This document shows positions 1 through 35,423 of a stretch of DNA of 35,423 bases, piece by piece. Under the pieces are notes generated by a model. That model had not been told where the DNA came from and searched no databases. It saw nothing but the letters and a program-made list of their open reading frames with translations. Position numbers and translations under genes: made by a program. Numbering within the stretch: position 1 is the stretch's first letter; every line of letters begins with the position of its first letter. This stretch comes from Streptacidiphilus neutrinimicus (lineage in GTDB: Bacteria; Actinomycetota; Actinomycetes; Streptomycetales; Streptomycetaceae): the NCBI RefSeq assembly GCF_000787815.1, contig NZ_BBPO01000069.1, positions 1 to 35,423 of the forward strand, written 5' to 3'.

Positions 1-1
1 G

Positions 2-1147
2 GCCGGTCGCCTCGCACGCGCCCTCGCGCCGCTGCGCGAGCCGGACACCGCGCGCCGCAGCGGCGGCCGCACCGCGCTGCCGGAGGCGGCTCGCCTGCTC
101 GACCTGCTCGGCCTCGACCTGGTCACCCCGGCCAAGATCTCCGCACGCTGGGCGGAACTGCGCATCGGCTCCGGCGAGATCGCCACCGCGACGGTCGGCG
201 TCACCCGCGAGGGCAGCTGCGCCCTGGACCTGACGGACCATCTCCTCGTCGGCGGCGCACCGCAATCCGGCCGTACCGAGCTGCTGCGCTCGCTGCTGGC
301 GGCCCTCGCGGTCGCCGAGCGCCCCGACCGGCTGGGGCTGCTGCTCATCGAGGGGAGGCCGCCCGCGGATCCGGCGCGCGGCCTCGCCCCCGCCGTCGAG
401 CTCCCCCACGTGGTCGGCCATGTGGCGACCACCGACGGGCCCGCGCTGCGCGAGGCCGCCCGCGCGCTCAGCGCCGAACTCGACCGCCGCGCCGCTCTGC
501 TGGAGGGCCGCAGTTTCGCCGCGTGGCACGCGGAGCGCGCCCTCTCCCGGCTCGCGCCGCCGCGGCGTCCTGCAGACGACTACCCGAACGCCGCGCCCTC
601 CCACGGCCCGGTCGCCGTCGAGGCGGAGCCGCTCCCCCACCTGGTCGTCGCGGTCGACGACTGGGACGCCCTGGTCGGCACCCCGCTCGCGCACGTCCTC
701 GAGGACGCCGCCCTGCGCGGACCCCGCCTGGGCGTCCGCCTGGCCGTCACCACCGCCGCCCCGGAGCACACCGCCGGAACGGCCGTGGACGAGGCGGCCC
801 AACTGCGCATCGCCCTGCGGGTCGACTCCCCCACGGCCTCCGCGATGCTGATCCACGTCGACGACGCGGCCTCCCTCGCCGAGGACTCCCCCGGCCGCGG
901 CCTGCTGCGGCACCCCGACGGCGGCGTGACGCCGCTGCAGACCGCCCGCGTCACCGGCCGCATCCCGCGGACCGCGACGCTGCGGCCGACGGTGACGCCG
1001 CTGGACTGGTCAGCGCTGGGCGAGCCTCCGGCGTCGCGCACCGTGCGGGAGCTGGGCAACGGGCCGACGGACCTGGCGCTGCTGGCGAGCGCACTGCAGC
1101 GGGCGTCGGAGTCGCTGGGCGCGCCGCCCGTGCCGCGCCTGGTCTAG
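2..1147 (+). CDS. FtsK/SpoIIIE-type ATPase, C-terminal part (5' end outside window)
   Basis: The reading frame is open from base 2 to a TAG at 1145-1147, so the gene enters from the left and about 381 C-terminal residues are present. They form one RecA-like ATPase module of the FtsK/SpoIIIE/EccC type. A P-loop-like segment GGAPQSGRTE lies near bases 250-285, a Walker B-like LVVAVDDWDAL near 631-670, and the end has the family's usual SPGRGLLR stretch followed by a beta-strand and QTARVTG. The P-loop lysine is replaced by arginine, as in the degenerate last modules of multi-domain FtsK/EccC proteins, so this module may bind a partner or substrate more than hydrolyse ATP. The parent is probably one of the large FHA/FtsK-like proteins common in streptomycetes, linked to DNA or type VII-like protein transport. 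That last point is inference because the N-terminus is missing. Confidence 0.8.
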   Translation, partial: AGRLARALAPLREPDTARRSGGRTALPEAARLLDLLGLDLVTPAKISARWAELRIGSGEIATATVGVTREGSCALDLTDHLLVGGAPQSGRTELLRSLLAALAVAERPDRLGLLLIEGRPPADPARGLAPAVELPHVVGHVATTDGPALREAARALSAELDRRAALLEGRSFAAWHAERALSRLAPPRRPADDYPNAAPSHGPVAVEAEPLPHLVVAVDDWDALVGTPLAHVLEDAALRGPRLGVRLAVTTAAPEHTAGTAVDEAAQLRIALRVDSPTASAMLIHVDDAASLAEDSPGRGLLRHPDGGVTPLQTARVTGRIPRTATLRPTVTPLDWSALGEPPASRTVRELGNGPTDLALLASALQRASESLGAPPVPRLV

Positions 1148-1192
1148 CGGCGGCGCGCGCCGGCGGCCGCCGGGGCTGTCGGCTGTCAGTCT

Positions 1193-1510
1193 TCAGTCGG
1201 CGGCCAGCACCGTCACGCCGAGCGCCGAGCGCCGCCCGATCACGGGGTGGCCTGGCTCGACGTCGCTGACCACTCCGCTGACGGCCTCCGAGGGCAGCAC
1301 GCGGAACCGGGAGGCGGCGCCGATCTTCTCGGACGAGGCGAGCACGCCGGTGTCCGCGGCCCGTGCGGCCAGGGCGTGGTTCATCGCGGCCTCCTCCGCG
1401 TCGCCGGTGGTCAGTCCGGCGTGCGGGTGGACGCCGGTGACACCGAGCAGGCACAGCTCGGCGGAGACGTTCTGGGCGCCCTCGCAGACCAGCCGGCCCA
1501 GCACCCAGGC
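1193..1510 (-). pseudogene. Remnant of a DeoR/GlpR-family transcriptional regulator (C-terminal sensor domain only)
   Basis: Minus-strand translation of this stretch matches the C-terminal sugar-phosphate sensor domain of DeoR/GlpR regulators. It reads LLGVTGVHPHAGLTTGD, then an EEAAMNHALAARAADT helix, then VLASSEKIGAASRF, and ends in a normal-looking C-terminus before a TGA. The N-terminal winged helix that binds DNA and the first half of the sensor are absent. Reading upstream in the same frame (to about 1642) gives only Arg/Pro-rich sequence with no resemblance to the family. About 100 residues of a usual 250 remain, so I call it a decayed gene rather than a short regulator. It sits between the tail of the FtsK-like gene and the terminator of the NitT-type operon. 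It may once have controlled a neighbouring sugar operon, which cannot be shown from here. Confidence 0.7.
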
Positions 1511-1665
1511 GCGGTGCCGCTCGTCGTCCCCCGCCCTCCCCGTCCGATGACGGTTCAGACGCCAGGGCCGGGCCGGAGTCCACCGCGTCGCTCTATGAAG
1601 CGAACGCGCTGCACCTCCGGGATGACACTGACGCCGCGTCACCCCTCCTGTGTGGGCATGCGGAA

Positions 1666-1703
1666 GCGCCGGGCGTCCGTCCCGGAAGGACGGAGCCCGG
1701 CGC
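1666..1703 (-). terminator. Hairpin terminator of the NitT-type ABC operon
   Basis: A 17-base arm (1666-1682) pairs with a 16-base arm (1688-1703) with a single bulged base and a 5-base loop. It starts 36 bases past the stop codon of the substrate-binding protein gene. The stem is almost all G/C and has no clear U-tract, as is common for actinomycete terminators. Confidence 0.75.
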
Positions 1704-1738
1704 GAGGACCGTGAGAATCACGAGGACCGCGAGGAGGC

Positions 1739-2842
1739 TCAGCCGTTGGCGCCGGCCGGGGTCGTGGTCGTGGTGAAGCCCTCCAGCTTGTTCGCGGCTA
1801 TGGCGAACTCGTTGGTGAACGTGGTGCCGAGGTTCACCGAGGAGGTCGCGTTGCCCGCCAGCTCCTCCGTGGCCAGCGAGGTCTTCGGGCCGCCGGCCGG
1901 CATGATGCCGTCGGGCAGGAACTGGCCCTTGTCCTGCGTCAGCGCGGTGACGTAGTCGTCCTTGGTCACCAGGGCGTTGGAGGTGTACGCGCTCGGCAGG
2001 TTGTTCGCGATGTCGGCCGCGGTGTGGGTGTTGATCCAGTGCATGGTCGCGACCAGCGCGTCGACGACCTTCTGCGCCGCGTCCTTGTGGGAGTTCACCC
2101 AGTCGGTGCGGGCCAGCACCCCGGCCGCGGGCCACATGCCGCCGAGGGCGCCGCTCGCGCCGGTGGTGGTGGCCAGGTCGATCGCCGAGTAGGCGATGTT
2201 CTTCTTCTCCAGGGCGGCGACCGTCGGCTGGGTGGTGATGGCGCAGGCCGCCTTGTGGTTCTGCAGCGCGGCGACCACGGTCGAGCCCGCGCCGACGCCG
2301 AGACGGGTGAAGTCACTGGTCTTGAGGCCCTTCTGGGCCGCCAGGAACTTGATCAGGGTGTCCGTGCCGGAGCCGAGGTCGGTGACGCCGATGACCTTGC
2401 CCTTGAAGTCGGCGGCGGAGTGCACGTTCGTGCCGTTGGCGCACATCACGCGCTCGCCCGGGGCGCCGGAGAGCTGGACGATGTCCTCGACCGCCTTGCC
2501 CTTCACCTGGAAGTCGATGGTGTGGTTGTACCAGGCGCCGGCCATGTCGACCTGGCCGGAGGCCATCGCGTCCTCGGCGCCGACGCCGCCGTCGGTCTCG
2601 GTCGAGAGGACCACGTTGACGCCGTACTTCTTGTAGAAGCCGAGGTCCTGCGCCAGCTGGTAGGGCAGGTAGATCTGCTTGTCGATGCCGCCGACCATGA
2701 GTCTGACGGTGGGGGTGCCGGAGCTGTCGGACCCGGAGCCGCCGGAGGAGCCGGAGGAGGAGCAGCCGGTGACGGTGGCGAGACCGGCCAGGGCGAGGGC
2801 CGAGGCGGCGACGACGGTGCGCTTGTTCAACACGGGGACCAC
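1739..2842 (-). CDS. NitT/TauT-type ABC transporter substrate-binding lipoprotein
   Basis: Extracytoplasmic receptor of an ABC importer of the nitrate/sulfonate/taurine/thiamine-precursor class, 367 aa. The N-terminus has a charged start (NKR), a hydrophobic stretch and a lipobox ending TVTGC at about residue 27, followed by a Ser/Gly-rich linker, so it should be a membrane-anchored lipoprotein. The mature part has the SsuA/NMT1-like layout: VGGIDKQIYLPYQLAQDLGF near the start, GGVGAEDAMASGQVDMAG, and DFKGKVIGVTDLGSGTD before the hinge. It is the last gene of a three-gene minus-strand operon after the ATPase and permease. The start is uncertain: GTG 2842 has AAAGG only 3 bases upstream, GTG 2833 or TTG 2830 give better spacing. 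No sulfonatase, nitrate reductase or thiamine gene lies nearby, so the substrate cannot be assigned. Confidence 0.9.
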   Translation of the reverse strand: MVPVLNKRTVVAASALALAGLATVTGCSSSGSSGGSGSDSSGTPTVRLMVGGIDKQIYLPYQLAQDLGFYKKYGVNVVLSTETDGGVGAEDAMASGQVDMAGAWYNHTIDFQVKGKAVEDIVQLSGAPGERVMCANGTNVHSAADFKGKVIGVTDLGSGTDTLIKFLAAQKGLKTSDFTRLGVGAGSTVVAALQNHKAACAITTQPTVAALEKKNIAYSAIDLATTTGASGALGGMWPAAGVLARTDWVNSHKDAAQKVVDALVATMHWINTHTAADIANNLPSAYTSNALVTKDDYVTALTQDKGQFLPDGIMPAGGPKTSLATEELAGNATSSVNLGTTFTNEFAIAANKLEGFTTTTTPAGANG

Positions 2843-2887
2843 AGGCCTTTCGAGGGTGGGGGTGCGGATGCGTCAGGCGTGGAGGGC

Positions 2888-3784
2888 TCAGATGGAGTTC
2901 GCGGCCTCGGAGGGGGCCGGCGGGCGCCAGGAGAGCAGGCGCCGCTCCAGACGGCTGATCAGCGACTCGGCGACGAGCACCAGCACCGCGATGACCAGCA
3001 TGGTCGCGAAGACCCCGTTGGGGTCGAAGTTGTTCTGGGCGGTCTTGATGACCAGGCCGAGGCCCTGCTGCGCGCCCAGCACCTCACCGACCAGGGCGCC
3101 GACGATGGCGAAACCGAAGGCGGTGTGGAGGCTGGCGATGATCCAGGTCAGGGCGGACGGCACCACCACGTGACGGACGATCTGCAGCTGGGAGGCGCCG
3201 AGCACCTTGGCGTTGGCGAGGATGTTGCGGTCCACCTCGCGCACGCCCTGGAAGGCGTTGAAGAAGACCACGAAGAACACCAGCACCGCGGCGAGCAGGA
3301 TCTTCGGGGTGGCGCCGATACCGAAGGCGACCACGAAGATCGCGCCGAGGACGATGCGCGGGATCGCGTTAACGATCTTGATGTAGGGGCCGAGCACGTC
3401 GGCCAGGAAGCGGCTCTGGCCCAGCAGGACACCGAGGATGACGCCGCTCACGGCGCCGACGGCGAAGCCGAGCAGGGCCTCCTCGATGGTCACCCAGATG
3501 TTCTCGTAGAAGGAGCCGAACTCGGTCCCGTTCTGGAACAGGTCGATCAACCGGCTCCAGATCCCCGAGGGCTGGCCGAAGAAGAACGGGTCGACGATGC
3601 CCCAGGTGGTGAAGGCCTGCCAGCCGCCGATGATGACGACCGCCAGACCGATGCGGGCGCCCCAGACGGAGAGCTTGCGGTTCAGCGCCGCGCGCCTGGC
3701 CGACTTGGCGGCGTCGGACGGGGTCTGGCCGGCGGCGACGCCGTCCACGCTCGCGGTGGCGGTGGAGGGGGATGCGGTGCTCAT
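2888..3784 (-). CDS. NitT/TauT-type ABC transporter permease
   Basis: Inner-membrane permease of 298 aa, homologous to SsuC/TauC. After a hydrophilic N-terminus of about 40 residues there are roughly six membrane segments (for example IGLAVVIIGGWQAF and the run GAIFVVAFGIGATPKILLAA). The cytoplasmic EAA-type loop that docks on the ATPase is visible as NAKVLGASQLQIVRHVVVPS. The ATG at 3784 overlaps the TGA of the ATPase gene by four bases (ATGA), which supports translational coupling and fixes the start. The same frame is open further upstream, but that part is the antisense frame of the ATPase gene. It forms one operon with the ATPase upstream and the binding protein downstream. Confidence 0.93.
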   Translation of the reverse strand: MSTASPSTATASVDGVAAGQTPSDAAKSARRAALNRKLSVWGARIGLAVVIIGGWQAFTTWGIVDPFFFGQPSGIWSRLIDLFQNGTEFGSFYENIWVTIEEALLGFAVGAVSGVILGVLLGQSRFLADVLGPYIKIVNAIPRIVLGAIFVVAFGIGATPKILLAAVLVFFVVFFNAFQGVREVDRNILANAKVLGASQLQIVRHVVVPSALTWIIASLHTAFGFAIVGALVGEVLGAQQGLGLVIKTAQNNFDPNGVFATMLVIAVLVLVAESLISRLERRLLSWRPPAPSEAANSI

Positions 3785-4617
3785 GCGGCCTTGCCTTCCG
3801 TGACGGGACCACCGGCGGTTCGGGCGTAGGCGCGTTCGACCTCTTCGCGCAGGGTGTCCCAGATCTGGTGCTGCAGTTCGAGGAAGCGAGGCTCGAAGCG
3901 GATCTCCTGGACGGAGCCGCGAGGGCGCGGCAGGTCGATGTCGTAGACCGCCTTGACCGTGCCGGGGCTGGAGGTCATCACGACCACCTTGTCGGCGAGG
4001 GCGACGGCCTCGTCCAGGTCGTGGGTGATGAAGAGCACCGCGGGGCGGCTCTGCTCCCACAGGCCCAGCAGCTCGTTCGACATGATCGCCTTGGTCTGCA
4101 CGTCCAAGGCCCCGAACGGCTCGTCCATCATCAGGATCTTCGGCTCGTTGATCAGCGCGGCGGCCATCGCGACGCGCTTGCGCATGCCGCCCGAGAGCTG
4201 GTGCGGGTAGCGGTCCTCGAAGCCGGTCAGGCCGACCCGGCGCAGCCAGTCCCGGGCGCGGGCCTGCGCCTCGGCCTTGCTCGCGCCCTTGAAGATCGGC
4301 CCCAGTGCGACGTTCGCCAGCACCGTCTTCCAGGGCAGCAGCGCGTCCGCCTGGAACATGAAGCTGACGCCGTCGGTGATGCCGTCGACGACCTTGCCGC
4401 CGACCTTGACGGTGCCTTCACTCGGCCGGTCCAGCCCGGAGACCATGCCGAGGGTCGTCGACTTGCCGCAGCCGGTCGGTCCGACGACGGCGCAGAACTG
4501 GCCGGGCTCGACGGTGAACGACACGTCCTTGATCGCGGTGAATACCTCACCGCCCGGCGTCAGAAAGCGCTTGGTGACGCCTTCGATCTCGATTCGGCCA
4601 TTGTTTGCATCGGCCAT
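3781..4617 (-). CDS. NitT/TauT-type ABC transporter ATP-binding protein
   Basis: ATPase of the importer, 278 aa, homologous to SsuB/TauB/NrtD. Walker A is GPTGCGKS (residues 46-53), the Q-loop is in MFQADALLPW, the signature is LSGGM (141-145), Walker B is ILMMDEP (161-167) followed by FGALD, and the H-loop is in FITHDLDEA. The arginine usual after LSGGM(R/Q)QR is present as RKR. The ATG at 4617 is preceded by AGGAG with 8-base spacing. An upstream in-frame GTG (4635) would put this ribosome binding site inside the coding region and is less likely. It is the first gene of the operon, and its ribosome binding site lies in the 3' arm of a strong leader stem, annotated separately. Confidence 0.95.
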   Translation of the reverse strand: MADANNGRIEIEGVTKRFLTPGGEVFTAIKDVSFTVEPGQFCAVVGPTGCGKSTTLGMVSGLDRPSEGTVKVGGKVVDGITDGVSFMFQADALLPWKTVLANVALGPIFKGASKAEAQARARDWLRRVGLTGFEDRYPHQLSGGMRKRVAMAAALINEPKILMMDEPFGALDVQTKAIMSNELLGLWEQSRPAVLFITHDLDEAVALADKVVVMTSSPGTVKAVYDIDLPRPRGSVQEIRFEPRFLELQHQIWDTLREEVERAYARTAGGPVTEGKAA

Positions 4618-4675
4618 GGGACCCGCTCCTTCCACACCCCCGGTTCGAGGTATTCAGAAGGTAGGAGCGGGCCCC
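4618..4675 (-). promoter_or_regulatory. 5' leader stem that sequesters the ribosome binding site of the ABC ATPase gene
   Basis: On the minus strand, bases 4675 to 4663 (GGGGCCCGCTCCT) can pair with bases 4630 to 4618 (AGGAGCGGGTCCC): 12 Watson-Crick pairs and one G-U. The 32-base loop lies between. The 3' arm contains the whole AGGAG ribosome binding site and abuts the ATG at 4617, so closing the stem should block translation of the operon. The 5' arm acts as an anti-ribosome-binding site. The loop does not match any riboswitch class I recognise. If transcription starts inside the 5' arm, only part of the stem would form. Confidence 0.55.
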
Positions 4676-4705
4676 GTGTTACGTCTCTGTTTCTGTTGTT
4701 GTCAC
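4676..4705 (-). promoter_or_regulatory. Candidate promoter of the NitT-type ABC operon
   Basis: Minus-strand GTGACA (4705-4700) is spaced 18 bases from TAACAC (4681-4676), resembling the TTGACN / TANNNT signals of the principal sigma factor with mismatches in both. Transcription would begin near 4669, inside the 5' arm of the leader stem. The -35 overlaps the palindrome at 4701-4725. Confidence 0.35.
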
Positions 4706-4725
4706 TTGTTAGCCGCGTAAGTGAC
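4701..4725. promoter_or_regulatory. Palindrome, candidate operator (GTCACTT-N11-AAGTGAC)
   Basis: Perfect 7-base inverted repeat with an 11-base spacer, in the 125-base gap between the end of the sugar permease gene and the start of the NitT-type operon. It overlaps the candidate -35 of the latter, the usual placement for a repressor site. It could alternatively be a weak terminator of the sugar operon, ending 18 bases past its stop codon, but it has a long loop and no U-tract. Confidence 0.4.
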
Positions 4726-4742
4726 CGTTGTGCTCGTTCTGT

Positions 4743-5702
4743 TCAGCCCTTCACCGAGCCGGCCAGCAGGCCCCGCACGAAATAGCGCTGGAGCGAGAAG
4801 AAGACGACGAGCGGGATCACCACGGAGACGAACGCGCCTGCCGTGAGGATCTCCCAGTGGTCGCCGAACGAGCCGGACAGCTGGGCCAGACGCGAGGGCA
4901 TCGGCGCGGACTCCGGCGCGCCGCCGGTGAAGGTGAGCCCGACGAGCAGGTCGTTCCAGACCCACAGGAACTGGAAGATGGCGAACGAGGCCAGCGCCGG
5001 CGTCGCCAGCGGCAGCACCACGGAACGGAACACCCGGAAATGGCTGGCGCCGTCCACGCGCGCCGCCTCGATGAGATCGCGGGGCAGTTGCGCGATGAAA
5101 TTGTGCAGCAGGAAGACGGCGAGCGGCATCGCGAACATCGTGTGGGCGATCCACACCGGGGCGTAGGAGCCGCCCATTCCGACCGCGGGGAAAATCGTCA
5201 GACTGCCGATGTGCGCGCCGCCGGAGAAGAGCTGGAGCAGTGGCACGAGCGCCATCTGCAGCGGGACGACCTGGAGCGCGAAGAAGACGAAGAAGATCGT
5301 GTCGCTGCCCTTGAACGGGATCCAGGCCAGCACGTAGGCGGCCATCGACGCGAGCACGATCGGGAAGATGGTCGCCGGCACCGTGATGGCGAGGGAGTTC
5401 ACCAGGTACGGCATCAGCCCGTCGCTGACGCCGAACCCGCCGTTGAACAGCACGTCGTGGTAGTTGGCCAGGGTCAGGTGCGGGTGCGCGAAGAAGTCCC
5501 ACCAACCCGTCTGCGCGACGTCCTGCTCCGGCCGCAGCGAGGTGACGAGCAGGCCGAGCGACGGCACCGTCCAGACCACCGTGACGAGCAGCACCGCGAC
5601 GGTCGACAGGGGGCTGCTGAGCGCGCGGCGCACGCCCGTGCGCGTCGGCGCGGTGCGGGCCGGCTCGGAGCGCTTGCGCTCCGTCCGCGTGAGCATGGCC
5701 AT
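4743..5702 (-). CDS. Carbohydrate ABC transporter permease, MalG-type
   Basis: Second membrane subunit of a sugar importer (CUT1 type), 319 aa, with about six membrane segments. The EAA loop that contacts the ATPase is clear: LIEAARVDGASHFRVFRSVV followed by LPLATPALASF. The ATG at 5702 shares one base with the TGA of the upstream permease gene (TGATG), and GGAGG lies 7 bases upstream, so the start is well supported. It is the last gene of the binding protein - permease - permease operon. No ATPase gene accompanies it, which is normal for streptomycete CUT1 importers that share a common MsiK-like ATPase encoded elsewhere. Substrate unknown. Confidence 0.93.
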   Translation of the reverse strand: MAMLTRTERKRSEPARTAPTRTGVRRALSSPLSTVAVLLVTVVWTVPSLGLLVTSLRPEQDVAQTGWWDFFAHPHLTLANYHDVLFNGGFGVSDGLMPYLVNSLAITVPATIFPIVLASMAAYVLAWIPFKGSDTIFFVFFALQVVPLQMALVPLLQLFSGGAHIGSLTIFPAVGMGGSYAPVWIAHTMFAMPLAVFLLHNFIAQLPRDLIEAARVDGASHFRVFRSVVLPLATPALASFAIFQFLWVWNDLLVGLTFTGGAPESAPMPSRLAQLSGSFGDHWEILTAGAFVSVVIPLVVFFSLQRYFVRGLLAGSVKG

Positions 5703-6676
5703 CAGCGGACCTCCCGTTCCTTGCGCAGCATCGCGACGTTGTAGGCGACCAGCGGCACCACCGCCAGGAAGAGCAGCACGGCGAGGGCGCCCGCCCGTCC
5801 GTTGTTGAACTCGGTGAAGGCCTGGTTGTACATCTCGTTGGCGAGCACCTGCGTGCCGAAGTTTCCGCCGGTCATGGTCCGGATGATGTCGAACAGCTTG
5901 AGCGTGGTGATCATGACGGTGGTCAGCACGACGATGATGGTGCTGCGGATCATCGGGATGGTGACGTTGGCGAACAGCCGCCACCCCTGCGCACCGTCGA
6001 GCACGGCGGCCTCGGTGATGTCCTCCGGGATCGCCTTGATCGCCGCGGACAGCACGACCATGGCGAAGCCGGTCTGCACCCAGATCATGATGATCATCAG
6101 CAGGAAGTTGTTCAGCGGGTGCGACAGGATCCAGTTCGGCGGGTTGTGCCAGCCGAACCACATGCATATCTGCGAGAGCAGACCGATCTGCGGCTGGGAG
6201 GGGTCGCGGTAGGCGTAGACGAACTTCCAGATGATGCTGGCGCCGACGAAGGAGATCGCCATCGGCATGAAGATCAGCGACTTGTAGACGGCCTGCCCAC
6301 GCAGGCGGTCCACGAGCAGCGCGAGGACGAGCCCCAGAGCCGTGGTGAGGATCGGGGCGATGACGATCCACAGAAGGGTGTTGAGCAGCACCTGGTGGAT
6401 GTCGGAGTCGCCGAAGGCCCAGGTGTAGTTCCCGAAGCCGAGGAACTTGGTGCTGTCCTCGTTGTAGAGGGACAGGTAGATCGTGCGCGCCGCCGGGACG
6501 ACGATCCCGACGAGGAGCAGCAGCACGGCCGGCCCGAGCAGCAGCAGGATCGCCAGCCTCCGCGAGAGCCGCCCCCGCGCGAACCCGGCCAGGTAGAACA
6601 GCAGGAGCAGCACGCCGAGGAAGCCGGCGACGGCACCCAGCGTGTTCCCGAGCTTGATCGAAGTATCGCCCCACAT
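5702..6676 (-). CDS. Carbohydrate ABC transporter permease, MalF-type
   Basis: First membrane subunit of the sugar importer, 324 aa. An N-terminal segment (AGFLGVLLLLFYLAGF) and a second one (AILLLLGPAVLLLLVGIVV) precede the core, and the EAA loop reads ITEAAVLDGAQGWRLFANVT followed by IPMIRSTIIVV. The annotated ATG at 6676 (MWGDTSIK) has GGAG 10 bases and GGAAGG 3 bases upstream. Longer in-frame readings run into the hairpin repeat and are not believable. The gene is separated from the upstream binding-protein gene by 146 bases containing that repeat and overlaps the downstream permease gene by one base. Confidence 0.93.
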   Translation of the reverse strand: MWGDTSIKLGNTLGAVAGFLGVLLLLFYLAGFARGRLSRRLAILLLLGPAVLLLLVGIVVPAARTIYLSLYNEDSTKFLGFGNYTWAFGDSDIHQVLLNTLLWIVIAPILTTALGLVLALLVDRLRGQAVYKSLIFMPMAISFVGASIIWKFVYAYRDPSQPQIGLLSQICMWFGWHNPPNWILSHPLNNFLLMIIMIWVQTGFAMVVLSAAIKAIPEDITEAAVLDGAQGWRLFANVTIPMIRSTIIVVLTTVMITTLKLFDIIRTMTGGNFGTQVLANEMYNQAFTEFNNGRAGALAVLLFLAVVPLVAYNVAMLRKEREVR

Positions 6677-6714
6677 AGGCCTTCCGCTCCTACAGGTTGT
6701 GGCAGCCACCCCAG

Positions 6715-6813
6715 GGGCGCGAGGAACTGCGCGACAAGCCACCCACCCAGGTGGATCGCCGATCGAGCAGGGCCACCCGCACAGGGTGGTTGCTCGCGCA
6801 GTTCCTCGCGCCC
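6715..6813. repeat. Long hairpin repeat, copy 1
   Basis: Arms 6715-6733 and 6795-6813 are a perfect 19-base inverted repeat (GGGCGCGAGGAACTGCGCG and its complement). Pairing continues imperfectly through 6744 and 6784. The loop contains a segment (about 6750-6783) that is nearly the same as in copy 2 at 17104-17203, so arms and loop form one dispersed element in the same orientation. I recognise this kind of GCGCG-GAACTGCGCG intergenic element as common in streptomycete genomes. Here it lies just past the stop codon of the sugar-binding lipoprotein gene and before the permease genes, where it could stabilise the 5' message or attenuate transcription so that more receptor than permease is made. 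Confidence 0.8.
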
Positions 6814-6822
6814 TTTAAGGGG

Positions 6823-8190
6823 CTACTGCGGCCAGGCGGCGTCGATGTCGGACGCGGTCTTCTGCACGGACTGGTTCTGCGCGAACCACGCCGTGAAGGA
6901 CTTCCACTCCTGGCCCGCGCCGATCGCGGCCGGCATCATGTCGGACGCGTCGAAGCGGAAGGTCGCCGACGGGTCCGTCAGGTACTTCGCCGAGAGCTGG
7001 TCGATCGGGTCGGTGTAGATGCTCGTGGGCACGCCCTCGTTCGCCGAGACCCAGCCGGGCGCCTGCTTGATGCGGCTCTCCGCCCACTCCGTCGTCGACA
7101 GGTAGTTCTGCACGGCCTGCACCTCGGGACGGCTGCTGAACGCCGCCACGAACTCGCCGCCGCCCTCGACCGGGGTCGGGATGGACGGGTTCACCGGGGG
7201 GAGCTTGAAGGCCCAGATGTCCCCGTTCGGGCCGACCGTCGTGCCCTTGGGCCACTGCGCCTCGTAGAACGATGCCTGCTGGAGCATCGAGCACTTGCCC
7301 GAGAGGATCGGCGTGCCCGCGTCCTGGAAGGTCGTCGAGGCGATCGACTGGACGCTGCCGAAGCCGCCGTTGACCCAGGCGGGGTTGTGCATCCAGTTCT
7401 GCACGACGTTCATCGAGTCGGTGATCTGCGGGTCGGAGAACTTGATCTGGTGGCTGACCCACTTGTCGTAGACGTCACCACCGTACTTGCCGAGGACGAC
7501 CTCCTCGACCCAGTCCGTCGCGGGCCAGCCCGTCGCGGTGCCGGAGCCGATGCCGCCGCACCACGGCTTGTTCTTGCCCGCCTTGGCGATCTTGTCGCTC
7601 AGCGACATCAGGTCGGCCCAGGTGGTCGGCACCGTGTAGCCGGCCGCGGCGAACGCCTTCGGCGAGTACCACACCAGCGACTTCATGTTGGCGCTCATCG
7701 GCGCGGCGTAGAAGGTGCCGTCGACCGACCCGTAGGACTTCCAGATCGGGGCCCACTTGTTCTCGTTCGTGACCGTCTGCGCCGGCGGCTTGACCATCTT
7801 GCCGGTCTTCACCATCTGCTGCAGCAGGCCAGGCTGCGGGATGATCGCCAGATCCGGTGCGTTGCCGCCGCTGACGCGGACCGGGAGCTGGGACTCGAAG
7901 TCGTTCGAGCCCACATAGGAGATCTTGATCCCGGTGCACTGGCTGAACTTGGCCCAGGAGCGCTCCAGCGCGTCCGACTCGGGGCTGAGGATCGAGGCGA
8001 ACATCGTGACCGTCGTGCCCGCGTGGCCCGCGTAGGCCTGGAAGGAGGCGCAGTCACCGGTCAGAGTCGGCGTGGCAGAGGCGGAACCCCCGCCGCTGCT
8101 GGAGGAGTTGGAACAGCCCGCGAGCAGGGTGAGCGCGGCGGCCGCACCCACCGCGAGGGCGCGGCGTCCGGACAGGGTGGATCCTTGCAT
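6823..8190 (-). CDS. Sugar ABC transporter substrate-binding lipoprotein
   Basis: Extracellular receptor of the CUT1 sugar importer, 455 aa. The signal peptide has a twin-arginine-like SGRRALAVG start, a hydrophobic core and a lipobox LLAGC (Cys 26), followed by a Ser/Gly linker. The mature part shows the family's layout: a TVTMFASILSPE first strand, GGNAPDLAIIPQPGLLQQMV, YAAPMSANMKSLVWYSPKAF and PTTWADLMSLSDKIA, then a C-terminal GEFVAAFS region. ATG 8190 has TTGGAGG six bases upstream. It is the first gene of the operon. A promoter and a palindromic operator lie just upstream, and a hairpin repeat follows the stop codon. The ligand is probably an oligosaccharide or glycoside but cannot be told from sequence. 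Confidence 0.93.
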   Translation of the reverse strand: MQGSTLSGRRALAVGAAAALTLLAGCSNSSSSGGGSASATPTLTGDCASFQAYAGHAGTTVTMFASILSPESDALERSWAKFSQCTGIKISYVGSNDFESQLPVRVSGGNAPDLAIIPQPGLLQQMVKTGKMVKPPAQTVTNENKWAPIWKSYGSVDGTFYAAPMSANMKSLVWYSPKAFAAAGYTVPTTWADLMSLSDKIAKAGKNKPWCGGIGSGTATGWPATDWVEEVVLGKYGGDVYDKWVSHQIKFSDPQITDSMNVVQNWMHNPAWVNGGFGSVQSIASTTFQDAGTPILSGKCSMLQQASFYEAQWPKGTTVGPNGDIWAFKLPPVNPSIPTPVEGGGEFVAAFSSRPEVQAVQNYLSTTEWAESRIKQAPGWVSANEGVPTSIYTDPIDQLSAKYLTDPSATFRFDASDMMPAAIGAGQEWKSFTAWFAQNQSVQKTASDIDAAWPQ

Positions 8191-8222
8191 TGCGTGCCTC
8201 CAAGAGGGTGGACCGGGTGCGC

Positions 8223-8259
8223 GCCGTGCAGTGAGAGCCGTGCAGTTGAGCCGTGCTGT
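8223..8259 (-). repeat. Three direct repeats in the sugar-operon leader
   Basis: On the plus strand, GCCGTGCAGT occurs at 8223-8232 and 8237-8246, with a one-base variant GCCGTGCTGT at 8250-8259, a spacing of 13-14 bases. They lie between the candidate transcription start near 8285 and the lipoprotein start codon. They could be an extra regulator-binding array or simply a local duplication. Confidence 0.45.
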
Positions 8260-8269
8260 GCTGTGGTCG

Positions 8270-8283
8270 TGCAAGGTCTTGCA
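8270..8283. promoter_or_regulatory. Candidate sugar-operon operator (TGCAAG-N2-CTTGCA)
   Basis: Six-base perfect inverted repeat with a two-base centre, placed immediately downstream of the predicted start of transcription of the sugar importer operon. The half-site CTTGCA(G) is like the CTTGCAG element I recall for MalR-type LacI repressors of streptomycete maltose/glucoside operons. A LacI- or ROK-family repressor is a reasonable guess. No regulator gene is adjacent. Confidence 0.5.
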
Positions 8284-8291
8284 GAGACAGG

Positions 8292-8320
8292 ACCATAACC
8301 TGACGGCAACATCTGGCCAA
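8292..8320 (-). promoter_or_regulatory. Candidate promoter of the sugar importer operon
   Basis: Minus-strand TTGGCC (8320-8315), a 17-base spacer and TATGGT (8297-8292), which fits TANNNT exactly. Transcription should start near 8285, next to the palindrome, leaving a leader of about 95 bases. Confidence 0.45.
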
Positions 8321-8379
8321 GGGGTCGCGCCGCGTTCAGATCTTGACTGCAACCAGATTGTGGCCGCATTCAAGCCGAA

Positions 8380-8405
8380 GGGCCCACGGCTTTCGCCGTG
8401 GGCCC
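8380..8405 (-). terminator. Terminator of the glutamate dehydrogenase gene
   Basis: Perfect 11-base inverted repeat (GGGCCCACGGC / GCCGTGGGCCC) with a TTTC loop, starting 27 bases past the stop codon of the dehydrogenase gene. The hairpin is very stable. A U-tract is lacking. Confidence 0.8.
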
Positions 8406-8432
8406 CCCGAACGTGTTAGGTCAGCGCGCCGC

Positions 8433-11400
8433 TCAGCGCATCGACCCGGTCCGCAGCAGCGTGCGGATGACCCGCATCGCGACGCTGAGGTTGGCCAGGT
8501 CGTACGACTCCGACGTCCTTATGTCGTCGAGCGTGGTCTTGGCCCGGTTGACCAGGGTCGCGTTGGCCTCGGCCCAGGCGAGGAACCGCTCCTCCGGCGT
8601 CGCCCCCGGCTCGCCGTAACCGAGCAGGTCGGCGGTGAGGGTGGCGTGGGCCGCGAAGAGGTCCTCGCGGATGGCCGCGCGGGCCATCGACTGCCAGCGG
8701 TCGGTGCGCGGCAGCTCGATGATCCGGTCCAGCAGCTCGGTGATCTGCAGGCGCGAGCCGAGGTCGTAGTAGACCTCCGCGACGTCCAGCACGTCGGCGC
8801 CGTTCCGGTCGGCCACCTCGATGACGTCGAGCGAGGGGAAGACCGAGGACATGCCGGCGCACTTGACCGCCAGCTCCTCCGGGACGCCTGCCTCGAGCAG
8901 CTCGTCCCGCACGGACTCGAACCACTCCAGGTCCGAGCCGCGGACCAGCTCCGGCACCTTGCTCCAGACCAGGTTGGCCCGCTCCCGGAAGACCGCGATG
9001 GTCTCCGCGATGTCCAGCGGCTGGCGCCGGTTGTTGAGCAGCCAGCGGGTGGCGCGCTCGACCAGGCGACGGGCGTGCAGGCGCATCCGCGTCTGGATCT
9101 CGGCCGACACCTTGTTGTCCAGCGCCTCGATGGCCTGCCAGACGCCCTTGAGGTCGAAGATCGCGCGGGCCGCGGTGTGCGAGCGCACGACCTCCTCGTA
9201 GGTGGCGCCCGTCTCCTCGCGCAGACGGAAGGCGAAGGTCATGCCGCCGCGGTTGATGGTCTCGTTGACCACGACCGTGGTGATGATCTCGCGGCGCAGC
9301 GCGTGCGCGTCGATCTGGTTCTCGAACTTCTCCTGCAGCTGCGGCGGGAAGTACCGGTGCAGCTTGCCGCGCAGGTACGGGTCGTCCGGCAGGTCCGAGG
9401 CCAGGATCTCGTCGGCCAGGGTGATCTTCGTATAGGCGAGCAGCACCGCCAACTCAGGCTGGGTCAGGCCGCGCCCGGCCGCCGCGCGCTCGCGCATCTG
9501 CGGACCGGACGGCAGGAACTCCAGCGCGCGGTTGAGGTGGCCCTCGCTGACGAGCCTGCGCATCAGGCGCTGGTGCACGTTGACCATGCTGGGCGCCTGC
9601 GCGACGGCGTTGGCCAGCGCCACGTTCTGCGCGTAGTTGTTGGTGAGGACGTGGACGCCGACCTCGTCGGTCATCTCGGCCAGCAGCGCGTTGCGCTGCT
9701 TGACCGTCATGTCGCCGTCGGTGACGACCTGGTTGAGCAGGATCTTGATGTTGACCTCGTGGTCCGAGGTGTCCACGCCCGCCGAGTTGTCGATGGCGTC
9801 GGTGTTGACCTTGCCGCCCTCGCCGCTGTTGCCCAGGGTCGCGAACTCGATCCGGCCGAGCTGGGTCGCGCCCAGGTTGCCGCCCTCGCCGAGAACCTTG
9901 ACCCGCAGCTCGCCGCCGTTGACGCGGATCGCGTCGTTGGCCTTGTCGCCGACCTCGGTGTTGTTCTCGGCCGCGGCCTTGACGTAGGTGCCGATGCCGC
10001 CGTTCCACAGCAGGTCGACCGGGGCGAGCAGGATCGCCTTCATCAACTCGGCCGGGGTGAGCCGGGAGACGCCCGCCTCGATGCCCAGCGCCGCCCGCAT
10101 CTGCGGGGTGATGCTGATCGACTTGGCGCCGCGCGGGAAGACGCCGCCACCGGCCGAGATCAGGTCGGTGTTGTAGTCCTCCCACGAGCTGCGCGGCAGG
10201 TCGAACATCCGCTTGCGCTCGGCGAAGGAGCTCGCCGCGTCCGGGTTCGGGTCCACGAAGATGTGACGGTGGTCGAACGCGGCCACCAGGCGGATGTGCT
10301 CGCTCAGCAGCATGCCGTTGCCGAAGACGTCACCGGACATGTCGCCGATGCCGACGACCGTGAAGTCCTCGTTCTGGGTGTCGTGGCCCAGCTCGCGGAA
10401 GTGACGCTTGACCGACTCCCACGCGCCGCGGGCGGTGATGCCCATGCCCTTGTGGTCGTAGCCGGCCGAGCCGCCCGACGCGAAGGCGTCGCCCAGCCAG
10501 AAGCCGTAGTCGCCCGCCACGCCGTTGGCGATGTCGGAGAAGGTCGCGGTGCCCTTGTCCGCGGCGACGACCAGGTAGGTGTCGTCACCGTCGTGGCGGA
10601 CCACGTCCTTGGGCGGCACGACCTCGCCGGCGACCAGGTTGTCGGTGATGTCGAGCAGACCGGAGATGAAGGTCTTGTAGGAGGAGATGCCCTCGTCCAG
10701 CCAGGCCTGGCGGTCGACCGTCGGGTCCGGCAGCTGCTTGGCGAAGAAGCCGCCCTTGGAGCCGACCGGCACGATGACGGTGTTCTTCACCATCTGCGCC
10801 TTGACCAGGCCGAGGATCTCGGTGCGGAAGTCCTCACGGCGGTCGGACCAGCGCAGACCGCCGCGGGCGACCTTGCCGAAGCGCAGGTGCACGCCCTCGA
10901 CCTGCGGGGAGTAGACCCAGATCTCGTACGCGGGGCGCGGGGCCGGCAGGTCCGGGATGGCCTGCGGGTCGAACTTCATCGACACGTAGGCGTGCGGCTC
11001 GCCGCTCTCGTCGCGCTGGAAGAAGTTGGTGCGCAGGGTGGCCCGGATCAGCGACAGGAAGGAGCGCAGGATGCGGTCCTCGTCGAGGCTGGCGACCTGG
11101 TCGAGCGCGCCGTCCAGCTCCTCCAGCAGGCCCTCGATCAGCTCGGCGGCGCTGTGCGTGTGCGCCGGGGAGAGCCGCGCCTCGAAGAGGTTCACCAGCA
11201 GCCGGGTGACGTGGACGTTGTTGAGGAGCGCGTCCTCCATGTAGTCCTGCGAGAAGGCCACACCGGCCTGACGCAGGTACTTGGCGTAGGCGCGCAGCAC
11301 CATGGCCTGACGCCAGCTCAGGCCGGCGCGCAGGACCAGGGAGTTGAAGCCGTCGTTCTCGGCCTTGCCGGTCCAGACGGCGGCGAAGGTCTCCTGGAAG

Positions 11401-13319
11401 CGCTCGCGGCTCTCGTCGGTGATGGTGTCGGCGACCTCGGGGCGCAGCTTCAGGCCGAAGTCGTAGACCCAGGCGACCGTGCCGTCGGTGCGGCGCAGCT
11501 CGTAGGGGTGCTCGTCGAGCACCTCGACGCCCAGGCGGGACAGGACCGGCAGCACCTCGGTCAGGGAGACCGAGCCGCCCTCCCAGTAGATCTTGAAGCG
11601 GCGCTCGTCGCCCTCGGCGTCGACCGGCTGGTAGAGGTTCAGCCGGAAGTCGCCGGCGCCGCTGAGCGACTCCAGCTGGCGCAGGTCGGCGACGCCGGTG
11701 GCGGGGGTGAAGTCGGCGCGGTAGCCGTCGGGGAAGGCGTTGTTGTAGCGGCGCGAGGCCTCGGCGGCGCGCTCCTCGCCGCACTCGCGGACCAGCACCT
11801 CGTTGAAGCCGTCCGCCCAGGAGCGGGCGGTCTCGGCCAGCTTGGCCTCCAGCCGCTCGACGTCCTGCTCGGTCAGGTGCGGCAGCTCGGTGCCGGCCGG
11901 GACGCGGATGACGAAGTGCAGGCGGGCCAGGACCGACTCGGTGTTCCACGCGGTGTAGTCGATCGTGGAACCGCCGAGCTCCTGCATCAGCTGGTCCATC
12001 AGGCGCAGCCGGACGCGGGTGGTGTAGCGGTCACGCGGCAGGTAGACCAGCGCGGAGAAGTAGCGGCCGTACTCGTCCTGACGCAGGAACAGGCGCAGCT
12101 TGCGGCGCTCCTGCAGGTACAGCACGGAGTGGGCGATGGAGAGCAGCTCGTCGACCGGGGTCTGGAAGAGCTCGTCGCGCGGGTAGGTCTCCAGGATCTG
12201 CACCAGGTCGCGGCCGTCGTGGCTCTCGGCGCTGAAGCCCGACGCGTCCAGCACCTCCTTGACCTTGCGGCGCGCGACCGGGACCCGGTTGACGGACTCG
12301 GTGTAGGCGGCCGCCGACAGCAGGCCGAGGAAGCGGCGCTCACCGACGACGTTGCCCTGGGCGTCGAACTTCTTGATGCCGACGTAGTCCAGGTAGGAGG
12401 GGCGGTGCACGGTGGCGCGGCTGTTGGCTTTGGTGAGCACCAGCAGCTTCTGCTCGCGGGCCTTGGCGCGGGCCGGCGCGGTCAGGCGGCCGAAGGACGA
12501 GGAGTCGCCGGCCTTCGGGTCGGAGCGCAGGATGCCGAGGCCGGTGCCGGCGACGGCGTGCAGCGCGTCCTCGCCGTCCGGGGCCTGCACCAGGTCGTAC
12601 TCGCGGTAGCCGAGGAAGGTGAAGTGGTCGTCGGCGAGCCAGCGCAGCAGGTCCCAGGTCTCCGCGACCTCCTGCTCGCCGAGGCCGGCCGGCGGGGTCT
12701 CGCGCAGCTCGTCGGAGAGGCGCAGCGCGGACTCGCGCATCTTGCCCCAGTCCTCGACGACCTCGCGCACGTCGCCGAGGACGCGGCGCAGGTCGGACTC
12801 GATGGCGCGCAGGTCGTCGCGGTCGGTCTCGCGGTCGATCTCGATGTGCATCCAGGACTCGACGAGCGAGTCCGCCGGACGCTTCTTGTCGCAGGCGTCC
12901 AGGTCGAGGATCTCGATGAGCTTGCCGGTGATGTCGCGGCGGACGACCATCTGCGGGTGGATCACGACGTGGATGCCGCGGTCCTGGCGGGTCAGCTCGT
13001 TGGTGACCGAGTCGACCAGGAAGGGCATGTCGTCGGTGACGATCTCCACCACGGTGTGGCCGCAGGACCAGCTGTTCTCCTCGACGGTCGGGGTGTAGAC
13101 CCGGACCTCGACGGCGCCCTGCGGGCGCTTGGCGGCGAGCCGGTGGTGGGAGGCCGCCGCACCGTAGACGTCGACCGGGTCCCGGTCGAGGAGGTCCTCG
13201 GGGGCCGTGTGCAGGTAGTAGTGCTTCAGGTACGAGGCAAGGGCGCCGTTGCCGAGCGCCTCTCCCTGAGCTGCCTTGCTGAGCAGTTCGGCCTTAGCTG
13301 CGTCCAGCTGGGTCTGCAT
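8433..13319 (-). CDS. gdh: NAD-specific glutamate dehydrogenase, large (L180) type
   Basis: Catalyses oxidative deamination of glutamate to 2-oxoglutarate with NAD. At 1628 aa it has the length of the 180-kDa GDH class first studied in Streptomyces clavuligerus. The N-terminal half carries ACT-like regulatory domains (for example IVTDDMPFLVDSVTNELT). The catalytic core, roughly residues 720-1210, contains GGLRWSDRREDFRTEILGLV, then VPVGSKGGFFAKQ with the family's lysine-rich substrate pocket, and the NAD-binding region GIGDMSGDVFGNGMLL. The C-terminal helical domain follows. ATG 13319 has AGGAG 10 bases upstream. Longer in-frame readings lack a plausible start. Immediately upstream is pruA, which makes glutamate from P5C, so the neighbourhood suggests proline/glutamate use as carbon source. 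The gene has its own candidate promoter, leader repeats and a strong terminator. Confidence 0.97.
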   Translation of the reverse strand: MQTQLDAAKAELLSKAAQGEALGNGALASYLKHYYLHTAPEDLLDRDPVDVYGAAASHHRLAAKRPQGAVEVRVYTPTVEENSWSCGHTVVEIVTDDMPFLVDSVTNELTRQDRGIHVVIHPQMVVRRDITGKLIEILDLDACDKKRPADSLVESWMHIEIDRETDRDDLRAIESDLRRVLGDVREVVEDWGKMRESALRLSDELRETPPAGLGEQEVAETWDLLRWLADDHFTFLGYREYDLVQAPDGEDALHAVAGTGLGILRSDPKAGDSSSFGRLTAPARAKAREQKLLVLTKANSRATVHRPSYLDYVGIKKFDAQGNVVGERRFLGLLSAAAYTESVNRVPVARRKVKEVLDASGFSAESHDGRDLVQILETYPRDELFQTPVDELLSIAHSVLYLQERRKLRLFLRQDEYGRYFSALVYLPRDRYTTRVRLRLMDQLMQELGGSTIDYTAWNTESVLARLHFVIRVPAGTELPHLTEQDVERLEAKLAETARSWADGFNEVLVRECGEERAAEASRRYNNAFPDGYRADFTPATGVADLRQLESLSGAGDFRLNLYQPVDAEGDERRFKIYWEGGSVSLTEVLPVLSRLGVEVLDEHPYELRRTDGTVAWVYDFGLKLRPEVADTITDESRERFQETFAAVWTGKAENDGFNSLVLRAGLSWRQAMVLRAYAKYLRQAGVAFSQDYMEDALLNNVHVTRLLVNLFEARLSPAHTHSAAELIEGLLEELDGALDQVASLDEDRILRSFLSLIRATLRTNFFQRDESGEPHAYVSMKFDPQAIPDLPAPRPAYEIWVYSPQVEGVHLRFGKVARGGLRWSDRREDFRTEILGLVKAQMVKNTVIVPVGSKGGFFAKQLPDPTVDRQAWLDEGISSYKTFISGLLDITDNLVAGEVVPPKDVVRHDGDDTYLVVAADKGTATFSDIANGVAGDYGFWLGDAFASGGSAGYDHKGMGITARGAWESVKRHFRELGHDTQNEDFTVVGIGDMSGDVFGNGMLLSEHIRLVAAFDHRHIFVDPNPDAASSFAERKRMFDLPRSSWEDYNTDLISAGGGVFPRGAKSISITPQMRAALGIEAGVSRLTPAELMKAILLAPVDLLWNGGIGTYVKAAAENNTEVGDKANDAIRVNGGELRVKVLGEGGNLGATQLGRIEFATLGNSGEGGKVNTDAIDNSAGVDTSDHEVNIKILLNQVVTDGDMTVKQRNALLAEMTDEVGVHVLTNNYAQNVALANAVAQAPSMVNVHQRLMRRLVSEGHLNRALEFLPSGPQMRERAAAGRGLTQPELAVLLAYTKITLADEILASDLPDDPYLRGKLHRYFPPQLQEKFENQIDAHALRREIITTVVVNETINRGGMTFAFRLREETGATYEEVVRSHTAARAIFDLKGVWQAIEALDNKVSAEIQTRMRLHARRLVERATRWLLNNRRQPLDIAETIAVFRERANLVWSKVPELVRGSDLEWFESVRDELLEAGVPEELAVKCAGMSSVFPSLDVIEVADRNGADVLDVAEVYYDLGSRLQITELLDRIIELPRTDRWQSMARAAIREDLFAAHATLTADLLGYGEPGATPEERFLAWAEANATLVNRAKTTLDDIRTSESYDLANLSVAMRVIRTLLRTGSMR

Positions 13320-13367
13320 GACTATCTGGCTCCTGTCGCGCGCCGTTGCGTGACCTGGTGGGTGCGG

Positions 13368-13397
13368 TTGCATGGATCTGCATGGAGTTGCACATGA
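13368..13397 (-). repeat. Three 10-base-spaced repeats in the glutamate dehydrogenase leader
   Basis: Plus-strand TTGCATGGAT, CTGCATGGAG and TTGCACATGA follow one another with exact 10-base periodicity, one helical turn, about 50 bases upstream of the dehydrogenase start codon. Such phasing suggests binding of a regulator to one face of the DNA, but the third unit is degenerate. Confidence 0.35.
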
Positions 13398-13466
13398 TCC
13401 ACCGGGTCTGTCCCTATCCTCCCTCATCGCGAAGGATGGTCGGTCCGGCCCCGGTGGTTCCGGTCG

Positions 13467-13495
13467 AGCCTAACTTGGGTAGGAGACCGTGTCCC
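13467..13495 (-). promoter_or_regulatory. Candidate promoter of the glutamate dehydrogenase gene
   Basis: Minus-strand GGGACA (13495-13490), a 17-base spacer and TAGGCT (13472-13467). The -10 fits TANNNT and the -35 shares GACA with the consensus. It would give a leader of about 140 bases containing the 10-base repeats. The rest of the 271-base gap to pruA shows no clear terminator for pruA. Confidence 0.35.
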
Positions 13496-13590
13496 GGGCC
13501 GATTCGGTGCACTGCGTCAGGATCTTTGGTACCGGCTGTACGACTTGTCCAAGGGGAATCCACTCTTCCTTCACGTGGGTCGAACGGCCC

Positions 13591-15246
13591 TCACCCCATG
13601 TGCGGATACCGGTGGTCGGTCGCGGGCAGAAACGTCTCTTTGATCGAACGCGTGGACGTCCATCGGAGAAGGTTCTGTTCGGCGCCCGCCTTGTCGTTCG
13701 TCCCCGAGGCCCGGCCGCCGCCGAAGGGCTGCTGGCCGACGACGGCGCCGGTCGGTTTGTCGTTGACGTAGAAGTTGCCGGCCGCGAACCGCAGCCGCTC
13801 GGTCGCCCGGGCGATCGCGGCGCGGTCCTGCGCGACGACGGCGCCGGTCAGCGCATAGGCCCCGGTGCCGTCCACCAGGTCGAGCGTCTGCTCCCAGCGG
13901 GCGTCGTCGTAGACGTGGACGGCGAGGACCGGGCCGAAGAGCTCGGTGGAGAAGATCTCCTCCCGCGGATCGGTGCCGAGGACCACGGTGGGCTCGACGA
14001 AGTAGCCGATCGCGTCGTCGCTGTGCCCGCCGACGACGATGTCCAGGCTGTGCACGTCCCGGGCGCGGGCGATCGCCCCGGCGTTCTTGGCGTAGGCGCG
14101 GCTGTCGATCAGCGCACCCATGAAGTTGGACAGATCGGACACATCGCCGACGGGCAGGGCCCGCACCTCGTCGAGGAAGTCGCCCTTCATCGCCTGCCAG
14201 ACGCTGCGCGGCACATACGCCCGGGAGGCCGCCGAGCACTTCTGGCCCTGGTACTCGAAGGCGCCCCGGATCAGCGCCGTCCGCAGCACCGCCGGATCCG
14301 CGCTCGGGTGGGCGAGGACGAAGTCCTTGCCGCCGGTCTCGCCGACCAGGCGCGGATAGCTCGCGTAGCGGCCGATGTTCTGCCCCACCCGGCCCCACAG
14401 CGCCTGGAACGTCGCGGTCGAGCCGGTGAAGTGGATCCCGGCCAGGGCGCGATGCGTCAGCGCCACCTCGGAGAGCGCCCGCCCGTCCCCCGTCACCATG
14501 TTGATCACCCCGGGCGGCAGCCCGGCCGCCTCCAGCACCCGCATCAGGTACCAGGCCGAGAGCGTCTGCGTCGGCGCCGGCTTCCACACCACCGTGTTGC
14601 CCATCAGCGCCGGAGCGGTCGGCAGGTTGCCCGCGATGGCGGTGAAGTTGAACGGCGTGATCGCGCAGACGAAGCCCTCCAGTGGACGGTGGTCCGCCCG
14701 GTTCCACACCCCGGGGCTGCTGACCGGCTGCTCGGCCAGGATCCGGCGGGCGAAGTGCACGTTCCAGCGCCAGAAGTCGACCAGCTCGCAGGGGGCGTCG
14801 ATCTCCGCCTGCTGCGCCGTCTTGGACTGCCCGAGCATCGTCGCCGCGGCGACCGTCTCCCGGTACGGACCGGCCAGCAACTCCGCGGCCTTCAGGAAGA
14901 CCGCGGCCCGGTCGTCGAACGAGAGCGCGCGCCAGGCCGGAGCGGCCTTCAGCGCCGCCTCCACCGCCTGCCCCACATCCTCGGCCGTGGCGTTTCCGAG
15001 CACGCCCAGCCGCGCGGAGTGGTGGTGGGGCTGCACCACGTCGATCCGCTCGCCACCGCCCAGGCGCTGCGCGCCGCCGACGGTCATCGTCAGCGCCGCC
15101 TCGGCGGCCCCGGCCAGCTCCGCCAGCCGCGCCTCCAGCCGGGCCCGTTCCGGGCTGCCCGGGGCGTAGCTGTGCACCGGCTCGTTCAGCGGCTCCGGAA
15201 CGCGGGTGATTCCATCGATTCGGCCAAGTCCGTACATTTCTGACAT
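13591..15246 (-). CDS. pruA: L-glutamate gamma-semialdehyde (1-pyrroline-5-carboxylate) dehydrogenase
   Basis: Oxidises glutamate semialdehyde/P5C to glutamate with NAD, the second step of proline catabolism; 551 aa, close to the usual 543. The N-terminal PLNEPVHSYAPGSPER is characteristic of the stand-alone P5CDH family. CAITPFNFTAIAGNLPTAPA precedes the NAD fold, FTGSTATF binds NAD, Glu of LVGETGGKDF (about residue 303) is the general base, and Cys of GQKCSAASR (about residue 337) is the nucleophile. ATG 15246 lies a few bases past the HAD hydrolase stop codon with no good ribosome binding site, suggesting coupling. ATG 15237 is an alternative. No proline dehydrogenase gene is adjacent, although it usually accompanies pruA. 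Its product feeds the glutamate dehydrogenase encoded next to it. Confidence 0.96.
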   Translation of the reverse strand: MSEMYGLGRIDGITRVPEPLNEPVHSYAPGSPERARLEARLAELAGAAEAALTMTVGGAQRLGGGERIDVVQPHHHSARLGVLGNATAEDVGQAVEAALKAAPAWRALSFDDRAAVFLKAAELLAGPYRETVAAATMLGQSKTAQQAEIDAPCELVDFWRWNVHFARRILAEQPVSSPGVWNRADHRPLEGFVCAITPFNFTAIAGNLPTAPALMGNTVVWKPAPTQTLSAWYLMRVLEAAGLPPGVINMVTGDGRALSEVALTHRALAGIHFTGSTATFQALWGRVGQNIGRYASYPRLVGETGGKDFVLAHPSADPAVLRTALIRGAFEYQGQKCSAASRAYVPRSVWQAMKGDFLDEVRALPVGDVSDLSNFMGALIDSRAYAKNAGAIARARDVHSLDIVVGGHSDDAIGYFVEPTVVLGTDPREEIFSTELFGPVLAVHVYDDARWEQTLDLVDGTGAYALTGAVVAQDRAAIARATERLRFAAGNFYVNDKPTGAVVGQQPFGGGRASGTNDKAGAEQNLLRWTSTRSIKETFLPATDHRYPHMG

Positions 15247-15253
15247 ACAGTCA

Positions 15254-15904
15254 TCATGCGACCAGCTCCTCCGCCAGGGAGACAGCCTCGGCCAGAGTGT
15301 CGGCCACCGGCACCCCGATGCGCGACAGCCCGCGCCGCGAACCGGCTCCGCCGGTGTACAGCACCGCCCGCACGCCCGCCTCGGCGGCGGCCGCGGCGTC
15401 ATCCGGCACGTCACCGATCAGCACCGTACGGGCCGGATCCACCGCGTCGCCCAGCGCGACCAGGTGGCGCACCAGGTACTGCCCCTTGCCCGTCGTCCCC
15501 GAGGTGCCGTCCCGGCCGTCGACCCGGCGGAAGTGCCCGTCGATCCCGAAGCTGCGCACCAGCGGCACCAGCTCCTCGTGCCCGTACATCGACAGCAGCG
15601 ACTGCGATCGCCCGGAGGCGAGCAGTTCCAGCGCGCCGACGGTCAGCCCACAGGACCCGCGCAGCGTCGTGTAGTGCAGGTGGAAGGCCTCGTCCATGCG
15701 CGCCCACTCCTCGGACGAGGGCACCCGCCCGAGGCGGTCGGCATAGCAGTCGATGACCGGTATCCGGTACCACTCGCGGTACTCCTCCACCGTCAGCGGC
15801 GGCAGGCCGAGCTCGCCGAAGGCGGCGTTGCTCGCGTCGACGACGGCCGAGATGTCGTCGAAGAGGGTGCCGTTCCAGTCCCAGACGATGTGTGGTGCAC
15901 GCAT
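15254..15904 (-). CDS. HAD-superfamily hydrolase (phosphoglycolate-phosphatase-like)
   Basis: Soluble phosphatase-like protein, 216 aa. Motif I is DWNGTLFDD (nucleophile Asp 9), a helical cap follows (about residues 20-90), motif II is the Ser in LLSMYGH, motif III the Lys in GTTGKGQYL, and motif IV is LIGDVPDDAAAAAEAG. The position two after the nucleophile is Asn rather than the usual Asp acid/base. DWNGT motifs do occur in this family, so it may still be active on an unusual substrate. The start could instead be ATG 15934, which directly abuts the TGA of the upstream gene. I chose 15904 because it places motif I at the normal distance. The gene overlaps no other CDS and ends 8 bases before pruA, so the two are probably cotranscribed. 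Confidence 0.85.
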   Translation of the reverse strand: MRAPHIVWDWNGTLFDDISAVVDASNAAFGELGLPPLTVEEYREWYRIPVIDCYADRLGRVPSSEEWARMDEAFHLHYTTLRGSCGLTVGALELLASGRSQSLLSMYGHEELVPLVRSFGIDGHFRRVDGRDGTSGTTGKGQYLVRHLVALGDAVDPARTVLIGDVPDDAAAAAEAGVRAVLYTGGAGSRRGLSRIGVPVADTLAEAVSLAEELVA

Positions 15905-15934
15905 GAGCAGGACGCTACCGCGCAGGTCTGACAT

Positions 15935-16450
15935 TCACGGCAACAGCCCGGGAATCTCCTGCGTCGCGAACCAGAGCAGCTCGTGGTCCTCGGCGCCGTC
16001 CACGGTGAAGCGCGCGTCCTCGTCCCCGGCGTCGGCGGCGGGCAGCGCGAGCGCGGCGGCGGCGATGTCCTCCAGCACCTCCGCGTCGTCCGCGTCGGCG
16101 TGCACGGACGCCGCCTTCGCCAGCTGCAGCGGCTCGTTCAGCCGGACCGCGCCGAGCGCGGCGGCCTCCTCGTGCTCGGCCTGCACGTTCAGCGCGACCG
16201 CGCCGTCCGGCACGTCCGCCGCCACGACCACCCGCCGCCGCGGCGCGCCCGGCTCCTCGGCGAGCATCCGCAGCGACGCCAGCGCGGCGCGGACCAGCGC
16301 GGCGTACTCCAGCTCCTCGATGTCGTCGCTGAGGTACCACTCGCGCAGCGCCGGCGTCACCGCGTACGCCGGCACCGGCGGCGGTGCGACGGCGCCGTCG
16401 GCGTGAGCCTTGGCAAGGCCGGTCAGGGTGAGGGGCACGTAGACGCGCAT
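15935..16450 (-). CDS. Conserved actinobacterial protein, DUF6912-like
   Basis: A 171-aa acidic protein of unknown function. It starts MRVYVPLTLTGLAKAH and has a conserved middle segment ALREWYLSDDIEELEYAALV, followed by VVVAADVPDG and LLWFATQEIPGLL at the C-terminus. This pattern is what I know as a small actinobacterial family (DUF6912) found beside a HAD hydrolase and upstream of secA. No signal peptide or membrane segment is present. The ATG at 16450 lacks a ribosome binding site, but a TATCCT -10 motif sits six bases upstream, which would give a leaderless message. The stop codon is followed directly by an in-frame alternative ATG of the HAD gene. Confidence 0.8.
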   Translation of the reverse strand: MRVYVPLTLTGLAKAHADGAVAPPPVPAYAVTPALREWYLSDDIEELEYAALVRAALASLRMLAEEPGAPRRRVVVAADVPDGAVALNVQAEHEEAAALGAVRLNEPLQLAKAASVHADADDAEVLEDIAAAALALPAADAGDEDARFTVDGAEDHELLWFATQEIPGLLP

Positions 16451-16456
16451 GCGCTC

Positions 16457-16462
16457 AGGATA
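16457..16462 (-). promoter_or_regulatory. Candidate -10 element for a leaderless transcript
   Basis: TATCCT on the minus strand ends six bases before the ATG at 16450. This fits TANNNT and would start transcription at or next to the A of the start codon. No good -35 was found. A perfect 10-base palindrome (GTTGCGCAAC, 16490-16499) lies 28 bases further upstream. Confidence 0.35.
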
Positions 16463-16585
16463 AGGCGTCAACGCGACCCGATGACGCCGGTTGCGCAACG
16501 TAATCGATTGAGTGGCAATCCGTCGCTCTACGTGACCGGGCCCTGGTGGGGGCGCCCGGCATCCGCCCAGGTCAGGCGGCTGTTT

Positions 16586-16648
16586 TCACTCGGATAAGTG
16601 ATTCTCCGGAGACCGCGGCGGCCACCGCGAAGGTCCTTGTTCGCCGCC
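16586..16648 (+). promoter_or_regulatory. Palindromes and leader hairpin upstream of the DUF6459-like gene
   Basis: Three structures follow one another: TCACT-N6-AGTGA (16586-16601), the perfect palindrome TCTCCGGAGA (16603-16612), and a stem pairing GGCGG (16617-16621) plus CGAA (16628-16631) with TTCGCCGCC (16640-16648). They fill the region in front of the start at 16673 and may be operator and leader elements. No convincing -10/-35 pair was found. Confidence 0.3.
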
Positions 16649-16672
16649 ATCTGTCACCGATAGACGTCTGCC

Positions 16673-17086
16673 ATGACGACGCACACCGGCAACGTCCGCA
16701 TCGGTCGCCTCCACGGTGTCGGCGCCAGGCGCAGGCCGACGCCGTGCACGACCTCCCAGAACCCGCTGGCGCGCGCCTACGCGCAACGGCTGCTGGAAGT
16801 CCTCACCGGCATGCGCCCACAGGAACAGCTGCTCGCCTTCGCGACGGAGGACGTCTACGACCGCGTCCGCACCCTGCGGGCCCTCGGCTGCCTCCGCGCG
16901 GACGGATCACGCCCGGTGCTGCAACGGGTCTTCGACTCCGCGCCACGCCAGGACGCCCTCGAAGTCACGGCCCTCGTCCGCGTCGGCGCCCGGACCGAGA
17001 CCCTCGCCTTCCGGCTGGAGTGCCGCGCCCTGAGGCGCAGTCAGAACATCACCTGGCGCTTCACCGCGCTGGAGTCACGGTGGTGA
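16673..17086 (+). CDS. Rv3235-like protein (DUF6459)
   Basis: Small cytoplasmic protein of 137 aa, function unknown. The C-terminal 90 residues fit the Rv3235/DUF6459 family that lies beside secA in many actinobacteria: NPLARAYAQRLLEVLTGMRP, then LLAFATEDVYDRVRTLRA, a variable stretch, and a beta-rich end ALEVTALVRVGART followed by LAFRLECRA and ITWRFTALE. No signal peptide or membrane segment is present, and the N-terminal 25 residues are basic and variable. The gene is convergent with secA, and the shared 122-base gap holds the hairpin repeat. ATG 16673 has no strong ribosome binding site, so the start is moderately certain. Confidence 0.8.
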   Translation: MTTHTGNVRIGRLHGVGARRRPTPCTTSQNPLARAYAQRLLEVLTGMRPQEQLLAFATEDVYDRVRTLRALGCLRADGSRPVLQRVFDSAPRQDALEVTALVRVGARTETLAFRLECRALRRSQNITWRFTALESRW

Positions 17087-17103
17087 GGACGTCGCCACCG
17101 CAA

Positions 17104-17203
17104 GGGCGCGAGGAACTGCGCGGCAAGCCACCCTGTGGGGTGACTCGCCGAACGAGCAGGGCCATCGGCATACCGCTGGTTGCCCGCGCAGTTCCTCGCG
17201 CCC
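17104..17203. repeat. Long hairpin repeat, copy 2 (probable bidirectional terminator)
   Basis: Arms 17104-17123 and 17184-17203 form a perfect 20-base inverted repeat whose sequence is that of copy 1 at 6715-6813 apart from the innermost base. The loop segment around 17139-17164 also matches copy 1. It lies between the convergent DUF6459-like and secA genes, a position that suits a terminator working in both directions. Confidence 0.8.
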
Positions 17204-17208
17204 CCGGG

Positions 17209-19944
<2,736 letters not shown>

Positions 19945-19994
19945 GTGGGCTGGCTCCTTGCCTGGATGGACCGGGCGACTGTATCGGGCACCTT

Positions 19995-20035
19995 GCTCGC
20001 GGTGGTAACGAATAGGCCACCGCGAGCCCATCGTA
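19995..20035 (-). promoter_or_regulatory. secA leader hairpin with candidate -10
   Basis: GCTCGCGGTGG (19995-20005) and its perfect complement (20017-20027) form an 11-base stem with an 11-base loop. Minus-strand TACGAT (20035-20030) fits TANNNT and would start transcription at the edge of this hairpin, placing it at the 5' end of the secA leader. Alternatively the hairpin is a terminator of the glycoside hydrolase gene upstream. Confidence 0.35.
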
Positions 20036-20047
20036 TGCGAGGAGCCC

Positions 20048-20072
20048 GTGCTGCCGGGAGGTCCGTCAGCAC
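20048..20072 (-). terminator. Possible terminator of the GH114 gene
   Basis: GTGCTG (20048-20053) pairs with CAGCAC (20067-20072), and pairing extends imperfectly with CCC/GGG flanks. It lies about 80 bases past the GH114 stop codon. The stem is short and the loop is 13 bases, so the call is weak. Confidence 0.3.
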
Positions 20073-20149
20073 AGGGCATGGTGTCGTCCGCGCGAGTGGC
20101 ATTCTTTTTGCGTCGACAGCGGTCGAAATCGGACAGCTGAAATACCGCC

Positions 20150-20998
20150 TCAGCAAGTCTGCCGCCAAGCGTCCAGTTCCAGGTGCTTACGGATGGCACT
20201 GATTCCCAGGGCCTGCGTCTGCGCGCAGAACGCCGTAGTCGACACCGAGTACTCCGCGTCGAAGGCTGGCTTGCCGGCCTTCACGAAAGCGGTCAACGCC
20301 GCGCACTGGCGCAGTTCGGCGCACTGCTCGTCCACCCCGTAGTCGAACTCCGACGCGAGGTCCGCGACCTGGTCGAAGTCGTTCTTCAACCCCACGGCCA
20401 GGCCCCGCTGATGGGCGAGCCGGGCGACGGCACGGTCGAAGGCGAGCTGGTCGGCGGCGGTGAGCGGAAAGCCGGTGTCGTTCTCGTAGCCGTCCACGTT
20501 GTCGGGCTCGACCCCGTCGAAGCCCTTCGCGCGGCACTCGTCGAGGCGATGGGCCAGCAGCGGCGTGAGCAGGTCGAGGCGCCGGATGTCCAGCCACCGT
20601 TCGTCGGGCCAGCCGTCGAGGGGCTTGCCGAGCAACTCCTTCGGGTACTTTCCGGCGTCCGGCCGATACGGTTCCCAGCTCCCCGCGTTGACGTAGCAGA
20701 CGACCCGCCGTCCGGCGCGGTGCAGCGCGGCGACGACGGTGGCCGCGTTGTCGTCGGCGTCGATGTCGTAGACGCCGGCGCGGACGGAGGTGTCGACGGG
20801 CGTGGTGAGCTGCCACTGCCAGCTCAGTCCTGCCTGCGGCCGCCACCACGAGGCGGCGGCGGAAGCTGGAGCGGCGGAACCGGAGTCGGCGGAACCGGAC
20901 GAGGCGGAGGCCTGCCGAGGCGAGGGTCCGCCCGCGCAGGCGGTGAGCATCGCCCCGAACAGCACGGCCGCGATCATCAGGGCCTGCGTTCTTTTCAT
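20150..20998 (-). CDS. Endo-alpha-1,4-polygalactosaminidase-like lipoprotein (GH114)
   Basis: Secreted glycoside hydrolase of 282 aa. The N-terminus [10 protein letters not shown] and lipobox MLTAC (Cys 21) predict a lipoprotein, followed by a Ser/Ala-rich linker to about residue 50. The rest fits the GH114 TIM barrel: [38 protein letters not shown], then [19 protein letters not shown] (Asp 161, Glu 164, Asp 166 region) and [11 protein letters not shown] (Glu 224), the segments carrying the catalytic acids in the family. Known members cleave alpha-1,4-linked galactosamine polymers, as the PelA hydrolase and fungal Ega3 do. It is the last gene of the polysaccharide locus and starts 22 bases after the membrane protein gene, behind a purine-rich AAAGAAAGAAG ribosome binding region unusual for this genome. 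Confidence 0.85.
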
Positions 20999-21020
20999 GT
21001 ACTTCTTTCTTTTTTCATCG

Positions 21021-22463
21021 TCACCGGTGCCGGGTCGCGGTGGCGAGGGCGAGGACGGCGAGCGCGAAGAGCGCCCCCGCCGCGACGACGCCCACCCAGG
21101 CCTGTGCCGTTCCCGCCTCGGCTCCCGCCAGCCGCGTCACCACCAGGGCGAGCGCCGCCGCGGACACCCCGAGCGCGGCCCGGCCGAGCAGGCCGAGGGA
21201 CTGCAGCAACTGGGCACTCCAGATCGCCGCGGCCAGCGCCGTGAGACCGCCTACGCCCGGGCCCGAGGCCCCGGGCCAGATCCGCTCGGCGAGCCAGGCC
21301 AGCCCCGCGACGAGCAGCAGGTAGCCGCCGAGGCAGCGCAGCAGCGCGCCGACGACCAGCCCGTGGAACTCCCGCGCGGCCGCGGCCCGCCCCAAGGCCA
21401 GCTCCGTCGCCCCACGGCACCGGGCCAGGAACCACTCCGCGCCGCCCATGCTGAGCGTCAGCGCCACCGTCGTCGGCCCGACGTCGGCCAGCGTCAGCAC
21501 GGCGACCGCCAGGCCGAACACCCCCGCCTGGCCCGCCTCCCGCCACGCGAGCCGCTCCCGGCGCCCCGTCGAGCCCCTCCACGGTGCGGCACGCCCCGTC
21601 TCCCGCCAACCCGCCCGGACCGTCAGCACCAGGGAGAGCAGGACGAGGCCCACACCCACCGGCCCCGGCGGGCCCGGGAGTCCGGCCGGTCGGGCGCCGA
21701 GCAGCCAGAGCGCGCCGCACGCGACCGGCATGAGCGGGCCGACGAGCGCGCGTTCCCGGCCGAGGACCAGCAGCGCGGTCGCCGAGGCGAAGTACAGCCC
21801 CTGCCCGAGCGCGTACCCGACCGCCGCCGGCGGCGAGCCCGACAGCACGGCCGCGACGGCGGCCACCGGCAGCCAGAGCACCACGCCCGCCACGCCCCCA
21901 CGGGCCAGACACTCGGCCGCGGCGACGGGCTCGCCCCGGCCCAGCCGCAGATAACCGAGGTGGGCCACCCCCTGGCTCCAGCTCCAGCAGAACAGCAACG
22001 CCGCGCCCGCACACCACAACGAGCCCGGCGGACGCCCCGCCAGCACGAACGCGAGGCCGGGCAGCGCGAACAGGACCCCGCGCAACGCGCTGCGCGATGC
22101 GGGCACGCCCCACGCCGAGGCACGCGCCGGGCCGCGGGCCAGCCGCAGCCGCACCCGCTTGGGCACCGCGCCGCCCGACGCGCGCTGCCCCTCCGGATGC
22201 GCGCGCCGGAACAACTCCTCCCCCAGCTCGAACGCGTCGCGTCGGCCGTAGCGCTGCTGTATCTGACGGTCGCTGAGGCCCTCGGCCTCCAGCGCGGCGA
22301 CCAGCTCCAGCGCGTGCACGGCTCTCTCGGCGACCTCGGCGAAGCGCAGCGCTATCTCCTCGGCCGGATCCTGCGCGACCGCGTCCCGCACCGCCACCCG
22401 GGGCAGCGCCGCCGGCACGGGATCGAGCCGCAGCCCCCGCACCAGCTCGACGAAGCCGCTCAC
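21021..22463 (-). CDS. Polytopic membrane protein of the polysaccharide locus (possible exporter, PelG-like role)
   Basis: A 480-aa protein not recognised with certainty. Residues 1 to about 115 are soluble and partly helical, with LSDRQIQQRYGRRDAFELGEELF suggesting a small helix-turn unit. About eleven or twelve hydrophobic segments follow, from ALRGVLFALPGLAFVLAG to the C-terminal AGALFALAVLALATATRHR. PelG, the membrane partner of PelF in Pel systems, also has about 12 segments and a similar core length, but the soluble N-terminus here is extra and I see no PelG signature. The GTG start at 22463 overlaps the PelF-like stop by four bases (GTGA), which strongly ties the two products together. 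A role in polymer export or synthesis is inference from position and topology. Confidence 0.75.
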   Translation of the reverse strand: MSGFVELVRGLRLDPVPAALPRVAVRDAVAQDPAEEIALRFAEVAERAVHALELVAALEAEGLSDRQIQQRYGRRDAFELGEELFRRAHPEGQRASGGAVPKRVRLRLARGPARASAWGVPASRSALRGVLFALPGLAFVLAGRPPGSLWCAGAALLFCWSWSQGVAHLGYLRLGRGEPVAAAECLARGGVAGVVLWLPVAAVAAVLSGSPPAAVGYALGQGLYFASATALLVLGRERALVGPLMPVACGALWLLGARPAGLPGPPGPVGVGLVLLSLVLTVRAGWRETGRAAPWRGSTGRRERLAWREAGQAGVFGLAVAVLTLADVGPTTVALTLSMGGAEWFLARCRGATELALGRAAAAREFHGLVVGALLRCLGGYLLLVAGLAWLAERIWPGASGPGVGGLTALAAAIWSAQLLQSLGLLGRAALGVSAAALALVVTRLAGAEAGTAQAWVGVVAAGALFALAVLALATATRHR

Positions 22464-24271
22464 GCCGCGACCCCGTCGCCCGCCGGCCGCCTCGGTCCGT
22501 CGCCGGGCGCGGGCGGGCCGCCGGGGTCGGACGCGGGCACCGGCGCCGAGCCACGCTGACGTGGCAGACGGGCGCGTGCGGGCAGCGCGCCTGCGGGCAC
22601 GGGCGCGTGCGCGGACACGGGCACGGGCACGGACGCGGACAGGGACGCGGGCAGGGGTCGGCCGGGCTGAGCACCGGCCGTGCTGCTCGGCGGATCCGAG
22701 CCGAACCACCCCGCCCCGAACTGCGCCGCCCCGAACTGCGCCGCCCCGAACTGCGCTGCCTCGAGCGGGGCTGCCTCGAACGGGACTGCCTCGAACGGGG
22801 CTGCCTCGCAGCGGGCTGCCTCGGACTGGGCCGCCGTCGCGCCGCCCGTCCGCGCCAACTCCCCATACAACGAGCGGTACTCGGCCACCGTGCGCTCCAC
22901 GGTGAACCGTTCCGTCACCCGACGCCGCGCGGCCGCGCCCAGGCGGACGCGCCGCCCGGGATCGCGGAGCAGGGCGAGCGTCGCGGCGGCGAGGGCCTCG
23001 GGCTCGCGGGCGGGGACGACCAGGCCGGTGTCGCCGACCGCTTCCCGAACGCCCCCGACGTCGGTGGAGACCGTCGCCCGGCCGCAGGCCATCGCCTCGA
23101 TCAGGCTGAACGGGAACCCCTCGGAGATGCTGGACAGCAGCACCACCGTGCCCGCCCCGTAGGCGTTCCTGACCTCCTCGATGCGGCCCTCGAAGACGAC
23201 GCCCTCGGTGATCCCGAGCTCCGCCGCCAGCGCGTCGAGCCGCGCGCGGTACTCCTCTCCCCCGGCCGGGACGCCGCCGAAGAGGCGCAGCCGCACCTGC
23301 GGCAGTTCGGCGCGAATCAGCGCGAAGGCCCGCAGCAGCGTCTCCAGGTCCTTGATCGGGTCGATCCGCCCGGCCCAACTGAGGGTCAGCTCCTCGGGCT
23401 CGGGGCCGGCGACGGGGAACTGCCGAAGGTCCACGCCGTTGTAGACGGTGCGGATGCGCCGTGGGTCGCAGCCGCCGTGCTCCTCCCAACGGCGGTTGTA
23501 CCGGTTGCACGGCGCGACGACGTCGGCGCAGCGGTAGCTCTCCGCAGCGAGCATCCGGTAGAAGCCCAGTAGCAGCGTCTTCACCGGGCGACTGAACGGC
23601 GGGTTGCGGAAGCCGAGGAAACGCTCGCGCAGGTAGATGCCGTGCTCGGAGAGGAGCAGCGGCACGCCGTGGAACCGCCGGGCGGCCAGGGCCGGCAGCG
23701 CGGCGAGCCCGCCTGTCGCCACATGCGCGACGCCGCGCGCGGGCGGCTGGACGGAGAGCGGGCGCAGCGCGTGCTCCAGCAGGTCGGTCCCCTCCAGCGC
23801 GTCGCGCAGGCTGGGCCGGTCCCGGCTGGTGGGCAGGAACGGCAGCCGCCAGACGCCCTGGAGCGAGCGCAGCGCGCCCTCGGTGCGCAGCGCTGCGGTC
23901 AACGAGCGGCCGGTCAAAGCGAGTTCGGAGAGCTGGTAGAGCTCGTCGGCGAAGTGGTGCTCGAAGTCCGGGTCGAGCAACGAGAGCAGGAAACGCTCGT
24001 AGCCGGCCAGGAAGCGCCGCAGCGCCCTGCCGCGCGGCGCCCGGCCCTCGGGCGTCGGACCCCACAGCGGCACGGTGCTGACCGAGACGACCTGCCTCGG
24101 CAGCGGCCAGACCACCGGCTCGTCGCCGGACCCGGTGATCCCCAGGACGTGGAAGCGCACATCGGGCATCCCGTGGACCAACTGGTCGCACCAGGTGCTG
24201 ACGCCGCCGTGGATGTACGGATAGGTGCCCTCCGTCAGCAGGGTGACCTCAAGCGGTCCCGGGCTGTTCAT
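22460..24271 (-). CDS. PelF-like GT4 glycosyltransferase with a low-complexity C-terminal tail
   Basis: Cytoplasmic glycosyltransferase of 603 aa, expected to polymerise UDP-sugar (UDP-GlcNAc/GalNAc in Pel). The start VTLLTEGTYPYIHGGVSTWC is the hallmark of PelF. The N-terminal fold continues with LLSEHGIYLRERFLGFRNPP and CNRYNRRWEEHGG, and the GT4 donor domain has LSWAGRIDPIKDLETLLRAF and the EX7E-type segment SEGFPFSLIEAMACG (about residues 382-396). PelF proteins normally end near residue 500. This one adds about 120 residues: nine five-residue repeats (EAAPF/GAAQF type) coded by a 15-base tandem repeat, then a Pro/Ala/Val-rich stretch. ATG 24271 follows a GAGGGGG ribosome binding site. 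A 13-base terminator-like hairpin separates it from the deacetylase gene upstream, and it is coupled to the membrane protein downstream. Confidence 0.88.
   Translation of the reverse strand: MNSPGPLEVTLLTEGTYPYIHGGVSTWCDQLVHGMPDVRFHVLGITGSGDEPVVWPLPRQVVSVSTVPLWGPTPEGRAPRGRALRRFLAGYERFLLSLLDPDFEHHFADELYQLSELALTGRSLTAALRTEGALRSLQGVWRLPFLPTSRDRPSLRDALEGTDLLEHALRPLSVQPPARGVAHVATGGLAALPALAARRFHGVPLLLSEHGIYLRERFLGFRNPPFSRPVKTLLLGFYRMLAAESYRCADVVAPCNRYNRRWEEHGGCDPRRIRTVYNGVDLRQFPVAGPEPEELTLSWAGRIDPIKDLETLLRAFALIRAELPQVRLRLFGGVPAGGEEYRARLDALAAELGITEGVVFEGRIEEVRNAYGAGTVVLLSSISEGFPFSLIEAMACGRATVSTDVGGVREAVGDTGLVVPAREPEALAAATLALLRDPGRRVRLGAAARRRVTERFTVERTVAEYRSLYGELARTGGATAAQSEAARCEAAPFEAVPFEAAPLEAAQFGAAQFGAAQFGAGWFGSDPPSSTAGAQPGRPLPASLSASVPVPVSAHAPVPAGALPARARLPRQRGSAPVPASDPGGPPAPGDGPRRPAGDGVAA
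22701..22835. repeat. 15-base tandem repeat (nine units) inside the PelF-like gene
   Basis: Nine contiguous 15-base units. Units 2-4 (CCGAACTGCGCCGCC) are nearly identical, and units 5-9 are of the TCGAACGGGGCTGCC type. The frame is kept, giving a five-residue repeat in the protein. Such repeats vary in copy number between strains by replication slippage. Hexanucleotide-like repeats (GGGCAC type) follow at about 22595-22660. Confidence 0.9.
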
Positions 24272-24303
24272 ACGGGCTCGGCCCCCTCGGGCGTTCGTGG
24301 CGG

Positions 24304-24338
24304 GCCAGGGCCCGGGGCGTTGCGTCCCGGGCCCTGGC
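24304..24338 (-). terminator. 13-base perfect hairpin between deacetylase and PelF-like genes
   Basis: GCCAGGGCCCGGG (24304-24316) pairs perfectly with 24326-24338 around a 9-base loop, 75 bases past the deacetylase stop codon and 33 bases before the PelF-like start. It looks like an intrinsic terminator without U-tract. Since no promoter fits in the remaining 33 bases, it may attenuate or process the transcript rather than end it. Confidence 0.65.
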
Positions 24339-24412
24339 TCTGCCGTATGTGCGACTGGTGAAGAAGGTGGTGCTCGACGGCTCTGTCCGTCCGTTCCTTA
24401 CGGTGCCCGCGG

Positions 24413-26629
24413 CTACTTGCGTCCCTGCGGGAGGAGCGCGACACCGGCCGGGGTCAGCGGTACCTGGAGTGCCACCGACGCCGGCTGTGCCGGCTTGGTC
24501 TGCGCCGGGGCGACCGCCGTGGGTGTCGCGGCCTTGGTGCCCGACGCAGCGGGTGCGGCGGGTGTGCCCGCGGAGCTGAGCGTGAGGGTCACCGCGCCCT
24601 GGAGCAGCTTGGGCGCCAGCCATCCGGAGAGCTCGCCCGCGTAGGCGGTGCCGGCGGCCGTCGCGCCGAGACCGAGCAGGCCCGGCTGAACCGTCCCGTT
24701 CGGCATGGTGACCGGGACCCGCACCCCGGACGGGGCCTGCACGGTGACGGTGCCGCCCACCCGGTAGGCCGTGACCTTGCCGGCGGACACCGCCGACTGC
24801 CAGGCGCTGCGCTGCTGCAGTTCGGCGCCGATCGCGGACTCGCGCAGGTTGACCATCGGGGCGTTGGCCGCCATCAGCTGGTTGTAGGTGGCGAACAGGG
24901 TGTCCAGCACCGGGTAGAGGATGCGGTCCTCGGCCAGGTTGGACTGGTGGGCGTAGTGCGGGTCGGGGTTGTCGCCGAGAACGTGGCCCATGTCGATCCG
25001 GGCCTCCAACGGCACGATGTAGCTGCTGTAGCCCGTCAACTCGTCCAGCGGGGCGGACAGGCAGGTGGTCGTCGCCGGGTTGGCGGTGCAGGTGCCGCTG
25101 CCGCCCTGGGAGGTGGCGGTGTAGAGCCAGTTGTACTCGTCGACCTCGTCGGCCACCTTGCCGGCGTTGTAGTAGACGTTCATCGGGAAGCGCGGCACGG
25201 TGAGCGCGTTGCCGACAGCCCGCTGGTCGGGCTCGCGGGAATGGTCGCTGCCCGTCCACTTGACGCCCTCGGCGTTCAGCGCGGGCGCGAGGTTGGGATT
25301 GTCGACGGGCTGCTGCGGCAGCGTCTTCAGGCCCGAGTGCTCCCCGGTGACCAGCTCGGCCCGGTCGATGGAGAGCCCGTGCCGGGCGGCCCAGGCGACG
25401 TTCTGGCTGATCGCGTTCTCGATGGTCTGCTCGTCGACCCAGGAGACGTTGCCGCTCGCGTCCGTGGTGCAGGACCAGGGGACCGTCGTGGTGTTCTGCA
25501 CGCAGCCCAGGAACGGGTGATCGTAGGTGTGGTCGACCCAGCGGAACGAGGACTTGTTCTGCAGCAGCGCGTCGGTCAGCGGGTCGTCGACCGTGCCGTT
25601 CTGGGTGGCGTCGTCGCTGCCGCCGCCATTGAAGAGGAAGTCGAAGGTGAAGTTGTGCACCTGCTCCCACTGCACGGCGTAGCTGACGTCGGCCGGGGTC
25701 ATCCGGATCTCGGAGGAGGCCGGGGCGCCCTGGCAGGCGGAGGCGGCGTCGCCGGGCGTGCACTTGGCCGTGGAGCTCCACCGGTCGTCCGGGAGCAGGA
25801 CGTCGTCGACGTTCATCGAGAAGTAGTCGCGGTCGAAGCCGAGGTGGATGCCCTGGGTCATCCAGTCGACGATGCCGCGGGCCAGCAGCCGGTACTGCTG
25901 CTGGTACTGGTTGTAGTCGAAGGTGAGCACCAGCTCGGAGACGCCGCCGTGGTCGTACTCGCCCGCGAGCACGCCCTGTGTGCCGCCCCCGCCCGGGATC
26001 GGCATGGTGACCAGCGGCGTGAACGCGGCCCCGGACGCCTGCGTGGCCAGCGGCGTGGCCAGATACCCGTAGCTCTCCGTCACGTTCGGGTCGTTGTCCT
26101 CGAAGGGGACGCTGCCCTTGAGGTAGTCGAAGGCGCCGCCGAGCCCGGCCGAGGTGACAATGCCCTGCATGCCGTCGAGCGCCCCGATGTAGCCGGGGCT
26201 CGCGGCCCAGTTGAGGCCGACGGCCGGCTGGGCGTAGGTGTAGGCGTCGACCTGGCGCACGCCGAACTGGGCCTCGTAGCTCCGCAGTGCGGCCATCTCG
26301 GCCGAACCGGCCGGGAACGGGGCGTTGTTGGGCAGCACCACGGCCTGGTACCGCCCCTCCGCCCGGCCGGAGCCGTCGGTGCCGCTGAGGAACGCGGCGT
26401 TGATCACCGGACGGCTCGCGTCGTTCAGGCTCACCCGGGTGTAGGGCGTGCCGGTGAGATCGAGCTCGTTGACGATGGCGGCCACGGACGGCCCTCCGTC
26501 GTCGACCACGAGCACCTTGAGGTCGATGCGCTGCGTGCCGCTCGCCGCCTGCGCCCCGGCCGCCGGCGTCATGCACGCCAGCAACCCCGCCGCGACGAAC
26601 GCGGCGGCCCATCGGGTCCTGCGACCCAT
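24413..26629 (-). CDS. Secreted polysaccharide deacetylase, Agd3/CE18-like
   Basis: Exported protein of 738 aa with a cleavable signal peptide (RRTRWAAAFVAAGLLACM, cleavage near AGAQAAS). Residues 35-270 form a Rossmann-like domain: LKVLVVDDGGPS, YQAVVLPNNAPF and RSYEAQFGVRQVDAYTY resemble the N-terminal part of the fungal galactosaminogalactan deacetylase Agd3. The deacetylase part follows, with candidate metal and catalytic residues Asp 275/276 (FSMNVDDVLLPDDRW), His 367 and 371 (VDHTYDHPFLGC) and His 431 (LVTGEHSGLK), matching the D-H-H layout of NodB-like/CE18 enzymes. A beta-rich region and an Ala/Pro/Thr-rich tail end the protein. The ATG 26629 has GGAGGGG five bases upstream. It begins the polysaccharide locus and should remove acetyl groups from the exported polymer. 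PelA carries this activity fused to its hydrolase; here they are separate. Confidence 0.75.
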   Translation of the reverse strand: MGRRTRWAAAFVAAGLLACMTPAAGAQAASGTQRIDLKVLVVDDGGPSVAAIVNELDLTGTPYTRVSLNDASRPVINAAFLSGTDGSGRAEGRYQAVVLPNNAPFPAGSAEMAALRSYEAQFGVRQVDAYTYAQPAVGLNWAASPGYIGALDGMQGIVTSAGLGGAFDYLKGSVPFEDNDPNVTESYGYLATPLATQASGAAFTPLVTMPIPGGGGTQGVLAGEYDHGGVSELVLTFDYNQYQQQYRLLARGIVDWMTQGIHLGFDRDYFSMNVDDVLLPDDRWSSTAKCTPGDAASACQGAPASSEIRMTPADVSYAVQWEQVHNFTFDFLFNGGGSDDATQNGTVDDPLTDALLQNKSSFRWVDHTYDHPFLGCVQNTTTVPWSCTTDASGNVSWVDEQTIENAISQNVAWAARHGLSIDRAELVTGEHSGLKTLPQQPVDNPNLAPALNAEGVKWTGSDHSREPDQRAVGNALTVPRFPMNVYYNAGKVADEVDEYNWLYTATSQGGSGTCTANPATTTCLSAPLDELTGYSSYIVPLEARIDMGHVLGDNPDPHYAHQSNLAEDRILYPVLDTLFATYNQLMAANAPMVNLRESAIGAELQQRSAWQSAVSAGKVTAYRVGGTVTVQAPSGVRVPVTMPNGTVQPGLLGLGATAAGTAYAGELSGWLAPKLLQGAVTLTLSSAGTPAAPAASGTKAATPTAVAPAQTKPAQPASVALQVPLTPAGVALLPQGRK

Positions 26630-26749
26630 GTCGTCCCCTCCCGGGCGCGCGCAGGCGTGACCGCACGCGCCGAAGCATCAGAGAAAGTGATCAGAAGAAA
26701 TGCGGAATCCCCGTAAGCCCCCACAGGCAGCTCGATTCGCTGCGTGAAC

Positions 26750-26796
26750 AGGCTAGGAGCGGGGTCTGCCGAGAAACGGTCCCGTTCCGCTTTCTC
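26750..26796 (-). promoter_or_regulatory. Possible promoter region of the polysaccharide locus
   Basis: Minus-strand TAGCCT (26755-26750) fits TANNNT but lacks a matching -35. An imperfect palindrome, GAGAAACGG ... CCGCTTTCTC (26771-26796), sits where the -35 should be and may be an operator. Transcription from here would give a leader of about 115 bases. Confidence 0.25.
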
Positions 26797-26836
26797 CACC
26801 CCTGGGCGTGAGATTCGGGACGAGAGTTTGATTTGC

Positions 26837-26854
26837 CTCACCCGATCCGGTGAG
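26837..26854. promoter_or_regulatory. Palindrome at the ycaQ promoter (CTCACC-N6-GGTGAG)
   Basis: Six-base perfect inverted repeat that overlaps the expected -35 position of the ycaQ-like gene, whose -10 is at 26874-26879. It is a candidate repressor site in the 257-base gap between the divergent deacetylase and glycosylase genes. Confidence 0.35.
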
Positions 26855-26873
26855 CGCTGTCAGTGGCCCGGCC

Positions 26874-26879
26874 TAGGCT
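26874..26879 (+). promoter_or_regulatory. -10 element for leaderless ycaQ-like transcript
   Basis: TAGGCT fits TANNNT and ends seven bases before the ATG at 26887. There is no ribosome binding site at the proper distance. This arrangement is typical of leaderless genes in streptomycetes. Confidence 0.5.
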
Positions 26880-26886
26880 GCGGGAC

Positions 26887-28071
26887 ATGGCGACACCTCT
26901 CGAGCTCTCCAGTGACCAGGCCCGCCGGATCGCCCTGCGCGCCCAGGGGCTCCTCGGCGCGCCGGACCGCCGCGGCGGTGTGCGGGCGATGCTGCGCCGG
27001 CTGGGCTCGGTGCAGTTGGACACCATCTCCGTGCTCGCCCGGTCGCACGAGCTGATCCCCTACGCCCGGCTCGGCGCGGTCGGGCGCGAGGCGGTGGAGG
27101 CCGCGTACTGGAGCGGCAACCGCTCGTTCGAGTACTGGTCCCATGCCGCCTGCGTGCTGCCGGTCGAGGAGTGGCCGCTCTTCGCCTTCCGGCGCCGGGC
27201 CTTCGAGCGTCGCGGCCACCGCTGGCACCGGATGGAGGACGCGGAGCGCTCCTGCGCCGAGATCGTCGCCAAGCTGCGCGGCGAGGGGCCGCTCACCACC
27301 AAGGAGTTGGGGGGCGCCAAGCGGGGCGGCGAGTGGTGGGACTGGTCCGAGTCCAAGATCGCCGTCGAGTGGCTGCTCGACACTGGCGTCGTGGTCTGCG
27401 CGGAGCGCCGCGGCTGGCGTCGCGTCTACGCGCTGGCGGAGCAGGCCGTCCCGGCCGAGCTCCTGGCGGCGGAGCCGGACGACGAGGCCTGCCTGCGGCA
27501 GCTGGTGCTGCAGTCCGGCCAGGCCCTCGGGGTCGCCACCGAGAAGGACTTGGCCGACTACCACCGGCTCCGGGTGGAGCAGGTCACCGCCGCGCTGCCG
27601 AGCTCGGGGCTGGTGCCGGTCCGCGTCGCGGGCTGGGAGCGGAACGGCTTGTCCGGGCGGCCGGCGCGGGCCTGGGCGGATCCCGCCGCCCTCGCCGCCG
27701 AGCCGCGTGGGCGTCACCGCACCACGCTGCTCTCCCCGTTCGACTCGCTGATCTGGGACCGCGCCCGCACCGAGCGGATCTTCGGCTTCACCCACCGCCT
27801 GGAGGCGTACACCCCCAAGCACAAGCGCGTGCACGGGTACTTCACGATGCCGCTGCTCGTCGGCGGCCGCCTGGTGGGCCGGGTCGATCCGGCCCGCGAG
27901 GGCACGACGCTGGTGGCCCGGCAGGCCTCGCTCACCACGCCGAGCGCCCTCCCGGCGCTCGCCGAGGCGCTGCGCGAGGCGGCGCAGTGGGTCGGCTGCT
28001 CGTCCGTGCGGGTCGAGCAGCTCCACGACGAGACGCTGCGGGCCCCGCTGGAGAAGCTGCTGGCCGCCTGA
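26887..28071 (+). CDS. Winged-helix DNA glycosylase, YcaQ/AlkX type
   Basis: Predicted interstrand-crosslink or alkylation DNA glycosylase, 394 aa, of the HTH_42 (AlkZ/YcaQ) family made of tandem winged helices. The catalytic motif is LGSVQLDTISVLARSHEL, giving Gln 43-Leu-Asp 45. This QxD form marks the YcaQ/AlkX branch, whereas AlkZ self-resistance enzymes carry QxQ. Other conserved parts are EYWSHAACVLPVEEWPLF, the SPFDSLIWDRARTERIF block near residue 285 and YFTMPLLVGGRLVGRVDP near 318. That points to general repair rather than protection against a self-made alkylating antibiotic, and no such biosynthetic cluster is seen. ATG 26887 is chosen over an upstream in-frame GTG because of the leaderless promoter. 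It is convergent with the response regulator gene, 10 bases apart. Confidence 0.9.
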   Translation: MATPLELSSDQARRIALRAQGLLGAPDRRGGVRAMLRRLGSVQLDTISVLARSHELIPYARLGAVGREAVEAAYWSGNRSFEYWSHAACVLPVEEWPLFAFRRRAFERRGHRWHRMEDAERSCAEIVAKLRGEGPLTTKELGGAKRGGEWWDWSESKIAVEWLLDTGVVVCAERRGWRRVYALAEQAVPAELLAAEPDDEACLRQLVLQSGQALGVATEKDLADYHRLRVEQVTAALPSSGLVPVRVAGWERNGLSGRPARAWADPAALAAEPRGRHRTTLLSPFDSLIWDRARTERIFGFTHRLEAYTPKHKRVHGYFTMPLLVGGRLVGRVDPAREGTTLVARQASLTTPSALPALAEALREAAQWVGCSSVRVEQLHDETLRAPLEKLLAA

Positions 28072-28081
28072 GCCGGGAGGG

Positions 28082-28750
28082 TCAGCCTATTTCGAGGATC
28101 TTCTCCCGCATCGCGTAGACCACGGCCTCCATGCGGGAGTGGAGCTGGAGCTTCTCCAGGATGTTGCGGACGTGGTTCTTCACGGTGTTCTCGCTGATGA
28201 ACAGCTGCTTGGCGATGTCCCGGTTGTTGAGCCCGGTGGCCACCAGCTTGAGCACCTCCATCTCACGGTCCGTCAGCCGGGGTGCGGGCAGCAACTCCTG
28301 TTGGTCGGTCCGCTTCTGGATCATCGACTTGAACTCCGTGAGCAGCTTGGCCGCCATGGAGGGGCTGATCTGCGACTGGCCGTCCGCCACGGCGCGGATC
28401 GCGGTGGCCACCTCGTCCGTGGAGATCTCCTTGAGCAGGTAGCCGGTGGCCCCCGCCTTGATCGCCTCGTAGAGGTCGGCCTCCTCGTCGCTGATGGTCA
28501 GCATGATGATCTTCGTGCTGGGTGCGACCTCCTTGATGGCCGTGCACGCCTCGATGCCGCCACGGCGCGGCATCCGCACGTCCATCAGGATGATGTCGGG
28601 CAGCAGGTCGGCCGCCTTCTCCACGGCCTCGGCCCCGTCCCCGGCCTCGCCGACGACGGCGATGTCCTCCTCCTGGGCCAGGACGATCTCCAGTCCACGC
28701 CGGAACAGCGCGTGGTCGTCCACGACCAGCACCCGGATCGGCTCCACCAT
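28082..28750 (-). CDS. NarL/LuxR-type response regulator (orphan)
   Basis: DNA-binding response regulator, 222 aa. The receiver domain (1-125) has the acidic pair DD (11-12), phospho-acceptor Asp 57 in DIILMDVRMP, Thr in MLTISDEE and Lys in YLLKEIS. A linker rich in Gln and Lys leads to a LuxR HTH (about 155-218): LTDREMEVLKLVATGLNNRD and ISENTVKNHVRNILEKLQLH. GGGGGAGGG five bases upstream supports ATG 28750, and an in-frame ATG at 28768 lacks such a site. No histidine kinase gene is adjacent. The position just downstream of the hibernation factor gene is conserved in streptomycetes as I remember it. Targets are unknown. Confidence 0.95.
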   Translation of the reverse strand: MVEPIRVLVVDDHALFRRGLEIVLAQEEDIAVVGEAGDGAEAVEKAADLLPDIILMDVRMPRRGGIEACTAIKEVAPSTKIIMLTISDEEADLYEAIKAGATGYLLKEISTDEVATAIRAVADGQSQISPSMAAKLLTEFKSMIQKRTDQQELLPAPRLTDREMEVLKLVATGLNNRDIAKQLFISENTVKNHVRNILEKLQLHSRMEAVVYAMREKILEIG

Positions 28751-28826
28751 CCGGTCCCTCCCCCTCATGGGCGGCTTTCAGCGACATGATTCCACGCTTC
28801 GTGGTGATCGCCATCACGCGCCAGAA

Positions 28827-28861
28827 GAGGGTTCCCCCGGAAGTGTGCCGGAGGAACCCTC
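28827..28861 (-). terminator. Terminator of the hibernation factor gene
   Basis: Arms 28827-28840 and 28848-28861 (14 bases, one mismatch) with a 7-base loop, 52 bases past the stop codon of the hpf gene and about 75 bases before the response regulator start. It separates the two transcription units. Confidence 0.75.
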
Positions 28862-28913
28862 GGTCATGCTGTGCCGCCCGTCCTGCTGTGGCGCTGCGCC
28901 GTCAGGCGGGCCG

Positions 28914-29537
28914 TCACTCCTCGACCTTCAGGTGGATCACACCGTAGTCGTATGCGTGGCGCCGGTAGACCACGCTCGGCTGGAGCGTGTCGGAGTCCAC
29001 GAACAGGTAGAAGTCGTGGCCGACCAGTTCCATCTCGTACAGCGCCTGGTCCAGCGCCATCGGTGCGGCGGGGTGGGTCTTCTCGCGGACCACCAGCGGC
29101 CCGTCACCCTCCACCGCCACGGATCCCTGCATCGTCCTCTTGGGCGGGCTCAGCTCCTCGGGCGTCGCCTGCCCCGGCGTGTCCGACAGCGCGGCGGTCG
29201 CCTGGGCGACGCTCATCGGCGCCCGGGGCCCCTTGCTGATCCGCCGTCGGTCCGCGGCCTTGCGCAACTGCGCGTCCAACTTGGCGGACGCGAGGTCGAG
29301 CGCGGAGTACGGGTCGGAGGAGCTCGCCTCCGCCCTGATCACCGGGCCACGGCTGCGGAGCGTGATCTCCACCTGGTCGGCGTGGTCGGACTGGCGCGGG
29401 TTGTGTTCCTTCGAGAGCTCCACGTCCACGCTGATCACCTTGCCGTCGAGCTTGTTGATCCGCTCGAGCTTCTCGGCGACGTGCCTGCGGAACCGCTCCG
29501 GAACCTCGGTCTTGCGACCCTTGACGACGATGTCCAC
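28914..29537 (-). CDS. hpf: Long-form ribosome hibernation-promoting factor
   Basis: Binds the 30S decoding centre and dimerises ribosomes in stationary phase or stress; 207 aa, the long form. The N-terminal RaiA/YfiA domain starts DIVVKGRKTEVPERFRRHV and has VDVELSKEHNPRQSDHADQV and VEITLRSRGPVIRAE. A charged linker (about 100-145) leads to the dimerisation domain with PMALDQALYEMELVGHDFYL and SVVYRRHAYDYGVIHLK. GTG 29537 has CGGAG six bases upstream. An in-frame ATG at 29564 would add nine residues not found in the family and lacks a ribosome binding site. The leader carries a hairpin and a cluster of GGAAC boxes. Confidence 0.95.
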   Translation of the reverse strand: MDIVVKGRKTEVPERFRRHVAEKLERINKLDGKVISVDVELSKEHNPRQSDHADQVEITLRSRGPVIRAEASSSDPYSALDLASAKLDAQLRKAADRRRISKGPRAPMSVAQATAALSDTPGQATPEELSPPKRTMQGSVAVEGDGPLVVREKTHPAAPMALDQALYEMELVGHDFYLFVDSDTLQPSVVYRRHAYDYGVIHLKVEE

Positions 29538-29564
29538 GCAGAACTCCGATCCTTCGCGCTTCAT

Positions 29565-29591
29565 GCCCGCGGACCCATAGGTCCGCAGGGC
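29565..29591 (-). promoter_or_regulatory. Leader hairpin of the hibernation factor gene
   Basis: GCGGACC-CATA-GGTCCGC with a flanking CCC/GGG extension across one bulged base (29565-29591). It ends 27 bases before the GTG start, just upstream of the ribosome binding site. It could affect message stability or translation. Confidence 0.4.
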
Positions 29592-29925
29592 CCGTCGAGT
29601 ACGCAGCCCCACCCGCTCGGGGGGTCGGGTGGAACCGCCCCTCTGTCCCCTTCATCCCCAGTGGGAACGGTGGGAACCCCATGGAACAACGGTTCCCCGG
29701 AATTCGCCTGTCCGACACGGGGCTGAAGCCCCCGAGTCAGGGAGCCATACGTCCTGCCGTCCAAATTCGCCGTGCGCGCGGTCCTTGTACAGCCCCCGCG
29801 CGGCAGCAGCCCCCGTTCGGATGAACATCACGTGAATGGCCCTCGTCATCGGGGTGGTCGGGGCACTCTTGGCACTCCTTCCGTGTGTACCTCCGACCGT
29901 ATCTCCTTCTCCGTGGGGAGGCTCC
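29592..29925. other. Divergent intergenic region between hpf and comF
   Basis: About 330 bases without a supported gene. It holds CCACCCG-N10-CGGGTGG (29609-29632), a cluster of GGAAC boxes including GGGAACC-N12-GGTTCCC (29672-29697), the near-palindrome GGGGCTGAAGCCCC (29719-29732) and a tandem GGCACTC (29862-29868, 29871-29877). Promoters for both genes must lie here, but I could not place convincing -35/-10 pairs. Confidence 0.5.
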
Positions 29926-30630
29926 GTGGAACGGTCACCGATTCGCGCCCTCGACGCCGTGTTGGACCTGCTGCTGCCCACCGTCTGCGTGGGCTGCGGC
30001 AGCCCCCACGCGCAGTTGTGCGCGCCCTGCCGCGTCGCGCTCGAGCAGCCCGACCCGAGCCGTGCCAGGCCCGGCCACCCGCCGCCCGGCCTGCCCGAGG
30101 TCTACGCGGCGCTGCCCTACGGCGGAGCCGTCAGACAGGCTCTGCTGGCCCACAAGGAACGCGGTGCGATGCGGCTCGCCGCGCCGCTCGGCCGCGCGCT
30201 CGCCCGCGCCGTGCACACGGCGGTTCCGCTTGCCCTCGCGCCTCACCGGTGCACCGCGCGCCCCCTGCTGCTGGTGCCGATGCCGTCCACGGCGTCGGCG
30301 ACCCGCGCCCGTGGCCACGACCCGACCATCCGTCTCGCGCGTGCCGCGACGGCGTCGCTACGCTCCCACGGCGTCCCCGCCCGCGTAGTCCCCGCACTCC
30401 GCCACGCCCGCGCCGTCGCCGACCAGGCCGGGCTCGACGCCCCCGCTCGCCGCCGCAACCTCGCCGGCGCGCTCCGCCTCACCCGAGGCGCCGACGCCCT
30501 CCTCCACACCGGCCATGTCGTGGTCGTCGACGACCTCGTCACCACCGGCGCGAGCCTCGCCGAGGCGACCCGTGCCCTCTCCGACGCCGGTGTCGACGTC
30601 CTGGCCGCCGCGGTCGTCGCAGCGGCGTGA
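29926..30630 (+). CDS. comF: ComF-family phosphoribosyltransferase-like protein
   Basis: Protein of 234 aa related to ComF/GntX. A zinc-ribbon-like CVGC and CAPC pair lies at residues 21-35, followed by VYAALPYGGAVRQALLAHKERG. The C-terminal type I phosphoribosyltransferase domain has VPMPSTASATRARGHDP, RRRNLAGALRL and the PRPP-loop HVVVVDDLVTTGASLAEA. ComF proteins serve DNA uptake in competent bacteria, but actinomycete members are of unclear function. GTG 29926 has GGGGAGG four bases upstream. An earlier in-frame ATG (29836) would add a hydrophobic stretch not found in the family. The stop codon is only 15 bases from that of the convergent lpqB. Confidence 0.9.
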   Translation: MERSPIRALDAVLDLLLPTVCVGCGSPHAQLCAPCRVALEQPDPSRARPGHPPPGLPEVYAALPYGGAVRQALLAHKERGAMRLAAPLGRALARAVHTAVPLALAPHRCTARPLLLVPMPSTASATRARGHDPTIRLARAATASLRSHGVPARVVPALRHARAVADQAGLDAPARRRNLAGALRLTRGADALLHTGHVVVVDDLVTTGASLAEATRALSDAGVDVLAAAVVAAA

Positions 30631-30645
30631 CCGCAGGCCTGCGCC

Positions 30646-32496
30646 TCAGCCGGGGAAACGCACGCCGCTTCCCCGGCTCGACGAGGATTCGGTGATCGGA
30701 AGCCAGCGGAACGCCGACAGCTGGGAGTAGAAGATCTCGTTCTGCTGGTCGGGGTTCTTCGCCGTGGCGAGCAGCCACTGCAGGTCGCCGGGCAGGGTCG
30801 TCACGTCGGTGACACCGCTCAGCGTCTGGATCGTGCCGAGCGAGGACGGGCTGCCGTCCATCTCGACGGGGATGACGCTGGTGGTACCGCTCTGCTGGCC
30901 CACGACCACCAGGCCGTCGCCGTCCTGCCACGACAGCGAGGAGATCGAGGTGATCCCCGCCGCCGTCTGCCGAAGCTCCTCCACGGACAACGAGGGCGTC
31001 TGGTGGGTGGCATCGTCCGCCGCGAGGTGCCGCACCCGGCCGATCTCGACCGTCGTGTTGTCCCCGGTCTTCACCAGCAGCGCGATCCGCGCCCCGTCGG
31101 GTGCCACACGGACCTGCTGGATCGTGGCCCCGTCCGGGAGGCCCTGCACGTCGACCGGCACGGACACGCCGCCGGCCACCGCGCGCAGCGTCGTCCCGCC
31201 AGGCTCGGTGTCGACCGCCCACAGCGTGCCAGTGCCGTCCCAGCTGGGCGAGGAGAGCGCCTCCGGCGTGCCGCTGCGCAGCGCCGCCGTCGTCGGCGCG
31301 GTGGTGGCGTGCAGCGTGCTCACGTACAGCGCGCGACCGTCGTCGGAGATGGACGCCACCTGGCCGTCCGCGCCGGGGGAGACCGCGAAGGAGCCGATCG
31401 TGATGCCCGCCGGCACCAGCTTCCCCGGCACGTCCTCCACCGAGGCCGATGCGGAGCCGGCCTGCGGCGTGACGCTGTTCAGACGGTGGTCCGCACCGAG
31501 GAAGTAGGCTGTCGCGCCCACCCGCACTGGGTTGTAGGCGCCCTCCGACGGGGTGGTGCAGATGGGCGACCCGTTCTTGTCGCGGTAGAGCGCTACCGAG
31601 GTCGGCGGGGTGGCCTGGATGTTCAAGGCATCGACGGTGAGCGTGGTGTAGAGCTGCACCGCCATCGTCTGGCAGGCGCCGGGGCTCCAGTCCGCGTCCG
31701 CGCCCAGCGACAGGTAGGCCTTGGCCTGGGAACCGCTGGTGTCCAGCTCGACCTTGGAGTTCTGCGCGTTCGTCGGGAAGCCCGTGGTGACCACCGGCTG
31801 AAGCCAGGTGCTCGGTCCGTCGAGCAACTGCTGCGCCGCCAGCTGCAGCGGATTGTCGACCCGTCCGCGGATGTAGACCGGGTCGGCCACGAGCGGGCTC
31901 ACACCCCCGCTGGTGTGTCCGGCCGCCGCCGGGAAGTACAGGTTGACCGACTGGTATATCCGCTGGAAGTCACGCTGGCTGGTGAGCACGGTCGCCGGCG
32001 GGTCGACGATCCGCCACTGGCCCTTGTCGTCCATCTTGAAGTGGTAGTCGACACTGACCGCCGTACCGGGCGCGGCGGCCGTGTACGAGCCGTGCGTGTC
32101 CAGCGAGGCGTCCTCGGTACCGCTGGCCGTGATCGTGACGCTCTTCGGGTCGGAGCTCCGCTGCTCCTTCAACTGCGGGACCGTGTCCAGCACGTCCACC
32201 GCGCCAGAAGGCTGCCAGTTCGGGTCGCTGAGATAGAGCCGGGCCGTCCGGTAGTCCGACTGGTCGCTGCCCAGAGCGTCCAGGAAGCCGTAGAGCAGCT
32301 GGTCCGGGCGCTCTTGATCGGCCGGCGGCACGGGAATCAGCTCGACGCGGGTGTTCTGCGTGTTTCCCGACGCGGTCGGCCCGAGGGTGACCGGGCCGTT
32401 GCCGGGCATGGTGGCGCAACCGGCCAGCCCGAGAACGGCGCCCGACAGCGCCACAGCGCGGACCGTACGGAACCGCGACTGCTCAGACCTCTTCAC
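30646..32496 (-). CDS. lpqB: LpqB lipoprotein, MtrB partner
   Basis: Envelope lipoprotein of 616 aa, known in mycobacteria to act with the sensor kinase MtrB. The signal sequence VALSGAVLGLAGC gives Cys 27. An N-terminal domain (about 40-190) is followed by a GerMN domain (about 195-320, with NLYFPAAAG and DALNIQATPP) and a beta-propeller LpqB domain (about 330-590). GTG 32496 overlaps the end of mtrB by 14 bases, with GGGAG three bases before the start, so the two are translationally coupled. It is the last gene of the mtrA-mtrB-lpqB operon and convergent with comF, with no hairpin in the 15-base gap, so transcripts from both sides may overlap. Confidence 0.96.
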   Translation of the reverse strand: MKRSEQSRFRTVRAVALSGAVLGLAGCATMPGNGPVTLGPTASGNTQNTRVELIPVPPADQERPDQLLYGFLDALGSDQSDYRTARLYLSDPNWQPSGAVDVLDTVPQLKEQRSSDPKSVTITASGTEDASLDTHGSYTAAAPGTAVSVDYHFKMDDKGQWRIVDPPATVLTSQRDFQRIYQSVNLYFPAAAGHTSGGVSPLVADPVYIRGRVDNPLQLAAQQLLDGPSTWLQPVVTTGFPTNAQNSKVELDTSGSQAKAYLSLGADADWSPGACQTMAVQLYTTLTVDALNIQATPPTSVALYRDKNGSPICTTPSEGAYNPVRVGATAYFLGADHRLNSVTPQAGSASASVEDVPGKLVPAGITIGSFAVSPGADGQVASISDDGRALYVSTLHATTAPTTAALRSGTPEALSSPSWDGTGTLWAVDTEPGGTTLRAVAGGVSVPVDVQGLPDGATIQQVRVAPDGARIALLVKTGDNTTVEIGRVRHLAADDATHQTPSLSVEELRQTAAGITSISSLSWQDGDGLVVVGQQSGTTSVIPVEMDGSPSSLGTIQTLSGVTDVTTLPGDLQWLLATAKNPDQQNEIFYSQLSAFRWLPITESSSSRGSGVRFPG

Positions 32497-34627
32497 GCGC
32501 TCCCTCTCCCTCGTGCGACCCGTCCGCTTCCCGCCCCTCCCGGCTCTCCCGCGGCCCCCGCAACTCCCGGGACGCGTCCGCGGGCGCCTCGTCCGTGCGC
32601 GTCGTCACCGTGCCGGGGACGACGACCTGGGCGCCGCCGGGGGCGAAGCCCGCCCCGAGACCGGAGACACTGCCCAGGTCAGCGGGGTTGCCGGCTGGCC
32701 CGGGACGTGTCGGCCCGGGCAGGGCCGGGATGACCGAACCGTAGCCGAGCACGCCGCCGAGACCCGGACCGAGGCTCGGCTGCCCGGGGCTCTGCTCCAG
32801 CTCACCCGCGGCGGGCGGGGCCGTCGCCCCGGCCGGGCGGGGCCGGCGATAGGGGCTGCCGGAGATGTCGAGGCCGCGATTGCCGCGCGAGTCCTCCGGC
32901 TCCAGCGGGATCGGGGACCGGGTGATCTCCGTACCGGCGCTGCGCGGAATGGTCAGACGGAACTGCGAGCCGCCGCCCGGCTCACCCCAGGCGTGCAGCC
33001 AGCCGCCGTGCAGAGCGGCGTCCTCCAGCGCGATCGACAGACCGAGGCCGGTGCCGCCGGTCGTCCGGGCACGGGCCGGGTCGGCACGCCAGAAGCGGTT
33101 GAAGACGCGCGCGGCCTCACCGGGCTTGAGCCCGATGCCGTGGTCGCGCACCGCGACCGCCACCGCGCCGTCCCGCGTGGCCATGAGCACCTCGATGTCG
33201 CGGCCCTCGCCGTGCTCCAGGGCGTTGACCACGAGGTTGCGCAGGATCCGCTCGATCCGCCGGGGGTCGCACTCGGCCACCACCGGCTCGTCGCCGCCGA
33301 CGATCCGCACCGCGCTGCCCTTGCGCTCGGCCAGCGGACCGGCCCCGTCGATCACGCGACCGACGACCTCGCGCAGATCGGTGGGCTCCGAGTCGAGGAT
33401 CGCGGCCCCGGCGTCGAACCGGCTGATCTCCAGCAGATCCGCCAGCAGCGACTCGAAACGGTCCAGCTGGTTCTGCAGCAGCTCGGCGGAGCGCATCGCC
33501 ATCGGGTCGTCGAAGTCCTCGCGGGCCTCGTAGAGCAGGTCGGCGGCCATACGGACCGTCGTCAGGGGCGTGCGCAGCTCGTGCGAGACGTCCGAGACGA
33601 AGCGGCGCTGGACGCGTGAGAGCTCCTCCAACTGCCGGATCTGCGCCTGCAGCGCCCCGGCCATGCGGTTGAACGATTCGCCGAGGCGGGTGATGTCGTC
33701 CGTGCCGGAGACCTTCATCCGCTCCTCGAGGTGGCCGGAGGCCAACTGCTCGGAGATCTCCGCCGCCATCCGCAGCGGCGTCACCACCTGGCGCACCACC
33801 AGCCAGGAGATCGCGCCCAGCAGGATCACCACGAAGACCCCGGCGGTCGCCAGCGTCCCGGTGACCAGGTTCAGCGTGCTGGTCTCCTGGGTGAACGGGA
33901 AGACGTAGTAGAGCTGGTAGGAGCCGTTGACGGCCGCGTTCGCGCCGCTGCCGTCGTTCGGCAGCGATATCTGCTCACCGATGACGACGCCCGGCTGGCT
34001 CTGGGCGCCGTTCTGGAACGTGACCGTGGTGTACGCGCCCTCGGGGCTGCCCGGACTCGCCGCCACCCGCTGCTGCAGATCCGCGGGGATCGTCGCCGTC
34101 GGATCCACCCCGCCCGTGGCGGGCATGGCCCGGGACGTCGCGTTCGAGGAGTCGCCGCTCGTCGGCAGCCCGACCACGTAGTAGGACCCCGCGCCGCTCG
34201 AGGCCAGCGTCGAAACCTGCTCGTTCATGACCTCGCCGACGTCCGGCAGCGACTCCGAGCCGGCGCCGACCCCCGTCTGCGAGGACGCGCTGCCGCCCGT
34301 CTTGTGGGCGTACCCGCTCAGCGCCCCCGCGGCGGTCTTGGCGGCAGCGAACCCGCTCTCCGCCTGCGTCTGCGCCGACTGCATCTTGGTCTGCAGCAGG
34401 CCGTTGCGGACCTGGTTCATCACGACGACGCCCAGGAGCAGCACCACGCCGAGCGAGAGCACGAGCGTCATCGCCACGACGCGCAGCTGGATGGAACGCC
34501 GATACAGCCCGACGGCACGCCGGGCCGGCCTCCGCAGCTGCCGCCACAGGGCACTGAACAGAGACTGTTGGGTGGTAGACCGCCCGCCGTCCGTATGGGG
34601 CAGGGCGGCGGAGGCCTGACCGCTCAT
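32483..34627 (-). CDS. mtrB: Sensor histidine kinase MtrB
   Basis: Membrane kinase of 714 aa that phosphorylates MtrA. A first membrane segment (about 48-72, VVAMTLVLSLGVVLLLGVVV), an extracellular sensor of about 170 residues, and a second segment (about 245-268) lead to a HAMP domain. The H-box is FVSDVSHELRTPL (about 340-352), the N-box RILRNLVVNALEHGEG (about 460-475), followed by RDHGIGLKPGE and GGTGLGLSIALE. Roughly 150 C-terminal residues form a Pro/Gly-rich then strongly charged tail (ESREGREADGSHEGEG). ATG 34627 comes one base after the mtrA stop codon (TGAGATG). It lacks its own good ribosome binding site, so coupling is likely. Confidence 0.97.
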   Translation of the reverse strand: MSGQASAALPHTDGGRSTTQQSLFSALWRQLRRPARRAVGLYRRSIQLRVVAMTLVLSLGVVLLLGVVVMNQVRNGLLQTKMQSAQTQAESGFAAAKTAAGALSGYAHKTGGSASSQTGVGAGSESLPDVGEVMNEQVSTLASSGAGSYYVVGLPTSGDSSNATSRAMPATGGVDPTATIPADLQQRVAASPGSPEGAYTTVTFQNGAQSQPGVVIGEQISLPNDGSGANAAVNGSYQLYYVFPFTQETSTLNLVTGTLATAGVFVVILLGAISWLVVRQVVTPLRMAAEISEQLASGHLEERMKVSGTDDITRLGESFNRMAGALQAQIRQLEELSRVQRRFVSDVSHELRTPLTTVRMAADLLYEAREDFDDPMAMRSAELLQNQLDRFESLLADLLEISRFDAGAAILDSEPTDLREVVGRVIDGAGPLAERKGSAVRIVGGDEPVVAECDPRRIERILRNLVVNALEHGEGRDIEVLMATRDGAVAVAVRDHGIGLKPGEAARVFNRFWRADPARARTTGGTGLGLSIALEDAALHGGWLHAWGEPGGGSQFRLTIPRSAGTEITRSPIPLEPEDSRGNRGLDISGSPYRRPRPAGATAPPAAGELEQSPGQPSLGPGLGGVLGYGSVIPALPGPTRPGPAGNPADLGSVSGLGAGFAPGGAQVVVPGTVTTRTDEAPADASRELRGPRESREGREADGSHEGEGAREEV

Positions 34628-34628
34628 C

Positions 34629-35315
34629 TCAGTTCGGACCCGCCTTGTAGCCGACACCGCGGACCGTCACCACGATCTCGGGACGCTCCGGGTCCCGCTC
34701 GATCTTCGAGCGGAGCCGCTGCACGTGGACGTTGACCAGGCGGGTGTCGGCGGCATGCCGGTAGCCCCAGACCTGCTCCAGCAGCACCTCACGTGTGAAG
34801 ACCTGCCACGGCTTCCGCGCCAAGGCGACCAGGAGGTCGAACTCCAGCGGGGTCAGCGGGATGCTGCGCCCCTCGCGCTTCACCGAGTGGCCGGCGACGT
34901 CGATCACCAGGTCGCCGATGGTCAGCTGCTCCGGGCTCGGCTCCTCGGCGCGACGCAGACGCGCGCGCACGCGGGCGACGAGCTCCTTCGGCTTGAACGG
35001 CTTGGTCATGTAGTCGTCCGCACCGGACTCCAGGCCCACCACGACGTCGACCGTGTCGGTCTTCGCGGTCAGCATGACGATCGGCACGCCGGACTCGGCG
35101 CGGATCTGCCGGCAGACGTCGATCCCGTCCCTGCCGGGCAGCATCAGGTCCAGGAGTACGAGGTCAGGCTTGACCTCCCGGAATACGGACAGAGCCTTGT
35201 CGCCGTCCGCGACGAAGCTCGGCTCGAACCCCTCTCCACGCAGCACGATGCCAAGCATCTCGGCCAGAGCAGTGTCGTCATCGACGATCAGGACGCGTCC
35301 CTTCATGGTGTCCAT
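34629..35315 (-). CDS. mtrA: Response regulator MtrA
   Basis: OmpR-type regulator of 228 aa that in actinobacteria controls cell-envelope, division and, in streptomycetes, developmental and antibiotic genes. The receiver has the DDD acidic cluster, phospho-acceptor Asp 56 (53 if counted from the later start) in DLVLLDLMLPG, Thr in MLTAKTD and Lys in DDYMTKPFKPKE. The winged helix has TPLEFDLLVALARKPWQVFT, YRHAADTRLVNVHVQRLRSK and VTVRGVGYKAGPN. Two starts are possible, ATG 35315 (MDTMKGR) and ATG 35306 (MKGR). Neither has a strong ribosome binding site. It heads the mtrA-mtrB-lpqB operon. GTTAC- and GTCAC-like words at 35348-35382 on the minus strand resemble halves of reported MtrA sites and may indicate autoregulation. 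Confidence 0.97.
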   Translation of the reverse strand: MDTMKGRVLIVDDDTALAEMLGIVLRGEGFEPSFVADGDKALSVFREVKPDLVLLDLMLPGRDGIDVCRQIRAESGVPIVMLTAKTDTVDVVVGLESGADDYMTKPFKPKELVARVRARLRRAEEPSPEQLTIGDLVIDVAGHSVKREGRSIPLTPLEFDLLVALARKPWQVFTREVLLEQVWGYRHAADTRLVNVHVQRLRSKIERDPERPEIVVTVRGVGYKAGPN

Positions 35316-35382
35316 GGTCTCAGATCCGAAACGTGACCTGGGGCACACTGGGCGAGACTTCTGCCACAACCTGCCGGTAACG

Positions 35383-35423
35383 CAGTAGAGCCCCCCTGGC
35401 ACAAGGCCAGGGGGGCTCTACTG
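35383..35423. terminator. 18-base perfect hairpin at the right edge
   Basis: CAGTAGAGCCCCCCTGGC (35383-35400) pairs perfectly with 35406-35423 around a 5-base loop ACAAG. Read on the minus strand it would terminate a gene beyond the window and insulate mtrA. The stem may continue past the last base. Confidence 0.8.

Follow-up and report, generated by a model that had tools for sequence, protein, structure and literature searches.

Bacterial operons containing agd3 have been described by Bamford et al. (2020; PMC7229062), in which the deacetylase gene is found together with genes for a glycosyltransferase, a multispanning membrane protein, a GH114 protein and sometimes Spherulin-4. In the Gram-positive Pel loci described in PMC7112168, PelA is represented by a deacetylase-only version (PelADA), and in bacilli the hydrolase is encoded by genes of its own close by. 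In fungi, the galactosaminogalactan (GAG) cluster of Aspergillus has been described as consisting of uge3, gtb3, agd3, ega3 and sph3 (the Spherulin-4 gene), with Gtb3 considered a putative transmembrane glycosyltransferase (PMC4817252).

We have analysed a stretch of 35,423 nucleotides of the soil actinobacterium Streptacidiphilus neutrinimicus (contig NZ_BBPO01000069.1, hereafter the window) that contains four consecutive genes of this type on the minus strand (Table 1). A first-pass annotation had presented them as a fungal-like split of enzymes combined with a bacterial PelF; this is no unusual hybrid, as bacterial agd3 operons and split Gram-positive Pel loci had already been reported. The operons of Bamford et al., for which Actinobacteria are given among the hosts, share with the window the Agd3-like deacetylase, a cytoplasmic glycosyltransferase, the multispanning membrane protein and GH114; some of them have Spherulin-4, which is absent from the window. 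Clusters of this kind are known from that work and the window holds a reduced version, what is new here being its evolutionary history, the full five-function loci in Streptomycetaceae and the successive losses in Streptacidiphilus. The fused PelA had also been taken as the bacterial norm, which does not hold for the Gram-positive Pel loci, where deacetylase and hydrolase are described as already split. The pelDEADAFG locus described for Bacillus cereus (PMC7112168) has in common with the window a PelF-like glycosyltransferase, a deacetylase apart from the hydrolase and a membrane exporter, whereas the window has no PelG by sequence, its deacetylase fold is nearest to Agd3 and its four genes include neither PelD nor PelE (a PelD_GGDEF search gave no match in this genome, but none in any control genome either). 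The published fungal cluster shares with the window the Agd3-like and Ega3-like enzymes and a glycosyltransferase; its earlier summary as a split into GH114, CE18 and GT4 left out sph3. The epimerase and Spherulin-4 of the Aspergillus cluster are both missing from the window, which has three of the five functions of the fungal set, and are present in the full Streptomycetaceae loci. In the window, glycosyltransferase and membrane protein are separate, in contrast to Gtb3 as described. As a whole, we give a probability of about three in four to the explanation that the four genes are a reduced actinobacterial version of the agd3-type exopolysaccharide operon, which would make a partly deacetylated galactosamine-type polymer.

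Table 1 Features of the agd3-type locus and its flanks (positions within the window)
Feature	Position	Strand	Size and basis
Flanking ORF containing secA	17209..20199	-	SecA domains; outside the pathway
GH114 endo-alpha-1,4-polygalactosaminidase-like protein	20150..20998	-	282 aa; translation, Pfam, Ega3 match
Membrane protein	21021..22463	-	480 aa; translation, structure model, Foldseek
PelF-like GT4 glycosyltransferase	22460..24271	-	603 aa; DUF3492 and GT domains, NCBIfam PelF
15-bp tandem array, 8.2 copies	22713..22835	.	Inside the C-terminal tail of the PelF-like gene
Agd3-like polysaccharide deacetylase	24413..26629	-	738 aa; translation, fold match, conserved residues
Flanking AlkZ-like DNA glycosylase, divergent	26863..28071	+	Outside the pathway

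All four genes were found at the positions previously given and with intact reading frames, and their enzyme assignments are supported, as is a Pel/GAG-like pathway. The membrane gene has a GTG start that overlaps the stop of the PelF-like gene, an arrangement that suggests translational coupling. No promoter was found by a scan of the locus, the single terminator detected was below the number found in shuffled sequences, and an Rfam search gave no match. An additional ORF at 20995-22866 was taken as a spurious frame spanning the PelF tail and the membrane gene. The true start of secA, judged by eye, lies near 19950.

The deacetylase begins with a signal-like segment (judged by eye) and scores only 14.5 bits against Pfam Agd3_CE, under the curated cut-off of 27.6. 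Since no direct PDB match was obtained by sequence, either with the single protein or with a profile as query, bridge proteins were used, and a chain of homology connects P0004 with the L143 protein (E 2e-25) and the latter with Aspergillus Agd3 (PDB 6nwz, E 7.8e-13). The predicted structure (pTM 0.85) leads to the same protein, as its best PDB match was 6nwz with an E-value of 2.0e-28 and TM-scores of 0.63/0.70. The catalytic set (protein numbering) is formed by D275/D276, H367/H371, R480 and H561, aligned with the CM1 DD, CM2 HxxxH, CM3 Arg and CM4 His motifs of Agd3 and invariant in 80/80 relatives. This invariance is not circular, because the peptide patterns used to select the 80 loci were two different ones. 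The CM4 Met of Agd3 (M666), described as highly conserved (PMC7229062), is a Tyr in the window enzyme, and its position is occupied by Phe in 61 and by Tyr in 19 of the 80 relatives. Fold and catalytic residues thus uphold the Agd3/CE18 likeness proposed for this protein: the structure search found similarity, where the first-pass annotation had named the lack of it as the outcome against its reading. Human NDST1, a heparan-sulfate N-deacetylase, was the second-best fold, which makes GlcNAc substrates conceivable, and there is a weak match to Pfam HSNSD-CE (20.2 bits, under the cut-off of 25). Nevertheless, the E-value of Agd3 is twelve orders of magnitude better than that of the next fold, and the neighbours (GH114, plus Spherulin-4 and epimerases in relatives) are those of GalNAc/GalN pathways, so that we regard it as very unlikely that an NDST-like enzyme here deacetylates a chain of GlcNAc type. 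A fusion of deacetylase and GH114 was considered for distant Agd3-like proteins and rejected, as Pfam identified Ig repeats and no GH114 in the additional part of the two searched (L025 and L026).

The assignments of the glycosyltransferase and the hydrolase are more direct. The former matches DUF3492 with 173.5 bits (Pfam cut-off 23.3) and the NCBIfam PelF equivalog with 165.8 bits (cut-off 100), confirming it as a PelF-like GT4 polymerase, and its C-terminal tail, some 130 aa long, is of low complexity. The latter matches Pfam GH114 with 269.5 bits (cut-off 27) and Ega3 (6ojb) with an E-value of 2.1e-55, and its catalytic pair D166 and E224 has the spacing of 58 found in Ega3, whose residues were taken from the literature, all in agreement with the polygalactosaminidase originally suggested. 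Both residues are kept in 55/55 aligned relatives from the 80-locus set, a count that replaces a first one of 11/63 obtained with a fixed pattern, which was low because the pattern demanded variable residues adjoining the catalytic pair. Near the N-terminus there is a lipobox-like LTAC, and by a loose pattern such a site was found 5' of the GH114 domain in 62/63 copies, so that GH114 may act at the cell surface. This location would also suit a galactosamine-containing cell-wall glycan or capsule, bound to the wall instead of released as a matrix polymer. We consider this unlikely, given that Agd3 and PelA, the relatives of known function, are described as acting on matrix polymers.

The membrane protein gave no Pfam match at E 0.1, the PelG profile (PF16933) had no match anywhere in this genome, and hhalign against PelG, whose alignment contained 4 sequences only, returned probabilities of 0.1 and 0.2 of 100. 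On sequence, its identification as PelG was rejected. In its structure model (mean pLDDT 85.7, pTM 0.78) a helical domain at the N-terminus (about residues 22-109) is followed by 12 long C-terminal helices, as expected for the 12-segment protein first noted. The five Foldseek PDB matches with E < 0.001 were all MATE/MOP proteins (best E 2.5e-4), with WzxE and MurJ ranking lower; superposition is loose (TM-scores 0.38 to 0.47), and among the 50 matches listed no TM-score exceeded 0.47 and the rmsd was at least 7.7. The predicted fold thus loosely resembles the MOP flippase superfamily (MATE, Wzx, MurJ). A tentative extension, to which we would give somewhat less than even odds, is that Streptomycetaceae export a galactosaminogalactan-like polymer via an undescribed MOP branch that has a helical N-terminal domain of its own and works with a PelF-like polymerase in the position of PelG. 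The full eight-gene operon would then correspond in bacteria to the fungal cluster, with Gtb3 as a putative fusion of glycosyltransferase and exporter.

In the agd3-type pathway that we favour, the PelF-like enzyme would build an alpha-linked GalNAc chain at the inner membrane face from UDP-GalNAc, supplied by epimerases probably encoded elsewhere in the genome, for which the epimerase of a second PelF-like locus and a general GalE are candidates. The 12-helix MOP-fold protein, occupying the PelG slot, would move the chain outward, where the secreted Agd3-like metal enzyme might strip part of the acetyl groups, making it cationic and sticky. GH114, probably lipid-anchored outside the membrane, would cleave GalN-rich stretches and so trim or release the polymer. 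The most likely product is a matrix polymer of alpha-1,4-GalNAc/GalN, cationic through partial deacetylation, with a possible role in hyphal adhesion or aggregation. Streptomycete hyphae clump into pellets, which hampers their industrial use. The adhesive named in PMC5972031 is the poly-GlcNAc made by MatAB. If our reading is true, there would be a widespread second adhesive, of galactosamine type, that could be tested with existing lectins and hydrolases.

A full-length deacetylase with at least 73% identity was found in 9/13 other genus genomes sampled. Eight of these nine loci share one gene order, AlkZ-like, deacetylase, PelF-like, membrane protein, GH114 and SecA, and three of the eight have a Spherulin-4 gene preceding GH114; the contig of the ninth locus (L032) stops after the membrane gene. 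The gene set of the window is therefore beyond chance. The neighbourhood survey proposed in the first-pass annotation, run in Streptomycetaceae, showed the PelF-like and membrane genes accompanying the deacetylase in 66/67 loci with at least 9 kb downstream. Streptomyces griseus has been reported to secrete an active endo-galactosaminidase, and enzymes such as these might attack foreign polymers (fungal GAG or the Pel of other bacteria) for food or competition. Degradation, however, requires neither a glycosyltransferase nor a membrane protein, and these two genes besides appear to be translationally coupled, making this the least probable of the readings considered.

Outside Streptacidiphilus, epimerase 1, a nucleotidyltransferase and epimerase 2 were present in 61/61 loci of the 80-locus set with at least 9 kb downstream; Spherulin-4 was kept in 60 of the same loci, and GH114 was not found in the analysed stretch of 12. 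All five fungal functions (epimerase, glycosyltransferase, deacetylase, GH114 and Spherulin-4) were found in 47/80 of the sampled Streptomycetaceae loci. The Streptacidiphilus loci lack the epimerase block, and the branch of the window, whose locus lies beside secA, also lacks Spherulin-4. In the tree (44 loci of the 80-locus set, eight outside it, L196 and the window; midpoint root for drawing only) the Streptacidiphilus rows nest among loci having the block, while L143 and L196 form long branches of unsure placement. The alignments covered 39 of 79 relatives for the deacetylase and 59 of the 72 with a complete gene for the membrane protein. The observation that the four genes have no epimerase gene among them is correct, but with the block in 61/61 of the others and Streptacidiphilus nested among them, its absence looks like a loss. 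Three other loci of the same family (L135, L137 and L141) are also without it. The successive losses on the tree, together with the 4/13 other genus genomes sampled that had only distant deacetylase matches, could mean that in Streptacidiphilus the loss of the block has left an inactive locus in decay, which would be compatible with our explanation for the ancestor. We find this improbable, as the window frames are undamaged and the seven Streptacidiphilus deacetylases among the 80 keep their catalytic residues. The natural reduction series (full locus, loss of the epimerase block, further loss of Spherulin-4) suggests which genes are dispensable for the pathway. A different combination appears at L200, in an actinobacterial genome of another lineage (G080), where PelF, PelG and Agd3-like genes lie in one row: the PelF-like glycosyltransferase and Agd3-like deacetylase are shared with the window, but the place of the 12-helix protein is taken by a true PelG (470.9 bits).

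Four consecutive genes on the minus strand of the window, which belongs to a Streptacidiphilus genome, encode an Agd3-like deacetylase, a PelF-like GT, a membrane protein and a GH114 protein, and their positions bear out the four-gene locus described in the first-pass annotation. The GT and membrane-protein genes overlap by GTGA, 22 bases separate the latter from the GH114 gene, and the locus is flanked by an AlkZ-like gene (plus strand) on one side and secA on the other. A 15-bp tandem array of 8.2 copies (22713-22835) lengthens the C-terminal tail of the window PelF, which has 603 aa compared with 482 to 571 aa, at the chosen starts, in the PelF of 78 relatives. Elsewhere in the window (28082-35402) we found genes for a response regulator, an S30EA-type ribosome-associated protein, an LpqB-type propeller protein, a sensor kinase and a response regulator, with MtrA and MtrB as likely names.

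Features of the putative exopolysaccharide locus (window positions)
Feature	Position	Strand
Agd3-like deacetylase	24413-26629	-
PelF-like GT	22460-24271	-
Membrane protein	21021-22463	-
GH114	20150-20998	-

This locus is a reduced member of an already described kind. According to Bamford et al. (2020; PMC7229062), agd3 lies within or close to operons encoding predicted carbohydrate-active enzymes in 30 of the 35 bacterial species of their tree. Every operon they identified encodes a GT of the cytoplasm and a membrane protein with multiple spans; GH114 is highly consistent, and Spherulin-4 is present in some Actinobacteria. The window locus shares the GT, membrane protein and GH114 with these operons, but is without the Spherulin-4 seen in some. 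According to Whitfield et al. (2020; PMC7112168), PelA of Gram-positives is a deacetylase only and bacilli flank the PelA locus with hydrolase-like and galE genes; like these loci, the window has a deacetylase-only protein apart from the hydrolase. The initial interpretation, a Pel/galactosaminogalactan-like locus with a fungal-like split of enzymes, holds for the most part, although its novelty is smaller than first suggested, since bacterial agd3 operons had been described (PMC7229062). Among the titles listed by literature searches, which covered few subscription journals, none dealt with the operon in Streptomyces.

The proposed CE18/Agd3 similarity of the deacetylase holds for the predicted fold as well as for the catalytic residues. 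Its Pfam Agd3_CE match is weak (14.5 bits, with 27.6 needed) and a sequence search of the PDB reached no entry directly. The AlphaFold model (mean pLDDT 83.0, pTM 0.85) had Agd3 6nwz as its top PDB structure (E 2.0e-28, TM-score 0.63/0.70), followed by human NDST1 chains (E 3.6e-16 and worse), with PelA matching at E 2.3e-7. A sequence bridge leads from the window protein to the distant protein of locus L143 (E 2e-25) and from this to 6nwz (E 7.8e-13), and the Agd3-like protein of L200, a locus from another actinobacterial lineage, matches 6nwz at E 4.2e-23. The window protein aligns with the DD, HxxxH, Arg and His of Agd3 (motif residues as given in PMC7229062), which are unchanged in all 80 named relatives, while the Met of motif CM4 is replaced by Phe or Tyr in the 80. 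Against motif conservation count the L143 protein, with Cys in place of the CM3 Arg, and three distant proteins (L025 to L027) where Thr replaces the second His of HxxxH. These three, from same-genus genomes, are Agd3-like proteins of ~1200 aa with Ig repeats (by Pfam in L025 and L026; L027 is similar in alignment), and no PelF, membrane-protein or GH114 matches were found in the 19 kb covered.

The assignment of the last gene as a GH114 polygalactosaminidase was likewise supported, Ega3 structures being the top PDB matches (E 2.1e-55; 6ojb is Ega3 per PMC12054363). D166 and E224 are spaced by 58, as are the catalytic Asp189 and Glu247 of Ega3 (PMC12054363), and their equivalents are kept in 55/55 named loci carrying GH114. 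In 62 of 63 copies, with some genomes counted twice, a loose lipobox-like pattern precedes the domain by at most 110 residues; in the window protein LTAC follows a hydrophobic stretch. Searched against its own genome, this GH114 matched only itself.

The membrane protein matched no Pfam family. Its model (pLDDT 85.7, pTM 0.78) shows 12 long helices preceded by an N-terminal domain that is also helical, and the five PDB matches at E <0.001 were all MATE/MOP transporters, with WzxE and MurJ at weaker E. Because the TM-scores of these matches are 0.38 to 0.47, the model supports a MOP fold class and nothing finer. There was no match to a PelG profile, built from only four sequences. A true PelG lies between PelF and the Agd3-like gene in L200, and in G051, another actinobacterial genome, a PelG match adjoins the Agd3-like match, which supports, without proving, the idea that the 12-helix protein stands in for PelG. 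The family is worth naming and testing. The L200 row (6351-13175), an Agd3-type Pel gene row, comprises PelF, PelG and the Agd3-like gene with a convergent Spherulin-4.

A scan of named genomes gave 445 stretches encoding a deacetylase relative, of which the best 80 were kept; their titles name Streptacidiphilus, Streptomyces, Kitasatospora, Actinacidiphila and Streptantibioticus, so bacteria at large are not represented. The full set (PelF, membrane protein, epimerase 1, nucleotidyltransferase, epimerase 2, Spherulin-4 and GH114) was present in 47/80, the extra families having been named by Pfam on two loci and followed elsewhere with profiles made from one of these. In the 67 loci with 9 kb or more of downstream sequence, the counts were 66 each for PelF and the membrane protein, 61 each for epimerase 1, nucleotidyltransferase and epimerase 2, 62 for Spherulin-4, 55 for GH114 and six for secA. 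The six loci with secA come from Streptacidiphilus; the epimerase block is absent from all of them, and Spherulin-4 from four. The remaining 61 have the block in every case, Spherulin-4 in 60 and, within the stretch covered, GH114 in 49. A set of 396 genomes drawn evenly across the phylum, the window's included, yielded 13 with an Agd3-like match (E 1e-10), nine with the membrane protein (1e-5) and 13 with PelG (E 0.001; seven above the PelG cut-off). Five of the 11 further genomes of the family among those listed carry the Agd3-like gene, and the operon is therefore common there without being universal.

Among the 54 deacetylases placed in a tree, those from Streptacidiphilus (seven rows, including the window's) form one clade (100/100), which groups with six Kitasatospora/Streptomyces rows carrying full loci (99/95). 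Within the clade Spherulin-4 is kept on a two-row branch and absent from the five-row branch holding the window. Given this nesting and the Spherulin-4 pattern, the compact form is most plausibly a product of secondary reduction. Further loci of reduced content (L126, which has little downstream DNA, L135, L137 and L141) form a separate group together with L129 (91/81; branch not starred).

Elsewhere in the genome, a lone Spherulin-4 of 197 aa lies beside pyruvate kinase (L164, contig C103, 9295-9888), with no PelF, membrane-protein or Agd3 matches found in the 19 kb covered. DUF3492 occurs at two places, the second (L024, contig C178, 7943-11979) being a PelF-like GT of 38.8% identity, accompanied by a shorter membrane protein with an N-terminal motif similar to the window's, epimerase 2 and then a ThiF/rhodanese gene. 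Loci of this kind, with Spherulin-4 as well, are found in same-family genomes (L144-L146). The C178 epimerase 2 is a 48% match to that of a full Streptomyces operon. For epimerase 1 of this operon, the top five matches in the genome are 31-37% identical, and a general epimerase would therefore have to supply UDP-GalNAc.
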